A stretch of DNA of 64,000 bases, from the NCBI RefSeq assembly GCF_003788585.1, contig NZ_AYKG01000068.1, positions 1-64,000 on the forward strand. Direction: 5' to 3'. Both the position numbers and the translations under genes were made by a program. Each line of letters begins with the position of its first letter. The first letter of the stretch is position 1. This stretch comes from Salinisphaera japonica YTM-1. Its GTDB lineage: Bacteria > Pseudomonadota > Gammaproteobacteria > Nevskiales > Salinisphaeraceae. The notes beneath the pieces were generated by a model that was not told the DNA's origin, searched no databases, and saw nothing but the letters and a program-made list of their open reading frames with translations. Shown here in pieces: positions 1 through 64,000 of this stretch.

Positions 1-1
1 G

Positions 2-160
2 CGACAATTCTTTCCGAAACGTCGCTCGCTCGACCCGGTTCATCAATCTGAACTCGACAAAGCCGTCGAATTACTCAATCATCGACCTAGAAAACGGCTC
101 AGCTATCGAACGCCCCACGAAGTGCTCACGCAGAATGGCCGCGTTGCGATTGGAACCTGA
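2..160 (+). CDS. IS30-family transposase, C-terminal end (cut by window edge)
   Basis: The first 52 codons read as the end of an IS30-type DDE transposase. The tail with 'LNHRPRKRLSYRTPHEVL' is the characteristic IS30 ending, in which the conserved NxRPRK.L...TP motif follows the catalytic Glu helix. The remainder, including the DDE residues, lies left of the window, so whether the gene is intact cannot be judged. It sits just upstream of a toxin-antitoxin pair, so this end is an accessory patch beside guaA. Confidence 0.8.
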   Translation, partial: RQFFPKRRSLDPVHQSELDKAVELLNHRPRKRLSYRTPHEVLTQNGRVAIGT

Positions 161-164
161 ATCC

Positions 165-194
165 ACCCTCAGGGACAGAACCCTCAGGGACAGA
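165..194. repeat. Tandem 15-bp direct repeat beside the IS30 transposase
   Basis: ACCCTCAGGGACAGA occurs twice head to tail (165-179 and 180-194), starting 4 bp after the transposase stop. One copy is probably part of the IS right end. The second could come from a nested end or a target duplication. Confidence 0.7.
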
Positions 195-231
195 CCACGG
201 TATTGGTCGTAGCAACCATGTTGCCGCCCGA

Positions 232-639
232 CTATCGGTTTTCAAAAAGATACTCCTCGGGCGTCAACGCCGGCGTCGGCGATTCACGAAAGTCACGAAT
301 ATTCCGAGTGACAATATGGGTGCAGGCTAAAGACTCAGCCGTCGCGGCAACGACAGCGTCTTCGAAATCCGGCCAGTCCAACTTTCTAGCCGCTTCCAAC
401 TCGCGTCGAGTGGTACCTGCGACCTCAAAATATTTGAGCAGCCAGTCCACGACGCGATTTGCCGTGGCATCGGATTGGTGTCGCGACACCAGATAGTGAA
501 GTGTGGTGAATGCGTGGGCAGACAGGCTTGCAGGTACATGCCCCTCGGTCACCCGGCCGATAACGGCGGCCGACGCCCCGTAGTGCGGCTCTCTTTTCTG
601 CACGACATCGAGAACAACGTTTAGATCAATGAGAATCAC
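232..639 (-). CDS. PIN-domain toxin (VapC-like ribonuclease)
   Basis: A 135-aa protein with PIN architecture. The N-terminal 'MILIDLNVVLDV' carries the first acidic residue, an internal Glu/Asp region follows (about residues 85-95, 'DWPDFEDAVVAA'), and 'THIVTRNIRDF' supplies the late Asp typical of PIN nucleases. Such proteins cleave RNA in a Mg-dependent manner and are held inactive by the cognate antitoxin. It overlaps the upstream antitoxin gene by 4 bp (ATGA), so the two are translationally coupled. The RNA target cannot be told from sequence. Confidence 0.85.
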   Translation of the reverse strand: MILIDLNVVLDVVQKREPHYGASAAVIGRVTEGHVPASLSAHAFTTLHYLVSRHQSDATANRVVDWLLKYFEVAGTTRRELEAARKLDWPDFEDAVVAATAESLACTHIVTRNIRDFRESPTPALTPEEYLFENR

Positions 640-881
640 CGGCTGTGCTTCGTGAGGCGACGCTCGTGCATCTCGGCATCGACGTCCATATCGGGCGGTA
701 GCAGACCCGTTATTTCATCTAGCGCTGTCGGCCGCGCTTCGCTATCCAGTAGCCGCATGCGACGAAGATAGCGATCGATAACTTCAGTCACGCTCAGACC
801 GTTCGCTTTCGCATAGCGTTTGACGAATTTTACGTCTTCAACCGGCAAACGAATCGTCAGCTTGGATGTTTCTATGGCCAT
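636..881 (-). CDS. Ribbon-helix-helix antitoxin partner of the PIN toxin
   Basis: An 81-aa protein. The first ~45 residues ('SKLTIRLPVEDVKFVKRYAK' then 'GLSVTEVIDRYL') are a ribbon-helix-helix DNA-binding domain like the DUF6364 antitoxins. The acidic C-terminal half would wrap the toxin. It is first in the two-gene operon, as usual for type II modules, and probably represses its own promoter in the gap toward guaA. Confidence 0.82.
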   Translation of the reverse strand: MAIETSKLTIRLPVEDVKFVKRYAKANGLSVTEVIDRYLRRMRLLDSEARPTALDEITGLLPPDMDVDAEMHERRLTKHSR

Positions 882-961
882 TACAGTCTCGTACGGCTCG
901 GATCAATAAACTGTACGGCATGTCTGGCTTCGCTGAAAGCCGCGCCTCTTTCCTGGCTACT

Positions 962-993
962 AAAAAAGCCGCCTCGGTCTCAAGGCGCCTTTT
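962..993 (-). terminator. Rho-independent terminator of guaA
   Basis: On the minus strand, an AAAAGGCGCCT arm pairs with AGGCGGCTTTT with one mismatch and ends in a T6 run, about 30 bp after the guaA stop. Confidence 0.75.
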
Positions 994-1021
994 AGATCAA
1001 CCAACTAACTTGATAATCGCC

Positions 1022-2599
1022 CTACTCCCACTCAATCGTCCCCGGAGGCTTCCCGGTCACGTCGTAGACCACCCGCGAAATACCGCTCACCTCGTTCACG
1101 ATTCTTGACGAGACGTGTTCGAGCAGGTCGTACGGCAGATGCGCCCAGCGGGCGGTCATGAAGTCGATGGTTTCGACGGCACGCAGTGCGATGACGTGCT
1201 CGTACCGGCGGCCGTCGCCGGTCACACCCACGCTGGAGACGGGCAAGTAGACGGCGAAGGCCTGGCTGACTTTGTCGTACCAGCCAGAGTTGCGCAGTTC
1301 TTCGATGAAGATGGCGTCGGCCTTGCGGAGCTTGTCGGCGTATTCCTTTTTCACTTCGCCAAGGATGCGCACGCCCAGCCCCGGGCCGGGAAAGGGATGG
1401 CGCATGAGCATGTCGCGCGGCAGGCCCAGCGCCAGGCCGAGTTCGCGGACTTCGTCCTTGAACAGCTCGCGCAGGGGCTCGACGAGGCCGAGTTTCATGT
1501 CTTCGGGTAGGCCGCCGACGTTATGGTGGCTTTTGATGACGTGGGCCTTGCCGGTGGCCGAGCCGGCGGATTCGATGACGTCGGGGTAGATGGTGCCCTG
1601 GGCGAGCCAGTCGATGTTGGTGAGTTCGGCAGCGTGGGCATCGAAGACTTCGATGAAGGTGTTGCCAATGATCTTGCGTTTGGCTTCCGGGTCCGCCTCG
1701 CCTTCGAGCTTGGTTATGAACTGGTCTTCGGCGTCGGCGCGGATGACGTTCAGGCCCTTGTGCTCGGCGAAGGTGGCCATGACTTCGTCGCCTTCATTGA
1801 GACGCAGCAGGCCGTTGTCGACGAAGACACAGATGAGGTTGTCGCCGATCGCCTCGTGGATGAGGGCGGCCGTTACCGAGCTGTCCACCCCGCCGGACAG
1901 GCCCAGCAGCACGCGCTGGTCGCCGACCTGCTCACGAATACGAGCAACGAGATCGTCGATGATATGCGCGCTGGTCCAGAGCTGGCCACAGCCACAAATC
2001 TCGTGCACGAAGCGCGCGAGGATGCGCTTGCCCTGGTGGGTATGGGTGACTTCCGGATGGAACTGGATGCCGTAGTAACCGCGTTCTTCATCGGCCATGC
2101 CGGCCAGCGGCGCGCTATCGGTGTTGGCGATGCGCTTGAAGCCGTCGGGCATGGCCTTGACGCGGTCGCCGTGGCTCATCCAGACGTCGAGCAGGCCGTG
2201 ACCTTCGTCGTTGACGTGATCCTGGATGTCGGCGAATAGCTTGGAATGCCCGCGGGCGCGCACGCGGGCATAGCCGAATTCCTTGACCTCGGAAGTTTCG
2301 ACCTCACCGCCGAGCTGGGCGGCCATGGTCTGCATGCCGTAGCAGATACCCAACACCGGCACGCCCAGCGCCCAGACCGCTTCGGGCGCCCGCGGGCCGT
2401 TTTCGGCGGTGACCGACTCTGGCCCGCCGGAAAGAATGATGCCGTTGGGCACGAACGCCTCGACGTAGCGATCGGCCACGTCCCAGGCATAGATCTCGCA
2501 GTAGACGTTGGCCTCACGCACGCGCCGGGCGATGAGCTGGGTGTACTGGCTGCCGAAATCCAGAATGAGGATCTTTTCGGCGTGGATGTCCTGGGTCAT
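1022..2599 (-). CDS. guaA: GMP synthase (glutamine-hydrolysing)
   Basis: Converts XMP to GMP with glutamine and ATP, the last step of de novo GMP synthesis in the cytoplasm. The N-terminal class I amidotransferase domain has '[18 protein letters not shown]' and nucleophile Cys86 in 'GICYGMQ', with His/Glu in 'FHPEVTHT'. The ATP-pyrophosphatase domain has the P-loop '[11 protein letters not shown]', and the C-terminal dimerisation domain ends 'PPGTIEWE'. I chose the ATG giving 'MTQDIHAEK' (525 aa, the E. coli length) over an upstream in-frame ATG, whose extra 39 residues fall in repeat sequence. It follows guaB in the same direction but is separated by 534 bp. Confidence 0.98.
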
Positions 2600-2636
2600 C
2601 GTGGTTTCCAAGCTCGGTGGTGATTCTTTAGGGCAT

Positions 2637-3054
2637 TCATCCGCAGATTTCGCAGATTGCACAGATTCTGTCTCGGCGTTGAAATTCTTCGCCGGGCTGC
2701 TTCTATTTGAAGACATTTATCCGCAGATGGACGCAGACGAACGCAGATGGCGGTTGGGCTGTCGTGCCGATGCGCGTTTCGTGGCGCCTTGCGTGACGGG
2801 CTGCGCTTGGGCTTTTCGAAACAGCACTATGTTTTATATCGCCCTATTTCATCTTGTTTCATGATCGAGTGCCAAGTTCAGCCGAGCGCGTACGGGCCTG
2901 TGCATTGGCGTTCGACGTATCCTTCTGCTGACTTATTCGCGTTTATTCGTGTTCATTCGCGTACAAGATTTACTTTGAGTCGTGGTGACTAAGTCTCGTA
3001 CACAATCAAGCCTTGTCTTCAATCTGCGGCCATCGGCGTTCATCAGCGGATAAA
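2637..3054. repeat. Dispersed 'CCGCAGAT/ACGCAGAT' repeats filling the guaB-guaA gap
   Basis: This gap has no credible gene. It holds two forward repeat clusters (2637-2670 and 2717-2750, made of CCGCAGAT and ACGCAGAT units), an inverted copy at 3021-3054 (AATCTGCGG...CAGCGGATAA), and a related TTATTCGCGTTTATTCGTG tract at 2933-2961. The 2717 and 3021 copies are inverted about 270 bp apart and could pair in the guaBA transcript. Similar strings are common in bacterial intergenic regions, where they give spurious short ORFs. Confidence 0.7.
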
Positions 3055-3073
3055 AACCGCATCTCCAAACCAG

Positions 3074-3109
3074 AAAAAGCGCAGAACGAGAGCCGAGCTG
3101 CGCTTTTTT
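3074..3109 (-). terminator. Hairpin terminator downstream of guaB
   Basis: AAAAAGCGCAG (3074-3084) and CTGCGCTTTTT (3098-3108) form a perfect 11-bp stem flanked by A/T runs on both sides, so it can act in both directions. It lies 25 bp after the guaB stop and would limit read-through to guaA. Confidence 0.85.
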
Positions 3110-3133
3110 CGGGTTCGTGAACAACAGCGCGGA

Positions 3134-4606
3134 TCAGTCCACGCGGTAGTTCGGCGCTTCCTTGGTGATGTTCACGTCGTGGACATGGGATTCTTTCATG
3201 CCGGCAGAGGTGATCTGCACGAAGGTGGGCTGGGTACGCATCTCGGTGATGTCATGACAACCGGTGTAGCCCATGGCCGCGCGCAGGCCGCCGATCAGCT
3301 GGTGCACGATGCCGCCGAGCGGGCCCTTGTAGGGCACCCGGCCTTCAATGCCTTCGGGGACCAGTTTCTGGATCTCTTCGGACGGGTCCTGGAAGTAACG
3401 ATCCGCACTGCCCTGATTGCCGCTCATGGCACCCAGCGAGCCCATGCCACGGTAAGCCTTGAACGAGCGCCCCTGGTAAAGCTCGATCTCGCCCGGGGCC
3501 TCTTCGGTGCCGGCGAACATGCCGCCGATCATCACCGCGTGCGCGCCGGCAACCAGCGCCTTGGCCAGATCGCCGGAAAAACGAATACCGCCGTCGGCGA
3601 TGACCGGCACGTCGCTATCGGCGAGCGCGGCCGTGACGTTGGCCACGGCAGAAATCTGGGGCACGCCCACGCCGGCCACGATACGGGTGGTGCAGATCGA
3701 GCCCGGCCCGATGCCAACCTTCACGCCATCCACGCCGGCCGCGACCAGCGCCTTGGCGCCTTCGGCCGTGCCCACGTTGCCGCCGATGATCTGTAGCTGC
3801 GGATGCGTCTTTTTGAGTTCGCCGATCGTGTTCAGCACGCCGGAGGAATGCCCGTGCGCGGTATCGACCACGACCACATCCACACCGGCCTCAACGAGTG
3901 CGGCCACGCGCTCGAAGGCATCCGGGCCGGGGCCGACGGCGGCCCCCACGCGAAGCGAGCCGTTGCCGTCCTTGCAGGCGTTGGGAAAGTCGCTGGATTT
4001 CTGGATGTCCTTGACCGTGATCATCCCGCGCAGCTCGAACGCGTCGTTGACCACCAGCACTTTCTCGATGCGATGGGTATGGAACAACGACAGGATCTCG
4101 TCGCGGTCCGCGCCTTCCTGCACGGTGACCAGCTTGTCGCGCGGGGTCATCACCTGGGTGACCTCGGCATCGAAGCGCGTCTCGAAGCGCAGATCCCGGC
4201 TGGTGACGATGCCGATCGGCTGGCCATTATCGACCACCGGCACACCGGAGATACCGTGCGAGCGAGTCAGCTCGAGCACTTCGCGGATCGTGGCGTTCGA
4301 GCGCACGGTGATCGGGTCAGAGATAACGCCGGATTCGTATTTCTTGACCATGCGCACATGGCGGGCCTGTGCCTCGGCCGACATCGACTTGTGAATGATG
4401 CCGATCCCGCCTTCCTGAGCGATGGCGATAGCCAGGCTGGCTTCGGTGACCGTATCCATGGCCGCCGACACCAGTGGTATGTTCAGCGTGATACCGCGCG
4501 TCAGCCGGGTCGACAGATCGACCTGGCGCGGCAAGACATCGGAATACGCGGGCTGGAGCAGAACGTCGTCGAACGTCAGGGCTTGCTCGTTGATTCTCAG
4601 GGTCAT
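3134..4606 (-). CDS. guaB: Inosine-5'-monophosphate dehydrogenase
   Basis: NAD-dependent oxidation of IMP to XMP, the committed step to GMP. At 490 aa it has the full family architecture: a TIM barrel split by two CBS domains (about residues 93-205). Catalytic Cys305 lies in '[13 protein letters not shown]', with the 'DGGIRFSGD' phosphate loop and the '[10 protein letters not shown]' flap. It is divergent from xseA, as in enteric bacteria. The usual guaBA operon is loosened here by a terminator and repeats before guaA. Confidence 0.98.
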
Positions 4607-4671
4607 AGGCTCACGCAGTGTGCGCGGTGACCGGGGGCGTTATCGTGCCCGTGCCGCCGCAAAGACCGCGG

Positions 4672-4677
4672 ATTATA
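4672..4677 (-). promoter_or_regulatory. Candidate -10 box of guaB
   Basis: TATAAT reads on the minus strand about 65 bp upstream of the guaB ATG, in the guaB/xseA divergent gap. No convincing -35 hexamer was found at 16-18 bp, so this is a tentative call. Confidence 0.45.
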
Positions 4678-4729
4678 CAGGCAAGATCGCACGCGATCAC
4701 GCCCGGCCGTTCCCTATCAGCGAGAGCCC

Positions 4730-6106
4730 ATGCGCCCAGGCGATCCGTCTACCGTCTTCACCGTCAGCGAGCTCAACAACGCCGCGCGCGACCTGCTGGA
4801 GCACAGCTTCGGCCTGCTCTGGGTCGAGGGCGAGATTTCCAATCTGGCCCGCCCGCGCTCGGGCCACGTGTATTTCTCGCTCAAGGACGGCACCGCACAG
4901 ATTCGCTGTGCGCTGTTCAAATCCAAGGCGCGACTGCTGCGCGTGGCACTTGAAAACGGCGTGCAGGTGCGCCTGCGCGCACGAGTGAGCCTGTACCCGG
5001 CCCGCGGTGATTTCCAGCTCATCGTCGAACACGCCGAGGATGCCGGCGCCGGCGCGTTGCAGCGCGCCTTCGAAGAATTACGCGATCGGCTGGACGCCGA
5101 AGGCCTGTTCGCTGCCGCCCGCAAGCGCGCCCTGCCGGTCTCGCCCAAGCGTATCGGCGTGATCACCTCGGCCACCGGCGCGGCCATTCGCGATGTGTTG
5201 TCGGTGGCCGCGCGGCGCTACCCGCTGGGGGCGATACGTATTTACCCCGTGCCGGTTCAGGGCCAGGCCGCCCCCGCGGCCATCGTCAAGGCGCTTGCCC
5301 TGGCCAATAAACGAGCCGATTGCGACGTGCTGCTGGTGGTGCGCGGCGGGGGCGCGCTGGAAGACCTCATGGGCTTCAACGATGAAGCCGTTGCCCGGGC
5401 CATCGTGGCCTCGGCGCTTCCGGTGGTTTCAGGCGTGGGCCACGAAGTCGATGTGACCATTGCCGATCTGGCCGCCGACGTGCGCGCGGCCACGCCTTCA
5501 GCGGCCGCCGAGTTGGTCTGTCCGGATCTGAGTGCCGCCACCGAGCGTCTGCCGGCGCTGGAAGCCCGGCTTCGCCAGCGGCTGATTGGCCAGCTGGTTG
5601 CCGAGCAGCGGAGCCTGGTGCGTCTGAACGCCCGGCTGGAACGTCAGGCGCCACGTCGCCGCGTACAGATTGCCGCCCAACGATTGGATGAAGCCGAGCA
5701 GCGCCTCGCGCGAGTCGTTACCAGCCGGCTGCGCATGCATCGTCAGACTCTACAATTAGTCGAAGACCGGCTGGCGCGCACCCGCCCGGAACAGCGCATT
5801 GTGGCCGCCCGTCAGCGGGTGGCGGGCCTGCGGCAACGTCTTGATCGCGTGGGTGTTTCAAGGCTGGACAATGCCCAGCGCCGCCTGGCCGTGGCCATGC
5901 GCACACTGCACGGCGTCTCCCCTTTGCAAACGCTGGCGCGCGGGTATGCTATAGCTCGTGATGCCAACGATCAGGTGATTCGCGATGCCCATAGCGCATC
6001 GCCGGGTGACCGGATCGCCATCGACCTGGCCCGAGGGCGACTGGACTGCACGGTCGAGGCCAGCCGATCAGACCGAACGACACCGCAACAAACCGAATAC
6101 CAATAA
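4730..6106 (+). CDS. xseA: Exodeoxyribonuclease VII large subunit
   Basis: Large subunit of ExoVII, which degrades single-stranded DNA from both ends with XseB. The 458-aa protein (family about 450) has an N-terminal OB fold (residues ~8-105, 'VSELNNAARDLLE', 'GHVYFSLKD'). The catalytic domain carries 'KRIGVITSATGAAIRDV', 'VRGGGALEDLMGFNDE' and 'SGVGHEVDVTIADLAADVRA', followed by a long coiled coil and the 'GYAI' tail. It is divergent from guaB. Confidence 0.96.
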   Translation: MRPGDPSTVFTVSELNNAARDLLEHSFGLLWVEGEISNLARPRSGHVYFSLKDGTAQIRCALFKSKARLLRVALENGVQVRLRARVSLYPARGDFQLIVEHAEDAGAGALQRAFEELRDRLDAEGLFAAARKRALPVSPKRIGVITSATGAAIRDVLSVAARRYPLGAIRIYPVPVQGQAAPAAIVKALALANKRADCDVLLVVRGGGALEDLMGFNDEAVARAIVASALPVVSGVGHEVDVTIADLAADVRAATPSAAAELVCPDLSAATERLPALEARLRQRLIGQLVAEQRSLVRLNARLERQAPRRRVQIAAQRLDEAEQRLARVVTSRLRMHRQTLQLVEDRLARTRPEQRIVAARQRVAGLRQRLDRVGVSRLDNAQRRLAVAMRTLHGVSPLQTLARGYAIARDANDQVIRDAHSASPGDRIAIDLARGRLDCTVEASRSDRTTPQQTEYQ

Positions 6107-6162
6107 TCGCAGCGTGCCGCGGGTGCGGCGCGTCCAAGTTCAAGGGGTTCAAACGTCAAATC

Positions 6163-7233
6163 ATGACCACTTCGCTACAAGTTCTCACGACGCGCCGGGC
6201 GCTGGCGGCCTGTGCTATCGCGCTATCTCTGGGCATGGCCGGCTGTGCGACCGGTCCGCGACTGGTCACGCCGGAACCGCCGCCGATTCCCGAGGGCGGC
6301 CCGGCCGTACCGAGCGCCAATGCCTCGGTGCTCGACGCCGGCCAACAGGTGGTTGCCAGCACTGCCGCCGGCAAGATGAAGATCGAGGCGGGGCCCGGTC
6401 TTCGCCGCGTGTTCGCCTGGGACAGCCTGCGCCGCGGGGCGATCGTCAACGCGCGCAGCGACGGCTTTGCCAATGCACAAAATCCGGGCCTGACCTTCGA
6501 CGGCACGCCGAAAGTCTGGGAAGCCGCCAACGGCGTGACCAAGCTGCGTTATGAAGAAGGCGTGCGCAATTACGACAACATCGACGATGCCACGATCTGG
6601 ATGCAGATCCGTCGGCTGTACTTCGTTTACAACGACGACGGCCTGGTCCTGGGCTGGAACCGTGAAGGCGATGCCCTGCACGTCGAGCTCTGGCAGTTCC
6701 TGATCAACGGCGAAAAGCCCACCAGCATGCCGGATTCGCACAGCGATCGAATCACCCGCGGCCCGCTGGTCGTCGAGCCCCAGAAGATGTACCCGCATCT
6801 GGTGTTCAAGGACGGCCATACCGAAGAATACGACGCCGCAGCACGCGACAAGTACAACCCGGCCAGCGGTGCGGCGGCCAGTACCTGCAACGGCTTCCAG
6901 CAGACACTCAACGGCTGGTTCGGCTGGTTCAAGCAGTGCGATGTCCCCGCCCCGACCGACGAGGCCGACGACACGGCTGGCGTGGCGCCGGCACCTGCCG
7001 AGCCGGCACCGGCCCCCGAGCCCAAACCCGAGCCGGAACCGCAGAACGAGCGTGCCAGCATCAAGGGCAACGTGGTCAATATTCGTAGCGGCGCCAGCAC
7101 GAATAACTACGTCAAGTTCCAGGCCAAGAAAGGCGATGGCGTCGAGATCCTCAAGAAACAGAACGACTGGCGCTATGTGAAGTTCGACGACGGGCGTACC
7201 GGCTGGGTCGCCGACTTCCTGCTCACCCAATAG
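6163..7233 (+). CDS. Lipoprotein with C-terminal bacterial SH3 domain
   Basis: A 356-aa predicted lipoprotein: signal peptide ending in the lipobox 'LGMAGC' (Cys near 27), a central unnamed domain (about 60-250), a Pro/Glu-rich linker with repeated 'PAPEPKPEPEP', and a final ~60-residue SH3_3 domain ('GNVVNIRSGAS...GRTGWVADFLL'). Periplasmic SH3 domains often bind peptidoglycan or partner enzymes. The function of the central domain is unknown to me. It follows xseA by 56 bp and ends at a strong bidirectional terminator, so it may be co-transcribed with xseA. Confidence 0.8.
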   Translation: MTTSLQVLTTRRALAACAIALSLGMAGCATGPRLVTPEPPPIPEGGPAVPSANASVLDAGQQVVASTAAGKMKIEAGPGLRRVFAWDSLRRGAIVNARSDGFANAQNPGLTFDGTPKVWEAANGVTKLRYEEGVRNYDNIDDATIWMQIRRLYFVYNDDGLVLGWNREGDALHVELWQFLINGEKPTSMPDSHSDRITRGPLVVEPQKMYPHLVFKDGHTEEYDAAARDKYNPASGAAASTCNGFQQTLNGWFGWFKQCDVPAPTDEADDTAGVAPAPAEPAPAPEPKPEPEPQNERASIKGNVVNIRSGASTNNYVKFQAKKGDGVEILKKQNDWRYVKFDDGRTGWVADFLLTQ

Positions 7234-7304
7234 GCCGTATCTTGACGCGGCGCGGCAAACCGCCGACGCCGCGTCATCGACGCTAGATATCATTTCGGCC
7301 AGAC

Positions 7305-7339
7305 AAAAAAAGCGGCGCTCATGGAGCGCCGCTTTTTTT
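7305..7339. terminator. Bidirectional terminator between convergent genes
   Basis: A perfect 16-bp inverted repeat, AAAAAAAGCGGCGCTC and its complement, around an ATG loop with A7/T7 ends. It serves both the SH3 lipoprotein gene (+) and der (-). Confidence 0.95.
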
Positions 7340-7363
7340 ATGCGGATTACATGGCCCGCACGC

Positions 7364-8752
7364 TCAACGACGCGGCTTGCCTCGATCGCGGTCCTTGCCG
7401 CGGTTGTTCGAGCGCCCGGCATACGGGTTGTCGCTGTTTTTGAACACCAGCTGGATCGGCACACCGTAGAGATCGAACGCTTTACGGAATTGATGCGTCA
7501 GATAGCGCTTGTACTCGGCCGACAGACGCTGGGTCTGGTTGCCGTGGATGACGATTGTCGGCGGGTTCTGCCCGCCCTGGTGAGCAAAGCGCAGCTTGAT
7601 GCGCCGGCCGTGGATGGCCGGCGGCGCGTGGCCTTCAACCGCGGCCTCCAACGCTCGCGAGAGCCGCGGCGTGGACAGTTCGGCAAACAGCGCGCGATGT
7701 GAATCACCCACCGCGCCCAGCAGATCATCCAGGCCGGTGCCGTGCAGGGCCGAGATGAACACCAGCGGCAGGAAATCGAACGAGCCCATGCGCTCGACCA
7801 GTTGGGCATGGAGCGTGAGCCGCTCTTTTTCGCTCAAGCCGTCCCATTTGTTGACCGCGATGACCGCGGCCCGGCCGCGCTCGACGGCCAGATTGAGCAG
7901 ACGAATATCCTGGGCCGACAGGCCGTTCACGCCGTCGATGATCAACAGCACGATCTGGGCCTGCTCCGCGGCCTGCATGGCCTTGACCACGCTGATCTTC
8001 TCGATGTGATCGTCCACGCGCGCCCGTCGGCGCACCCCAGCAGTATCGACAATCACATAGGGCTTGTCCTTGAACATGAACTCGCTGGCCACGGCATCGC
8101 GCGTGGTGCCGGGCGCGTCCTGGGTCAGCATGCGATCGTCACCCACCAGCCGGTTGACCAGGGTCGATTTTCCGGCGTTGGGCCGGCCGAGCACGGCCAG
8201 GCGAATTGCATCGGCCCGATGGGCGGTGACCGTGGCCCGCGGGGGCGGTAGATCGGTGAAGACCTGCTCCAGCAGCAGACGGATCCGATCGCCGTGCTCG
8301 GCCGATATCGCCCACGGATCACCCAGGCCCAGCGCATGAAACTCGGCCGCCGCCGACACGCTGGTCTGGCCCTCGCTCTTGTTCACCGCCACGAAGACAT
8401 GCGCACCGCGCCGGCGCAGCTGTTCGGCGATCGCTTCATCGCCGGCCATGATGCCCTGGCGGAAATCCACCACTAGCAGCACGACATCGGCCTCGGCGAG
8501 CGCGGCTTCGGTCTGTGCCAGCGCGCGGGCATCGATATCTTCATCGTCCTGGCCGATACCGCCGGTATCGACCACGATGAAGCGCTGCCCGGCATGGGCA
8601 CCGTAGCCATACTGGCGGTCACGTGTGACGCCGGGCTGATCGGCCACCAGCGCATCGCGCGAGCGCGTGAGTCGGTTGAACAACGTGGATTTGCCGACGT
8701 TCGGCCGGCCGACGAGGGCCACCACGGGCAGCGCTGCCCCGGTTTCGGACAT
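7364..8752 (-). CDS. der: GTPase Der (EngA), 50S ribosome assembly
   Basis: Essential double-GTPase needed for 50S subunit maturation. At 462 aa it has tandem G domains, each with its own set: 'GRPNVGKSTLFNRL', 'DTGGI' and 'NKSE' in the first; 'GRPNAGKSTLVNRL', 'DTAGV' and 'NKWD' in the second. A KH-like C-terminal domain ('HGRRIKLRFAHQGG') and a basic tail follow. It is the last gene of the long hisS-yfgM-bamB-der cluster. Confidence 0.98.
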   Translation of the reverse strand: MSETGAALPVVALVGRPNVGKSTLFNRLTRSRDALVADQPGVTRDRQYGYGAHAGQRFIVVDTGGIGQDDEDIDARALAQTEAALAEADVVLLVVDFRQGIMAGDEAIAEQLRRRGAHVFVAVNKSEGQTSVSAAAEFHALGLGDPWAISAEHGDRIRLLLEQVFTDLPPPRATVTAHRADAIRLAVLGRPNAGKSTLVNRLVGDDRMLTQDAPGTTRDAVASEFMFKDKPYVIVDTAGVRRRARVDDHIEKISVVKAMQAAEQAQIVLLIIDGVNGLSAQDIRLLNLAVERGRAAVIAVNKWDGLSEKERLTLHAQLVERMGSFDFLPLVFISALHGTGLDDLLGAVGDSHRALFAELSTPRLSRALEAAVEGHAPPAIHGRRIKLRFAHQGGQNPPTIVIHGNQTQRLSAEYKRYLTHQFRKAFDLYGVPIQLVFKNSDNPYAGRSNNRGKDRDRGKPRR

Positions 8753-8790
8753 AAGAGAACTCTTGGATTGGCCGGGCTATGAACGAACAA

Positions 8791-8820
8791 ACCCGGCAGA
8801 CGCGACCGCGCATGCCGGGT
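8791..8820 (-). terminator. Hairpin between bamB and der (possible attenuator)
   Basis: ACCCGGCA and TGCCGGGT arms enclose 14 nt; on the minus strand the stem is followed by TTTGTTCG. The U-tract is weak, so partial attenuation of der is as likely as termination. Confidence 0.45.
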
Positions 8821-8870
8821 GTGTATTATCGACGAGCTGTCGCGCGGCGTCACGCCGCGCATGGCCCGCG

Positions 8871-10046
8871 CTATCCGTTATTGGGCACGAAGCGTACCAG
8901 TGCCAGCTCGCCCTCGGCGCCCAGAATAAGCGCGCGGTTGTCATCGAGAACCACGGGCTGTGCGTTGATGGCCTCGCCGATCGGATGCCCGCGGGCGATC
9001 TCGTCGCCGTTGTCGGCTGACAGCCAGTGGACATAGCCCTCGTAATCACCCACGACGACATTGCCATTCATCACCGCCGGCGCCGATACCGAGCGATAGC
9101 CCAGCGTGTCGGTCTTCCATTCGGTGTCACCGGAGTCACGAAACAACGACCACACACCGCCGTTTAGATCCGTGGCGTAGACATGGCGGCCATCGATGGC
9201 CAGATTGCCCTCGGAGGCGATGTCTTCTTTCCAGCGCAGCTGCCCGCCCTCGCGTTGCAGGGCCACGAGCGCGCCGCCGGCGCTTGCGACATAGATCGTA
9301 TCGCCCGTGATCAGCGCGTTGCCATCGACATCCACGATCCGCTCGAGCTCCGAGCGCCCGCTGGGCAGCGCGACCGTCTGCAGCCAGCGCTGCTCGCCGG
9401 TCGACAGATCAAGTGCGAGCAGCTTGCCGCCGTCGGTGCCGACATAAACCGTCTGATCCACGATGACCGGCGTGGCCGTGCCCCGCAGCGTCAGGTTCGG
9501 CACGTTGGATTCGATGGTCCACAGCCGCTCACCCGTCGCCAGATCCAGCGCGGCCACACGGCCATCCACCGTACGCGCCACCGCGATATTGCCGGCGGCT
9601 GTCGGGGCAGAAAGCACCTCACTGGCCAGACTGGTCTGCCACAGCGTCTTGCCGTTGGCGGCCGATACGGCCACCACGTCGCCGTCGCGCGTGCCAATCA
9701 ACAGCGTATCGCCGGCCAGGCCGGGCCCGGCTACGAACTGGTTGTCGGTGTTTTCGTGCCAGACGCGTTTGCCGTTTTCCAGCCGGAACGCGGCCACTTC
9801 GCCGTCACGGTTGGCGGTGTATACCAGCCCGCCCCCGGTCGCGGGAACGAATCCGCTTTCAAACTTGCCGCTGCCCTCGCCCGAGTTGCGATGCCAGAGA
9901 ACCTGCATGTGATAGGCAGGCGCGTTGAGCTCGGTCAGCGGCTTGGGCTGGGCGATGCTCGAGCCCCCGCCACAGCCCGTGAGAAACAACGCACTCGCGG
10001 CCACAGCCAGGGCGGCGGGCCAGACGGTTTTAGACAAATACTTCAT
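8871..10046 (-). CDS. bamB: Outer-membrane protein assembly factor BamB
   Basis: Lipoprotein subunit of the BAM complex that inserts beta-barrel proteins in the outer membrane. It is 391 aa with lipobox 'LFLTGC' (Cys ~25), then an eight-bladed PQQ-type beta propeller with repeated 'G..L.ALD..TG...W' blades. Its start overlaps the yfgM stop by 4 bp, the standard yfgM-bamB arrangement. Confidence 0.96.
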   Translation of the reverse strand: MKYLSKTVWPAALAVAASALFLTGCGGGSSIAQPKPLTELNAPAYHMQVLWHRNSGEGSGKFESGFVPATGGGLVYTANRDGEVAAFRLENGKRVWHENTDNQFVAGPGLAGDTLLIGTRDGDVVAVSAANGKTLWQTSLASEVLSAPTAAGNIAVARTVDGRVAALDLATGERLWTIESNVPNLTLRGTATPVIVDQTVYVGTDGGKLLALDLSTGEQRWLQTVALPSGRSELERIVDVDGNALITGDTIYVASAGGALVALQREGGQLRWKEDIASEGNLAIDGRHVYATDLNGGVWSLFRDSGDTEWKTDTLGYRSVSAPAVMNGNVVVGDYEGYVHWLSADNGDEIARGHPIGEAINAQPVVLDDNRALILGAEGELALVRFVPNNG

Positions 10047-10717
10047 GACGGGGTCTTGTCCGACGGGGTCAAGGGTTGCGTATCGGCCGTATCAAGCGGT
10101 GCCGCGGCACTGGCTTTTTCGACCAGCGGCTGGCGCGCCACGTCCTGCGGTAGCGTGTCCAGCGCGCTCTGGTACGCCTTGTGGGCGGCACGGCGATCGC
10201 CCTGGGCCATATGGATATCTCCGGCCAGCTCGTTGTACAACGCATCAAATGAGCCCGGATGGTCATCATCCAGAAGCGCAAGTGCTGCCTTGGCATTATT
10301 CTGTGCCCATTCGACGCGGGCCGCACGAACGCCGGCGATCGCGCGGATACCGGCATCGTTGGCGTTTTCGTGTGCCCAGGTCAGCCGCTCGCGGGCTTTG
10401 TCGAACGCATCCTGCTGCACATAATAACGCGCCAACGACATCGCGCCGGCCGCGGCATAGGGCGTGCCGCTGTAATCATCCTGCAGCCGGTCGACCTCGT
10501 TGACCAGGCCGCCGGTGACGTTATCAGCTTGGATGCCGGTGGCCACCTGGGCATACAGTTTGGCGGCCTCGGTGCTTTGACGGGTTTGGTACCAGTCGTA
10601 GCCGTACCAGCCGCCGATCAGCACGATGCCCACGATGATGCCGACAATGGCCGGGCCGGCGTTGTTCTGCCACCAGCGTCTGGCGGTGGCCAGCTCTGCG
10701 TTGTCGTAATCGGCCAT
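10043..10717 (-). CDS. yfgM: YfgM-like ancillary SecYEG translocon subunit
   Basis: A 224-aa inner-membrane protein with one N-terminal transmembrane helix ('AIVGIIVGIVLIGGWYG', ~25-42) and a periplasmic TPR_21 domain. Family members link SecYEG to periplasmic chaperones. It is placed between hisS and bamB, as in most gammaproteobacteria. Confidence 0.9.
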   Translation of the reverse strand: MADYDNAELATARRWWQNNAGPAIVGIIVGIVLIGGWYGYDWYQTRQSTEAAKLYAQVATGIQADNVTGGLVNEVDRLQDDYSGTPYAAAGAMSLARYYVQQDAFDKARERLTWAHENANDAGIRAIAGVRAARVEWAQNNAKAALALLDDDHPGSFDALYNELAGDIHMAQGDRRAAHKAYQSALDTLPQDVARQPLVEKASAAAPLDTADTQPLTPSDKTPS

Positions 10718-10769
10718 GCAATCCCCTTGTTGGACTCGAGTCGGCGCGTGCTACGCGCGATTCCTTGTT

Positions 10770-12044
10770 TTAAGCGTCGAGTAACGACGCGATACGCTCG
10801 GCCACGCGATCCAGAGCGACGACTTCCTGATCGCGATCATCCTTGAGCGGCTTGATCTGAATGGTATCGCCTTCGGCTTCATCGTCGGCGAACACCAGCG
10901 CCAGACGGGCGCCGCTTCGATCCGCTTTCTTGAACTGTGACTTGAAACTGCCGCCCCCGGCATGCACCCGCAGCCGCAACCACGGCAGACCGTCGCGCAG
11001 CGATTCGGCCAATGCCGGTACCGCAGCACTCGCCCGCTCGCCCTGATAGACCAGATACGCGTGCGGGGCGATGTCGTCGACCGGCACATCCTGGGCCTCC
11101 ATGAGCGCGACCACACGCTCGATGCCCAGCGCGAAACCGGTGGCCGGGGTGGCACTGCCCCCCAACTGCTCGACAAGACCATCGAAACGCCCGCCCGAGC
11201 AGACCGCATTCTGGGCGCCCAGGTCATCGGTCAGCCATTCGAAGACCGTGCGCGTGTAATAATCCAGCCCGCGCACCAGCCGCGGGTTGATCGTGTAGTC
11301 GATCCCCAGCGCCGCGATACCGTCACAAAGCCCTTTGAAATGCGCGGCCGATTCCTCGCCCAGATAATCGGTCAACGTGGGCGCGCCGGCGATCAGCTCG
11401 GCCAGGTCAGGGTTCTTGCTATCGAGTATCCGTAGCGGGTTGCGATCGAGCCGGCGCTGGCTATCGGCGTCCAGCGTTTCATGGTGCGCCGAAAAATAAG
11501 CGTGCAGCGCATCGCGATAGATCTGGCGTTCGGCCGGCGTGCCCAGCGTGTTGATCTCGAGCCGCAGGCCGGTGATGCCCAGTTTCTTGAACAGACGCGC
11601 GGAAATCGCGATCTGTTCGATATCCACATCCGGGCCGGTCTGACCGAAGGCCTCGACGCCAAACTGATGAAACTGACGCTGGCGGCCTTTCTGTGGCCGT
11701 TCATAGCGGAACATCGGCCCGGCGTACCACAGCCGCTGTGTCGCGTTATGCAACAGACCGTGCTGGATACCCGCGCGTACCGCACTGGCCGTGCCCTCCG
11801 GGCGCAGCGACATGCGTTCGCCGCCGCGATCCTCGAAGGTATAGAGCTCTTTTTCCACGATATCGGTGGTATCACCGACGCCGCGCTCAAACAGCCCGGT
11901 ATGTTCCATGATCGGCAAGCGGATCTGTTCGTAGCCATAGGCTGCAAACGTTTCGCCGGCGATACGCTCCAGCGTCTGCCATCGTGCGTTTTCGGCCGGC
12001 AACACATCGTGCATGCCGCGGATCGACTGGATACGCTGACTCAT
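10770..12044 (-). CDS. hisS: Histidyl-tRNA synthetase
   Basis: Class II aminoacyl-tRNA synthetase charging tRNA-His. The 424-aa product begins 'MSQRIQSIRGMHDVLP', with motif 2 'MFRYERPQKGRQRQFHQFG', the His-specific 'LVRGLDYYTRTVFE', motif 3 'GFALGIERV' and a C-terminal anticodon-binding domain. I chose this ATG because AAGGA lies 11 bp upstream and the longer reading would overlap rodZ. ispG, often between rodZ and hisS, is missing here. Confidence 0.97.
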   Translation of the reverse strand: MSQRIQSIRGMHDVLPAENARWQTLERIAGETFAAYGYEQIRLPIMEHTGLFERGVGDTTDIVEKELYTFEDRGGERMSLRPEGTASAVRAGIQHGLLHNATQRLWYAGPMFRYERPQKGRQRQFHQFGVEAFGQTGPDVDIEQIAISARLFKKLGITGLRLEINTLGTPAERQIYRDALHAYFSAHHETLDADSQRRLDRNPLRILDSKNPDLAELIAGAPTLTDYLGEESAAHFKGLCDGIAALGIDYTINPRLVRGLDYYTRTVFEWLTDDLGAQNAVCSGGRFDGLVEQLGGSATPATGFALGIERVVALMEAQDVPVDDIAPHAYLVYQGERASAAVPALAESLRDGLPWLRLRVHAGGGSFKSQFKKADRSGARLALVFADDEAEGDTIQIKPLKDDRDQEVVALDRVAERIASLLDA

Positions 12045-12063
12045 CGCGAGAGAGGTCCTTGAG

Positions 12064-13119
12064 CTATTGGTCTTGTGGGGCGCCGGTGTCGCTGCCGTCA
12101 TCTCGCGCGGCGACCTCGATATTGGCCACGCTCGAGCCGTTGGTCAGGGCCGCTACATCGACCGGGGTGCCACCGATGGATACGTTCACACCGGGGGCAA
12201 AGCCCAGGCGGATCTGATACGGCGCCTTGCCTTCATAGGTCTCGGTCTGGCCGGCCTCGATGATGCCCGAGGCCAGACGATTGCCATTGGCGTCGGTCAC
12301 ACGCACCCAGGAGCGCTTGTCGAACGACAGCTCGAGCCGATTGGCCGGCACGTCTGGCGTGTTTTTGTTGCCCGGCCTGTCGCCCTGGCCGTTCTCACCC
12401 GCCTGATTCGGCGGCTGAATACCAAGCGATTGATTGACGTTGCGCCCGCTGGTGGTTTCACCCGTGCGGGCCACTGGGGCCTCATCACCCGGGCCGGCGG
12501 CACCGGCCGTGTTCGAGGCCGACTCGCCGGTCACCGGTGGCGTCTGGCCGGCCGTATCGCTTGAACTGTCGGCGGACTCGTCGGCGGTCGGTGCCGCCGT
12601 GGTGGCCGTGGTGGCCGTGGCGACCGGCTGGTCGTTATCGTCGGCTGTATCGCTACCCGGCGAAACGAGCAGCATGATGGCCACCGCGGCCACGACGATA
12701 ACCAGAACGAGCAGCAGCCAGCCGAAGCGCGAGCCGCCCGGTGTGACGTCCGAGGTGATGATATTGACGTTGCTGACCGAGCCGGGTGAAGTCTTTTCCG
12801 GCTCACCTGCCCAGGCCGAGTAAGCCTTGGAGATCCGGTCCGGGTCGATATCCAGCACCTTGGCACACTGGCGATAATAGCCACGCGCGAAGACCGGCTG
12901 CGACAGCGCCTGGAAATCGTTGTCTTCCAGTGCGTTGATGCTTTTTGGGCCCAGCTTGGTCTGGGCACAGAGATCTTCCACGCTGTAGTCGTGGGCAAGG
13001 CGTGCCTCGCGCAACATCTCGCCCGGTGAGACCGAGCTGGCCTTGTTTTCGGACAAACCCGTGGTGGCCGGTGTTTCCGGGCCCACGGGCTGGCTCTGTT
13101 CGTCTTCGGGTGCCGTCAT
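12064..13119 (-). CDS. rodZ: Cytoskeletal regulator RodZ
   Basis: Links MreB filaments to the elongasome for rod shape. The 351-aa protein has a cytoplasmic HTH_25 domain (~30-100, 'GEMLREARLAHDYSVEDLCA'), a transmembrane helix ('GWLLLVLVIVVAAVAIMLLV', ~138-157), a Thr/Ala/Gly-rich periplasmic linker and a C-terminal DUF4115 beta domain (~265-335, 'FDKRSWVRVTDANG'). Its start overlaps pilW by 4 bp. Confidence 0.94.
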   Translation of the reverse strand: MTAPEDEQSQPVGPETPATTGLSENKASSVSPGEMLREARLAHDYSVEDLCAQTKLGPKSINALEDNDFQALSQPVFARGYYRQCAKVLDIDPDRISKAYSAWAGEPEKTSPGSVSNVNIITSDVTPGGSRFGWLLLVLVIVVAAVAIMLLVSPGSDTADDNDQPVATATTATTAAPTADESADSSSDTAGQTPPVTGESASNTAGAAGPGDEAPVARTGETTSGRNVNQSLGIQPPNQAGENGQGDRPGNKNTPDVPANRLELSFDKRSWVRVTDANGNRLASGIIEAGQTETYEGKAPYQIRLGFAPGVNVSIGGTPVDVAALTNGSSVANIEVAARDDGSDTGAPQDQ

Positions 13120-13880
13120 GGGCGCGCTTGCTCCAGTTCGCTGCTCGATCGCGGGGCTGCAGATACTGCGTCGTCATAGCGCGTCATGTAGGCGCTGGCA
13201 GCAGCCGGATCACCGAGCGCCTTTTCGATACGTGCCGCCAACCTTAGCTGATCGGGTGCCAGTGGCGTGGCGCTGTCGGCCCTCTCAGTAAAGGCCCGCG
13301 CTCTCATGTAATCGCGCTCATGGTATGCGATCTTGGCCATCTGCGTCAGGGCCGTGGTCTGATCGGCATTGGCTTCAAGAGCACGCCGAAAATAGTCCGC
13401 GGCGCGCTTACGCTTGTTGGCACGCGCCAGGCACAACCCGGCATTGGCTAACGTATCGGCGCGATCCACCGCGTTATCGGAGGCCAGCGCACGGCGAAAC
13501 ATCTCGATACCGCGCTCGGGCTGGTCATGACGGCACAGGAACGCGGCATAGCTGTTATAGACCGCCGGCACGTCACGAACCGCCAGCGCATGCTCGAAGT
13601 ATCGCTGGGCCGAATGCACGGCGTTGGTACGGTCGCTGATCACCGCCATGCCCCAGTTCGCCGTGAAGTTATCGTCGTCGTAGGACAACGCCCGCTTGAA
13701 GGCGGTTCGTGCCCGATCATTATCGCCGCGTCGCAAGTGCTCGGCACCGATATCGGCCGTGGCCTCCGCAGCATTCGCGCGATCCACCGAAGGTCCGGCC
13801 GCGCAGCCCGCCAGCCCGACGCCTGCGAGGAGAACCGAGACCAGTGTTAGCGCAACAGGCAGACCGGCTGATCGGCTCAT
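13116..13880 (-). CDS. pilW: Type IV pilus biogenesis/stability lipoprotein PilW (PilF)
   Basis: Outer-membrane pilotin needed to assemble PilQ secretin multimers. The 254-aa protein has lipobox 'GVGLAGC' (Cys ~26) followed by several TPR units ('[21 protein letters not shown]', 'NWGMAVI', '[11 protein letters not shown]'). It lies between rlmN and rodZ, the conserved pilF position, and overlaps both by 4 bp. Confidence 0.9.
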
Positions 13881-15058
13881 GCACGCTCGGCCGGCTTGCC
13901 CTCAACACGAATCGGCACGTCACGAAAATGACGTTTCTGCCGGCTTTTGACACGGCCGACCAGTTGGCCACACGCGGCATCGATATCGTCACCGCGGGTG
14001 CGGCGCACCGTTGTGCGCAAGCCGCCGGCATGCAGGCGGTCCTGGAACGCTTTGATATCTGCTTCGGCCGGACGCTCGTAGCCCGAGCCATCAAACGGAT
14101 TAAACGGAATTAGATTGATTTTTGCGCGGCGATTGGACAACAGCTTGACCAACGCCTTGGCATGCTCTGGCCGGTCGTTAACGCCGGCCAACAACACGTA
14201 TTCATAGACCACGTGGGCGCGGCGTTCCTTGTTCTCGACGTAGCGATCACAGGCGCCCATCAGCGCTTCGAGCGGGTACTTGCGATTGATCGGCACCAGC
14301 TCATCGCGCAGGGCGTCGGTCGGCGCGTGCAACGAGACGGCCAGCGCAACATCGACTTCTTCGCGCAGCCGGTCCATGAACGGCACCATGCCGCTGGTCG
14401 ACACGGTGACCCGTCGCTTGGACAGGCCAAAGCCATAGTCGTCCAACAGGATACGAATCGCCGGAATGACCTCGCGGTAATTGGCCAGCGGCTCGCCCAT
14501 GCCCATGAACACGATATTCGACAGCGCCCGATTGCCGTGCACCTGGCCCTGTGCACGGAGGTCGTGCTCGGCCATCCAGACCTGACCGATGATCTCGGCC
14601 GTGGTCAGATTGCGGTTGAGACCCTGCTTGCCGGTTGCACAGAACGAACAATCCAGCGCACAGCCGATCTGTGAGGAGATACACAGCGTGGCGCGATCAG
14701 CCTCGGGAATATAGACCGCCTCGATCGCGTTATCGGGATCAAGGTCTTCGGTGACCGCCAGCAACCACTTGCGGGTGCCGTCACGGCTGGCCTGCTCACG
14801 GATACGTGTGGGCGGCTGGATCGTGGCGATTTCGGGCAGACGCTCGCGCAGTTTTTTCGACAGATCGGTCATCTGGTCGAACTGCGTCACGCCGCGGGCA
14901 TAGATCCATTGCATGACCTGCTTGGCCCGGAACGCGGATTCGCCATGCGCCTTGAAGAAGGACGACATGGCGTCGCGATCCAGCCCGAACAGGTTCGTGC
15001 GCGTGCCCGCCTTGGGCTCGACGTGCTGTCGGGTGTCTGGCTCTACGACATCACTCAT
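13877..15058 (-). CDS. rlmN: Dual-specificity RNA methyltransferase RlmN
   Basis: Radical-SAM enzyme forming 2-methyladenosine at A2503 of 23S rRNA and A37 of some tRNAs. It is 393 aa with the cluster motif '[11 protein letters not shown]', 'GMGEPLANY', the Ser/His-rich 'VSLHAPTD' strand and a late catalytic Cys in '[10 protein letters not shown]'. It starts 36 bp after ndk. Confidence 0.97.
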
Positions 15059-15094
15059 GACGTCCTCCTGGGTTGGCGCGCCGGTCGGCGCGCC

Positions 15095-15517
15095 TTAGCG
15101 CGGGCAGACGCCGTCGTCGCCGAAGAAGAATTCGATCTCGTTGGCCGCGGTCTCGGCGGCGTCCGAGCCGTGCACGGCGTTGGCGTCGATGGATTCGGCG
15201 AAGTCAGCACGGATGGTGCCGGCTTCGGCTTCGGCGGGGTTGGTGGCCCCCATCAGATCACGGTTCTTGGTAATCGCGTTCTCGCCTTCCAGCACCTGAA
15301 CCATCACCGGGCCGGAGATCATGAACGACACCAGTTCGTTGAAGAAACCGCGCTCGGAGTGCACGGCATAGAACTGCTCGGCCTGCTCGCGCGACAGATG
15401 CATCATGCGAGCACCGACGATCTGCAGGCCAGCGTCTTCGAAACGACGATAGATCTCGCCGATCTTGTTCTTGGCGACGGCATCGGGCTTGATGATGGAA
15501 AGAGTGCGCTCGGCCAT
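15095..15517 (-). CDS. ndk: Nucleoside diphosphate kinase
   Basis: Balances NTP and dNTP pools by phosphate transfer through a phospho-His. The 140-aa product starts '[16 protein letters not shown]', with the active-site segment around '[12 protein letters not shown]' (His ~117) and 'EIEFFF' near the end. A longer in-frame reading upstream enters the repeat element and is rejected. In Pseudomonas ndk follows the isc operon, and the same synteny holds here. Confidence 0.97.
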
Positions 15518-15604
15518 GGTTACTCCAGACAACAATAAACAGACGGCCACGACGATCGTGACCAAACCGCTATTGTATCTTGACGGGCAACCCCGTGGGT
15601 AGCC

Positions 15605-15885
15605 GAGGGGCTGTTGCCGTTTCGTACGAGCGCCGCGTTGGAGCCCAAAATCCGGCCAGGCAAGGCGCAAGCCGCGGCTCTGGCTGTGCCACGATCAAGG
15701 TGAGCCAGCGGCATGGCCAGATTTCGGGCCCAACCCTTCGGGACAAGCGCCCGTAGATTAACGACACGTTGGCAATACAGCGTTCTAGCCCACTGCGCGA
15801 CAGTGACTGCGCGGCGCGGGCTACGCCTCGTCTTGCCACAAAACAGCGCTTGGCGCGGACTCGCACAGAACGGCAACAGCCCCTC
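15605..15885. repeat. MITE-like element with 26-bp terminal inverted repeats
   Basis: The ends 15605-15630 and 15860-15885 are inverted copies matching at 23 of 26 positions, with a shared perfect core of GAGGGGCTGTTGCCGTT. The 281-bp element has no credible gene and no clear target duplication. It fills the ndk to iscA-like gap, where hscB, hscA, fdx and iscX lie in relatives, and ends 10 bp after the IscA-like stop. Confidence 0.75.
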
Positions 15886-15895
15886 GGGCCTGCAA

Positions 15896-16255
15896 TCAGA
15901 CCGTGAACGACTCGCCACAGCCGCAGGCGTTCTTGGCCTTGGGGTTGTCGAAACGAAACATACGGTTCAGCCCTTCCGAGCGGAAATCCACCGTGGTGCC
16001 GGCCAGAACGTCCATATGCTTGCGGGCCACAATCACCTTGGCGCCGTGGCCTTCGTACACATCGTCTTCGTCGTGCACCTCGTCGGCATAGTCCATGGTG
16101 TACATATAGCCCGAACAGCCGGATTTACGAACGCCGACCCGCAGGCCGAGCCCGTGGCCGCGTTTGTCCAGCTGATGCTTGATTCGCTCAGCCGCTGCTT
16201 CGGTCACCGATAGCAAGGGCGTGTCGCTCATCGCGGTTTCGCTTGTCTGACTCAT
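15896..16255 (-). CDS. IscA/ErpA-type iron-sulfur carrier protein
   Basis: A 119-aa A-type carrier of the HesB family that holds Fe or an Fe-S cluster for delivery to apoproteins. The three ligand cysteines are present: Cys47 in 'SGCSGY', and Cys111 and Cys113 in 'ACGCGESF'. I placed the start at 'MSQTSETAM'; a second Met at residue 9 is also possible. It is third in the desulfurase/IscU-like/IscA-like cluster, mirroring iscS-iscU-iscA. Confidence 0.9.
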   Translation of the reverse strand: MSQTSETAMSDTPLLSVTEAAAERIKHQLDKRGHGLGLRVGVRKSGCSGYMYTMDYADEVHDEDDVYEGHGAKVIVARKHMDVLAGTTVDFRSEGLNRMFRFDNPKAKNACGCGESFTV

Positions 16256-16259
16256 AACA

Positions 16260-16628
16260 CTATCGTCCCAGATTCGACGCGGCCGTGGCCAACGCATCGA
16301 TTACGAGTATGCCGATATGACGCTCGCTGGCCGCCAGATCAAGCGCTGCGGCGACGTCGCCCGGTTTGATCCGGGCCGTGACCTCGATACCGTCTCGCTC
16401 GACCTGCTCGCACAGCCAGTCGGCTGCCGCGATCACGGCCGGTGGCCCGTAGGCCCAAAATCGTGCCCTGTAACTGTGGGCGCACACGGGTTGTACAAGG
16501 AGCCGACACCAGGCGTCGGCCCCAGGTGTCTGCTGCACGCTCTCATTGTGCCATTGATCGATGTCACTATCGGCCGCGGCATGGGCCGGCGTCAAGAATC
16601 GATCGATGACAGCATTGCGGCTACTCAT
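16260..16628 (-). CDS. Degenerate IscU-like scaffold protein lacking cluster ligands
   Basis: The 122-aa sequence aligns by eye with IscU along its length: 'AVIDRFLTPAHA' with the N-terminus, 'GADAWC' with GAPACGD, 'RARFWAYGPPAVIAAAD' with ARFKTYGCGSAIASSS, and 'RHIGILVIDALATAA' with IHCSILAEDAIKAA. Only the first ligand Cys (Cys41) seems kept; the second is Pro62, the third Ile105, and the conserved Asp after the first Cys is lost. A normal cluster scaffold role is therefore unlikely; a modulator of the adjacent desulfurase is possible. It overlaps the desulfurase gene by 4 bp and is 4 bp from the IscA-like gene. The homology is a manual reading. Confidence 0.72.
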   Translation of the reverse strand: MSSRNAVIDRFLTPAHAAADSDIDQWHNESVQQTPGADAWCRLLVQPVCAHSYRARFWAYGPPAVIAAADWLCEQVERDGIEVTARIKPGDVAAALDLAASERHIGILVIDALATAASNLGR

Positions 16629-17821
16629 GCCGGCCTGCCGGCCAGGGCGCGCAGCCGCGCTGTTTCTTCGGCCACACGAACCACCACCCGATCGACAGTG
16701 GCCTCGTCGATACCGGGCCCGAGCGTCAATCGCAGGCTGGCCGCCGCGGCGTCAACGCGACGCCCCATCGCGCGCAGCACGTAGGATGAGGCACCACGGG
16801 CCGCGCTACAGGCCGAGCCACCGGATAGCGCGATATTCGGCTGGCCATGGGCCAGGCCCGTGCGAATCGCCTCGCCGTGGACACCGGCGATGCTCACGTT
16901 CACGAACGGGGCCGCACCGATGGCGGCCGGCGGATGATTACGCGTCACCCCGTCGATACACGACAATCCGTGCCAGAGCCGCTCGCCCAGTCGGCGATAG
17001 CTGGCCTGCGTGGTTTCACGCTCGGCATCGGCGCCGGCAGCTGCCGCGCCAAAGGCGGCGATCTGGTGGGTGGGCAATGTGCCGGCGCGTCGGCCTTGTT
17101 GCTGGCCGCCGCCGATGATCTGCGGCGCCAGCCCCACGCGGGGGCGGCGCCGCACGTACAACGCGCCAATACCCGGCGGGCCACCGATCTTGTGTGCCGA
17201 CATTGACACCAAGGCGATCGGCGTTGTCGATACATCAATGGCAAGCCGCGTGAGCGACTGGGCCGCATCGATATGCAGTGCCACGTCGTGTGCCTGACAA
17301 AGCGCGGCGATACGCGCCACGTCGTGCACAAGTCCGGTCTCGTTGTTGACGTGCATCAACGAGACCAGATCACAGGGCTGGGCCAGCGCCGCCTCGAGCG
17401 CGTCGAGATCGATACGTCCCTGCGTATCGACGGCCAGCCAGAACACATCGACGCCCTGCTGTTCCAGCGCCTTGAGCGTATCGCGCGTTGCCGAATGCTC
17501 GGTGACACAGCTGATGATTCGTACCGGCCGGCCGGTCGAGGCGCCCCGCTCGGCGAAGGCGGCCACGCCGCGCAGCGCGAGATTGGTGGCCTCGGTCGCC
17601 CCGGACGTCCAGACGATCTCATCCGCCTGTGCGCCGACGACATCGGCCAGCTGCGCCGCCGCCGTGGTGATCCGGGCGGCAGCCGCCTGACCTGGACCGT
17701 GCGGCGACGACGGGTTACCCAGCGGCGCGGCCAGACAAGCCTGAAGACAGTCGCGGGCGTCGGCTCGCATGGGCGTGGTCGCCGCATGATCGAGATAGAT
17801 CGCTGTCGTATCGGCGCTCAT
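16625..17821 (-). CDS. Cysteine desulfurase (IscS/NifS family)
   Basis: PLP enzyme releasing sulfur from cysteine as a persulfide. The 398-aa sequence has 'YLDHAATTP', 'WTSGATEATNLAL', 'HVNNETG', PLP Lys211 in 'SMSAHKIGGP', and persulfide Cys338 in 'GGSACSAARGASSYVLRAMG', so the catalytic set is intact. It diverges from housekeeping IscS and lacks the usual C-terminal IscU-docking tail. Its ATG overlaps the cysE stop (TAATG), so cysteine synthesis and sulfur mobilisation are coupled. iscR is missing between the two. Confidence 0.93.
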   Translation of the reverse strand: MSADTTAIYLDHAATTPMRADARDCLQACLAAPLGNPSSPHGPGQAAAARITTAAAQLADVVGAQADEIVWTSGATEATNLALRGVAAFAERGASTGRPVRIISCVTEHSATRDTLKALEQQGVDVFWLAVDTQGRIDLDALEAALAQPCDLVSLMHVNNETGLVHDVARIAALCQAHDVALHIDAAQSLTRLAIDVSTTPIALVSMSAHKIGGPPGIGALYVRRRPRVGLAPQIIGGGQQQGRRAGTLPTHQIAAFGAAAAGADAERETTQASYRRLGERLWHGLSCIDGVTRNHPPAAIGAAPFVNVSIAGVHGEAIRTGLAHGQPNIALSGGSACSAARGASSYVLRAMGRRVDAAAASLRLTLGPGIDEATVDRVVVRVAEETARLRALAGRPA

Positions 17822-18549
17822 TACGCGTCTTCGGTTTCGCGCTCGGCCCCCTGCTCGATCCCGGCGGCGCGCACCAGACGTTCCAACTCGTCCTGGCGGC
17901 GCTCCAGGGTATCGATATGGTCGAGCATGGCATCGATACCACGGGCGACCGGATCGGGCATGTTCTCGGCCACGCCGTACGTGGCAAACCCGATCCGATC
18001 AGCGGTTTCGCGCCGACGATCCTCGGGCTTGCCGTCCTTGCACTTGACCAGCTTGGCCGGCACACCAACCGCCGTGCAGCCGGCCGGCACCTCCTTGACC
18101 ACCACGGCGTTCGAGCCGACCCGCGCGCCCTGGCCCACCGTAAACGGGCCCAGCACCTTGGCGCCCGCGCCAACGACCACATCATCAGCCAGCGTGGGGT
18201 GACGTTTGCCGGGGTTCCAGCTGGTGCCGCCGAGTGTCACACCTTGATAGATCGTGCAGTCGTCGCCGATCACCGTGGTTTCGCCGATGGTCACGCCAAA
18301 GCCGTGATCGATGAAAAAACGCCGCCCGATACGGGCCCCGGGATGGATCTCGATACCGGTCACCCAGCGCGAGAAATGCGAAATCACCCGGGCCAGCCAC
18401 TTCAGCCGGGTGTTCCAGCAGCGATGCGCCAGGCGATGCCACCAGATGGCGTGTAGCCCGGGATAGGTGAATATGACTTCCCAAACGCTCCGCGCAGCCG
18501 GATCGCGTTCGAAGATGGCGTGCAGGTCTTCCTTGAGCCGAGCGAACAT
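17821..18549 (-). CDS. cysE: Serine O-acetyltransferase
   Basis: Makes O-acetylserine from serine and acetyl-CoA, the entry step to cysteine. The 242-aa product starts '[21 protein letters not shown]', followed by the hexapeptide-repeat left-handed helix ('[19 protein letters not shown]', '[20 protein letters not shown]', '[19 protein letters not shown]'). The helical extension after ~170 is longer than in the short E. coli tail. The start was placed at the family-typical Met rather than 23 codons upstream. Confidence 0.96.
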
Positions 18550-18696
18550 GCAGGTCCCCAGCGCACCGTCTTGCAGTGCCGTGGCGGCCGGGCCGTGGCC
18601 GGGCCGATGATGAAACATTGATCGTCTATGTCAGGCCGAAAACATCACGATCAAGATACCAGCCGCAACACGACCGGCGTGCGCCCGCGCCGGGCC

Positions 18697-19485
18697 TCAA
18701 TCATCCGACGCCTGGCGGGCCCGCCGATTGGCGCTACCGCGCGGATCCAGCGAGCGCAGCGCGCCGCGCAGGATATTGGTCTCGACACGATCGGGTGCCG
18801 CCCGGTAAAACAGCCGGCGCAGGCGCGTCATCAGCAGCATCGGCTCGTTCGGGTCGAGAAAGCCAGAGGCCTCGAGCACGCCCTGGAGCTGGCCGAACAG
18901 GCCTTCCATATCCGCGCCGGTGACCGGCTCATGGCTCGGCGTGGGCGCGATCGCAGCACCCGCCGCCACGCGCAGCTCGTAAGCGACCACCTGAACCGCC
19001 GCGGCCAGGTTCAACGAGCTGTAATCCGGATTGGCCGGAATCTGCAGATGCAACTGGCAACGCTCCAGCTCGGCGTTGTTCAGGCCCGCGCGCTCGCGCC
19101 CGAACACGATCGCCGCCGGGCCGTCGACGCTTGCCGCCACCGCTCGCCCCGCCGCTGCACGCACGTCGACTAGCGGCCATTCGGTGCGCCGCGAGCGCGC
19201 ACTGGTGGCAATAGCCAGCACCGTATCGGCCAGCGCCTCCTCCAGTGTCGCCACCACGCGGGCGCCGCTTAGAATATCCTCCGCGCCCGAAGCACGTGAC
19301 GTGGCCTCGGGATCGGGATAGCGCTCGGGGGCGACCAGCACCAGATCGGCCAGCCCCATCACCTTCATCGCCCGAGCGGCCGCCCCGATATTGCCGGGGT
19401 GTTGCGCCCCGACCAGCACGATACGCAGGCGGGCCAGACGATCGGGCCCGCAATCCTCGGGAAGCAGATGAGACGAATCGGCCAT
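18697..19485 (-). CDS. trmJ: tRNA (cytidine/uridine-2'-O-)-methyltransferase TrmJ
   Basis: SPOUT-class enzyme methylating the ribose of tRNA position 32. The 262-aa protein has 'LRIVLVGAQHPGNIGAAARAM' at the N-terminus and the knot motifs 'IVFGRERAGL' and 'YSSLNLAAAVQVVAYEL'. It is divergent from suhB and upstream of cysE, the same order as in Pseudomonas and E. coli. Confidence 0.96.
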   Translation of the reverse strand: MADSSHLLPEDCGPDRLARLRIVLVGAQHPGNIGAAARAMKVMGLADLVLVAPERYPDPEATSRASGAEDILSGARVVATLEEALADTVLAIATSARSRRTEWPLVDVRAAAGRAVAASVDGPAAIVFGRERAGLNNAELERCQLHLQIPANPDYSSLNLAAAVQVVAYELRVAAGAAIAPTPSHEPVTGADMEGLFGQLQGVLEASGFLDPNEPMLLMTRLRRLFYRAAPDRVETNILRGALRSLDPRGSANRRARQASDD

Positions 19486-19501
19486 GACGGTAACGCACGG
19501 A

Positions 19502-19530
19502 TTCGGGAACACGGCCGGCAATGGTAAACT
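19502..19530 (+). promoter_or_regulatory. Candidate suhB promoter
   Basis: TTCGGG (19502-19507) and TAAACT (19525-19530) are spaced by 17 bp, with the -10 box 25 bp upstream of the suhB ATG. The -35 is weak. Confidence 0.5.
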
Positions 19531-19555
19531 AGCCGTCTTTTAGGCGCTGCCCTGC

Positions 19556-20347
19556 ATGCAACCACTGACCAATATCGCGGTGACCGCCGCGCGCCGTGCC
19601 GGCGACGTGATCCTGTCTTATTACCGTCGTGGTGAGACCGGCGAAATTGCGCGCAAGGGCGATAACGATTTCGTCACCGAGGCCGATCACAAGGCCGAGG
19701 CCGTCATCATGGACGTGATCGAGCGCAACTACCCCGATCACGCGTTTCTGGCCGAGGAATCGGGCACGATCGGTGAGTCCGATACCGTCTGGATCATCGA
19801 CCCCATCGACGGCACCACGAACTTCATCCGTGGCATTCCGCATTTCTGTGTCTCGATCGCCTGCCAGGTCAAGGGCGTGGTCGAGCACGCGGTGATCTAC
19901 GACCCGGTCAAGGACGAGCTGTTCACGGCCGATCGCGGTGCGGGTGCCACACTGGACGGTCGCCGGCTGCGGGTGTCCAAGACCACGCGCCTGCGCGATG
20001 CCACGCTCTCCAGCGGCTTTGCCTATCGCCGGCGCGAAGACATCGCGCGTCATATGCCGCTGTACAACCGCCTGGTGTCGGCCTCGGGCGCGATGCGCGG
20101 CATGGGCTCGGCCGCGCTTGACCTGGCCTATGTTGCCAGCGGCCGCCTGGACGGTTTCTGGGAATTCGGCCTCGGGCCATGGGACATGGCAGCCGGCGCG
20201 CTGATGGTGCGCGCGGCCGGCGGTATCGCCAGCGACGCGCGCGATAACGATATCAACCCGCTGGAGACCGGCAACATCGTGGCCGCCAACCCCAAGATCT
20301 ACCCGCAGCTGCTGGACAAGATCGCCAAGACGCCAAACGGCGGCTGA
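19556..20347 (+). CDS. suhB: Inositol-1-monophosphatase family protein SuhB
   Basis: A 263-aa Mg-dependent phosphatase that in enterics also acts as an rRNA transcription antitermination factor with NusA. Metal-site motifs are intact: 'EESG' (~66), 'WIIDPIDGTTNFIRG' (~80-94) and 'GPWDMAAGALMVRAAGG' (~208-224). Divergent from trmJ. Confidence 0.96.
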   Translation: MQPLTNIAVTAARRAGDVILSYYRRGETGEIARKGDNDFVTEADHKAEAVIMDVIERNYPDHAFLAEESGTIGESDTVWIIDPIDGTTNFIRGIPHFCVSIACQVKGVVEHAVIYDPVKDELFTADRGAGATLDGRRLRVSKTTRLRDATLSSGFAYRRREDIARHMPLYNRLVSASGAMRGMGSAALDLAYVASGRLDGFWEFGLGPWDMAAGALMVRAAGGIASDARDNDINPLETGNIVAANPKIYPQLLDKIAKTPNGG

Positions 20348-20417
20348 TAACAAGGCGAGTTTCACCGGCCGACAGAAAGCCGGCACGCTGAATGCTTCGA
20401 TTCAACCCGGAGCCGTC

Positions 20418-21047
20418 ATGCGCGTCGGCTTTCTTGTTTTTGATGATCTGGAAGAACTCGATCTGCTCGGCGCCTGGGAATTGTTCGGCGTCTGGGCCGA
20501 TTTCAACGACGGCCCGAGCGAGCGCCTGCTGATCGGCGAACACGCCGGCCCGGTGCGTTGTGCCAAAGGCCTGCAGCTTCTCGCCGACGTGTCACTCGCC
20601 GACGGCGGAGCCCTGGACGTGCTCATCGTTCCGGGCGGCTGGGGCACGCGCGCGGCGGCCCTTCGCCCTGCGATCACGGATTTCGTGGCCCACCAGGCCA
20701 GGCAGGCCGATGTACTGGCGGTGTGTACCGGCGCATTCGTGCTCGCGGCTGCCGGCCTGCTGTCAGGCCGATCTGCGACCACACATTTCGCATCGCTCGA
20801 CCGACTCCGCGCGCTTGGCGACGTTGATGTTCTGGAAGCACGCTATGTGCAGGCGGGCAGCATCTGGACGTCCGCCGGGATTTCTGCCGGCATGGATATG
20901 ACTCTGGCCTATATCGCCCACAAAAGCGGCGACACGCGCGCGGGCGACATACAGCGCTGGGCCGAATATTATCCAGAGACACGACGCTACGGCGGCCAGG
21001 CCTTGCACCGCGACATGCCGGCCTATGTCAGCGAGACTAGGGGCTGA
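20418..21047 (+). CDS. DJ-1/PfpI-family protein
   Basis: A 209-aa class I glutamine amidotransferase-like protein. Nucleophile Cys lies in 'LAVCTGAFVLAAAGLLSG' (~102), the acidic partner in 'FDDLEELDLLGAWELF', and the strand 'VLIVPGGWGTRAA' is typical. Isonitrile hydratases and AraC-like relatives share this layout, but no DNA-binding domain follows. Its 3' end overlaps the convergent GFA gene by 25 bp. Substrate unknown. Confidence 0.85.
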   Translation: MRVGFLVFDDLEELDLLGAWELFGVWADFNDGPSERLLIGEHAGPVRCAKGLQLLADVSLADGGALDVLIVPGGWGTRAAALRPAITDFVAHQARQADVLAVCTGAFVLAAAGLLSGRSATTHFASLDRLRALGDVDVLEARYVQAGSIWTSAGISAGMDMTLAYIAHKSGDTRAGDIQRWAEYYPETRRYGGQALHRDMPAYVSETRG

Positions 21048-21457
21048 CTAAAGGCGCCGTAGCGCGGCAAGCCATCGTCTATCGATAACCAGGCAAGCTT
21101 TTCGGCCACGAAGGCTTGGCACGTCGGCATGTATCGGTCTGGCGTGCTCATCACGCCAATATAGAAATAAAGCCGATTTGATAGGCGCCGATCCTGGTAG
21201 GCCACGGGCGTGCCGCAGTCAGGACAGAACAAGCGTGACACGCTTGGCGTTGCCTGATGCGCGACCGGTCTCGCGCCGTCTGCAAAAGTCAGGCTGGATT
21301 CGGCAAAACCGACGAATATCGTCACTGGCGCAGCGGTCGCCCGACGACAATCGTCGCAATGGCAATACGACACGCTCGTCGGGTTCTCTACGCATGTCCA
21401 ACTGATACGCCCACAACGACACGCCCCGGCGTGTCTTGTTATGGGCGATTCGGGCAT
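21023..21457 (-). CDS. GFA/CENP-V-type zinc-binding protein
   Basis: A 144-aa protein of the glutathione-dependent formaldehyde-activating (GFA) family. It shows the Zn pattern 'CRCG', 'SYCHCDDCRR' and 'LFCPDCGTPVAY'. Many members have no proven formaldehyde activity. It begins 5 bp after secF in the same direction, so it appears to ride on the tgt-yajC-secDF transcript, an unusual addition. Confidence 0.88.
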   Translation of the reverse strand: MPESPITRHAGACRCGRISWTCVENPTSVSYCHCDDCRRATAAPVTIFVGFAESSLTFADGARPVAHQATPSVSRLFCPDCGTPVAYQDRRLSNRLYFYIGVMSTPDRYMPTCQAFVAEKLAWLSIDDGLPRYGAFSQPLVSLT

Positions 21458-21462
21458 CGCGC

Positions 21463-22407
21463 TTAGCGCGTGACGCGCGCGGCTTTTTCGGCGTCTTCTT
21501 CCTTGGGCGGGAAGAGATCGTGGGCATCGATATTCAGCAGCAATGCCAGCGCGCTCGCCACGAAGATAGACGAGTAGGTGCCGGTGACGATCCCCACGAG
21601 CAGCGCCGCGGCAAAGCCATGTATCACCGGTCCGCCGAGGAAGAACAGCGCCAGCAGGGTGAGAATCGTGGTGCCCGAGGTCATCAAGGTACGCGACAGC
21701 GTCTGGTTGACCGCGGCGTTGACCACTTCCTTGGGTGTGGCCTTGCGCATGCGCCGGAAATTCTCGCGGATACGGTCATAGACCACGATCGTGTCGTTGA
21801 GCGAGTAGCCCAGCACGGCCAACAGCGCGGCCAGCACGGTCAGATCGAAGTCCATATGCGTGAACGAGAACACGCCCAGGGTGATGACGATATCGTGTAC
21901 GAGCGCGGCCACCGCCCCGGCCGAAAGCTTCCAGTGAAAGCGCACGATGACGTAAATCAGAATAGCGATGACGGTATAAAGCAGCGCCAGACCGCCCTTG
22001 TTCACGAGGTTCTGGCCGACCTGTGGGCCGATGAACTCCACGCTCTGCAATGCCGCACCCGGCGGCCCAGCGCCGAGTGCGGCCATGACGTTGTCGCCGA
22101 TGGCTGCACTTTCTTTCTCGCCGTCTGCGGCCGGCAGTCGGATCAGCGCGGTGTCGGCACTGCCGAAATGCTGAACGGTGCGCTCGGTATAGCCGGCGTC
22201 ATCCAGCGCGCCGCGCACGTCGTTAAGCTCGACCTCCTGCGGATAAGCCACATGAACGACTACGCCGCCGGTGAAATCGATGCCGAAAGTCAGCTTGCCC
22301 ACCAGCAACGAGCCGATGCTGGCCAGCAGCACGACGGCCGAGACGATCACCGCGTACCGCCCCAGCGCTACGAAATCGATCGAGGTATTGGACTTGATCA
22401 GACGCAT
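21463..22407 (-). CDS. secF: Protein translocase subunit SecF
   Basis: A 314-aa RND-like partner of SecD that uses the proton gradient to pull proteins through SecYEG. It has the N-terminal helix and 'LTFGIDFTGGVVVHVAY', a periplasmic domain, then five helices with 'DIVITLGVFSF', 'AVLGYSLNDTIVVYDRIREN' and 'GFAAALLVGIVTGTYSSIFVA'. Start set at 'MRLIKSNTSIDF'. Confidence 0.97.
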   Translation of the reverse strand: MRLIKSNTSIDFVALGRYAVIVSAVVLLASIGSLLVGKLTFGIDFTGGVVVHVAYPQEVELNDVRGALDDAGYTERTVQHFGSADTALIRLPAADGEKESAAIGDNVMAALGAGPPGAALQSVEFIGPQVGQNLVNKGGLALLYTVIAILIYVIVRFHWKLSAGAVAALVHDIVITLGVFSFTHMDFDLTVLAALLAVLGYSLNDTIVVYDRIRENFRRMRKATPKEVVNAAVNQTLSRTLMTSGTTILTLLALFFLGGPVIHGFAAALLVGIVTGTYSSIFVASALALLLNIDAHDLFPPKEEDAEKAARVTR

Positions 22408-22420
22408 AGTCGGATATCCC

Positions 22421-24271
22421 TTAGATCGAGATCTTCTTGAGCCGGGCTTTGCGGCCATAGATCAGGTTGGCCACGGCGCGGGTGCCCATGATGGCGGTAA
22501 ACATCGAGGTCACGATGCCCAGAGAGAGCGTGATGGCAAAGCCCTTGATCGGCCCACTGCCAAAGCCGAAAAGCATGAGAGCGGCGATCAGGGTGGTGAT
22601 ATTGGCATCGAAGATCGAGGTGAAGGCCTTGTCGTAGCCTTGCTTGATCGCCGATTGGGGCGCACTCCCGGCGTCGAGCTCTTCGCGTATGCGCTCAAAG
22701 ATGAGCACGTTGGCATCCACCGCCATGCCGATGGTCAGCACGATGCCAGCGATACCGGGCAGCGTGAGCGTGGCCTGAAGCAACGACAGCGCCGCTACCA
22801 CCAGCACCAGATTCATCAGCAATGCCGCATCGGCAATAATGCCGAATAAGCGGTAATAGATCGCCATGAAAAGCACGACGACCAGAAAGCCGACGATGAC
22901 CGCGTTACGGCCCTGTGCGATGTTGTCGGCACCCAGGCTCGGCCCGATCGTGCGTTCCTGCACGATATTGACCGGTGCCGCCAGTGCGCCCGCACGGAGC
23001 AGCAGCGCCAGGTCATGAGCCTCACCCTGCGCCAGGCCAGTGGTCTGGAACCGTTTGCCGAAAGCGCTCTGAATATTGGCTATACTGATCACGCGCTCGT
23101 CAGTCGTCGGGCGGCTGATCTTCTTGCCGTCCTCGTAGCTGGTCTCGTACCGGGTTTCGGTATAGAGCACGGCCATCGGGTCGCCGACGTGCGATGACGT
23201 CACGTCGTACATATTGCTGGCGGCCTGGCCGTCCAGCGTGACAAACACCGCCGGCTGGTTACTCTGCTGGTCGAAACCGGCCGAGGCATCGACCAGCTGA
23301 TCGCCCGAGGCGATGACATCGGCCTGCAAGAGAATCGGCTGGCCGTCATCGGTCTTGAACAGTTCGCTGTCGCTGGGCACGTTACCCGTGCTCTCGGCCT
23401 GCTGCGCGTCGTGCGCCTGATCGACCAGGCGGTATTCGAGCGTGGCTGTCTTGCCCAACAGACGCTTGGCCTGGGCGGTGTCCTGCACGCCGGGCAGCTC
23501 GACCACGATCTGATCCTGGCCCTGGCGCTGCACCAATGGCTCGGCCACGCCCAACTCGTTGACACGATTACGCAACGTCGTGAGGTTCTGCTCCAGCGCG
23601 AAAGCCCGAATCTCTTGCGCACGAGCGTCACTGAGCGTGGCCACCAGCGTATCGGCCTCGGTGCCCGGCTTGAATTCGAGATTGGCAAACTGGCTCGGCA
23701 AGGCGTCCTCCGCCGCCGAACGCGCAGCGTCCGTGGGGAAGATCACGCGCACGCTGTCGCCGTCCTGATAGGCCCGGCTATAGCGGATATCGTTATTGCG
23801 TAGATAAGCCGGCACATCACGCGCGTAGCGCTCGTAGGTGTTGTCAAACACCGCGTCCATATCGACCTGGAGGAGGAAGTGCACCCCGCCCCGCAGATCC
23901 AGGCCCAGCGACATCGGCTCGGCGCCGATGGCCCGCAGCCAGCCCGGCGTGGAGGGCGCCAGGTTCAACGCCACCGTATAGTCGTCGCCGAGCTTGCGCT
24001 TGAGCGCGCCGGCCGCCGCCAGCTGTGCTTCGGTGCCGGAAAAACGGGCCAGCAGCCGATTATCCTCCAGACGCACGCTCGTGGCCGCCAGATCGTCGTT
24101 GCCGAGAATCGTCTCGACCCGGTCAACGAGCGCTGGGCTCGTGGTCTGATTATCCGCTGCCGAGACCTGCACGGCCGGCTGCTCGCCAAACACGTTGGGC
24201 AAGGCATACAACAGCCCGACGACCAGCACGACGAGCAATAACAGATACTTCCACAGCGGATAACGGTTCAT
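22421..24271 (-). CDS. secD: Protein translocase subunit SecD
   Basis: A 616-aa inner-membrane protein: N-terminal helix ('YLLLLVVLVVGLLYALPNVFG'), 'LGLDLRGGVHFLLQVD', large periplasmic P1 domain, then six helices containing 'GIVLTIGMAVDANVLIFERIREEL' and 'FGFGSGPIKGFAITLSLGI'. It is 13 bp upstream of secF. Confidence 0.97.
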   Translation of the reverse strand: MNRYPLWKYLLLLVVLVVGLLYALPNVFGEQPAVQVSAADNQTTSPALVDRVETILGNDDLAATSVRLEDNRLLARFSGTEAQLAAAGALKRKLGDDYTVALNLAPSTPGWLRAIGAEPMSLGLDLRGGVHFLLQVDMDAVFDNTYERYARDVPAYLRNNDIRYSRAYQDGDSVRVIFPTDAARSAAEDALPSQFANLEFKPGTEADTLVATLSDARAQEIRAFALEQNLTTLRNRVNELGVAEPLVQRQGQDQIVVELPGVQDTAQAKRLLGKTATLEYRLVDQAHDAQQAESTGNVPSDSELFKTDDGQPILLQADVIASGDQLVDASAGFDQQSNQPAVFVTLDGQAASNMYDVTSSHVGDPMAVLYTETRYETSYEDGKKISRPTTDERVISIANIQSAFGKRFQTTGLAQGEAHDLALLLRAGALAAPVNIVQERTIGPSLGADNIAQGRNAVIVGFLVVVLFMAIYYRLFGIIADAALLMNLVLVVAALSLLQATLTLPGIAGIVLTIGMAVDANVLIFERIREELDAGSAPQSAIKQGYDKAFTSIFDANITTLIAALMLFGFGSGPIKGFAITLSLGIVTSMFTAIMGTRAVANLIYGRKARLKKISI

Positions 24272-24332
24272 GACGCCCCGTTGGGATAACGATGAAACAA
24301 TGAATCAGACACGACGCGCGACCGGAGCCGGC

Positions 24333-24662
24333 TTACAGCGCGTCGAGCGTGCCCTTGGGTACGACGCTGGTGACCGAGGATTTCTGTACCCGCACTTCCG
24401 TGCCCTGGGCGATCTCGACCACAAGGAAATTCTCGCCGACTTCGCGGATGCGTCCGGCCAGCCCGCCGGCAGTGACGATTTCGCTACCCTTGTCCAGCGA
24501 TTCCAGCAGCTTCTTGTGCTCTTTCTGACGCTTCATCTGCGGGCGGATGATCATGAAATACATGAACACGAAGAACACAGCGACCATCAGCACGGTTGGG
24601 ATGATGCTGCCGCCCTGGCCGCCGCCGCCCTGTGCGTAGGCGTTGGAAATCAGAAAATCCAT
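24333..24662 (-). CDS. yajC: Preprotein translocase accessory subunit YajC
   Basis: A 109-aa single-pass membrane protein that joins SecDF. The N-terminal helix 'IPTVLMVAVFFVFMYFMIIR' (~20-40) is followed by the basic 'PQMKRQKEHKKLLESLDKG' segment and a small beta domain. Standard tgt-yajC-secD-secF order. Confidence 0.95.
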   Translation of the reverse strand: MDFLISNAYAQGGGGQGGSIIPTVLMVAVFFVFMYFMIIRPQMKRQKEHKKLLESLDKGSEIVTAGGLAGRIREVGENFLVVEIAQGTEVRVQKSSVTSVVPKGTLDAL

Positions 24663-24815
24663 CTTGTCTGCCCTTCAGAATAAATCGTGGCGAGATCCAC
24701 GAGATTGATCGAAAAAAGACGTCATCGAGTGTCAAGTGGCAACGACCATGCAAGCCATGCTGCTACGGGCCTCGAATCGAGCGCCACAGTATGCCACAGG
24801 CCCAAAGCCGGCCCG

Positions 24816-26018
<1,203 letters not shown>

Positions 26019-26051
26019 CTAAACCCGCCTGCTTATTCGCTGACCAGAGTG

Positions 26052-27578
26052 ATGTTGTCAATGCTCGATCGTGTCGTGTTCGTCTTATCGCGCTCTTTCA
26101 TGCCCGGCCGCGTTGCGCGCGCGGCCAGCCTGGCCTTGTGTCTGGGCGCCGGTGGTAGCGCGCTGGCCGCACCGATGGCGCTTTCCAACCTGGCCTCGCT
26201 GAATCGTCATGCCCAGGTCAGCGCATTCGTGATGAAACTCTCGGATCGCTCGGTGATCGCCGAACTCAACGCCAACCAGCGGCTGCGCCCGGCCTCGGCC
26301 AGCAAGCTCTATGCCGCCTCGGCCGCGCTGCAGCAGTTCGGCCCGGATCATCGCTTCACGTCGCGTTTCACCAGTCAGGCGCCCATCGCCGGCAGTACGC
26401 TCAACGGGGATCTGGTCTTCGTTGGCGGCGGGGACCCGGCGCTGGATACGCCCGCACTGCGTACGCTCGTCGCACGCCTGTCCGGGCGTGGTATCAGCAC
26501 GATCACCGGCGATCTGGTCATCGATGACGGCCTGTTCGGCCCGGTGCCCTGTCTGACAACGGATCGATGCTCGGCCCAGCGACGGTCTTCGCATGCCTAC
26601 AGCGCACCGCTATCGGCGGCCGGCGTGAATTTCGGCACCGTGAACGTCACGCTCTATCCCGGCGAGTCGCCCGACCAGAACAGCCGCGTGGTGTTGCAAC
26701 CGGCCGAGCTGCCGGGCTATCGCATCGATAACCGCGTGGATACCGTGGCTCGTGGCGGCAATGCCGGCGTATCGGCGTGGCGTACTTATGAGTCCGGCGT
26801 GTCGACTCTGCATCTGCGTGGCAACCTGCCGGTCGGCTACGGCGCCTACGATTTCCAGCGGGGTGTGACCGGTCCGGCACAGGAGACCGCCAACATGCTG
26901 GCCACGCTGCTGCGCGAGGCCGGTATCCGTGTCCAGGGCGCCGTGCGCACCCAGAGTACGGATTACGACAGCCACGGCGCGCTGCTGGCCCGGATCGAAA
27001 GCGATACGCTGGCCGAGCAGCTCATTCCGATGCTGGCCTACTCCAACAACTACATGGCCGATACCTTGACCCTGGATGTCGCGGCGGACAGTGGCTACAA
27101 CCTCCCGTTGACCCTGCCACGCGCCTCCCAGGCGCTCGAAGCCTTGGCCGATCGGGCCGATGCCTTTGCCTACGGCTCGGCCGGCAACGGCTCGGACGCG
27201 GCCTTCACGAGCGGCAGCGGCCTGTCGTTGGACAACAATATATCGGCCCGCGATCTCGTTGCCCTGCTGGACTATATGTATCACCAGGACGCGTTGTTTC
27301 CGGCCTTCTACGGTGCGATCCCGGTGCCGCTATCGGCGCCGTCGCGCACGCTCAAACGCGGCAATTTCGACTTCCAGACCCGTATCGTGGCCAAGACCGG
27401 CACGCTGTCCGAGCCTGTGACGGTGCGCGCGCTGGCCGGCTATCTGCGCCTGTCCGACGGCGGTTTCGCCGCCTTTGGCATTCTGATCAACGGCACGAAA
27501 GATGACCCGGCGTTGACCTATCAACAGACCGTGACCGCTTATCAGCATGATCTGGAGGCTATTCTGGCCGCCTACTGA
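26052..27578 (+). CDS. dacB: D-alanyl-D-alanine carboxypeptidase/endopeptidase (PBP4 type)
   Basis: Periplasmic class C low-molecular-mass penicillin-binding protein that trims and cleaves peptidoglycan cross-links. The signal peptide ends near 'GGSALAAP'. The active site is complete: SxxK in 'RPASASKLYAAS', SxN in 'YSNNYMAD' and KTG in 'VAKTGTLSEPV'. About 508 aa from the chosen ATG; a second Met three codons later is equally plausible. Confidence 0.93.
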   Translation: MLSMLDRVVFVLSRSFMPGRVARAASLALCLGAGGSALAAPMALSNLASLNRHAQVSAFVMKLSDRSVIAELNANQRLRPASASKLYAASAALQQFGPDHRFTSRFTSQAPIAGSTLNGDLVFVGGGDPALDTPALRTLVARLSGRGISTITGDLVIDDGLFGPVPCLTTDRCSAQRRSSHAYSAPLSAAGVNFGTVNVTLYPGESPDQNSRVVLQPAELPGYRIDNRVDTVARGGNAGVSAWRTYESGVSTLHLRGNLPVGYGAYDFQRGVTGPAQETANMLATLLREAGIRVQGAVRTQSTDYDSHGALLARIESDTLAEQLIPMLAYSNNYMADTLTLDVAADSGYNLPLTLPRASQALEALADRADAFAYGSAGNGSDAAFTSGSGLSLDNNISARDLVALLDYMYHQDALFPAFYGAIPVPLSAPSRTLKRGNFDFQTRIVAKTGTLSEPVTVRALAGYLRLSDGGFAAFGILINGTKDDPALTYQQTVTAYQHDLEAILAAY

Positions 27579-27620
27579 TCGTCTCGGGCAAGCCGTTTCA
27601 AGCGTTGCCCCAGGCAAGCC

Positions 27621-27648
27621 TTGCGACAGCGCGCACGATGGGTATACT
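27621..27648 (+). promoter_or_regulatory. tRNA-Leu promoter
   Basis: TTGCGA (27621-27626) and TATACT (27643-27648) with a 16-bp spacer, and transcription expected a few bases before the tRNA. A good sigma-70 match. Confidence 0.75.
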
Positions 27649-27660
27649 GCGCGCTGTCGC

Positions 27661-27747
27661 GCCCGGGTGGCGGAACTGGTAGACGCGTCGGATTCAAAAT
27701 CCGATTCTGGTGACAGAGTGCGAGTTCGAGTCTCGCCCCGGGCACCA
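27661..27747 (+). tRNA. tRNA-Leu (anticodon CAA)
   Basis: An 87-nt class II tRNA: acceptor GCCCGGG pairs with CCCGGGC, the anticodon stem TCGGA/TCCGA holds loop TTCAAAA, there is a long variable arm and a GTTCGAGTC T-loop, and the 3' CCA is encoded. It decodes UUG. The 3' end is the presumed integration site of the ICE, and the gene stays intact. Confidence 0.97.
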
Positions 27748-27784
27748 TCAACACCTCCAAGGACGTCCATAATCGTCCAAAATC

Positions 27785-27816
27785 AAGCCCGAATCCAAGC
27801 GATTACGGGCTTTTTT
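27785..27816 (+). terminator. Terminator downstream of tRNA-Leu
   Basis: AAGCCCG (27785-27791) pairs with CGGGCTT (27806-27812), ending in a T run. Since it lies inside the attachment junction, it may have been brought by the ICE and would shield integrase from tRNA transcription. Confidence 0.85.
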
Positions 27817-27851
27817 AATGCGCCAAGTTCCAGAGGAGTCTATTGCCATCC

Positions 27852-27910
27852 GGGGGTATCTGGGGGTATTTTTGGGGGTACCAGATTGAAGACCGCTTAG
27901 AGATACCCCC
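27852..27910. repeat. Integrase arm-type sites at the ICE left end
   Basis: GGGGGTAT occurs at 27852 and 27862 and GGGGGTA at 27874, with an inverted ATACCCCC at 27903-27910, all within 59 bp just upstream of the integrase ATG. Such short repeats near P4-type integrases are usually the arm sites bound by the integrase N-domain, and here they also overlap its promoter. Confidence 0.65.
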
Positions 27911-27914
27911 AGCC

Positions 27915-29117
27915 ATGGTCCTCACCGCCGTCCAGGTTAAACAAGCCAAGCCCCGCAAGAAGCAATACAAGCTTTCGGATAGCGGCGGGCTTTATCTGCT
28001 CGTCAGACCCAATGGCGGCAGATACTGGCGATTGAAATATCGCTTTCACGGAAGAGAAAAAACACTCGCTTTCGGCACCGCGGAGGACCTCTCGTTAGCC
28101 GACGCCCGCTCGAAACGAGACGAGGCGCGCAAGCAGCTCATCGATGGCAACGATCCAATGGAGCTTAAGCGGCGGGCCCAGGAAACAGCCAAGGCCCGTC
28201 AGGCAAATGCATTCGAAACGATTGCCCGCGAATGGCACGAGCACAAACGTCCAAGATGGAGTGAAAAACACGCCACGAAGGTTATACGCTCGATCGAGAA
28301 TGATGTTTTCCCGGCGCTTGGCAGCCGACCTGTGGCCGAGATCACTCCGCCAGAGGTACTGCGGGTAATCCGCACAATCGAGGAACGCGATGCTCTGGAT
28401 TACTCCCATCGCGTTCTGCAGCGCATCGGCATGGTGTTCCGATATGCCATTGTCACGGGCAAGGCGACCTATAATCCCGCTTCGGATCTCAAGGGTGCAT
28501 TGAAAACCCGTAAGGCGCGACACCATGCCGCGCTATCTCGCGATGAACTACCTGCATTTCTGCAGGGCCTCGATACCTATGATGGGCATGTAATCACACG
28601 ATACGGCCTACAGCTCATTGCTTTGACCTTCCTACGTACCGGCGAGCTACGCGCTGCTCGGTGGACAGAGATCGATATCGAGCGCGCTGAATGGCGCATA
28701 CCGGCCGAACGCATGAAGCTCGGCGATGAACATATCGTGCCGCTGTCCGAGCAGGCCATAAAAGTATTCGAAACGTTAAGCGAAATCACCGGCCGATATG
28801 AGTATATCTTTACCGGCCGGAACAGTACGTTGCGCCCCATGAGCGAGAATACGCTGCTCTACGCACTATATCGCATGGGCTATAAGCGCCAAACGACGGT
28901 TCACGGCTTTAGAGCGACCGCCTCGACCATTCTTAATGAGAGCGGATTCAACCGAGACGCGATAGAACGCCAACTCGCACATGCGGAGGGCAATAAAGTC
29001 CGCGCCGCATACCATAGATCCGAATATCTGGAGGAGCGCCGTCAGATGATGCAGTGGTGGGCTGATTACCTCGACGATTTGAAACAACGCTCCAAGGTCA
29101 CGCGGCTTCGCGCTTAG
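27915..29117 (+). CDS. int: P4-type tyrosine recombinase (ICE integrase)
   Basis: Site-specific recombinase that inserts and excises the ICE at tRNA-Leu. The 400-aa protein has the DUF4102 arm-binding N-domain ('YKLSDSGGLYLLVRPNGGRYW'), a SAM-like core-binding domain, and a catalytic domain with Arg in 'FLRTGELRAARW' (~243), 'HGFRATAST' (~330) and nucleophile Tyr in 'VRAAYHRSEYLEERR' (~366). I started it at the ATG after the repeats; an upstream in-frame ATG would put the arm sites in the coding region. Confidence 0.93.
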   Translation: MVLTAVQVKQAKPRKKQYKLSDSGGLYLLVRPNGGRYWRLKYRFHGREKTLAFGTAEDLSLADARSKRDEARKQLIDGNDPMELKRRAQETAKARQANAFETIAREWHEHKRPRWSEKHATKVIRSIENDVFPALGSRPVAEITPPEVLRVIRTIEERDALDYSHRVLQRIGMVFRYAIVTGKATYNPASDLKGALKTRKARHHAALSRDELPAFLQGLDTYDGHVITRYGLQLIALTFLRTGELRAARWTEIDIERAEWRIPAERMKLGDEHIVPLSEQAIKVFETLSEITGRYEYIFTGRNSTLRPMSENTLLYALYRMGYKRQTTVHGFRATASTILNESGFNRDAIERQLAHAEGNKVRAAYHRSEYLEERRQMMQWWADYLDDLKQRSKVTRLRA

Positions 29118-29234
29118 CGCATGCTGAGCTAACGCAACAACAGGTCCCTTGGTTAGGAGGATTAGATCAGCCATGACGCCACCATAACGATATTTGAACC
29201 GTTCAGCCTGACAGGCAAGCTCGAGCTATTCTCA

Positions 29235-29276
29235 AAATCCGGATAGGGGGCGCCATAGCGCCCCCTATCCGGATTT
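29235..29276. terminator. Perfect 19-bp inverted repeat downstream of the integrase
   Basis: Arms 29235-29253 and 29258-29276 are exact complements (core GGATAGGGGGCGC) around a CATA loop. It is very stable but lacks a clear U-tract, so it could be an integrase terminator, a transcription roadblock, or a cruciform or protein-binding site. The rest of the 29118-29374 gap shows nothing. Confidence 0.6.
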
Positions 29277-29369
29277 GGCGTTGGACTAATATTGACGCCG
29301 TTCGATGCCCATCCTTTTATCCGCTCAGCCAAGTCCACAGGTTTGATTTACCTGTCCGGGGAAGCTGAG

Positions 29370-30323
29370 CTAGCTGTGTAAACCCACCAGATTGTTCACA
29401 GACAGCCCGAGTCGGCTAATCGGTGGCTGGTGATCCAAGCTGGCATGCGGTCGGTGCCAGTTGTAGTCGTGCAGCCAGTAGGGCAGAACCGCCGCGCGTT
29501 GCGCGGCGTTTTTGTAGGTATGCGCATACGCCCATTCGTGCAGCGCCGTCTGGATCAATCGCTCGGCCTTGCCGTTGGTACGCGGCCGATAGGCACGCGT
29601 GCGCCGGTGCTTGAGCCCGAGGCGCCGACAGACTTTGGCAAATCGGCGTGAGTGATAGCAGGCGCCATTGTCGGTCAGCACAGCCGAGAAGCGCACGCCC
29701 AAGCCTCGGTAATAGCGCAGCGCGGCGATCAACGCTTGCCTGGCGCTGGTCGCTTTTTCGTTGGGCCAGATCGTGGCGTGTGCGACCCGGCTGTGGTCGT
29801 CGATGGCGACGTGGACATAATCCCAGCCCGCATGGCGTGAACGACCGGCCTGCCGGTCGCCGGTGACGCGATGTCCGGGCCGATCAAAGCGTCCGAGTTT
29901 CTTGATGTCCAAATGCAACAGGTCGCCCGGCGCGTCGTGCTCGTAGCGGGCAGCCGGCTGGCGGGGCTCGAGCGCCGCCAGGCGGTTGAGTCCGACCGAA
30001 CGCAGCACGCGTGAAATCGTGCTGACCGGCACGCTGGTGGCCCGGCTGATCTGCGGGTAGATGTGCCGTTGACGCCGCAGCGCGATGATCTGTTCACGCC
30101 GATGTGCCGATAACTGATGGGGACAGCGCCGGGGGCGGCAGCTGCGATCAAACAGAGCGGCCTCACCGTCCAAGCGATAGCGGCGCAGCCACTTGTAGGC
30201 GGTGCGGGCACTCACGCCCATAGCCTGGGCAGCGTCGATCGGGTGCATGCCCTGATCGAGTACGCGCTCGACAAGCAGCACTCGACCTCGAAACGTGAGT
30301 CGCGCATTATTGTGCGTGTTCAT
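29370..30323 (-). CDS. IS481-family transposase
   Basis: A 317-aa DDE transposase. The N-terminal helix-turn-helix ('MHPIDAAQAMGVSARTAYKWLRR') is followed by the rve catalytic core, with Asp in 'LLHLDIKKLG', Asp in 'VLTDNGACYHS' and Glu in 'YRPRTNGKAERLIQ'. Its reading frame runs out of the IS end: the TAG stop is supplied by the GCTAGC target copy. Start chosen at 'MNTHNNARLTF'; the longer reading crosses the terminal repeat. Confidence 0.93.
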   Translation of the reverse strand: MNTHNNARLTFRGRVLLVERVLDQGMHPIDAAQAMGVSARTAYKWLRRYRLDGEAALFDRSCRPRRCPHQLSAHRREQIIALRRQRHIYPQISRATSVPVSTISRVLRSVGLNRLAALEPRQPAARYEHDAPGDLLHLDIKKLGRFDRPGHRVTGDRQAGRSRHAGWDYVHVAIDDHSRVAHATIWPNEKATSARQALIAALRYYRGLGVRFSAVLTDNGACYHSRRFAKVCRRLGLKHRRTRAYRPRTNGKAERLIQTALHEWAYAHTYKNAAQRAAVLPYWLHDYNWHRPHASLDHQPPISRLGLSVNNLVGLHS

Positions 30324-30409
30324 CCGGGTCGCTCCTTTGGCTTCAGGATTTGAGCACCCATCAGCTTCAGGGACAGTGGCTCGGATGAACAATCTACTGA
30401 GAGGTCACA
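29375..30409 (-). mobile_element. IS481-family insertion sequence, complete, with 6-bp target duplication
   Basis: A 1035-bp element bounded by TGTG...CACA ends. The inverted repeats share TGTG and a 10-bp AGATTGTTCA block. It is flanked by exact GCTAGC copies (29369-29374 and 30410-30415), matching the NCTAGN target of the family. Perfect duplications and an intact gene suggest a recent insertion into the ICE between integrase and maintenance genes. Confidence 0.93.
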
Positions 30410-30415
30410 GCTAGC

Positions 30416-30745
30416 TGCGGATGTTCCATTCGTATCAACGCACTTCATAGTCCCATTGGGCATGAAACGAGACTGCTCGGGTCTTTATCCGGCCAGCAGG
30501 CTAGATCAATACTGCTGAATTATCGTTTCAAGTTATAGCCGAGCGGTCTTATGCGGGCTGGACTTCTTCACTAACCGGCAAACAAGGCTTTTTCATGACA
30601 AATGGCGTACAGCTCCATTTGCCCCTCCGATGTCCTTGCTCACATCTCGCTTCTTTAAGTAGATATGGGCTCAACGACATCGACTTCCGCCGCACTGTAC
30701 GGAGCACAAAACCACTAAGACCCGTCGGCATGGGGAAGATGAGTC
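30416..30745. other. Gene-poor, lower-GC stretch after the IS
   Basis: No ORF with family resemblance is visible on either strand, and I see no strong hairpin. It probably holds the promoter of the following 251-aa gene, which has a GGGGAAG ribosome site ending 7 bp before its ATG. Confidence 0.5.
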
Positions 30746-31501
30746 ATGCCCACGACACCCGAAGAGCCAAGCACCGGACACAAGGTGTTTTACCGTCCAA
30801 TCGAAGCCGCGCTCCGGTGGAGCGGACTACTGCAATACGAGCAACGGATTCTCGAGCGCATCGGCACGCGGCATCGACCGAAACCCGAGGACTTTCCCGA
30901 ATGGCCGACCTTGCACCTGAACGCCGAACGCATCGTCGACGCCCTCGCCAACGGTGATCTAGCCTATGGGAAAAACGGCATCACGTACCACGATCCGACG
31001 CTGCTCGACTCGCCCGACCTGACCGTTCGCCACGTGGATCTGAAGGCCTGGATGGCCCATTTCTATCCGGCCGAGAAACCCAGCTTTCTGTTCAACGCCG
31101 TTGAACGTCGTTTGTGCCCCACCGTCAGCAAAGACACGGTGCAAACCTTACTCGCCGATCGGGAGGCTTTGAAAATCCGCTTGGCCGACCAAGCGAAAGT
31201 CTCGGAACGGCTCCAGATCCAGCTCGATACGCTTCGCCAAGCACATGAAGCCGACGCAAGACAAGCCAAACAGGCTCAGGAGCCCAGCCCGCGTAGTGAG
31301 TCGGCCTACCTGAATATCATCGCCGGCTTTCTCACCTTATTACTCGGGAATTCACCGGCCGGCCGACCCTACTCGAGCTTTAACACGCAAGAGGCTGTGA
31401 TCAGCGCCATGATCGCGCACCACGGCGACCAACTCGGCATATCCCAAAGCACGCTAGAGAACAAATTCGCCCAGGCAAAGCGGCATTTGCGGGCTGATTG
31501 A
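30746..31501 (+). CDS. ICE-associated protein of unknown function (coiled coil)
   Basis: A 251-aa protein not assigned to a named family. Residues ~10-125 form a compact domain ('VFYRPIEAALRWSGL', 'HVDLKAWMAHFYPAEKPSFLF'), ~130-180 a coiled coil rich in Leu/Ala/Gln, and the last ~65 residues a second domain ('AYLNIIAGFLTLLLGNSPAG...TLENKFAQAKRHLRAD'). This two-domain layout recurs next to mobile genes in proteobacteria. It precedes alpA-parA-parB and could be an element-encoded regulator; that is inference. Confidence 0.6.
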   Translation: MPTTPEEPSTGHKVFYRPIEAALRWSGLLQYEQRILERIGTRHRPKPEDFPEWPTLHLNAERIVDALANGDLAYGKNGITYHDPTLLDSPDLTVRHVDLKAWMAHFYPAEKPSFLFNAVERRLCPTVSKDTVQTLLADREALKIRLADQAKVSERLQIQLDTLRQAHEADARQAKQAQEPSPRSESAYLNIIAGFLTLLLGNSPAGRPYSSFNTQEAVISAMIAHHGDQLGISQSTLENKFAQAKRHLRAD

Positions 31502-31510
31502 AGCGCACTT

Positions 31511-31574
31511 ACCCCATTTGGGGTCGGCGACACCCCATTTACGGTTTTCTTTGCCGCCGAGATCTATTGAATAG
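31511..31574 (+). promoter_or_regulatory. Candidate operator upstream of alpA
   Basis: The palindrome ACCCCATTTGGGGT (31511-31524), an extra half-site ACCCCATTT (31532-31540), and a second small palindrome CTATTGAATAG (31564-31574) lie 45-110 bp before the alpA ATG. Binding by AlpA or by the upstream gene product is a guess. Confidence 0.4.
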
Positions 31575-31619
31575 GGATCACGTCCTAACAAGGCCAAGGC
31601 GCCTCAAGGAGTGATCTCC

Positions 31620-31835
31620 ATGTCCGAATCAACTGCATCTACCGCTTCTGCCGAGCGTCGCATCCTGCGGCGTCCCGAGGTCGAGGCCAAAACCGGCTTC
31701 AAGCGGGCCCATATCTACAACCTCATCAAACAAGGCCGATTTCCCAAGCCCATGCGCCTTGGCGTGCGCGCCGTCGGCTGGGATTCGCTCGAAATCGAGG
31801 CGTGGATCGCCGAACGGCTTAACGAGCGCGTCTGA
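31620..31835 (+). CDS. alpA: AlpA-family transcriptional activator
   Basis: A 71-aa MerR-like helix-turn-helix protein. It has 'RILRRPEVEAKTGFKRAHIY', 'QGRFPKPMRLGVRAVGWDS' and 'IEAWIAERLNE', as in phage P4 AlpA. Such proteins switch on integrase/excision or maintenance genes of integrated elements. The ATG at 31620 is preferred over an in-frame GTG at 31611 because AAGGAG (31606-31611) sits 8 bp before it. Confidence 0.85.
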   Translation: MSESTASTASAERRILRRPEVEAKTGFKRAHIYNLIKQGRFPKPMRLGVRAVGWDSLEIEAWIAERLNERV

Positions 31836-31870
31836 TATTGCTCCGTCCGAGAGCTTCGAGAGGCACCGCT

Positions 31871-32686
31871 ATGCATATGATCGCCATCGCCTCCAGCAAA
31901 GGCGGGGTCGGCAAGACGACCTTGACCGCCAATCTGGGCGGATTTCTAGCGCTTGCAGGTTATCGCGTCCTCATGGTCGATGCGGATATCCAGCCCACGC
32001 TGAGTTCGTATTACCCGTTCGATTATCATGCGGCCAGCGGGCTCTACGATGTCGTCACCGCGGGGACGATAGAGACGGCGATCAGCCGCACGAGCCTACC
32101 CAACCTGGATATCGTTATCTCGGACGATCCGGAGGGACGGCTTGAAAACTGGATCCTGCACACCCCCGATGGCCGAATCCGGCTGCGCCGTGCGCTCGCC
32201 AATGTCGATTACGACTTTGTCCTGATCGATACGCAAGGCGCGATCGGTCCGTTGCAGGATATCGGTGTACTCGCCGGCGATCTCCTGCTCTCGCCGATTC
32301 CGCCGGAAATCCTGAGTGCGCGGGAGTTCGCCCGCGGCACCCTGTCCATGCTGGAGCGTTTGCGGCCCATGCACATGCTGGGTGCGCCCGTCGGGCCCCT
32401 GTACGGGCTGTGCTATCGCATGGACCGCACGGTCGATGCCCGCCTGGTGGCGGACACGCTGCGGCAATCGACGTTTGCAGAAAGTCGGGGTGATATCTCG
32501 ATCCTCGATACCGTGGTACCGGCCACAGTGGCCTACCGCGAAGCCGCCAGTGCCCAAGTCCCAGTCCATGTCTGGGAGCCTCACCGTCGCGCTGGCACCG
32601 CACCGGCCGGGCTGGAGACCATGACGGCGCTCGTTCGCGAGCTGCTACCGCGAGTCGGCACGGCATCGGCGGGAGGTCGGCCATGA
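31871..32686 (+). CDS. parA: ParA/Soj-family ATPase
   Basis: A 271-aa partition ATPase. The deviant Walker A 'SSKGGVGKTTL' is at the N-terminus, Walker A' 'VLMVDADIQPTLSSY' follows, and Walker B 'FVLIDTQGAIG'. In related ICEs a soj-like ParA stabilises the excised circle. It overlaps parB by 4 bp. Confidence 0.9.
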   Translation: MHMIAIASSKGGVGKTTLTANLGGFLALAGYRVLMVDADIQPTLSSYYPFDYHAASGLYDVVTAGTIETAISRTSLPNLDIVISDDPEGRLENWILHTPDGRIRLRRALANVDYDFVLIDTQGAIGPLQDIGVLAGDLLLSPIPPEILSAREFARGTLSMLERLRPMHMLGAPVGPLYGLCYRMDRTVDARLVADTLRQSTFAESRGDISILDTVVPATVAYREAASAQVPVHVWEPHRRAGTAPAGLETMTALVRELLPRVGTASAGGRP

Positions 32687-34395
32687 GTCGCAAGCGCCCC
32701 ACCGCGGACCAGATGGACCAATTATTGTCACAGCCTCATTTTCGGCGCGACGACCCGAAAGCCAGCACCGATCCGTCCCATGCGCCGGTCACGACGACGC
32801 CGATGTTGGTCGACGTCGACCAGATCGTGCCGTACGACCGTAATCCGCGCCGCAGCCCGAACGATAAGCGCGAGAAGCTCAAGGCTTACATCCGAGAAAC
32901 CGGATTCAACCAGGTTCTGACGATTACGCAACGTCCCGACACCGACCAACCCGGGTTGTACATGATCGGCGTCGGCGGCAACACGCGGTTGCTCATTATC
33001 CAGGAACTTTGGCACGAGACGGGCGACGCGCGTTTCGAGCAGGTGTGGTGTCAATTCCAGCCCTGGACCGGCGAGACCCAGACGCTGGTGGCCCATATCC
33101 AGGACAACGATCTCCGCGGTGACCTGACCTTCATCGATCGCGCGATCGCGGTCCAGGAATTAAGAGCGATGCTCAAGGCCGAGTCTGGCGAGTCATTGTC
33201 GCAGCGGGCCCTACGCGATCGACTCAATGCGCTGGGCTATCAGATCGGCCGGACCATGATCGGCTGGTACGACTATACGGTCGACACCCTGTATCCGCTG
33301 ATTCCGACCGTACTGCAAGCCGGTATGGGGCGGACGACGATCGCCAAGATCCACGAACTGCAGCGGGCCTTTGCCAAGGCCTGGGCGTCGTTAGAACTCG
33401 GCGACGCCGACGAAGCCCATAGTCTGTTCGAGCAAACGCTACAGCGTCATGACGGCGACATGCTGGATCTCGACGCCCTGCGGCGGGATCTCGAGGAAGA
33501 ACTGTCCATCAGTGCGGACTGCGACATGCAACGCGCCAGTCTCGAGTTTGGGGGCGCCTTGTATGGGCGTTCGGATTCCAAAGTTGAGGCGGCGCCGACG
33601 TCGAATGCGACCGATCAACCGACCGAAGGCGAGTCATCGAACGGATCCACGACAGCGCCCGCCAACGAGACTGAGTCAACACCGTCGACAGACACCGGGT
33701 CGTCGCCAAATCAAACCGCATCGGCGACGACCCAGTCCACGGATCCCACCGACGCGAACGATCACAAGCGCTCTGCCCCGCCGGCGTCGACAGGGGGTAC
33801 GGCGGAAAAAAAGCCGGCCGAGGACGCCGCTTCACAGAGCGGCAACGCCGCGACACGTTCGGTGGAAGGGTCATCCGGTACGGATGCTCTGCCCCACGAT
33901 CTCAAGTCGCTACGCGCCCGGACATGGACGCTGGCCAGCCGTATTGCGCAGGGCTCGCGGCTCGGGGACGTGGTGCAGCCGCTCCAAACGGGTCTCGGAT
34001 TCCTGGTGGGCCCGATTCCCGTCGAGGTTCAGCAATCCTGGCATCCCGACATCGGTCGCAGCGCCATGTGCGTCTGGTGGCACCTGGCCACATTGGCCGA
34101 GCAATTCGCCCGTCACGGGCGGGCCTGCGAGGTCATGCCGACGGGTTGGACCAATCGGCCCATCGGCCAAGCCATGCGCCAGGCCCGTGACGGACAGCAA
34201 CCATTTTCACGCTGGCAGTGGGAACAAGCCGATCGCGATCTGTTCGCGGACGTGCCGCCGCTTGAGCCCAACGATATGGGCCCGGTGCTCTATCAAAGCT
34301 GGCCCGACCAACGTTGGGCCGATTGGATCCAACTCGTCGACACCTATCGGGAGATTTATCGCGCCACCGACGAGACGCCTTGGGGGGAACAGTAA
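32683..34395 (+). CDS. parB: ParB-family protein of PFGI-1-type ICEs
   Basis: A 570-aa DNA-binding partner of ParA. The ParB nuclease-like N-domain (~40-150, 'VDQIVPYDRNPRRSPN', 'MIGVGGNTRLLIIQEL') is followed by helical HTH regions (~160-260), a long acidic Ser/Thr/Asp low-complexity linker (~300-390) and a conserved ICE-type C-domain. The shape matches the PFGI-1 ParB family. It is the obvious candidate reader of the palindromes at 35.6-39.8 kb, though nothing in the sequence proves this. RBS GGGAGG. Confidence 0.88.
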   Translation: MSRKRPTADQMDQLLSQPHFRRDDPKASTDPSHAPVTTTPMLVDVDQIVPYDRNPRRSPNDKREKLKAYIRETGFNQVLTITQRPDTDQPGLYMIGVGGNTRLLIIQELWHETGDARFEQVWCQFQPWTGETQTLVAHIQDNDLRGDLTFIDRAIAVQELRAMLKAESGESLSQRALRDRLNALGYQIGRTMIGWYDYTVDTLYPLIPTVLQAGMGRTTIAKIHELQRAFAKAWASLELGDADEAHSLFEQTLQRHDGDMLDLDALRRDLEEELSISADCDMQRASLEFGGALYGRSDSKVEAAPTSNATDQPTEGESSNGSTTAPANETESTPSTDTGSSPNQTASATTQSTDPTDANDHKRSAPPASTGGTAEKKPAEDAASQSGNAATRSVEGSSGTDALPHDLKSLRARTWTLASRIAQGSRLGDVVQPLQTGLGFLVGPIPVEVQQSWHPDIGRSAMCVWWHLATLAEQFARHGRACEVMPTGWTNRPIGQAMRQARDGQQPFSRWQWEQADRDLFADVPPLEPNDMGPVLYQSWPDQRWADWIQLVDTYREIYRATDETPWGEQ

Positions 34396-34945
34396 TGCAG
34401 ACCAACGAATCGAATCTCACGCTCGCCACACTGATCTATGCCACCCATTGCCTGGAACAAGGCGATTGGGCGGTGTTGCGCGACCTGAATTTTGGTGAGC
34501 GGCACTCAAGGCGCTGCAGTTTTCCGACTTCCTGTCGGTGGCCGGGCGCATGGACGGCCATGTGCTGGATATCCGCCTTGACCGCGAGCGTTTCTGGCTC
34601 GTGTTGCAAGAAATGAAAGCCGAACGCGCCGCCGAAAAGCTCAAGACAGAGCTCGTCTGTCGCGAGGCACCGGTCGACATGATGCGGCAATTGTTCGGCA
34701 TGACCGATGGCCAGTACACCGCCCTGCGCCGGCGCTGTCGCCGCGGACGGCGCGGCGCCGGGCGTCCGGCCGAGCCCGACACCGACACCATGAACACGAT
34801 CTGGCGCGCCTGGCATCACCGGATGAACGGCAAAGCGCCCGCCTCGGCCGACGAATGGCTGAGGCTGTCCGATGACACCGGCACGGATTGTCGCACACTC
34901 TGGCGCTTCATCCGCGGTGCGAATGTATTAGAGCGCACATCATGA
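34395..34945 (+). pseudogene. DUF2857-family ICE gene with a frameshift
   Basis: The first frame opens 'MQTNESNLTLATLIYATHCLEQGDWAVL' and reads 'RDLNFGE', then derails. The protein continues in another frame as 'ALKALQFSDFLSVAGRMDGHVLDI' to the end, with DUF2857 features ('LFGMTDGQYTALRRRCR'). Adding one base at ~34500 (GAG C-G GCA to GAG CTG GCA) would restore a ~183-aa protein. No slippery heptamer is seen, so a real inactivation or a base-call error is more likely than programmed shifting. The start lies one base from the parB stop, and the 3' end overlaps the next gene (ATGA). Confidence 0.8.
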
Positions 34946-36516
34946 GCGGCGACCGGCCCCACCGGAACGACACGCTCGATTCCTATCTCAAACAGGCCGC
35001 ACACGATCTGGCGCAATCGAACAAGGCCCTGGGCGATGACGCCGAGGGCCTTTTGTTTTTGGGGGTGTGGCACCAGAGCTACCCCGCCATCCTCGTGCGG
35101 GATCCGTTTCTCAGTGACAGCGCGAAGGTTCAGTTTTTGCTTCTAATGCAAGAATCGAGCCAGAAACCGCACGACGCGATCGCCATGCCGTCTCTGACGC
35201 ATACCGCCCAGGTGCTGGGTCACGGTCGACGAACCGTGCATCGCGATCGCACTCTGCTGCGGATCTGTCGCTGGATCAGCCAACACAAGCGCGTACGCGA
35301 TCGCCGGGGGCGCTACTGCGGCAGTATCAACGCGATTCACAGCGAGCCCTGCGCGCTGGCCGATGCCAACCGACTCGACGCCACGTATTTGCAGCTGCTC
35401 GATCGCAGCAAGGGCGACGACGACCCGTATATCCGCAACGCCGCGCTCGCCGCGCTGGCGAGCATCGATCAGGCTCTGAATGCCGGGCACGATCCGCTGG
35501 AACCACCGGACCCAATGAATCGACGCATCGAGGCCGCGAAAGCCGTGCAGAGCGGTGGGGGGACGTTCTTCGATCTGCTGATGCCGGAAGGCGGCCGCAT
35601 CGCCAAGCAACATGATCCCAATAGCGCTGGCCACACTGTGGCCACCTCACCGAGAACGCCAAAATCTGCACTTGGGCAGCCCGAGCCCACTCATCCAAGT
35701 GCAAATTTTGTCGACAAATCCGCTCGCCACACTGTGGCCACCCCGTCTGCTGGTGCAAATTCTGCACCTGGATACCCAAGTGTAAATTCTGCACCTGGAG
35801 CGTCACAGCCAAGTGCAGATTTTGCACTTGGATCACAAGTTGTTGAAAATAAAAACGATCGGTTGAATTATCCACAAAATACAAAATTTGCACTTGGACC
35901 TACTTGTAGTAGTAATACAACTACTACTAACAAGAATGAACCAGAGTCTGCGCGCGCGAGTCGATCGAGCAGCCGGGCGATCGATTCTGGCAAAAGCAGT
36001 CCGCCGAACTCAGCGACGCAAGCCGCCGATGCCCTTCGATGGCCCGAGGCATTGCCCGCGAACGAGCGAACGCTGATCGAACGATCATTCGCGTCGATGC
36101 AGCTGACCGGCACGCAATGCCAGGAAGTGCTGGATGCCCTGGCACGCAAGCTCCAGGATCCGGACAACCCGATGCGCAGCCCGGTGGGCTATGCCGTCGC
36201 GCTCTGCAAGCGTGTCCGATCGGGTACTTTCCAGCCCGTCGGCGCGCCGCCCCGCCCATCCGGCACGGGTGGCAGCGGCGATGACAGCGGACCGCGTGGA
36301 CCGCGGGGCGAATTGACCGAACTCAGGCGCCAGATCCACAACCTGCAGAGCGAGATCAAGGGATTCGACGACAACCTCATCCCGTTCGCCCATCCCGAGA
36401 GTCAGCCGCATCTGGAAGCCCAGCGGGACCGGCTCTGTCAGGAACGCGACGCGCTCAAACAGCGTTACCAGGCCTTGCGGGGCGAGGATGGGGCGTCATG
36501 TCGCAAGCAAGCCTGA
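34942..36516 (+). CDS. STY4528-family ICE replication protein
   Basis: A 524-aa protein matching the pathogenicity-island replication family: 'AEGLLFLGVWHQSYPAILVRDPFLSD', an HTH-like 'SLTHTAQVLGHGRRTVHRDRTLLRI', 'VRDRRGRYCGSINAIHSEP' and 'DATYLQLLDRS'. A disordered middle (~230-370) is encoded by DNA that doubles as an iteron/AT-rich/DnaA-box region. A C-terminal domain and coiled coil end the protein. The ATG at 34942 overlaps the preceding stop and is preferred over an upstream in-frame start. It likely recruits host replication factors to the excised ICE. Confidence 0.85.
   Translation: MSGDRPHRNDTLDSYLKQAAHDLAQSNKALGDDAEGLLFLGVWHQSYPAILVRDPFLSDSAKVQFLLLMQESSQKPHDAIAMPSLTHTAQVLGHGRRTVHRDRTLLRICRWISQHKRVRDRRGRYCGSINAIHSEPCALADANRLDATYLQLLDRSKGDDDPYIRNAALAALASIDQALNAGHDPLEPPDPMNRRIEAAKAVQSGGGTFFDLLMPEGGRIAKQHDPNSAGHTVATSPRTPKSALGQPEPTHPSANFVDKSARHTVATPSAGANSAPGYPSVNSAPGASQPSADFALGSQVVENKNDRLNYPQNTKFALGPTCSSNTTTTNKNEPESARASRSSSRAIDSGKSSPPNSATQAADALRWPEALPANERTLIERSFASMQLTGTQCQEVLDALARKLQDPDNPMRSPVGYAVALCKRVRSGTFQPVGAPPRPSGTGGSGDDSGPRGPRGELTELRRQIHNLQSEIKGFDDNLIPFAHPESQPHLEAQRDRLCQERDALKQRYQALRGEDGASCRKQA
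35628..35644. repeat. Palindrome TGGCCACASTGTGGCCA, copy 1
   Basis: A perfect copy (central C) inside the replication gene, encoding 'GHTVA', 16 bp before the iteron cluster. Confidence 0.9.
35724..35740. repeat. Palindrome copy 2 (one mismatch)
   Basis: Central C, second base changed to C. It lies within the iteron cluster and encodes 'RHTVAT'. Confidence 0.85.
35868..35876 (+). promoter_or_regulatory. DnaA box TTATCCACA
   Basis: An exact consensus DnaA-binding 9-mer lies in the AT-rich stretch (about 35833-35890) next to the iteron-like palindromes. Confidence 0.65.
35903..35934. repeat. Stem-loop downstream of the iteron cluster
   Basis: CTTGTAGTAGT and ACTACT...ACAAG can pair around AATACA with a bulge, in a run of AGT/ACT triplets (encoding Ser/Thr/Asn). 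It is possibly a priming or structure element of the origin, or just coding repetition. Confidence 0.4.
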
Positions 36517-36707
36517 GTGCTGGCCACAGTGTGGCCAGCCGGCGAACGGCCCCTGCGACCCGCGTTGCGTCGGGTGGCGCTGAACCGATCGCGATGCGAG
36601 ATCGAACGCCCGTAGTGGATTCGATCGCAAATCGGTGGACACGTGATCGGCGGATTGATCGAACCCGAGTCGCCACGGCCGGGCAGACGCCGCACCGCGA
36701 CGAGTAG
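36498..36707 (+). CDS. Possible small ORF after the replication gene
   Basis: A 69-codon frame starting within the 3' end of the replication gene and spanning palindrome copy 3 ('SAGHSVASRRTAP'). There is only a weak ribosome site and no family resemblance, and the composition is Arg-rich and typical of spurious frames. Listed because it is the only candidate in the 36517-36882 gap, which otherwise holds palindromes 3 and 4. Confidence 0.2.
   Translation: MSQASLSAGHSVASRRTAPATRVASGGAEPIAMRDRTPVVDSIANRWTRDRRIDRTRVATAGQTPHRDE
36521..36537. repeat. Palindrome copy 3
   Basis: Perfect, central G, with the GC...GC outer bases, 4 bp after the replication gene stop. Confidence 0.9.
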
Positions 36708-36738
36708 ACCGAACAGCCCATTTTCGCCGCCATCGTGC

Positions 36739-36755
36739 TGGCCACAGTGTGGTCA
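36739..36755. repeat. Palindrome copy 4 (one mismatch)
   Basis: Central G, one C-to-T change in the right arm; intergenic, 127 bp before the PFL_4669-type start. Confidence 0.85.
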
Positions 36756-36882
36756 GCCCATATGCAAAAAATCCGTCGCCCCGCAGCCGGCGTTTTCTGC
36801 TGCGATACCGGCCATGCCGGATTTACTGTTGGTGGGGAACGCCCTATTCGCGACAGGCCGTCGCCTAAGCTCGGAGTCACCC

Positions 36883-37686
36883 ATGAGCGAACCTTCCCAA
36901 ACCACCGGGCCGGCGATCGTGCCCGGACGGCTGCGCAATTTTGTCGAGATGACCATCCAGACCCGTCAGGCACAACGGCTGGTGCAGGGCCGACGCGGTA
37001 CCGACGGCAAACCGCCGATCATCGGTTTGTATCGCTATGGCGCCATGGTGCGCACGATCTGGTCGGGTGCAACCCGCGACGATCCCTACGCCGACTGGGT
37101 TCTGCTGCAGGTCGAGCAGGCACTACATGAATCCAAGGACGAGATCGCGACCTTGAAGCAGACCATCGAAGCCGACATGGCCCGGGTGGCGGCGATGAAG
37201 GTGGGCCTGGCGCATTCGCTTGAGCCCGCGAGGGTCGAGCTCACCTTTTCCAACCCCTACGGCTACATGGGCGCTTGGCTACTCGCTGATTTCGATGAGC
37301 TCGTGCTGGCGGTGCTGACGGCGCGCCATGTCGGGCTGATCAATCGGGATGCGTCCGAGCGCATGCTCGGCGAGGGCGGTCGCGCCGTTCGCCGGGCCTA
37401 TGCCACAGCCCAGGGGTACCGGGCGACCGCGGTCAAGCGCGAAGATCTGCGCGGCGGCACGCGGCGCGCCGAGCGCGCCCAACAAGCCATGGGGGAACTG
37501 CCACAGGCCGTGCTGGACGGTGACCTCCGGCCCGAGCACGCACCGGTAATCGAGGGCGTGCAGCCGTCGAACAGCCACAGCGACGATGCTGGCCACACTG
37601 TGGCCAGCCACGATGACGCGGCGACGGATGAAGCGACTGACACAGATCCCACGACCGACGAGCGTGGTAACGACGATGCGTCGTAG
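36883..37686 (+). CDS. ICE protein, PFL_4669 family
   Basis: A 267-aa protein of the ICE-specific family defined by PFL_4669, found beside replication genes. Recognisable are 'LRNFVEMTIQTRQAQRLVQGR', 'PPIIGLYRYGAMVRTIWSGA', 'DPYADWVLLQVE' and 'NPYGYMGAWLLADFDELVLAVL'. Biochemical function is unknown. Start chosen at the ATG with GGAG 7 bp upstream. The last ~30 residues are a disordered acidic tail that contains palindrome copy 5 ('AGHTVAS'). Confidence 0.85.
   Translation: MSEPSQTTGPAIVPGRLRNFVEMTIQTRQAQRLVQGRRGTDGKPPIIGLYRYGAMVRTIWSGATRDDPYADWVLLQVEQALHESKDEIATLKQTIEADMARVAAMKVGLAHSLEPARVELTFSNPYGYMGAWLLADFDELVLAVLTARHVGLINRDASERMLGEGGRAVRRAYATAQGYRATAVKREDLRGGTRRAERAQQAMGELPQAVLDGDLRPEHAPVIEGVQPSNSHSDDAGHTVASHDDAATDEATDTDPTTDERGNDDAS
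37590..37606. repeat. Palindrome copy 5
   Basis: Perfect, central C, within the PFL_4669-type tail and 69 bp upstream of the next gene start. Confidence 0.9.
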
Positions 37687-38203
37687 GCAAGCAATCGGCT
37701 CAGTTGAATCTGACGAAGCCGTGGCCGGCCGATTTGACGTAGCCCCTTTAAAGGGCCCTTTAAGGGTAAGGGAGGCGCGCCAGCGTCTGGCGGCCCTCGA
37801 GCAGGTGATACGGGACGGCGAAGCCGAGGGAACCCGGCTATGTGAATCATTCGGCAAACAGTTTCCGACGGCCCCGGCCAAGATCGTGCGATACAACGAT
37901 CGGAGCCTGACGTTTTACCGCTGGCGCCAATCCAGTGCCCGGCGGTGGGGCAACCCAAGCACGACGGCGATCAGTCTGACGGGCCAGGCCGGTCGGGCGT
38001 TGCTGGCACGCGTTCCGATCTCGGCACGTGGTCACTGGCTCAATTACGAGCGTCGGCGCATCTATCTCAATATGCGCCTGTCGACGGCGTCCTATGAACT
38101 CTATCGCCTGCAGGACTGGCTCGACGGTCTGGATGCGATCAAGGCGATCGAACGCGACGGCCTGTCGGTCGATGCGCCTGACAACCAGAACGAGCGCGGA
38201 TAA
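37676..38203 (+). CDS. DUF3158-family ICE protein
   Basis: About 175 aa. Matches the DUF3158 pattern: 'PLKGPLRVREARQRLAALEQVI', 'LTFYRWRQSSARRWG', and the C-terminal 'YERRRIYLNMRLSTASYELYRLQDWLD'. The family sits next to PFL_4669 and SSB genes in this ICE class; function unknown. The start is uncertain: the ATG at 37676 overlaps the upstream gene, and a GTG at 37732 is an alternative. Confidence 0.72.
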   Translation: MRRRQAIGSVESDEAVAGRFDVAPLKGPLRVREARQRLAALEQVIRDGEAEGTRLCESFGKQFPTAPAKIVRYNDRSLTFYRWRQSSARRWGNPSTTAISLTGQAGRALLARVPISARGHWLNYERRRIYLNMRLSTASYELYRLQDWLDGLDAIKAIERDGLSVDAPDNQNERG

Positions 38204-38279
38204 CCCATCACGCCATCCAAGACCGGACCCATCCGTTCGGCCTAACGATCTGAACGAACATCGACGGGTATTCCGAGGG

Positions 38280-38296
38280 TGGCCACACTGTGGCCA
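38280..38296. repeat. Palindrome copy 6
   Basis: Perfect, central C, intergenic, 43 bp upstream of the 87-aa gene. Confidence 0.9.
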
Positions 38297-38339
38297 CCCA
38301 TGATTCGAGCGATGACCGGGCGCGACAACGGAGCGGACG

Positions 38340-38603
38340 ATGCCGCGACTGAACATGCCTGATGAATGGGACCGCGCCGAACTCACAGGACGTATGTATG
38401 AAGCCATCGACCTTGAGACGGCCATTCGGGACGGGCGCTTCGCCTCCTTGGGCGAGCTCGCGGATTGTCTCACCGATCAATCCGAACTCATGAACCAAGC
38501 GCTTCGATGCCGGACTTGGATCATGCACGCGGACAAGCCCGGTTGCCCCGATCTGCATCGGACGATTGCCCGAACGCGACCGCGCGCGCGTTCGCCGATC
38601 TAA
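38340..38603 (+). CDS. Small ICE protein of unknown function
   Basis: 87 aa, with a good GGAG ribosome site. Helical with an acidic N-half ('DEWDRAELTGRMYEAIDLETAIRDG') and a conserved-looking 'DCLTDQSELMNQALRCRTW'. I do not recognise the family. It lies between the DUF3158 gene and ssb, so a role in DNA maintenance is plausible but unproven. Confidence 0.55.
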   Translation: MPRLNMPDEWDRAELTGRMYEAIDLETAIRDGRFASLGELADCLTDQSELMNQALRCRTWIMHADKPGCPDLHRTIARTRPRARSPI

Positions 38604-38707
38604 ATTCCGCGCGCCATCCGCGTGATTCATTGTTGTACCGCAACGCGCTCAGGACGAGGCTGATGCTGTCGAATAGCGACACTCACCCTGACTAACGGAG
38701 CGAACCG

Positions 38708-39157
38708 ATGTCGAACTTATTTACCGCTCGGGGCAATCTCGCTGCGGCCCCCGAACTCAAGACGGTCACCGTCAACGGCGAAGACCGCCAGGTCGCCGAA
38801 ATGCGCCTGTATTGCGATCGTGCCGTGCCGGACGGCGACGGCGGTTTCAAGGACAAGGGCGGATTTTGGCTCAATGTATCGCGCTGGGGCATCGCCGGTA
38901 CGCATGCCGCTCGCGTGCTCGATAAGGGCGATCGCATCAAGGTCGAAGGCACGCTGGTACAGAACAGTTGGGAGAAGGATGGCGACAAGTTTTCCCGGCT
39001 CGAACTGACGGCCGATGATGTCACCCTGGATTTGTCACGCGTCGAATCGATCGCGCGCAAGCCGCGAAACCGACCGACGAACGGAACCGATGACAGTGCT
39101 GGCCACACTGTGACCACCCCGGAAGACGGCGCCCAACACGCCGCACCCGTCGGTTGA
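38708..39157 (+). CDS. ssb: Single-stranded DNA-binding protein (ICE type)
   Basis: A 149-aa OB-fold protein ('NLFTARGNLAAAPELKTV', 'FWLNVSRWGIAGTHAARVLDKGDRIKVEGTL'). Coats ssDNA during conjugative transfer or replication. It lacks the acidic DDDIPF-type tail of housekeeping SSB; instead its C-terminus is disordered and contains palindrome copy 7 ('AGHTVTT'). Confidence 0.88.
   Translation: MSNLFTARGNLAAAPELKTVTVNGEDRQVAEMRLYCDRAVPDGDGGFKDKGGFWLNVSRWGIAGTHAARVLDKGDRIKVEGTLVQNSWEKDGDKFSRLELTADDVTLDLSRVESIARKPRNRPTNGTDDSAGHTVTTPEDGAQHAAPVG
39100..39116. repeat. Palindrome copy 7 (one mismatch)
   Basis: Central C, one G-to-A change, inside the SSB tail codons. Confidence 0.85.
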
Positions 39158-39186
39158 TTCGTCCCATAGCCCGAGAGCTGATGCGC

Positions 39187-39203
39187 TGGCCACAGTGTGG
39201 CCA
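39187..39203. repeat. Palindrome copy 8
   Basis: Perfect, central G, intergenic, 39 bp upstream of the Cys-rich gene. Confidence 0.9.
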
Positions 39204-39242
39204 GCCTGATTTTCGGCCCGTTGGATACCGGAGGACACCACT

Positions 39243-39488
39243 ATGACCCCTGGAAACGCTGCGCCCCACGCCCGATCGTGTCGCGCGTGCGGCTGCACCG
39301 ACGCGGACTGTACCGGCTGCGTCGAACGCTCCGAGCAACCGTGCTATTGGGTGGGACCCGACTTGTGCTCGGCCTGTGACGATTGGGCTGGCCACACTGT
39401 GGCCAGCCGAGCCAACGCCAACCGGCAAGAACAACCCTTTAATCATCATGCAATTCACGATGCGCGGAATCATCTCGAAAATTTTTAA
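39243..39488 (+). CDS. Small Cys-rich zinc-ribbon-like protein
   Basis: 81 aa with nine Cys in the first ~50 residues: 'SCRACGCTDADCTGCVE' then 'PCYWVGPDLCSAC'. This spacing matches a motif often found in phage and ICE proteins and suggests Zn binding. RBS GGAGG is 7 bp upstream. The part after the Cys domain contains palindrome copy 9 ('AGHTVAS') and overlaps the next gene. Function unknown. Confidence 0.65.
   Translation: MTPGNAAPHARSCRACGCTDADCTGCVERSEQPCYWVGPDLCSACDDWAGHTVASRANANRQEQPFNHHAIHDARNHLENF
39389..39405. repeat. Palindrome copy 9
   Basis: Perfect, central C, within the Cys-rich gene and 42 bp before the next predicted start. Confidence 0.9.
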
Positions 39489-39807
39489 GGCGCATCGCAG
39501 CGCGCCGCCTGGCGTGGTCATCAGCGAGACTGATATCGACGCTGTACTTAATCATTTGCGGCGTCTGCCTTATCGGACGGCAACGCCCGCGAGTTGGGAC
39601 AGACAGCGCCTTTTGCTCCTGATTCGCGAATGCATCGGAAAGAAACCCGTTATCGGGCAATTCAATGAGATCGCACCGGGTGTGTTCGCTGTTATCAAGC
39701 CGATGGGCGTGGATCTGACGAATTACCACGATTCCCACGGTCGGTACCAAGTCTGGCTCATGATTCGATCGTGGGGAACGGACCTGGCTCGGATTACCGA
39801 TCTTTAA
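39448..39807 (+). CDS. Unknown ICE protein, lower GC than its neighbours
   Basis: About 119 aa from 'MQFTMRGIISKIFKAHRSAPPG'. Contains 'VISETDIDAVLNHLRRLPYR' and 'ECIGKKPVIGQFNEIAPGVFAVIKPMGVDL'. I do not recognise a family. Base composition is visibly more AT-rich than the flanking genes, which suggests separate acquisition. It overlaps the end of the Cys-rich gene in another frame. Confidence 0.5.
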   Translation: MQFTMRGIISKIFKAHRSAPPGVVISETDIDAVLNHLRRLPYRTATPASWDRQRLLLLIRECIGKKPVIGQFNEIAPGVFAVIKPMGVDLTNYHDSHGRYQVWLMIRSWGTDLARITDL

Positions 39808-39821
39808 GGCAAATGGCAGGC

Positions 39822-39838
39822 TGGCCACAGTGTGGCCA
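39822..39838. repeat. Palindrome copy 10
   Basis: Perfect, central G with GC...GC outer bases, intergenic, 14 bp after the preceding stop and upstream of topB. The last copy of the array. Confidence 0.9.
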
Positions 39839-40046
39839 GCCTGCTCGCCGGACGGCGCTTGCCCCTTACAGAAGCACCCAAGATCGGCGAATATGTGCCT
39901 ATATTAAGCAAAATTGAGTCGAAAAGTCGATTTCTATCCGGTATCAGGTGTGGGAAGCGAAATTACACGCTAGGCTGCACCCATTTTTCCGCTCGCAGTG
40001 CAGTCGGGCTGCGATGCTGTCGGCGTCACTCATTCCCGACAGACCC

Positions 40047-42053
40047 ATGGCTGGCGACACCGTCTATCTCTGCGAAAAGCCGTCCCAGGCCCGCGACATC
40101 GCCCGGATCCTCGGCGCGACCCACAAGACCAAGCACTATCTCGCCGGTTCCGGCGTGACCGTGACCTGGTGTTTCGGCCATCTACTGGAAATGGCCGCGC
40201 CTGATTGCTACGGCGACGAGTACAAACGCTGGTCGCTAGATACGCTGCCGATCATCCCGGACCCGTGGCGCCTCGATGTCCGGCCCAAGGTCAAGGCGCA
40301 GTACAACGCCATCGAACAATTGCTAGGCAAGGCTCGGCATGTCGTAGTCGCGACCGACGCCGACCGCGAGGGCGAAACGATCGCCCGCGAGCTCTTGGAT
40401 CGCTGCGCGTACCGGGGCCGCATATCGCGGCTGTGGCTGTCCGCGCTCGATGACGCCAGTATCCGCAAGGCCCTGGGCCGCCTGAAAGACGGCGCCGAGA
40501 CCGAAGCGCTCTATCACGCCGGCCTCGGCCGGGCCCGCGCGGATTGGCTGGTCGGCATGAACCTCACCCGCGCCTATACCGCCATGGCGCGCTCCCAGGG
40601 CCACGATCGGCTACTACCCGTGGGCCGGGTCCAGACACCGACGCTGCGGCTTGTCGTCGATCGCGATCGTGCGATCGAATCATTCAAGCCGGTTCCGTAT
40701 TGGGATCTGGTGGCGACACTGGCGACCGATGCAGGCGAGACGTTCGACGCCCAGTGGCAGCCGCCGGCGGACATGACCGACGCCAAGGGCCGCTGTCTCA
40801 ATGAAGAGGCGGCCCGACGCATGGCGCAACAGATCGAGGGCGACGCTGCCCGAGTAACAGCCGCCGAAACGACGCGCAAGCGCGCGTCGGCGCCTTTGCC
40901 TTACGATCTCGGCACGCTGCAGCAGGACGCCAATAAAACCGCTGACATGGGCGCACAGGCCGTATTGAGCACGGTGCAGGCGCTGTACGAGACGCACAAG
41001 GCGGTCACCTATCCGCGAACCGACTGCCGCTATCTGCCGACCAGCATGCAGGGTGAAGCGGATGCCGTGCTTGACGCGATGGCGCGCACCGACCCGCGGG
41101 TGGCGGGCGCAGTCGAGGGGGCGAATACGTCGCGCCAGGCGCGCGTGTTCAACGACGGCAAGATTACGGCGCACCACGCCATGATCCCCACGACCGAGCC
41201 GGCCGATCTCGGCCGGATGTCCGACACGGAGCGGCTGATCTATCGGATGATCCGGACACGCTATCTGGCGCAGTTCTATCCCGATCACGAATACGACCGC
41301 ACTGTCCTTGCGCTCGACATGGGCGGCGCGGCGTTTCGCGCCACCGGCAATGGGGTCGTCGTTGCCGGCTGGAAGGCTGTCACAGGCCATGCCGGCGCCG
41401 ATGAGGCGGATCAAGCCGGCAATGCGCGTCTGCCGATAGTGCGCGAGGGCGACCGCTGCCCGGTCCAGGGCGCGGCGGTTCAGGCCAAACAGACCCAGCC
41501 ACCGGCGCACTACACCGAAGGCACATTGCTTGCGGCCATGAAAAATGTCGCCTCGCTGGTGACGGACGAACGGCTCAAAAAGATCCTCAAGGACACCGCC
41601 GGCCTGGGCACCGAAGCCACACGTGCCGGCATCATATCCACGCTGATCGAGCGCCGGTTTCTGGCCCAAAAGAAAAAGAAACTGGTCGCGACCGACGGCG
41701 GCCGGGCCTTGATCGACATGCTCCCGCGGGCCATCACGAACCCGGACACCACGGCGGTATGGGAACAGGCCCTGGATGAAATCAGTGCTGGGCGCATGAC
41801 GCTCGATGATTTTGTCACGCGGCAAACGCAGTGGATACACAAGGCGGTCAGCCAAGTGCAGCAGCATGGTTTGAATGTGCCGCAAGGCATCGCAACCGGG
41901 CCGCAGAAGCAATGTCCCGAGTGCGACAAGCCCATGCGCAAACGCAAGAGCCGGCACGGGGCGTTCTGGGGTTGCACCGGCTATCCGGACTGCAGGGCCA
42001 CCGTCCAGATCGGCGGCGGCAAGAAAGGCCGCCAGAAGAAACAGGCGACGTGA
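40047..42053 (+). CDS. topB: DNA topoisomerase III
   Basis: Type IA topoisomerase carried by ICEs and plasmids, decatenating DNA during replication or transfer. The 668-aa protein has a Toprim domain ('VYLCEKPSQARDIARIL', 'VVVATDADREGETIARELL'), 'LPVGRVQTPTLRLVVDRD', catalytic Tyr (~321) in 'AVTYPRTDCRYL', 'GTEATRAGIISTLIERRF', and a C-terminal zinc finger ('CPECDKPMRKRKSRHG', 'CTGYPDC'). An ATG 33 bp upstream is an alternative start. Confidence 0.93.
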   Translation: MAGDTVYLCEKPSQARDIARILGATHKTKHYLAGSGVTVTWCFGHLLEMAAPDCYGDEYKRWSLDTLPIIPDPWRLDVRPKVKAQYNAIEQLLGKARHVVVATDADREGETIARELLDRCAYRGRISRLWLSALDDASIRKALGRLKDGAETEALYHAGLGRARADWLVGMNLTRAYTAMARSQGHDRLLPVGRVQTPTLRLVVDRDRAIESFKPVPYWDLVATLATDAGETFDAQWQPPADMTDAKGRCLNEEAARRMAQQIEGDAARVTAAETTRKRASAPLPYDLGTLQQDANKTADMGAQAVLSTVQALYETHKAVTYPRTDCRYLPTSMQGEADAVLDAMARTDPRVAGAVEGANTSRQARVFNDGKITAHHAMIPTTEPADLGRMSDTERLIYRMIRTRYLAQFYPDHEYDRTVLALDMGGAAFRATGNGVVVAGWKAVTGHAGADEADQAGNARLPIVREGDRCPVQGAAVQAKQTQPPAHYTEGTLLAAMKNVASLVTDERLKKILKDTAGLGTEATRAGIISTLIERRFLAQKKKKLVATDGGRALIDMLPRAITNPDTTAVWEQALDEISAGRMTLDDFVTRQTQWIHKAVSQVQQHGLNVPQGIATGPQKQCPECDKPMRKRKSRHGAFWGCTGYPDCRATVQIGGGKKGRQKKQAT

Positions 42054-42190
42054 CCCGCCGCCTTGGTGTTCCGGGACCGGGAATCCGAGCGGGCAATCAA
42101 CAATTCAGCGCGAACCGCGCTGAATTTTCTGTTGTTCCCGCCCTGATCCTGCGCCAGTTTGAGCGCGAATCCTTGGCGGAACGAATCATC

Positions 42191-42769
42191 ATGCACCGGT
42201 CACAATTGACGAGTCCGCGCACACCGACCGTACTCGCGGGTCTGACCGCGCTGCTGCTGGTGTTGGGCGGCTGCGCCAGCACACAGGCGCACGCGCCGGC
42301 TCATCAGGCGTCAACCGGCGCACCGGCCACGCCGGATCTCTACGCTTTGCCCTCGGACGTTCCCACGGCCAATGTCGTGCGCACCGGCCGTTATCAGCTG
42401 GTCCCGCTGGCCCCGACCTCCGGTCAGCGGGATCTGCTGCGCCAGGCCGTGTCCATCGATCTCCCCCAATCGATGCATCTCACGGTCCGCGACGGCCTGG
42501 AACATGCGCTGAGGGATTCCGGGCTGCGTCTATGCCCCCGCCAGGCGCAGACCGGCTTCTTCTCGTCCCCGTTGCCGGCCGTGCACCGCGAGCTCGGGCC
42601 GACAACGCTATCCGACGCCCTGCAGGTGCTCGCCGGCCCGGCCTGGCGCCTGCACGTCGACTTCGCCGATCGCACGGTGTGCTTTAGCCGCCGCGCACAG
42701 CCGGCGGTCGCGGTGACGCGCACGCCGTACCCGACCCGCGACCGCGGCCCCGTGTCGGCGCGAGAGTGA
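42191..42769 (+). CDS. PilL-like conjugative region lipoprotein (TIGR03748 type)
   Basis: A 192-aa predicted lipoprotein (lipobox 'LVLGGC') with the PilL N-domain pattern 'RTGRYQLVPLAPTSGQRDLL', then 'DGLEHALRDSGLRLC' and 'LSDALQVLAGPAWRLHVDF'. In this ICE class it opens the transfer region. It starts well after topB, with no visible pil operon around it. Confidence 0.8.
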   Translation: MHRSQLTSPRTPTVLAGLTALLLVLGGCASTQAHAPAHQASTGAPATPDLYALPSDVPTANVVRTGRYQLVPLAPTSGQRDLLRQAVSIDLPQSMHLTVRDGLEHALRDSGLRLCPRQAQTGFFSSPLPAVHRELGPTTLSDALQVLAGPAWRLHVDFADRTVCFSRRAQPAVAVTRTPYPTRDRGPVSARE

Positions 42770-42824
42770 TCGCGTCGCGCCCGACAACGGCGACCGTTTC
42801 GTTCCCATACACGAGGCCCTGACC

Positions 42825-44045
42825 ATGCGATACCGCACCCTTCCGATCGCCCTGATAATCGCGGCCTCGCTGACGCCGGTCGCCGGCTGCAGCGATAACG
42901 ACGGGTCCGCCAACGATCAAAGTCAGGGCACAGACCTCGCGGCCGAGCAGAGCGCGGATTCGTCAGGCCAGACGTCAGACAACGGCTCGCAAGACAGTTC
43001 GCCGATTCCAGTCAATGATCCGAACAAGACCGCCGACACGGCGAGCACATCACCCCAATCGAAACCCGCGCCGCCGGCGCCGGACCGGGTCCAGCAACTG
43101 GCCCAGCAGATCGCCAGCATCAAGCAGGCCAATCAGAAGCGCCTGGATCAACAGGCCCAGCGCATCGATGCGCTCGAGCAACAGGTCGCCGCGCTGACCA
43201 AGCGCCTGCGCCAACGGCCGCAGCCGACATCGGCACACGCGAAGCCGGACCAGCAAAAGACCAACCCTGCCAAGACGCAGGCGCCGGATGCGGTATTCCC
43301 GCAATCGAGCGACAGCGCCGCGTCACGGGAATCCAAATCGGACGCGGGTCAGTCCGCCGATGCAAGTAACAACGACGAATCAGCCGACGACAGCGACGGC
43401 GAACCTGCTTCGTCTGATTCCCCGCCTGCATCAGGCAACGTCACCGGCCCGAATATCGTCACGCACTGCCCGGCCCACGGTGACGCAGCCGATCAATTCG
43501 ATGTGTTCTTTCAGGCCGCGACCGGCGACGCGCTGGATGCCGCCGCCGATCAGGTCCAATCGGCCGGGCTGTCGGATTGGTTCGCCCGCGCACGCACCGG
43601 CCGGCTCTACGTGGGCCGTTACGGCAATTGCCCGCTGGCCGCACGTCGTCGCGACGATGTGCATGAGCGCACCGGCCTGGCACTGAATATCCGGGCAGTC
43701 GCCCCGCATCACGCGGGCACATCCAAGAGCACGGATCACAGCCCCGCGCACGACGACGGCGCGGCCGACAACGCCGCTGCGTCGATCCGACGCGCGGCCA
43801 CTGAACCGGTCCAACCGGTCGTGACCAACGCGCCCTTCGAGGTCATTGGCGTCGAGCTGCGCGGTACGCATCACTTTCTCGGCGTTGCGCCGCACGGCGT
43901 CTCTCGTCTGAGTGGCGTGACGTGGCTGGCGCCCGGCAATGCCTATGGCACCTGGACACTGCGCGCCATTCGCACCGATGCCGGGACCGCCACCTTTGCG
44001 CATGGCGGTCGCACGATCGCCGTGGCCCTGCCGCGGCGAGGTTGA
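42825..44045 (+). CDS. Lipoprotein with coiled coil and SPOR-like segment
   Basis: 406 aa. Lipobox 'TPVAGC' (Cys ~22), Ser/Asp-rich linker, a coiled coil (~85-130, 'VQQLAQQIASIKQANQKRLDQ'), a second linker, a segment like a SPOR repeat (~220-290, 'DQFDVFFQAATGDALDAAAD', 'RLYVGRYG'), and a C-terminal PilP/GspC-like stretch ('APGNAYGTWTLRAI'). These domain readings are by eye. It lies in the transfer region just before the PFL_4693 gene, 3 bp apart. Confidence 0.6.
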   Translation: MRYRTLPIALIIAASLTPVAGCSDNDGSANDQSQGTDLAAEQSADSSGQTSDNGSQDSSPIPVNDPNKTADTASTSPQSKPAPPAPDRVQQLAQQIASIKQANQKRLDQQAQRIDALEQQVAALTKRLRQRPQPTSAHAKPDQQKTNPAKTQAPDAVFPQSSDSAASRESKSDAGQSADASNNDESADDSDGEPASSDSPPASGNVTGPNIVTHCPAHGDAADQFDVFFQAATGDALDAAADQVQSAGLSDWFARARTGRLYVGRYGNCPLAARRRDDVHERTGLALNIRAVAPHHAGTSKSTDHSPAHDDGAADNAAASIRRAATEPVQPVVTNAPFEVIGVELRGTHHFLGVAPHGVSRLSGVTWLAPGNAYGTWTLRAIRTDAGTATFAHGGRTIAVALPRRG

Positions 44046-44048
44046 GCC

Positions 44049-44804
44049 ATGCATCGACACCGGATAAGCCGCGGCGCGCTGGCTCTTGGTATGGCCGCGG
44101 CAGTGAGCCTGCCTGCCGCCGCACAGAACCAGACGGCGCCGGCCATGCTCAAGCGGGCCGAGACCACCGACCGGGCCACCCAATCACGCCAGACGCGCGA
44201 GACCGCGATTGCCAAGCAGCGGGCCAAGCAGTGGAATCTATCGGTCACTGAATGGGAGCGCTACAAGACGCTGCTCAAGGGCATCGACGGCTATCGCTCC
44301 GACAAGCTGGATCCGTTGACCGAACTCGGGATCCGGGCACGCTCGCGTGCCGAACGGCGGCGTTACGCGCGCAAACTCGCCCGTGTCGAGCATGACCGAG
44401 CGCAGCGGATCATGGCCTTTCAAAAGACCTATGACCAGGTCTTTTCGCAGCTGTATCCCCAGCAAACGCCGGTCAACGCGGATGGCATGACACAAGCCCT
44501 CATGTCGGGCCAGCAGACCGCTGCCAAGCTCGGTCTCGATGGATCGGCGCGCAAGGCCGTGTTCGTGCGCCTGCATGACTGCAACGCCTGTCGCACCAGG
44601 GTCAAGCAGCTAGCCGCGGCCGATACGCCGATGGACATTTTCGTCGTCGATGCCGATTCCGACGATGCGATCCGGTCCTGGGCGATGGCCGTCGGCCTGG
44701 ATCCCAAGCGCGTGCGCGGCGGCACAATTACGCTCAACCACGCGCCGAAAGCCGTGGCCAAACAGCTGGCCGACGAGTCACTGCCGCGCGTGATCAATCG
44801 CTGA
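44049..44804 (+). CDS. ICE protein, PFL_4693 family
   Basis: A 251-aa periplasmic protein (signal peptide ending 'SLPAAAQ'). It has the family signature 'LSVTEWERYKTLLKG', 'LDPLTELGIRARSRAERRRYA', and a C-terminal thioredoxin-like half with 'RLHDCNACRTRVKQLA'. The CxxC pair suggests redox or metal interaction in secretion apparatus assembly; function unproven. Confidence 0.85.
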   Translation: MHRHRISRGALALGMAAAVSLPAAAQNQTAPAMLKRAETTDRATQSRQTRETAIAKQRAKQWNLSVTEWERYKTLLKGIDGYRSDKLDPLTELGIRARSRAERRRYARKLARVEHDRAQRIMAFQKTYDQVFSQLYPQQTPVNADGMTQALMSGQQTAAKLGLDGSARKAVFVRLHDCNACRTRVKQLAAADTPMDIFVVDADSDDAIRSWAMAVGLDPKRVRGGTITLNHAPKAVAKQLADESLPRVINR

Positions 44805-44808
44805 TCCC

Positions 44809-45513
44809 ATGCGGGCCCGGCTGCTCATCTGGCTGGTCTGCGGCGTCGCCCCGGCGGCGATCGCCGCCGGACACACCGTGCCGACGGCGTATGCGAACGC
44901 CGCGCACGCGCGCCAGGTACCGCCTAGAATGCTCTATGCCCTGTCACTGACCGAATCGGCGGCGACGCTGTCATTCGGTCGCCGGCCCTGGCCGTGGACG
45001 CTCAACATCGCCGGCCGCGGCGAGCGCTATGCCAGCCGCGACGCGGCCTGCCAAGCGCTAACGGCCGCGCTCACGCACACGACAATCGTCGACGTCGGCC
45101 TCGGCCAGCTCAACGTGCATTGGCAACAGAGGCTGTTCGGAACCGATGGCCGTTTCGCCGATCCCTGCGCGGCACTCAATCCCTACGCCAACCTGGATGC
45201 CGCGGCGGCGATTCTGTATCGCTGCCACGAGCGGACCGGTGGCAGTTGGATCGTCGCCGCGGGCTGCTATCACCGGCCGGCCGGCGGCCCCCCGGCCGCG
45301 CGCTATCGCGACGCCTTCTCTCGGGAACTCGCGCGACTGCGCGACGACGGCCTGCGGGTCGCGACCGGACACACACCCGGCCCGCCCCCTATCGGCGCCC
45401 AGCCGGCCGCGGCGGTCGGAACGAAGGCCGAGAACCCGTCCACGGCGACCGCGAGCCGCGTGACCTGGATCAATCCCACACACGACAACCGGAGCAGCCA
45501 TGGGCTTGACTAG
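44809..45513 (+). CDS. T4SS lytic transglycosylase
   Basis: 234 aa. A signal-like N-terminus is followed by a lysozyme-like SLT fold: catalytic Glu in 'MLYALSLTESAA', then 'GLGQLNVHW' and 'YANLDAAAAILYRC'. It opens peptidoglycan locally for assembly of the transfer apparatus. Overlaps the next gene by 14 bp. Confidence 0.85.
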   Translation: MRARLLIWLVCGVAPAAIAAGHTVPTAYANAAHARQVPPRMLYALSLTESAATLSFGRRPWPWTLNIAGRGERYASRDAACQALTAALTHTTIVDVGLGQLNVHWQQRLFGTDGRFADPCAALNPYANLDAAAAILYRCHERTGGSWIVAAGCYHRPAGGPPAARYRDAFSRELARLRDDGLRVATGHTPGPPPIGAQPAAAVGTKAENPSTATASRVTWINPTHDNRSSHGLD

Positions 45514-46033
45514 CCGAACGCTGTCATGGGTCTTGATCGCGAGCGTGGCGCCCCTGGCGTCGGCCCAGGCCGGGCTCACCGTGATCGGCGACCACGGCGG
45601 ACAATCGGCGCGTGCCTACTACGCCCCGATCGCCGGGGCCGGCATCGATGAACAACACGCCTACAGCGCGCGCGCCGAAGCCATGAGCCGCGGCCCCGTC
45701 AAAGAAGCGGATCTATTGCCGGTCCAATCGAATCGACTCACGCCCGGCGCGGTAACCGCCCGCAAGCTCACGCTCCCGTCCGGGATGACGCCGTTTTTTA
45801 TTATCGGTGCGGACCGGATGTCGTTGCGCTGGATCAAACAGCGCGCCGCCCGCCTGCGCGATCTGCACGCCGTGGGCCTCGTGGTCAACGTCGGGTCCGC
45901 CGCTCAATTGACGCAGTTGCGCGCGGTCGGCGGCGGCCTGGTGATGCGACCCGTGGCTGGCAACGACATCGCCCGGCGGCTGGATCTGGCCCATTACCCC
46001 GTGCTCATCACACCCAAAGGAATTCAGCAATGA
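45500..46033 (+). CDS. ICE protein, PFL_4695 family
   Basis: A 177-aa exported protein (signal peptide to 'ASAQA'). Matches the family with 'GLTVIGDHGGQSARAYYAPI', 'LTLPSGMTPFFIIGADRMSLRWI' and 'LVVNVGSAAQLTQLRAV'. Function unknown; always found between the transglycosylase and TraD genes. Confidence 0.85.
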   Translation: MGLTSRTLSWVLIASVAPLASAQAGLTVIGDHGGQSARAYYAPIAGAGIDEQHAYSARAEAMSRGPVKEADLLPVQSNRLTPGAVTARKLTLPSGMTPFFIIGADRMSLRWIKQRAARLRDLHAVGLVVNVGSAAQLTQLRAVGGGLVMRPVAGNDIARRLDLAHYPVLITPKGIQQ

Positions 46034-46590
46034 GCCAACACGCGAGACAACCCATCGATCTGTACCGCGTTTATCACCATGACGCCGAGGCGGCGACACG
46101 GTTTCTCGGCGACGTTGTCGACATCGTCGACCGCGTCGAGCAAACACTGGGTTATGAGGGCCTGTCATCGGCCGCGCTGCAATGGGAGACCGCCGATCTG
46201 TATGCCCTGCAGCGGCTCGCCCTGCGCTATGCCGAAACCGCGCTCGACAAGAGCGACTGGATCACCCTGCATCGTTATGTCGCCCAACTGGCGGTGGCCG
46301 ACGGCGCCCAGAGTCCATGGCCATGGCAGGCCATGGATCTGATGGGTTTCGCGCTATCCGACTACCTGGCGGATCGTCCCGCTGCCGGCGATCCGCTGTT
46401 GCACGAGATCGTCGCTGTCACCCGTCAGGGCGCGGCTGACGCGATCCATGACGTGTATCGGCGCTCTCGTTGCAATCTCTATGACGCGATCCGCAGCGAC
46501 CGGGCACAAGACGGGATGCTGGATGATCTGTGTGAGACGGTCATCGCCCGCCGGCCCAATCGAGCCACCGAGACCCCGGCGGGGACCTGA
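46030..46590 (+). CDS. Unknown ICE protein between PFL_4695 and TraD
   Basis: 186 aa, soluble, helical, no signal peptide. Contains 'ADLYALQRLALRYAETALDKSDW' and 'MDLMGFALSDYLADR'. No family recognised; the position is that usually held by a poorly conserved PFL_4696-type gene. It overlaps its upstream neighbour by 4 bp and touches traD, so it belongs to the transfer operon. Confidence 0.6.
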   Translation: MSQHARQPIDLYRVYHHDAEAATRFLGDVVDIVDRVEQTLGYEGLSSAALQWETADLYALQRLALRYAETALDKSDWITLHRYVAQLAVADGAQSPWPWQAMDLMGFALSDYLADRPAAGDPLLHEIVAVTRQGAADAIHDVYRRSRCNLYDAIRSDRAQDGMLDDLCETVIARRPNRATETPAGT

Positions 46591-48812
46591 TGGCTTCGTC
46601 GCACCCCATCGAAGCCAATCTCCGGCCGGCGGTCGAGATCTATACGGCCTATGCCTGCGGTCTCTGTGCGTTTGCCTGCGTGGTCTCGCCCTGGATGCTG
46701 GCGCTCGCCCCGAGCGTGGGCTATGGCATGGCCGCTGCTTTTGGGGTCTTCGGCGGCCATCGGTTCATCCAGGCCTGGCGGATCGTGCGCTATCGGCGCG
46801 GTATGCGCCGTCTGCCGCGTTTCGCGGTGTCATCGCGTCAGATCCCCGTCAGCAAGCGTTATCTGTGGATCGGCCGGGGATTTGAGTGGCAGGTTCAGCA
46901 CACCCGCCGTCTTTATGAATCCCAACAGCCGGAAGCACAACAGTTTCTACGCCCGAGTCGGATGTATCGCACGGCCCGCGCCCTCGAGGCGCCGCTCGAA
47001 CGCCGGCATCTGACCTGGTTCGTGGATGCGCTGCGCGCCGATACGATCTTCAATCCCGTCCGTCCGCTGCCACCCGTGGGTGGGAATCCGGTCTTACACG
47101 CCGTCGAGCCGAACGAGACCGACATTTACATGCCGCTGGCCGATCGAGGCGGGCATACCCTGGTCCAGGGTACGACCGGTGTCGGCAAGACCCGGCTGGC
47201 CGAAGTATTTGTGACCCAGGACATCCGCCGCCAGATCCATGGCGGCGAGGTCGTAATCGTCATCGACCCCAAGGGCGATGCCGATCTGATGAAACGGATG
47301 TATGTCGAGGCCCAGCGCGCCGGCCGGCTCGACGCGTTCCGCGTGTTCCATCTCGGCTATCCGGAGGTCTCGGCCCGTTACAACGCCGTCGGCCGCTTCG
47401 GCCGGATCTCGGAAGTAGCCACGCGCCTGTCCGGCCAGCTGTCCGGCGAAGGCAACTCCGCGGCCTTTCGCGAGTTCGCTTGGCGCTTCGTGAATATCGT
47501 CGCCCGTGCCCGGCACGCGCTCGGGTACCGGCCCACCTACGAACAGATTCTGGCCGACGTGGTGGCGATCGACGAGCTCATGATCGAGTACGGCAGGCAT
47601 GCCCTGCCCGCGGTCGACGAAACAGCCTGGCAACAGATCATCGAGATCGAAGGCGGGCTCAACGAAAAGAAAGTCCCCCGCAACATGCAGGGCCGGAATT
47701 ATCGCGTGGTCGCGATCGAGATCTATCTGCAGCGCAACAAGGTCGCCGATCCGGTTCTCGCGGGCTTGAGATCCGCGGTGCGCTACGACAAGACCTATTT
47801 CGACAAGATCGTGGCCTCGCTGTTGCCGCTGTTGGAAAAACTGACCACCGGCAAGACCGCCGAGCTCCTGTCGCCGGACTACAACGACATCGACGACGAG
47901 CGGCCGATATTCGACTGGCGCCAGGTCATCCGCCAGCGCGGCGTCGTCTACGTCGGACTCGACGCGTTGTCTGATTTCGAGGTCGCCCAGGCCGTGGGCA
48001 ATTCCATGTTCGCGGACCTGGTCTCGGTGGCCGGTGATATCTACAAGCGCGGCGTCGACGACGGCCTGCCGGGTGCCGATCCCGACAGCAAGCCGACCAT
48101 CAATCTGCACTGCGACGAATTCAACGAGCTCATCGGCGACGAGTTCATTCCGCTCATGAACAAAGGCCGTGGTGCCGGCATCCAGATCACCGCCTATACC
48201 CAGACCCTGTCCGACATCGAAGCAAGGCTGGGTAACGCGCCCAAGGCGCGCCAGGTTATCGGCAACTTCAACAACGTCATCATGCTGCGCGTGCGCGAGG
48301 AAACCACGGCCCAGCTGCTCACGCGTCAGCTCCATCAAGTCATGGTCAGCCAGCGAATGCTGGTCTCGATGGCGTCGGATAACTCCGATGTCGACACCGA
48401 TACCGATTTTTCCTCAAGCGGGGGCGATCGCGTGTCGACCCAACAAGTCCCGATGCTCGAGCCGTCCGACATCATCAGATTGCCCAAAGGCCAGGCGTTT
48501 GCACTACTCGACGGCGGCACGCCATTCAAGATCCGGATGCCGCTGCCCAAAGCCGAGGACTCGGCCGAATTACCGGCCGATCTGTCCGAGATCGCCGAGC
48601 GCATGCGCGCGCGCTATCAGACCGCCGATCACTGGTGGGCCGACGTCGCGCCGCCGCCGATCACCATCGACAACACATCGTCCGGGCCCGCACCGGCACC
48701 GGCTGCCGCGGACAGCCCACCCGAGGTAGCCCGTCCGGCGGCATCCCAGGTCAGCGCGTGGGCTGGCGACGACATCCATGACGCCGCGCTCGATATCGAC
48801 GACGAGGATTGA
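46590..48812 (+). CDS. traD: Conjugative coupling factor TraD (SXT/TOL subfamily)
   Basis: Type IV coupling protein ATPase that delivers the relaxosome to the channel. The 740-aa protein has two N-terminal membrane helices (~12-60), Walker A 'VQGTTGVGKTRLAE' (~194), Walker B-like 'INLHCDEFNELIGDEF', 'NKGRGAGIQITAYTQTLSDIE' and an acidic disordered tail. Confidence 0.92.
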   Translation: MASSHPIEANLRPAVEIYTAYACGLCAFACVVSPWMLALAPSVGYGMAAAFGVFGGHRFIQAWRIVRYRRGMRRLPRFAVSSRQIPVSKRYLWIGRGFEWQVQHTRRLYESQQPEAQQFLRPSRMYRTARALEAPLERRHLTWFVDALRADTIFNPVRPLPPVGGNPVLHAVEPNETDIYMPLADRGGHTLVQGTTGVGKTRLAEVFVTQDIRRQIHGGEVVIVIDPKGDADLMKRMYVEAQRAGRLDAFRVFHLGYPEVSARYNAVGRFGRISEVATRLSGQLSGEGNSAAFREFAWRFVNIVARARHALGYRPTYEQILADVVAIDELMIEYGRHALPAVDETAWQQIIEIEGGLNEKKVPRNMQGRNYRVVAIEIYLQRNKVADPVLAGLRSAVRYDKTYFDKIVASLLPLLEKLTTGKTAELLSPDYNDIDDERPIFDWRQVIRQRGVVYVGLDALSDFEVAQAVGNSMFADLVSVAGDIYKRGVDDGLPGADPDSKPTINLHCDEFNELIGDEFIPLMNKGRGAGIQITAYTQTLSDIEARLGNAPKARQVIGNFNNVIMLRVREETTAQLLTRQLHQVMVSQRMLVSMASDNSDVDTDTDFSSSGGDRVSTQQVPMLEPSDIIRLPKGQAFALLDGGTPFKIRMPLPKAEDSAELPADLSEIAERMRARYQTADHWWADVAPPPITIDNTSSGPAPAPAAADSPPEVARPAASQVSAWAGDDIHDAALDIDDED

Positions 48813-49513
48813 TGATGACCACGTCCCGTGAGTCCCATCCGGCGAAAAAACGCCCGACCTGGTTCGGTTGGGCGGTCGGGTTGCCCTTCCGGATCGTCGC
48901 TGTGGTCGTGGTCTCGATCCTGACCTCGATCGCGGTCGAATGGGTCGGGATCTATGGCGGCTGGTGGGCCCAGCCGGGCGCGGGCCACGCCCAGGGGGTG
49001 CTCACCCACGAGCTCGGCTGGATCGATACCCAGTTCACCCGATCGCTGATTTTCTCCCATCCGGTCGAGATGGCCCGCACGGTCATCACCACGGTCTACG
49101 ACGCGGTGTTTGTCTGGACCGGCATCGCGCCTTGGTTAGGCGCGCACACGAGTAGCGGCGGCGTCTCGCAGACGATCGCCACCTACGGCCAAGCCGGCAT
49201 CGATGTGTCGCTCGTGGTCCTGGTGCGTGTTTTCATTCTCACACTCACTGTGCCCCTGTTCGTGATGGCCGCGGCCGTCGGCATCGTCGACGGTTTGGTC
49301 CGGCGCGACCTGCGCAAGTTCGGGGCCGGCCGCGAGTCGGCGTTCATCTATCACCACGCGAAACGACTGACCGGCCCGGTGTTCATCCTCGGTTGGCTCA
49401 TCTATCTGTCCGTGCCGTTCTCGGTCAATCCGAACACGTTTCTCGTGCCGTGCGCGGCCCTGTTCGGCCTGCTGATATCGGTGACGACCGGCTCGTTCAA
49501 GAAATATCTCTAG
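48812..49513 (+). CDS. ICE membrane protein, PFL_4697 family
   Basis: A 233-aa inner-membrane protein with about four helices ('IVAVVVVSILTSIAVEWVGIYGG', 'VSLVVLVRVFILTLTVPLF', 'VFILGWLIYLSVPFSV', 'CAALFGLLISVTTG') and 'ESAFIYHHAKR'. It overlaps the traD stop (TGATG). Confidence 0.85.
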   Translation: MMTTSRESHPAKKRPTWFGWAVGLPFRIVAVVVVSILTSIAVEWVGIYGGWWAQPGAGHAQGVLTHELGWIDTQFTRSLIFSHPVEMARTVITTVYDAVFVWTGIAPWLGAHTSSGGVSQTIATYGQAGIDVSLVVLVRVFILTLTVPLFVMAAAVGIVDGLVRRDLRKFGAGRESAFIYHHAKRLTGPVFILGWLIYLSVPFSVNPNTFLVPCAALFGLLISVTTGSFKKYL

Positions 49514-49646
49514 GCCGGTCATGACGGCGTTTGGCGGCCCCGGAAAAATTACGACAACCGCGCGCGGAATTTTTCCGCACACCGCGCGAGTGCTTTGTAA
49601 CGATGCGCTCGACGCTTTGCCATCGACATCGAACGAGGCCGACGAC

Positions 49647-50015
49647 GTGACTGATCGCAACCGATCCAGAATACGGCTTGCTCTGACTGCTGCACTGACG
49701 CTCGGTGTGATGGCGCCGGCCAGTCTGTTTCAGGCCGCAAGCGCGGCCGAGCCGCGCGATCCGATCCAGCGCGAGGACATCGCGCTGATCGAAAAACAGT
49801 TGCAGCGCATTGATTGGGTCATCAACCGCCTAGCTGCGCGACAGGATCAACAGTCCGGTCGGCGCGTGATTCTCGATGTCGACCGGTTGCGCTCGGATGT
49901 GAATGACATCCGTAACGGCCTGCGCGCGTATCTCGCCCCGCCGCGGCTGCCGCCGCGACAGCCGGCGCCGCTGTCCGGGCAATACCTGGCCCGGCATTCC
50001 GGGGCGAACCCGTGA
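49647..50015 (+). CDS. RAQPRD-family ICE protein
   Basis: 122 aa starting at GTG, with 'GAACGAGG' 8 bp upstream. Signal peptide, then 'AAEPRDPIQREDIALIEKQL' and 'RLRSDVNDIRNGLRAYL'. The start was moved inward from an in-frame ATG 42 codons earlier because the signal peptide begins here. Small periplasmic component of the transfer operon. Confidence 0.82.
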   Translation: MTDRNRSRIRLALTAALTLGVMAPASLFQAASAAEPRDPIQREDIALIEKQLQRIDWVINRLAARQDQQSGRRVILDVDRLRSDVNDIRNGLRAYLAPPRLPPRQPAPLSGQYLARHSGANP

Positions 50016-50245
50016 GCCCGACCGCGGCCTTCGACAACGCCGCCGGCGGTTCGACATCGACCATCGCGGTAATCGCGGTCGGCGTAATCGCCACCGCCGT
50101 CTTGCTCTGGGCCGGCTGGGCCCTGTTGTCGGTGTATCTCGGCTGGGCACGAACCCGCGTTGATACGCCCATCGCACAGCGCGCCGTGGTGCGCATCGTC
50201 GCGCTGACCCTCGTGATCCTCTGGATCGCGCTTTCCAACCTCTGA
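50012..50245 (+). CDS. ICE membrane protein, PFL_4701 family (DUF3262)
   Basis: 77 aa, GTG start overlapping the previous stop. Two transmembrane helices ('IAVIAVGVIATAVLLWAGWALL' and 'VVRIVALTLVILWIALSNL'), pilin-like in size and layout. Next to the PFL_4702 gene as in all relatives. Confidence 0.85.
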   Translation: MSPTAAFDNAAGGSTSTIAVIAVGVIATAVLLWAGWALLSVYLGWARTRVDTPIAQRAVVRIVALTLVILWIALSNL

Positions 50246-50264
50246 TCTACGGGAGAACCGCATC

Positions 50265-50678
50265 ATGCAACGCATCACCCAGCTCACGGCTTTTTTCCAG
50301 CAACTGGCCCTGGCGCGAACGCTAGGCAACGCCGTATGGCAGGTCCGGCGGCGTCTATCGATCGCGTTTCTGGCGCTGGCCACCCTGCCCCAAGTGGCCC
50401 TGGCCGATCTACCCAGTATCGAGCAACCGAGCAACGGCGGCGGAGGCGGCAGTCTCTACGACAACATCCAGGGCTATCTCGCCGACGCCGCGGTCCTGCT
50501 CGGCCTGATCCTGACCACGGCCGGTTTTCTGGTGGTCGCCGGCAGTGCGCTCGGCAAATTCCGCGAAGCGACCAAGCGCGGTGAATGGGGCGAGTTCATC
50601 ACCGTGGTCGTGGTGGGTGTCGTGCTCGTCGTGATCCTGATCTGGCTCGCCAACAAGGCAGCCGACATTCTGGCGTAA
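50265..50678 (+). CDS. ICE membrane protein, PFL_4702 family (DUF2976)
   Basis: 137 aa: long signal/helix region ending 'PQVALADLPSIEQPS', a Gly-rich spacer, then two helices ('AAVLLGLILTTAGFLVVAGSAL', 'FITVVVVGVVLVVILIWLA'). Possibly the pilin-like subunit of the conjugation apparatus; inferred from size and topology. Confidence 0.86.
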   Translation: MQRITQLTAFFQQLALARTLGNAVWQVRRRLSIAFLALATLPQVALADLPSIEQPSNGGGGGSLYDNIQGYLADAAVLLGLILTTAGFLVVAGSALGKFREATKRGEWGEFITVVVVGVVLVVILIWLANKAADILA

Positions 50679-50691
50679 GTCGCTGACTCTT

Positions 50692-51075
50692 ATGCCAGAT
50701 CAACACACTATCACGTTCGTGCCAACGCGGCTCAACAAGGCCCCGATCGTCTTTCGTGGCATGACGGGCCGCGAGGTCGGCCTGGTGTCGATCGGCGGTC
50801 TTTTGGCCGGCATCCCGCTGGGCCTGATCGGCTGGTGGGCGATCGGCATGATCGCGATGTTGCCGACCGTGATGTTTGGGTTCTCCGGCATCGCGGTCTG
50901 GTTTGGCGGCACCCTCATGCGTCGGTTGCGCCGCGGCCGGCCCGAGACCTGGCTGTATCGCCGCCTGCAGTGGTTCGCGGCCCAGCGCGGTTTCAACAGC
51001 GCCGGCCTGATCATCCGGACCGCGACCTATCGGGCCCGCCGCGATCGCAGTTTTCATACCGGAGATCCCCTGTGA
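50692..51075 (+). CDS. Conjugative transfer region protein, DUF3487/TIGR03750 type
   Basis: 127 aa, VirB3/TraL-like. 'FVPTRLNKAPIVFRGMTGRE', two helices ('LVSIGGLLAGIPLGLIGWWAI' and 'MIAMLPTVMFGFSGIAVWFG'), then a basic cytoplasmic tail. Overlaps the next gene by 4 bp (GTGA). Confidence 0.87.
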   Translation: MPDQHTITFVPTRLNKAPIVFRGMTGREVGLVSIGGLLAGIPLGLIGWWAIGMIAMLPTVMFGFSGIAVWFGGTLMRRLRRGRPETWLYRRLQWFAAQRGFNSAGLIIRTATYRARRDRSFHTGDPL

Positions 51076-51761
51076 GCAAGTTTCGCCACGGCAACGCCTC
51101 CCGCGACGCCCATATCAATTCGCTGCGTGTGATCATCGCGGTGCTGGCGATCCTTTTGTGCGGTGCGGGCTACGGCTGGTATCAGGCCCCGCAGAATCTG
51201 ACCATCCACAATCCGCCGGATCTGCGCTCAGGCTCGACCCGTAAGTGGTGGGAAGTCCCACCCTCCACGGTCTATTCGTTCGGTCTGTATATCTGGCAAC
51301 AGATCAACCACTGGCCCAAGGACGGCAAGGTCGATTACAAGGCCAATCTGCAACGCTATAGCGCCTATTTGACGCCCAGCTGCCAGACCCAGCTCGCCCG
51401 CAACTACCAACGGCGCGTCCATCGCGACGAGCTCGATGATCGCGTGCGCACGCTGCAGGAGATCCCCGGCCACGGCTACCAGCCGGACGACGTCACGATT
51501 CTCGATCGTGATCATTGGGTGATCTCGCTCAACGCCGAAATCAACGAATACCTGCGCGGCACGCCGGTCCGCGATCTGTATATCCGTTATTACCTGCGGG
51601 TCGTGCGCGCCGACGTCGATCCGGAAACCAATCCCTTCGGCCTGCGACTGGATTGCTTTGCCAAGCCGGCGGTGCGCCTGACCTGGCCGCACAAGACACC
51701 GGATTCCGAGACCACCGACATCAGCCCGGCCGAGGCCGGTACCGAGGAGGATGCATCCTGA
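51072..51761 (+). CDS. ICE protein, PFL_4703 family (VirB8/TraE-like)
   Basis: 229 aa, GTG start. One N-terminal helix ('IIAVLAILLCGAGYGWYQA', ~18-37) and a periplasmic domain with 'PPSTVYSFGLYIWQQINHW' and 'DLYIRYYLRVVRADVDPETNPFGLRLDC'. Inner-membrane scaffold of the T4SS. Confidence 0.87.
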   Translation: MSKFRHGNASRDAHINSLRVIIAVLAILLCGAGYGWYQAPQNLTIHNPPDLRSGSTRKWWEVPPSTVYSFGLYIWQQINHWPKDGKVDYKANLQRYSAYLTPSCQTQLARNYQRRVHRDELDDRVRTLQEIPGHGYQPDDVTILDRDHWVISLNAEINEYLRGTPVRDLYIRYYLRVVRADVDPETNPFGLRLDCFAKPAVRLTWPHKTPDSETTDISPAEAGTEEDAS

Positions 51762-52672
51762 TGCAACCCGTCCACTCAATCGATCGCGGCCACTGGCGCG
51801 CGCTGTTGGGCGCGCTCGTGGCAAGCCTGATGGCGGTCACGAGCGCCCACGCGACCGATATCCGCCACTGGAAGCGCGAGCCGATCGACATCAAGCTGCC
51901 GGTCGGCACCGAGCGCATCGTGGTCTTCGGTCATGAAGTCCGCGTCGGCCTGCCGCCCAACATCGCCAATCCCAAGGTTCTGCGCGTGCAGTCGACGGGC
52001 GGCGCGGTGTATCTGAAAGCCAAAAAGCCATTCGATACGCAGCGCGTCCAGGTCCAGGACATGCAAACCGGCCAGATCCTGTTGTTCGATTTGTCGGCCG
52101 TTCCGCAGGCGAGTCACGAGACCGTGAAAATCCAGGTCGATCGTGATTCGACAGCGACCTCCAGCGGTTCCGGCGACTCCGATCAGGCGACAAGCGATTC
52201 AGTGCAGCACAAACCGGTACCGGCCGAGGCGTTTCCCGGCGGCTCGATTCACCAGGGCGCGCCGATACCGGTGGCGCTGGTCCGGCATGCCGCCCAGGCG
52301 TTGTATTCGCCGCAACGGATCGTCGCCGGATCCAACCGCATCCATCGGATCGCGGTTGAACACCGTGGTATCTCCGGGTTGTTGCCGGCTTATCCAGTGG
52401 CCGCCAAACCGCTCGCCGCCTGGCGCGAAGCGCCCTACACGGTGACCGCGATCGAAATCACCAATCGCGATCCCAACCGAACGTTCCGATTGGATCCGCG
52501 CAATCTCGCCGGCGACTTCTACGCGGCCAGTTTCATGCACGACACGGTCGGGCCGGCCGGTCGGCTCGCCGATACCACGACACTGTTCACCGTCACGAAA
52601 AACGGCGCATTGGCCGATGCGTTGACGCCCCCGGCCGGCGACCTGGCAACGGAGGCCGACGATGCAGATTAA
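51761..52672 (+). CDS. ICE protein, PFL_4704 family (TraK/VirB9-like)
   Basis: A 303-aa periplasmic protein (signal peptide to 'SAHAT') with the secretin-N-like strand pattern 'PIDIKLPVGTERIVVFGHEVRVGLPP' and 'YTVTAIEITNRDPNRTFRLDPRNLAGDF'. Forms the outer core with the PFL_4705 protein and the lipoprotein. Starts at TGATG overlapping the previous stop. Confidence 0.87.
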   Translation: MQPVHSIDRGHWRALLGALVASLMAVTSAHATDIRHWKREPIDIKLPVGTERIVVFGHEVRVGLPPNIANPKVLRVQSTGGAVYLKAKKPFDTQRVQVQDMQTGQILLFDLSAVPQASHETVKIQVDRDSTATSSGSGDSDQATSDSVQHKPVPAEAFPGGSIHQGAPIPVALVRHAAQALYSPQRIVAGSNRIHRIAVEHRGISGLLPAYPVAAKPLAAWREAPYTVTAIEITNRDPNRTFRLDPRNLAGDFYAASFMHDTVGPAGRLADTTTLFTVTKNGALADALTPPAGDLATEADDAD

Positions 52673-54107
52673 GTCCAACGCGCTGCTCAAGTTCGGCGTG
52701 CCGGTGCTGGTTGGGATCGGCGTGGTCCTTGGTCTGCGTTCCTGCCTGCACCACGACAGCGACCCATCAACGACAGCCGACACCAGCCAGCCAAAGGCCA
52801 CGCGCCAGCTGACCGAGAGTGAACGCAACATGCTCGGCGTCGAGGCGGACAGTCCCAAGGACACGGTCTCGACGCTCGTTGCCAAATACCAGCAGATGCA
52901 GCAGCAGCTGGAAGACTCGCTGCAGCAATCGGAAAAACTGCGCGAGCAGAACGAACAGCTGGCCGAGGACAAACGCAATATACAGGGCGCCATCAGCAAT
53001 GCCCTGGCCAAGCAGCAATCGGAAAGCCGACATCAGCGCGACTCGCTGGTGGATTCGTTGACTCGCAAGATCTCGAATCTGAAAGCGACGATCGATATCG
53101 GGTCCAACGACGACAACGGACAGAATAATGATATGCCGGTCGGTCTCGGTCTGCACGGCGAGAAACCGGCCGGTACGGCCGGCGGTCTGTCGTGGGTCAA
53201 TCCACTGGAAGTCAGCGCTGCGAATTCGGGTGCGACGGACGGCAACGGTGGATCCGACAACGGCGGCTCGGCGTTTTCGACCGCGTTCGCCTCCGGCAAG
53301 CAGGCCGTGAAGTCAGCCGGCGCGCAGGCCGACCAAGCACTGTCCGGCAACGACAACAAGGCGGCGGCCGGCACGCCGGTCTATACCGTGCCGAAAAACG
53401 CGACCCTGGTGGGCTCTGTGGCCATGACGGCCCTGCTCGGCCGCGTGCCGATCAACGGCTCGGTGACCGATCCCTACCCGTTCAAGGTGGTCATCGGACC
53501 GAAGAACCTGACCGCCAACGGCATCCAGCTGCCCGAGCTCAAGGGCGCGATCGTGTCCGGGACCGCCACCGGCGACTGGACGCTGTCCTGCGTGCGCGGG
53601 AAAGTGAAATCGATCACGTTCGTGTTCGCCGACGGCACGGTACGCACCGTGCCGAAGTCGGATGAGCCCGGCGAAGGCGGCTCGAATGACAGCGACGATG
53701 ACGATATCGGTTATCTGTCCAACCCCCAGGGCGTGCCCTGTGTCGCGGGTACGCGCAAGACCAACGCGCGTTCCTACATTCTGACCAGCCTGCTGCTGTC
53801 GGCCGGTGCGGCCGGCGCCAATGCCTATGCCGGTGGCGAGACCACCACCAGCGTCTCGGGGCTGGGCACCACCACGGGTGTGACCGGCAACGTCGGCAAG
53901 TACATCGCCGGTTCCGCGGCCTCATCGGGTCTGAACGAAGTCCGCCAATGGATCCAGAAGCGCTTCGGCCAGACCTTCGATGCCGTCTATGTCCCGCCGG
54001 GCCAGGCCGTGGCGGTGAACATCGACAAGCAGCTGCCCATCGACTACGAACACCCAGGACGGAAGGTGCATTATGCGCATCCCGCACGCTCGAACGGCCT
54101 CGATTAG
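52662..54107 (+). CDS. ICE protein, PFL_4705 family (TraB/VirB10-like)
   Basis: 481 aa: short N-terminal helix ('FGVPVLVGIGVVLGL'), coiled coil (~70-150), Gly/Ser linker, then the VirB10 beta-barrel domain ('VYTVPKNATLVGSVAMTALLGRVPI', 'GIQLPELKGAIVSGTATGDW') and a VirB10-like end ('YVPPGQAVAVNIDKQLPIDY'). Spans the envelope. Confidence 0.88.
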   Translation: MQIKSNALLKFGVPVLVGIGVVLGLRSCLHHDSDPSTTADTSQPKATRQLTESERNMLGVEADSPKDTVSTLVAKYQQMQQQLEDSLQQSEKLREQNEQLAEDKRNIQGAISNALAKQQSESRHQRDSLVDSLTRKISNLKATIDIGSNDDNGQNNDMPVGLGLHGEKPAGTAGGLSWVNPLEVSAANSGATDGNGGSDNGGSAFSTAFASGKQAVKSAGAQADQALSGNDNKAAAGTPVYTVPKNATLVGSVAMTALLGRVPINGSVTDPYPFKVVIGPKNLTANGIQLPELKGAIVSGTATGDWTLSCVRGKVKSITFVFADGTVRTVPKSDEPGEGGSNDSDDDDIGYLSNPQGVPCVAGTRKTNARSYILTSLLLSAGAAGANAYAGGETTTSVSGLGTTTGVTGNVGKYIAGSAASSGLNEVRQWIQKRFGQTFDAVYVPPGQAVAVNIDKQLPIDYEHPGRKVHYAHPARSNGLD

Positions 54108-54567
54108 CGGGCTCGCATTGGCCGCGGCCCTGGCCGTGTCCGGATGCGCGACCTCGCAGGATGAACTGTTACCGACCAATGGCACGACCATGGCCGGGAT
54201 CTGGCAGCGCGCAACCATCGGCAGCGGTGTGACGCGCCGTGCCGGCGACAGCGACGGTGATCACACCACCGATCTGCAGCATGCCCGATCGGCGCTGCGC
54301 CGGCCAGTTGCGCCGGCGAATCTGATCGCCGAGCGCAGCGCCTATACGCGCACCGCGGCCAACGAGATCCACAGCCAGTTTTCGCGCCTGCCGAATCCGG
54401 ATCTGACGCTCTATATCTTCCCGCATTTGTCGGGCGGAACCAGTGAACAAGTGCCGATACCCGGCTATACGACGATCTTTCCACTGTATGACCGGCCGCA
54501 CTATGGCCAGCCCGGCGAGCGCACCGCTTATCAGCCGGTGACCGACCCTGGGAGCGCCGCGCGATGA
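54073..54567 (+). CDS. Conjugative transfer region lipoprotein (TIGR03751 type)
   Basis: A 164-aa VirB7-like lipoprotein with lipobox 'LAVSGC', then 'DLTLYIFPHLSGGTSEQVPIPGY' and 'TTIFPLYDRPHYGQPGE'. It overlaps the VirB10-like gene by 35 bp in another frame and the TraC-like gene by 4 bp. Confidence 0.87.
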   Translation: MRIPHARTASISGLALAAALAVSGCATSQDELLPTNGTTMAGIWQRATIGSGVTRRAGDSDGDHTTDLQHARSALRRPVAPANLIAERSAYTRTAANEIHSQFSRLPNPDLTLYIFPHLSGGTSEQVPIPGYTTIFPLYDRPHYGQPGERTAYQPVTDPGSAAR

Positions 54568-57437
54568 GCACGCCCGTCGATGCGTTGCTTGGCCCCCTTT
54601 TTAAGTTGTTGCCGAGCAATCGATCCCAGCAGGATTCCGATGCCGGCGGCGAAACGCCGCAGCCGGATCCGGTCGACGACTCGAACGGTCAGCGCGGCCA
54701 ACCGCGGGGCACGCCGGTCACGCGCGGCGAGATCAAGGACTCCTACGAGCGCGGGCCGTCGTTTTCCCGCTATCTGCCCTTCGTGGAATACCTGCCTGAT
54801 TCCGGCTGTTTCCTGCTCGAGGACGGCGTGTCGGTCGGGGTCGTCGCCGAGATCCGGCCGGTGCCCACCGAAGGCCGCTCGCAGGATGCGCTGTCGGCCG
54901 TTCGCGATCAGATCGAATCGGGCTTCCAGGACGCCTTGCCCGAATACGACAACCATCCCTGGATCATTCAGATCTTCGCCCGCGACGAGATCGATCCGAC
55001 CCACGATGTAAACGCGTTGCGGGCCCATACCGCGCCGCATCTGGCCGATGATGCGTTCACCCAAGCCTGGCTGGATGGCATGGCCGATCATCTGCACACG
55101 ATTTCCCGGCCGGGTGGGATCTTCCATGATGATCAGATCACGAACACCCGCTGGCGCGGCCAGACGCGCCGCGTGCGGCTCCTGCTCTACCGCTGGCTCG
55201 GTTCAAGCAATGATGCACCGGTCGCCGAAGACGAGGCCAACCGGGTCTATGACCGCCTGGCCGCCGCCTTGTCCGGCTCGGGCGTGCATATCGATCGCAT
55301 GGACGGCGCCGCGTTCCACCACTGGCTGTTGCCCTGGTTCAATCCGGCGCCGGCCTCCGATCGGCAGAATCCGGATCCCTTCTATCAGCGTGTCGCCTAC
55401 CCCGGCGACGACGAGATCGGTCAACTCGCGCACTACGATCTCGGCGAGGACGTGATCCACAACAATCCGGTCGGTGATGTCGAGTCCGGGGTCTGGACCT
55501 TCGACGGCCTGCCGCATCGCGCCATTCCCGTCGAGGAAATGCGCCGTGCGCCCGATATTGGCCATATCACCGGCGAGATGGCGCGCTCCAGGGGCCAGGC
55601 CTACAACGCGATCATGGATCAGCTGCCCGAAGACACGATCATGGCGCTCACGATCGTGGCGACGCCCCAAGAGCCGTTGGAAGATCATATCAACCGGCTG
55701 CGTCAAAAAGCGGTGGGTGACAGCGTCAAGGCCACCCAGGTGCGCCATGACTGCGACAAGGCACGCGAAATGCTGGCCGAACAGCACAAGCTGTATCAGT
55801 ACGCCCTGACCTTTTTTATTCGGGGTGATAACGACGCCGATCTGCGACGCCGCACGCTCACGCTCACAACACAGCTGCAACAGGCCAAGCTCAAGCCGGT
55901 AGCGGCCGAGGATGAAGTCGCACCGCTGAACACCTATCTGCGCTGGCTTCCGATGGCCTATGACCCCGCCGAGGACAAGCACGGCTGGTATACCCAGCTG
56001 GCCTATGTCCAGCATCTGGCCAACTTGACGCCGTTTTTTGGCCGCTCGCGCGGGACCCAGCATCCGGGGCTGTCGTTTTTCAACCGCGGTGGCGGTACGT
56101 TCTCGTTCGATCCGCTGTCGCTCGACGATCGCGCCAAGAACGGCCACATGTTCATATTCGGGCCGACGGGCGCCGGCAAGTCGGCGACGTTGAATGCGAT
56201 CTTTTCCCAGGTCATGGCGCTGCGCCGCCCGCGACTATTCATCATCGAGGTCGGTAACTCCTTCGGCCTGCTGGCAGAAGATCTCGAACGCCACGGTCTG
56301 TCGGTGAACAAGGTGCGCCTGGCGCCGGGGGCCGCCCCGCCGCTGCCGCTGTTCGCCGATGCCCATCGCCTGCTCGAGGCGGATGCGGCCCAGGCGCGCA
56401 GCGTCTATGACCGCGCCGACGAACGTCACGCGGATGAGCCGGCGGTCGTCGAGGTGGATGACGAGGACGATGAAGCCGAACGTGACCTGCTGGGCGAGAT
56501 GGAGATCACGGGTCGCCTGATGATTACCGGCGGCGATCCCAAGGAGGAAGCCGAGTTCCGCCGGGCCGATCGCCGCCTGGTTCGGGATGCGATCTATCGC
56601 GCGGCCCGCGCGACGTATGAGGCCGACCGACAGTGTCTGGCCGAGGATGTACGCACCGCGCTCTACGACATCGCGCGCGACCCGGATTTGCCCGAGGCGC
56701 GACGCGCCAAGGCCCATGACATGGCCGAGTCGATGGGCCTGTTCTGTGACGGTTTCGACGGTCAGGTCTTCAACTCGCCAGGCCAGGCCTGGCCCGAGTG
56801 CGACGTCACCGTGGTCGATCTGGCCCATTACGCTCGCGATGGCTACGAGGCCCAGCTGGCGTTGTCGGTGATCAGTCTGACCAACATCATCATGGGCATC
56901 GCGGAGCGTGACCAGTCATCGGATCGCGCCATCATCCAGGCGATCGACGAGGCTCACGTCGTGACCGTAAACCCGCTGCTCTCACCCTATCTCGTCAAGG
57001 TCGGCAAGATGGGCCGGAAATTGGGGTACTGGATCTGGCTGGCCACCCAGAATCTGGAAGATTTCCCGGATGCGGCCACGCGCCTGCTCAACATGATCGA
57101 GTGGTATGTCTGCCTGGTGACCCCGCCGGATGAAGTCGAGCAGTTGGCCCGCTTCAAGACCCTCACCGAGGATCAGAAGGGCTTGATTCGCTCGGCGACC
57201 AAGGCCCCTGGCAAATACACCGAAGGCGTCGTGTTGGCCGATCGCCTCGAGGCGTTGTTTCGGGTCGTGCCGCCGAGTCGCTATATGGCGCTGGCCGGTA
57301 CCGAAAAAGAGGAAAAAGCCGAGCGCCGCCAGGTGATGAACGAGCTCGGCTGCAGCGAACTCGATGCCGCACTGCATATCGCCGCGACGATGGACGAGGC
57401 GCGCGGCATGAAGCCGAAAACCCAGGGAGACCCATGA
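54564..57437 (+). CDS. Conjugative transfer ATPase, PFL_4706 family (TraC/VirB4-like)
   Basis: 957 aa. Energises pilus and channel assembly. N-terminal VirB4-like domain ('DSYERGPSFSRYLPFVEY'), 'PQEPLEDHINRLRQKAVG', Walker A 'FGPTGAGKSATLNAIF' (~532), an acidic insertion (~620-650, 'DDEDDEAERDLLGEME'), Walker B region 'RAIIQAIDEAHVV' and 'GYWIWLATQNLEDFPDA'. Confidence 0.93.
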   Translation: MSTPVDALLGPLFKLLPSNRSQQDSDAGGETPQPDPVDDSNGQRGQPRGTPVTRGEIKDSYERGPSFSRYLPFVEYLPDSGCFLLEDGVSVGVVAEIRPVPTEGRSQDALSAVRDQIESGFQDALPEYDNHPWIIQIFARDEIDPTHDVNALRAHTAPHLADDAFTQAWLDGMADHLHTISRPGGIFHDDQITNTRWRGQTRRVRLLLYRWLGSSNDAPVAEDEANRVYDRLAAALSGSGVHIDRMDGAAFHHWLLPWFNPAPASDRQNPDPFYQRVAYPGDDEIGQLAHYDLGEDVIHNNPVGDVESGVWTFDGLPHRAIPVEEMRRAPDIGHITGEMARSRGQAYNAIMDQLPEDTIMALTIVATPQEPLEDHINRLRQKAVGDSVKATQVRHDCDKAREMLAEQHKLYQYALTFFIRGDNDADLRRRTLTLTTQLQQAKLKPVAAEDEVAPLNTYLRWLPMAYDPAEDKHGWYTQLAYVQHLANLTPFFGRSRGTQHPGLSFFNRGGGTFSFDPLSLDDRAKNGHMFIFGPTGAGKSATLNAIFSQVMALRRPRLFIIEVGNSFGLLAEDLERHGLSVNKVRLAPGAAPPLPLFADAHRLLEADAAQARSVYDRADERHADEPAVVEVDDEDDEAERDLLGEMEITGRLMITGGDPKEEAEFRRADRRLVRDAIYRAARATYEADRQCLAEDVRTALYDIARDPDLPEARRAKAHDMAESMGLFCDGFDGQVFNSPGQAWPECDVTVVDLAHYARDGYEAQLALSVISLTNIIMGIAERDQSSDRAIIQAIDEAHVVTVNPLLSPYLVKVGKMGRKLGYWIWLATQNLEDFPDAATRLLNMIEWYVCLVTPPDEVEQLARFKTLTEDQKGLIRSATKAPGKYTEGVVLADRLEALFRVVPPSRYMALAGTEKEEKAERRQVMNELGCSELDAALHIAATMDEARGMKPKTQGDP

Positions 57438-58021
57438 ATCAAGATCGACCCGACGCGCCCCAGGCACGCGCGCCGTTCAAGGCGGTTAAGGGAAAATACG
57501 GCGTCAAGTTTCGCCAGGCGCCGCCACTCGGACAGACCGGGCCTGTGCTCGAGCTCGAGCACACCGGCCACGATCACGTCGTGCTCGATGTGCGCGAACG
57601 CTATCGGCTCGCCAGCGGTCGGATCGGCTCGCGCCACCCGGTGCTGTTGGCCTTCAACAGTCACCAGGCGGTCGAGCTCGGAGGTCTGTTGTTCCATTTC
57701 GTCGATAGGCACCTGCGCAACGACGCCGAAGCGCCCTTTCATCACATCGTCACGACGCCCGAGCGGGCGGCGTGTGGCCCCAACTGGCTGATCGAGGATC
57801 AGGACACCGCGCGCGATCGGCTGGGCCGCCGGCGATCGCGCGCCCATGTCCTGGGCCTGACGCAGCGTTTTCTCGAGGTCTGCGAGGACGAATCCTTCGT
57901 CAAGAAAGTCTGTATGAATCTGGCCTTGTGGGCCAATCGATCCGGGGACGCCTTTGCTGTGGCCAAAGCCGAACAGGCGCTGTACCAGATGGCGATGGTG
58001 CCCGACGCGTTTGGGAACTGA
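57434..58021 (+). CDS. Unknown transfer-operon protein
   Basis: 195 aa, no signal peptide or membrane helix. Contains 'LELEHTGHDHVVLDVRERYRL', 'GGLLFHFVDRHLRNDAEAPFHH' and 'VKKVCMNLALWANRSGDAF'. No family recognised. It occupies the place between TraC and PFL_4709 where related ICEs often have a DsbC-like disulfide isomerase, which is absent here. Overlaps TraC by 4 bp. Confidence 0.6.
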   Translation: MNQDRPDAPQARAPFKAVKGKYGVKFRQAPPLGQTGPVLELEHTGHDHVVLDVRERYRLASGRIGSRHPVLLAFNSHQAVELGGLLFHFVDRHLRNDAEAPFHHIVTTPERAACGPNWLIEDQDTARDRLGRRRSRAHVLGLTQRFLEVCEDESFVKKVCMNLALWANRSGDAFAVAKAEQALYQMAMVPDAFGN

Positions 58022-58031
58022 TGGGGCAATG

Positions 58032-58430
58032 ATGACACGCGTTGTTTACGCAATCACCGGAATCGCCCTGCTGGCCGCGGCGTCCGCGGCGCTGGCCGGT
58101 ACCGAGGTCTTCACCGTCGCCGGCGTGCCGGTGACCCATGTGCCGGACAACGCGACGGTGGTCGAACTCGACAAGCCGTCCCGGCTCGACAAGCAGCTGT
58201 CACAGGGCCTGCCCGACAAGAAGGATACCGCAGCACGGGCGGTCCAGAAACGCCTGGCCGGCTTCAAGGAAGCGTATGGCGAGGCTTATAGCGGGCTCAT
58301 GCGGGCCTGGCGACTCGGTGTGACGAAAGTACCGGCTGTGGTGGTCGACGGCACCTACGTCGTCTATGGCCAGCCGAACGTGACGGCCGCGGTGGCCGAG
58401 ATCCGCCGGGCCGAAACCAGGGAGAAATGA
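58032..58430 (+). CDS. ICE protein, PFL_4709 family
   Basis: About 132 aa, exported (signal peptide to 'ALAGT'). Family signature 'EVFTVAGVPVTHVPDNATVVELD' and a TrbC/thioredoxin-like end 'VTKVPAVVVDGTYVVYGQPNV'. An adjacent ATG 3 bp upstream is equally possible. Overlaps the next gene by 4 bp. Confidence 0.87.
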   Translation: MTRVVYAITGIALLAAASAALAGTEVFTVAGVPVTHVPDNATVVELDKPSRLDKQLSQGLPDKKDTAARAVQKRLAGFKEAYGEAYSGLMRAWRLGVTKVPAVVVDGTYVVYGQPNVTAAVAEIRRAETREK

Positions 58431-59383
58431 TCATGAGACAACGACGTGCTCCGATTCTGCTGTTCGCCGCGCTCACGCTGCTCGTGAGTGCGAGCGTCGT
58501 GCCGCGGCCGGCCCAGGCCATCGATACCGGCACGATCGTCGCATCGGCGGCGTCCTGGGATTGCCTGGATTACCAGGTGACCGGCGTCTGCGTCTGGCTG
58601 ACCTGTACGCCGTTCGGTTGCTATACGCAGACCAGCGTCAAGGTCAAACACTATAGGCCGGATCTCATGGTCTCGGTTTATCAACAGACCGGCGATAACC
58701 CGTGGTCGGTTATTTCGCCGTTGGCCTCCCCCAATTTGACGGCCAAGACCGGCGGGGATCGCACCGAAGGCCGCGCGGGTCGCGACCACAGCAATTTACG
58801 CTTCAAGAACGCCGACGCAGTCGGCCATCCCGCCGCAGCCGGCTTCGATCTGCTGTCGAGTGTGGGGTACACCTGCGAGTCGTCGGCGACGCCGATGCAG
58901 CCCTATTTCCTGTCGGTATTCGACTCCCTGGCCTGGCGTGAGGGGGTGCCGGAATCGGGATATCCCGAAGCGCTGACACCCGGCTCACGAACCATCGGCC
59001 AGGTTGGTGACCAGTGGGGCCACGTCTATCCGCGCTCGGGCTTCGTCACACAGAGCAACGACTACAAGGCCGCGGCCGTGATCGCCCAGCGCGTGGCGGA
59101 TTTTGTCACCCGGCAAGACCAGCCGCATGTCTATACGCCGCTACAGGGACACGAAAAGCCGGGTTACTGGCCGCCCGGTCCGGTCGTCGAAGGCGACGCG
59201 TCGACCGGCACGTGGCAACGGCTGCAGCCGAGTCTGACGAAGTCCTGCTCGGTATTCCCCGATCGCGGTATCGCCGCTAGCTATGCCGATGTGCTCGCCG
59301 ACGACGGCGACTACGTCTGGGCGCTGTGGCGCCCCTATGAATGCTGCCCGCGCCGCGGCGAGGAACTGATTTTTGCCAGCTAG
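58427..59383 (+). CDS. ICE protein, PFL_4710 family (TraU-like)
   Basis: A 318-aa periplasmic protein. Signal peptide to 'RPAQA', then a Cys-rich region 'WDCLDYQVTGVCVWLTCTPFGCYTQTSVKVKHY', 'HPAAAGFDLLSSVGYTCES' and an end with 'CSVFPDRG' and 'YECCPRRG'. Mating-pair stabilisation component, inferred from TraU resemblance. Confidence 0.87.
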   Translation: MIMRQRRAPILLFAALTLLVSASVVPRPAQAIDTGTIVASAASWDCLDYQVTGVCVWLTCTPFGCYTQTSVKVKHYRPDLMVSVYQQTGDNPWSVISPLASPNLTAKTGGDRTEGRAGRDHSNLRFKNADAVGHPAAAGFDLLSSVGYTCESSATPMQPYFLSVFDSLAWREGVPESGYPEALTPGSRTIGQVGDQWGHVYPRSGFVTQSNDYKAAAVIAQRVADFVTRQDQPHVYTPLQGHEKPGYWPPGPVVEGDASTGTWQRLQPSLTKSCSVFPDRGIAASYADVLADDGDYVWALWRPYECCPRRGEELIFAS

Positions 59384-59393
59384 GGAGACAACA

Positions 59394-59829
59394 ATGAATA
59401 ACGACACTCATTTGGGTCTGCGCACGGCTCTGATGACAATGCTGATCGTCGGCATCGCATTGATGGCCGGTTGCGGCTCCGATGTCGGGCCGTCGGTCGA
59501 CGAAGTGCGTCCGGATCTGCAGGACCGGATGGACGCGCGGTTCCACGGCGTGATTCGGCTTCTGGATTTTGAGAACGCCCAACGCAAGGCGCTTAGCGAG
59601 GATCGCGTGCAATTTCACGTCAGTACGACCTATGTGCTCGATGAAGATCGCCTTGACGCCCTGCAGAAGAAAGAACACGCCCGTGGACGGCTTTTGGTAC
59701 CGACATGAGTTACGGCGTGACCAAAAGAGCCCGCCGTCTGTCCGGCAGCCACGATCAAGTGACGTGCTTTACAAGCGCACCGGACAAGACATCTGGCAAC
59801 TCGCCGGGCTGGCGCCCGGCTATCAATAG
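59394..59829 (+). pseudogene. Transfer-operon lipoprotein with apparent frameshift
   Basis: The first frame gives a lipoprotein ('GIALMAGCGSD') reading to 'LDEDRLDALQKK' and then a stop at 59708. A different frame continues 'NTPVDGFWYRHELRRDQKSP' and 'DVLYKRTGQDIWQLAGLAPGYQ', ending 10 bp before the PFL_4711 start, the spacing expected in this operon. One extra A in the AAA at 59670-59672 explains the break. If not an error, the product is a truncated 104-aa lipoprotein. Confidence 0.7.
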
Positions 59830-59839
59830 AGGTGTCGCT

Positions 59840-61282
59840 ATGTCATTCATGACGCGTATCGCGATCGCCGGTCTGCTGTTCGGTGCCCTGTATCTCACGG
59901 TGCCGATGACGGCCTGGTCGGCTGCCGGCGACGATCTGTACTACCAGATCGGTGGCGGGGGCCCGGTGAGCGCGTCGGCCGGCCGCGGTTATCAGCCCGG
60001 CCAACTCGGTCTGGGGATCAACTGGAATCAGGGCTCGGCCTGCAGCGGGCTCAATCCCCAGGCGACAGTCGCCAATCAGCTGAACGGCGCGACCCGCGGC
60101 TTTCAGAACATGATGGGCTCGGTGGTGCAGAACGCCACGGGCGCGGTCGCGGCCCTTCCGGCGATGATTATCCAACGCGCCGCGCCGGGTCTCTATGATC
60201 TGCTGTCGAACGGCGTGCTGCAGGGGCGATTGGACTTCAACAAGGCCAAGACTTCGTGCAAGGCCATGGCCAAGCGCGCGGCCGATGCCATCACGTCCGG
60301 CGGCTGGCAGCAACAGGCCCAGGCCGAGAATTGGCAGCAAACCGCCGCGACCAACGGTGACGCGGTCGCCGCCGAGCAGACCGTCGAGTCGCAAGGCGGC
60401 GACAAGGGCGTGACCTGGGTGGGCGGCGAAAAGCGCGGCGGCATCGCACAACAGCCAGTCGAGGTTACACATGATACGGCTGTCGCCGGCTACAACATCC
60501 TGCACGGTCGCACGGATCCCACCAGCACGCAGCCAGTCTCCGGTGGTGGCCAGGGCTGGGGTACTGTGCCGACATCCAGCGGCTCATGGCCCGGCAGTGG
60601 CGGTTCGGGATCGAGCGGCGGTGCCGGCGGCGTGGGCAACGGGTGTCACGGCGGCATGTGCACCGTCTGGGGCTCGCCTACCCAGGCGGCGCAGTGGATT
60701 ACCAACGTCGTCGGCGAAAAGGAAATCAAGACCTGCAGCGGCTGCGAGAAGGTGCAGTCGAAGTCCGGTGCCGGCCTGATGCGTGCCCTCGAGGACCAGC
60801 AGGACAAGATCGAAACCAAGCTGACGGCCATGGTCAACGCCAGCCAGCCGATCACTGATGCCAATCTGCGGGCAGTCTCGGCCGGCGCGACGCTGTCGAT
60901 GTCCCGCGGTGTCATCAAGTCGCTGCAGCATGATCCACAAGGCGAGCTCCTGACGCATCGGCTGGCATCCGAGATGGCGTTGGCGCGCACGCTCACGCAG
61001 GCCCTCTGGGCACGGCGGATCATGCTGGCCGGCGCGGACGAGCCCGGTATTGCCAACAACAAGGAGGGTCAGGATGCCATCAACGGCGAATTAACCCATC
61101 TCGACCGCGGTATCGAGGCATTGCGGACCGAAATGGAAGTCCGTCGGTCGCTGGCCCACAACGCCGCCACAATGGCCCTGACCCGCAACCAGGGCCGCGC
61201 CGATCGCGGCGCGCCCGCCAACACGGACGCAGGCAATCGCGAGATCGACACTCGAGACGCTATCGATGGCAATAACCAATAA
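59840..61282 (+). CDS. ICE protein, PFL_4711 family (TraH-like)
   Basis: 480 aa, exported (signal peptide to 'TAWSAAGDD'). 'DLYYQIGGGGPVSASAG', 'CSGLNPQATVANQLNGATRGFQ', 'GLYDLLSNGVLQGRLDFNKAK', a Gly/Ser linker, then helices resembling TraH. I chose the Met of 'MSFMTRIAIAGLL'; the longer frame lacks a signal peptide start and overlaps the lipoprotein tail. Confidence 0.87.
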   Translation: MSFMTRIAIAGLLFGALYLTVPMTAWSAAGDDLYYQIGGGGPVSASAGRGYQPGQLGLGINWNQGSACSGLNPQATVANQLNGATRGFQNMMGSVVQNATGAVAALPAMIIQRAAPGLYDLLSNGVLQGRLDFNKAKTSCKAMAKRAADAITSGGWQQQAQAENWQQTAATNGDAVAAEQTVESQGGDKGVTWVGGEKRGGIAQQPVEVTHDTAVAGYNILHGRTDPTSTQPVSGGGQGWGTVPTSSGSWPGSGGSGSSGGAGGVGNGCHGGMCTVWGSPTQAAQWITNVVGEKEIKTCSGCEKVQSKSGAGLMRALEDQQDKIETKLTAMVNASQPITDANLRAVSAGATLSMSRGVIKSLQHDPQGELLTHRLASEMALARTLTQALWARRIMLAGADEPGIANNKEGQDAINGELTHLDRGIEALRTEMEVRRSLAHNAATMALTRNQGRADRGAPANTDAGNREIDTRDAIDGNNQ

Positions 61283-61643
61283 AACCAGCCGACTCGGCGC
61301 CTGGGCGGTCTTTCTGATCGCCTGGGCTGCGGTCATCGTCGCGGCGCTGGTGATCGTCGCGGTCGGCGTGTCGATGGCCGGCGGCGCGGTCGGCTTCCGC
61401 GACTGGCTGGCCCGCATCGCTCCCTACGCCCTGATCTGGCGTGTTGGCGTCTATGCCGTCGTCGGCACGCTCTATATCACCCGATGGCGCCCGCGCTTGC
61501 GCGCCGCCCAGCAACGCCAGACCGATGGCGGCGAAGCGGCTCACCAACGACTCGTTCGTGTCGAGCGGATGTTGCTGGTGGTGATCGCCGTGATCGAGGC
61601 GGCGAATCTGCCCGATCTCATCGGCTGGATGTCGGCGGGCTAG
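61266..61643 (+). CDS. Small inner-membrane transfer protein
   Basis: 125 aa with three predicted helices ('GAWAVFLIAWAAVIVAALVIVAVGVSMAG', 'IAPYALIWRVGVYAVVGTLYI', 'LLVVIAVIEAANLP'). Overlaps the PFL_4711 gene by 17 bp and precedes the TraG-like gene by 12 bp, a place often held by an integrative-element membrane protein. No family named. Confidence 0.65.
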   Translation: MAITNKTSRLGAWAVFLIAWAAVIVAALVIVAVGVSMAGGAVGFRDWLARIAPYALIWRVGVYAVVGTLYITRWRPRLRAAQQRQTDGGEAAHQRLVRVERMLLVVIAVIEAANLPDLIGWMSAG

Positions 61644-61655
61644 CGGAGAACCGTC

Positions 61656-63164
61656 ATGAGTGTGGATCTGAGCGTATTCGACTATTTCGAGAACGTCGTG
61701 CTGATGCTCGGCTGGATCGTGAACAACGCGATCTGGGGCGTTCTCAACAAGACGATGCTCGCCGCGGTGCCCTTTGCCGCGCTCATTATCCGTGAGTGGT
61801 ATACCGCGCGGCGTGAAGGCGAGGACGAGGGCAACAAGGGTCTGCTCTCGCTCAACCGGATCGAGACCACGCTGTACGCGATGCTGCTGGTGTATGCGTT
61901 CGCCGCGGTCCCGCTGCTGAGCGTGCAGTTCGCGCCGGCGAATTACGATCAACAGCACTATGAGCAATGCGGCGTGAAGGTGGCGGGCAACGGCACGTCA
62001 ACTGGCGCCGGGGCGTCCTTGGGCGGCAAGACGGCCGATATTCCGCTGTGGTGGGCGGTTGTCCACGCGGTCTCGAACGGTATCACCAACGCCGCGCTGG
62101 CCGCACTGCCCTGTAATACCGACTATCAGTATCTGCGCACCGAACTCGATCGCACGGCGATCCAGGATCCGACGTTGCGCAGTGAGGTCGTGCGGTTCCA
62201 GCGCTGGTGTTATGGCCGCTCCCGGACCCAGCTGTTTCGCAAATCCGCCCGTCTGGACGCGGCCACAGCCAAGGATACCGACTGGATCGGGTCGCATTAT
62301 TTCCTGAAAACCGCCGGCTACTACGACAGCTTCCAGTCGCATCGTCCGGTCAAGGGGTTTGCCTACAATGCGTCGCGGGACTCCGGCTTCGGGACGGGAC
62401 CGTCGCAAGGCGGCTATCCCACCTGCAAGCAATGGTGGACCGCGTCCGGGAACGGGCTCAAGGCTCGCCTGTACGATCAGATCGATACCCGCCTCTGGCA
62501 GAACATCCATGCGGCCTTCACGTCGTCGACGGCCGACGACTATGCCATTCGGGCCCTGCTGAACACGCATGGCGGCATGGCCAACGGCAATTCGGGCAGC
62601 GATGTGATCTCGGGTTCCGGCGGCGGCAATGGACTCAACAGCACCGTGGGTACGGCGGTCGGCATGTTCGGGGCCGGACTGGGCTGGCTACCGGCCGAGG
62701 GCATGAAGGATGTCGCGGCCCGGGCCATGCCCATGGTCCAGTACCTGCTGATGATGGCCATGGTCATCGCCATGCCGGTCTTGATCGTCATTTCCGGCTA
62801 CAGCGCCAAGGTCGTCGGGATCCTGACCTTTTCCTACTTCGGGATGGCCTCGCTGACGTTCTGGTTCGGCTTGTCACGCTGGCTGAGCAACAACCTGGTG
62901 GACATGCTCTACCAAAGTAATGCGGCCAAGCTCGGTTTTATGGCCGGCCTGGGCAATGCCTACGATATCTCGGTTCTGACCCTGGTGCAGGCGACGATGG
63001 TGGTTGTGTTACCCACCGCATGGCTCGCGATGTTGGGTTGGGCCGGTGCTGGGGCTGGTAGCGCGATGGGCACCGCAATGGGACAAGGGAGCAAGGAAGC
63101 AAGTAGTGCCGGCAAACAAGGCGGCCAGAAGGCACAAAGTAAAGCGTCAGGCGGGAAGCTGTAG
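61656..63164 (+). CDS. TraG-like mating-pair stabilisation membrane protein
   Basis: 502 aa with a TraG N-terminal domain. Starts 'VDLSVFDYFENVVLMLGWIVNN', has several helices ('GMKDVAARAMPMVQYLLMMAMV', 'VVGILTFSYFGMASLTFWFG') and a polar Gly/Lys/Gln tail. Last gene of the long transfer operon; its stop codon lies inside a hairpin. Confidence 0.85.
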   Translation: MSVDLSVFDYFENVVLMLGWIVNNAIWGVLNKTMLAAVPFAALIIREWYTARREGEDEGNKGLLSLNRIETTLYAMLLVYAFAAVPLLSVQFAPANYDQQHYEQCGVKVAGNGTSTGAGASLGGKTADIPLWWAVVHAVSNGITNAALAALPCNTDYQYLRTELDRTAIQDPTLRSEVVRFQRWCYGRSRTQLFRKSARLDAATAKDTDWIGSHYFLKTAGYYDSFQSHRPVKGFAYNASRDSGFGTGPSQGGYPTCKQWWTASGNGLKARLYDQIDTRLWQNIHAAFTSSTADDYAIRALLNTHGGMANGNSGSDVISGSGGGNGLNSTVGTAVGMFGAGLGWLPAEGMKDVAARAMPMVQYLLMMAMVIAMPVLIVISGYSAKVVGILTFSYFGMASLTFWFGLSRWLSNNLVDMLYQSNAAKLGFMAGLGNAYDISVLTLVQATMVVVLPTAWLAMLGWAGAGAGSAMGTAMGQGSKEASSAGKQGGQKAQSKASGGKL

Positions 63165-63179
63165 ATACAACAGCTTCCC
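63153..63179 (+). terminator. Operon-end hairpin overlapping the TraG-like stop codon
   Basis: GGGAAGCTGT (63153-63162) and ACAGCTTCCC (63170-63179) are perfect complements with a 7-nt loop containing the rest of the TAG stop, followed by TTAATT. The U-tract is short, but the position marks the end of the transfer operon. Confidence 0.7.
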
Positions 63180-63189
63180 TTAATTGATG

Positions 63190-63693
63190 CTATTCATTCT
63201 CGTCGCCATCAACGCGCCAGCCCCCCATATAATAACCAGGACCTTGCCACCCGAACTGCCAACCATCTTCATCACTTTCATCGGTTGCAGTTTCAGGAAT
63301 CCCGTTCTTGAGCATCAGGCCCAGAAGCGCTGCGACCGCAAGGACGATGAGAACGACCTGCCAGTGCATGACGGCCAGGACGACCACCATCGCGGCGAGT
63401 GCCGCGGCGATGCCGATCGTGGCTCGCTGGCCAAAACCGTGGCGATGGATGGCATAGGCGATCATCGGTACGACCGTCAGGGCCGCGCCGGTGGCCAGGA
63501 AAGCGCTCAGGCTGTCGAACGCACCGATCAGGCCGGCGCCTTCGGCCCGCGGATCCAGCAGCGCGGTCAGCACGCTCAGCAGGATCCAGGCGACCATGCC
63601 CACCGTGCCGGCACCGAGCCAGCGCATCATCGTCCGGACAGACGACGTCGGGTGCCTCGCTGCCGGGTTCGTCTGCGCACTGTGAGTGGCCAT
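63190..63693 (-). CDS. Unknown membrane protein
   Basis: 167 aa starting 'MATHSAQTN', with GGAGG 7 bp upstream. About four helices ('GAGTVGMVAWILLSVLTALL', 'LATGAALTVVPMIAYAI', 'TIGIAAALAAMVVVLAVMHW', 'VVLIVLAVAALLGLML') and an acidic, Gly/Trp-rich C-tail ('GWQFGWQGPGYYMGGW'). Convergent with the transfer operon, so separately expressed cargo; family not recognised. Confidence 0.6.
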   Translation of the reverse strand: MATHSAQTNPAARHPTSSVRTMMRWLGAGTVGMVAWILLSVLTALLDPRAEGAGLIGAFDSLSAFLATGAALTVVPMIAYAIHRHGFGQRATIGIAAALAAMVVVLAVMHWQVVLIVLAVAALLGLMLKNGIPETATDESDEDGWQFGWQGPGYYMGGWRVDGDENE

Positions 63694-63765
63694 GATCGCC
63701 TCCGACCTTGATGCTTTCTCGATAAACAGCGTAGCGCTACAGCGACAGGGGCGCAATTTCGCCGC

Positions 63766-63793
63766 TTGCGTTATCATCTCCTGCCACTATAGT
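63766..63793 (+). promoter_or_regulatory. Promoter of the antitoxin gene
   Basis: TTGCGT (63766-63771) and TATAGT (63788-63793) with a 16-bp spacer, 38 bp before the ATG. A partial palindrome, TAGT...ACTA, overlaps the -10 and could be the autoregulatory operator. Confidence 0.6.
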
Positions 63794-63831
63794 AACATCA
63801 CTACATAGGGGCCAAGTTTTGAGGTGATGCC

Positions 63832-64000
63832 ATGACGATTACGACTGTGAGTAGCCGCGACTTGAACCAGGATGTTACCCGTGCCAAGAAGGCGACTGAG
63901 AATGGCCCGGTATTCATTACGGATCGGGGAAAGCCGGCGCATGTACTTTTGAGCATCGAGGAATACCAGCGACTCACCCACCAGCGTCGCAACATCGCGG
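63832..64000 (+). CDS. Phd/YefM-type antitoxin (cut by window end)
   Basis: The visible 56 residues match the prevent-host-death family: 'TTVSSRDLNQDVTRAKKATENG', 'VFITDRGKPAHVLLSIEEYQRL'. The rest and the expected toxin are beyond the edge. Probably an ICE stability module. Confidence 0.85.
   Translation, partial: MTITTVSSRDLNQDVTRAKKATENGPVFITDRGKPAHVLLSIEEYQRLTHQRRNIA

Follow-up and report, generated by a model that had tools for sequence, protein, structure and literature searches.

Palindromes scattered over the replication module of a Salinisphaera ICE as predicted sites of the element's own ParB

Three palindromes that lie around and within two small genes between ssb and topB of an ICE of Salinisphaera japonica YTM-1, together with their seven sister copies in the window (the whole stretch of 64,000 nucleotides analysed here), are most probably operators, i.e., parS-like sites, of the ParB protein encoded by the ICE itself. 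The copies are clustered and follow a scheme shared with other ICEs, the sequence of the site covaries with ParB between lineages, with natural switches of specificity in some of them, and the cargo found among the copies is variable.

The palindromes are located in a module with the gene order parA, parB, DUF2857, STY4528-like rep, acaB/PFL_4669, a 205-aa gene, an 87-aa ORF, ssb, Cys81, unk119 and topB, which we take to be of the SPI-7/PFGI-1/ICEclc kind, the family names coming from profile matches. The gene of a ParA-type ATPase (31823..32683, + strand, as are all genes given below), which matches ParA-type ATPase families, directly precedes parB (32683..34395), so that the window has the adjacent parA and parB of a ParABS system. 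The product of parB, the predicted binder, belongs to TIGR03764 (ICE_PFGI_1_parB), and its description as an element-encoded ParB-fold protein with an HTH follows from this match, from fold hits and from the helices of its model. Foldseek ranks Noc, KorB and ParB highest, with partial overlap and a best E of 1e-5, and in the AlphaFold model (mean pLDDT 88-91 for residues 161-200 and 74 for residues 201-210) R190 stands at the start of helix 190-212 (33250..33318), the recognition helix with the covarying residues R190 and W195, the other helix being formed by residues 174-183. A profile search of PDB sequences with ParB returned weak matches to the N-domain only, with the recognition-helix region not aligned. 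By our own alignment of the helix with a Caulobacter sequence, residues 190 and 195 of the ICE ParB presumably correspond to residue 173 and N178 of Caulobacter ParB.

Further downstream are the gene of the STY4528-like replication protein (34888..36516; 113 bits, below the family cut-off of 130) and the acaB/PFL_4669 family gene (36883..37686, with a deduced start). The former contains, at 35650-35945, iteron-like repeats, the sole TTATCCACA of the window (35868) and an inverted repeat of the TAGTAGTAGT/ACTACTACTA type, and similar lineage-specific arrays are present at the same place in the STY4528 gene of three relatives (L036, L045 and L046). From their sequence, these arrays look as if the origin sat within the initiator gene.

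The palindrome reads TGGCCACA-S-TGTGGCCA, where S is C or G, and occurs ten times in 4.2 kb (35628-39838), in seven perfect copies and three with one mismatch. When the window was scanned at up to three mismatches, 11 matches were obtained, ten of them with at most one mismatch, compared to a mean of 0.22 for shuffled sequence, and the rest of the genome outside this cluster yields two hits only, both with two mismatches. Within the order, 5 of 85 genomes contain the exact word, and these five belong to the same genus; the word also occurs in three viral contigs. L046, from another MAG, carries 13 copies at up to two mismatches, 12 of them perfect. As in the window, where sites are found both before genes and inside ORFs, the copies are multiple and symmetric, and flank position 1 is symmetric as well in 27 of 42 copies (15.7 expected). 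In the window (coordinates without strand), palindromes 1 (35628..35644) and 2 (35724..35740, one mismatch) lie inside the STY4528 gene, beside and within its iteron-like array, respectively; palindromes 3 (36521..36537) and 4 (36739..36755, one mismatch) are upstream of acaB; palindrome 5 (37590..37606) falls within the end of acaB, 18 nt ahead of where the 205-aa gene is assumed to begin; palindrome 6 (38280..38296) is 43 nt before the 87-aa ORF (38340-38603); and palindrome 7 (39100..39116, one mismatch) is in the tail of ssb (38708..39157). The last three predicted ParB sites are palindrome 8 (39187..39203), 39 nt before the ATG of Cys81, palindrome 9 (39389..39405), inside the Cys81 ORF and 42 nt before the ATG of unk119, and palindrome 10 (39822..39838), downstream of unk119 and 209 nt before topB (40048..42053). 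Among the clade members compared, palindrome 9 is present only in the window and in genome G011; a counterpart of palindrome 10 before topB is found in L046 and, with two mismatches, in L037. L036 and L037 have a decayed-looking 87-aa ORF with a perfect palindrome still in front of it, which suggests that the sites are kept for more than that gene. A hairpin function was considered and set aside: the copies are related to each other and several are asymmetric.

In distant ICEs, no palindrome with exact 7-nt arms is present three or more times at any of the loci L048-L072, and it was this lack of a repeated window-type word that led to a lineage-specific scheme. A de novo search of distant ICEs found, in some of them, pairs of other palindromes just before acaB, and further examples came from genomes of the class and phylum. 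Most palindromes of distant ICEs fit, exactly or as near variants, a common 17-bp scheme, TG-N4-CA-S-TG-N4-CA, which is found upstream of acaB/PFL_4669 in lineage-specific versions and often in arrays, with spacings of 39 bp (L147), about 50 bp (L148) and 57 bp (L163 and L169). A perfect S-centred 17-mer palindrome is present within 500 nt upstream of the acaB domain at 27 of 56 distinct acaB loci, compared to a mean of 0.34 of 56 for base-shuffled sequence and to 41 of 1255 other 500-nt blocks of the same loci; 23 of the 27 begin with TG, and the other 29 loci have no such palindrome within that distance. Of 47 palindromes, 45 have C or G as the central base. In L163 and L169, plasmids of P. 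aeruginosa and P. veronii, the 57-bp arrays before PFL_4669 (7139-7554 and 7098-7684, respectively) hold one predicted ParB site per repeat. At loci to which no site had been assigned, a rescan for sites fitting both bases predicted from ParB found none in L162, L165, L066, L069, L154, L156, L161, L042 and L058 and one weak candidate in L160. Close to the start of acaB, three loci without a TG..CA site (L135, L162 and L165) carry a palindrome of another kind, CTATCCCC-A-GGGGATAG or CGGTCCCC-A-GGGGACCG. The viral contigs contain one AcaB relative.

The lineage-specific versions of the site could be compared with the proteins encoded next to them. Operator words were assigned to each locus before the ParB and AcaB segments were examined, and 1238 variable columns of ParB, STY4528, AcaB and DUF2857 from 21 lineages were scanned for covariation with the bases of the site. 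The top column for base n3 is ParB R190 (z 7.72, next 5.23) and the top column for base n5 is ParB W195 (z 7.13, next 5.37); with L045 left out, both columns are still high (z 6.92 and 8.30, respectively). An A at n3 accompanies Q190, a G accompanies R190 or H190, and a C or T accompanies any other residue at this position; at n5, G is found with R195, T with Q195, T or C with K195, and C with W195 (T in L045). The three n3 classes fit 30 of 30 loci with seven changes on the tree, purity at n5 is 28 of 30, and residues 190 and 195 each rank first among 1199 columns. When changes were counted on a ParB tree from which the HTH had been left out, six branches were found to carry a change of both n5 and residue 195, a number equalled by none of 196 comparable ParB columns; for n3 the raw same-branch count is unremarkable (3 of 9), as 47 of 130 other columns do as well.

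The same correspondence is seen as natural switches between close relatives. The ParB proteins of L225 and L228 are 98.3% identical and differ within residues 130-245 at three positions, E171D, K195R and I200L, and n5 in their arrays is T in 7 of 8 copies (K195) versus G in 9 of 12 (R195). In L226 and L227 (91.3% identity; five differences within residues 130-245), K195R is the sole difference within residues 170-208, and the half-sites have T at n5 in 10 of 10 cases versus G in 14 of 16, one T-type copy remaining at the edge of the L227 array. L045 has Q190 and a pair of ATTA sites before acaB, whereas its clade has R190 and GCCA; several GCCA sites are retained in L045 despite the Q190 of its ParB. 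L123, the sole examined locus outside the clade with the word of the window, has R190-T191 and W195 in common with it. The ParB of L229 is 85.6% identical to that of L226 overall, differs from it at 36 of 115 residues of the DNA-binding region and has H190; its DNA-binding domain looks replaced, and its operator word is changed and asymmetric, the two halves differing at n3 (G versus T).

The covariation also bears on the possibility that the palindromes are operators of AcaB/PFL_4669, which would regulate its own gene from the sites before it and control the neighbouring genes. The site scheme does recur just upstream of acaB, PF08900 is named Transcriptional regulator AcaB, the AcaB of IncC plasmids is called a transfer activator (PMC11493245), and an AcaB column heads the scan for n6, which, like n4, is dominated by deep phylogeny. 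However, two residues of the ParB helix give the best explanation of n3 and n5, the positions with several changes on the tree, and the AcaB of L045 is 85% identical to that of the window, yet the site that precedes it differs. We consider such a role of AcaB unlikely.

The rule relating residues 190 and 195 to n3 and n5 was fixed before it was applied to 40 held-out loci from genomes. A site is present at 13 of them, with n3 right in 8 (L229 being counted here by its left half-site only) and n5 right in 9; L230, L231, L232 and L212, which has one weak site, fail at both bases, and L205 fails at n3. The remaining 27 loci have no site, 20 of them encoding Q190/R195 and three lacking a usable ParB. 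Among eight loci from named plasmids, six have a full ParB and four of these six have a site, two having none; n5 is right in all four, and n3 is consistent in all four by the majority word, with A at n3 in only 4 of 8 copies in L163. Arrays that depart from the code of residues 190 and 195 are found before acaB in L230 (TGTGTACA), L231 (TGTAAACA, 10 similar copies) and L232 (TGTTAACA). Covariation and natural switches, set against these misses at held-out loci, indirectly suggest that the specificity of the site is set by the recognition helix of the HTH.

Replication offers another explanation for the sites before acaB, namely that they are iterons of a replication origin bound by the Rep protein STY4528 and not by ParB. 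In PFGI-1, four 46-bp repeats and an inverted repeat before PFL_4669 are described as part of a putative oriV (PMC2647930), and the 57-bp arrays of the P. aeruginosa and P. veronii plasmids occupy that position too, but STY4528 columns top neither the n3 nor the n5 scan, and the STY4528 gene of the window holds a separate set of repeats with a DnaA-box-like 9-mer, which makes this explanation quite unlikely.

The two short genes that the preliminary description placed between ssb and topB are indeed there: an 81-aa ORF, Cys81 (39243..39488), and a 119-aa ORF, unk119 (39448..39807), which overlap by 41 nt, the tail of Cys81 reading through palindrome 9. The distances of 39 and 42 nt agree with its estimate that a palindrome precedes each gene at about 40 bp. 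Cys81 has eight Cys residues (positions 13, 16, 18, 23, 26, 34, 42 and 45), not nine as had been counted, in a mini-domain of the form CRxCGCTxxDCxxC...DLCSAC. It has no match in NCBIfam, Pfam, PHROGs or PADLOC, these searches assigning it to no described zinc-binding family; a similar Cys spacing and motif also occur in ORFs of genomes G055 and G036.

The deviating base composition ascribed to the second gene was confirmed as well: the GC content of unk119 is 0.539, compared to a mean of 0.634 for the window, and a value this low is found in 2.6% of 360-nt windows. Together with its sparse distribution (2 of 85 genomes), this composition fits a recent capture. NCBIfam, Pfam, PHROGs and PADLOC give unk119 no name, there is no match in phages and none was confirmed in viral contigs, and it belongs to an unnamed family of about 105 aa on proteobacterial plasmids. 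It is matched by 38 plasmid records, 22 of which cover at least 80% of the query, and an alignment of nine sequences, in which unk119 is 36-62% identical to eight relatives from Azonexus, Yersinia, Delftia, Burkholderia, Vibrio, Pandoraea, Aeromonas and Serratia, extends over most of its length with 14 invariant columns. Several of the relatives have no listed gene in the plasmid collection. One relative follows a ParB gene on a plasmid of Yersinia that also has korA and kfr genes, and another, in Serratia, is near psiB and an antirestriction gene. A single-sequence AlphaFold model of unk119 (pLDDT 40) was unusable.

The interval was compared in G011, Salinisphaera hydrothermalis C41B8, a relative from the same genus (L039/L045), L046, G004 (L037) and GH4 (L036/L047). 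Cys81 and unk119 lie between ssb and topB in the window and in G011. L039/L045 have a Cys remnant with the start of the motif, by eye fused to a piece resembling a different gene of about 300 aa that occupies the gap of L046 (12325-13239). The gap of L037 contains other DNA and what by eye looks like a transposase gene, and in L036 other DNA extends to the contig end. Relatives of the L046 gene are found on 41 plasmid records, including those of Pseudomonas, Escherichia, Enterococcus and Lactiplantibacillus. In other elements, a lipoprotein gene and an osa homologue lie between ssb and topB of ICEHin1056 (PMC3739013), and crpP lies between ssb and topA of P. aeruginosa pY89. The ssb-topB gap is thus, judging by its differing content among relatives, an insertion or accessory hotspot.

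Nucleotide matches of the window to L045, L046 and L037 stop inside ssb at 39039-39068, leaving 119-148 nt to palindrome 8, and are found again from 39983-40041 on, 145-203 nt beyond palindrome 10; ssb protein matches extend to residue 139-146 of 149. The preliminary description had viewed the genes as swappable cargo delimited by the repeats and proposed the comparison of the interval among related ICEs. That comparison upholds a differing gene content but not the delimitation, since no junction at a palindrome was seen in the relatives compared, at a resolution limited by divergence that may have carried intergenic DNA past detection. It is very unlikely that the palindromes are recombination or cassette borders at which ssb-topB genes are exchanged: the content of the interval varies by lineage, palindromes flank it in the window, G011 and L046, and nucleotide matches stop 32-61 nt before palindrome 7, but no palindrome junction was seen at this resolution, the homology with L045 continues beyond palindrome 8, where residues 11-30 of Cys81 still find a match, core genes contain copies of the palindrome, and the site varies in step with ParB. 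With copies in the coding sequence of core genes and with this covariation of the site and the ParB recognition helix, the palindromes look like protein-binding sites, not cassette borders.

On a larger scale, a 10-nt gap at 34501 and one base (40566) distinguish the window from G011 up to 43382, where divergence begins. At 43382-47700 the window is diverged from L044, the ICE of G011, after near-identity over 34.5-43.4 kb, which points to mosaic exchange among ICEs.

Physical binding by ParB, repression and partition are what we infer from these sequence patterns. A single ParB dimer would bind each palindrome, with R190 at the start of each recognition helix reading G at n3 and W195 placed over n5. 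The site or its array stands before acaB in many relatives, and in the Salinisphaera ICE clade it would have spread over the rep-acaB-ssb-topB module. From its sites ParB may repress transcription, as KorB does on RK2 (PMC11790492); where a site lies about 40 nt ahead of a gene, as with Cys81, unk119 and the 87-aa ORF, it would overlap or adjoin the promoter. Cys81 and unk119 are accessory genes of the ssb-topB gap, and, because a predicted ParB site lies about 40 nt before both starts, ParB probably represses the two of them while the ICE is quiet, a suggestion drawn from position. After excision, partition with ParA may use the same sites.

The ParB-site reading accounts for the scattered palindromes without cassette exchange. 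Its novelty is a predicted ParB site for this ICE family, the arrays before PFL_4669 having previously been read as a putative origin: no paper found names such a site in its title or at the start of its abstract, which is weak evidence, and the excerpt of PMC6812849 concerning parA-shi of ICEclc names no site for this ParB. We are evenly divided on a broader proposal, according to which SPI-7/PFGI-1 ICEs would constitute a diversifying ParB-parS system with their own 17-bp sites before acaB in many lineages, read mainly via residues 190 and 195 and drifting together with them; in the Salinisphaera elements the site would have expanded into a KorB-like regulon, bringing genes captured between ssb and topB under the control of ParB, and the lineage codes would separate the partition of co-resident ICEs. 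If the code is true, the window-type ParB should prefer TGGCCACA-S-TGTGGCCA over TGATTACA-S-TGTAATCA, and R190Q should shift the preference towards A at n3. A largely readable protein-DNA code and near-isogenic natural switches make the ParB function in this ICE family directly testable, and the code could allow the prediction of ICE-ICE compatibility.

Several known systems resemble the one proposed here. Jalal et al. (PMC7383237) showed a bond to guanine 1 from R173 of Caulobacter ParB and one to adenine 1 from the equivalent Gln of Noc. As in that switch, R would read G and Q would read A in the ICE proteins, where residue 190 starts the recognition helix; unlike in that switch, the exchange is between ICE lineages, and residue 195 with n5 provides a second reading position. 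The dispersal of the sites over the module can be likened to that of KorB operators on RK2 and of ParB sites on IncC plasmids. KorB of the IncP plasmid RK2 is also a ParB-fold protein, its OB operators, of which RK2 has 12 (PMC10954446), are also odd palindromes with a central C or G, and the OB oligo of KorB holds TTTAGCGGCTAAA (PMC11790492), but the sequence is different and has 13 bp and not 17, and the ICE sites are predicted and clustered in the replication module. The IncC ParB likewise has multi-copy sites, 14 parS inverted repeats that are mostly intergenic with four inside ORFs (PMC10954446); their core, TTTCACATGTGAAA, has no central base, in contrast to the ICE sites, and they are established by experiment, with binding demonstrated by EMSA for three probes (PMC10954446), whereas the ICE sites are predicted solely from covariation. 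Finally, the putative oriV of PFGI-1 occupies the same place and consists of iterated inverted repeats, which are reinterpreted here as predicted ParB sites.
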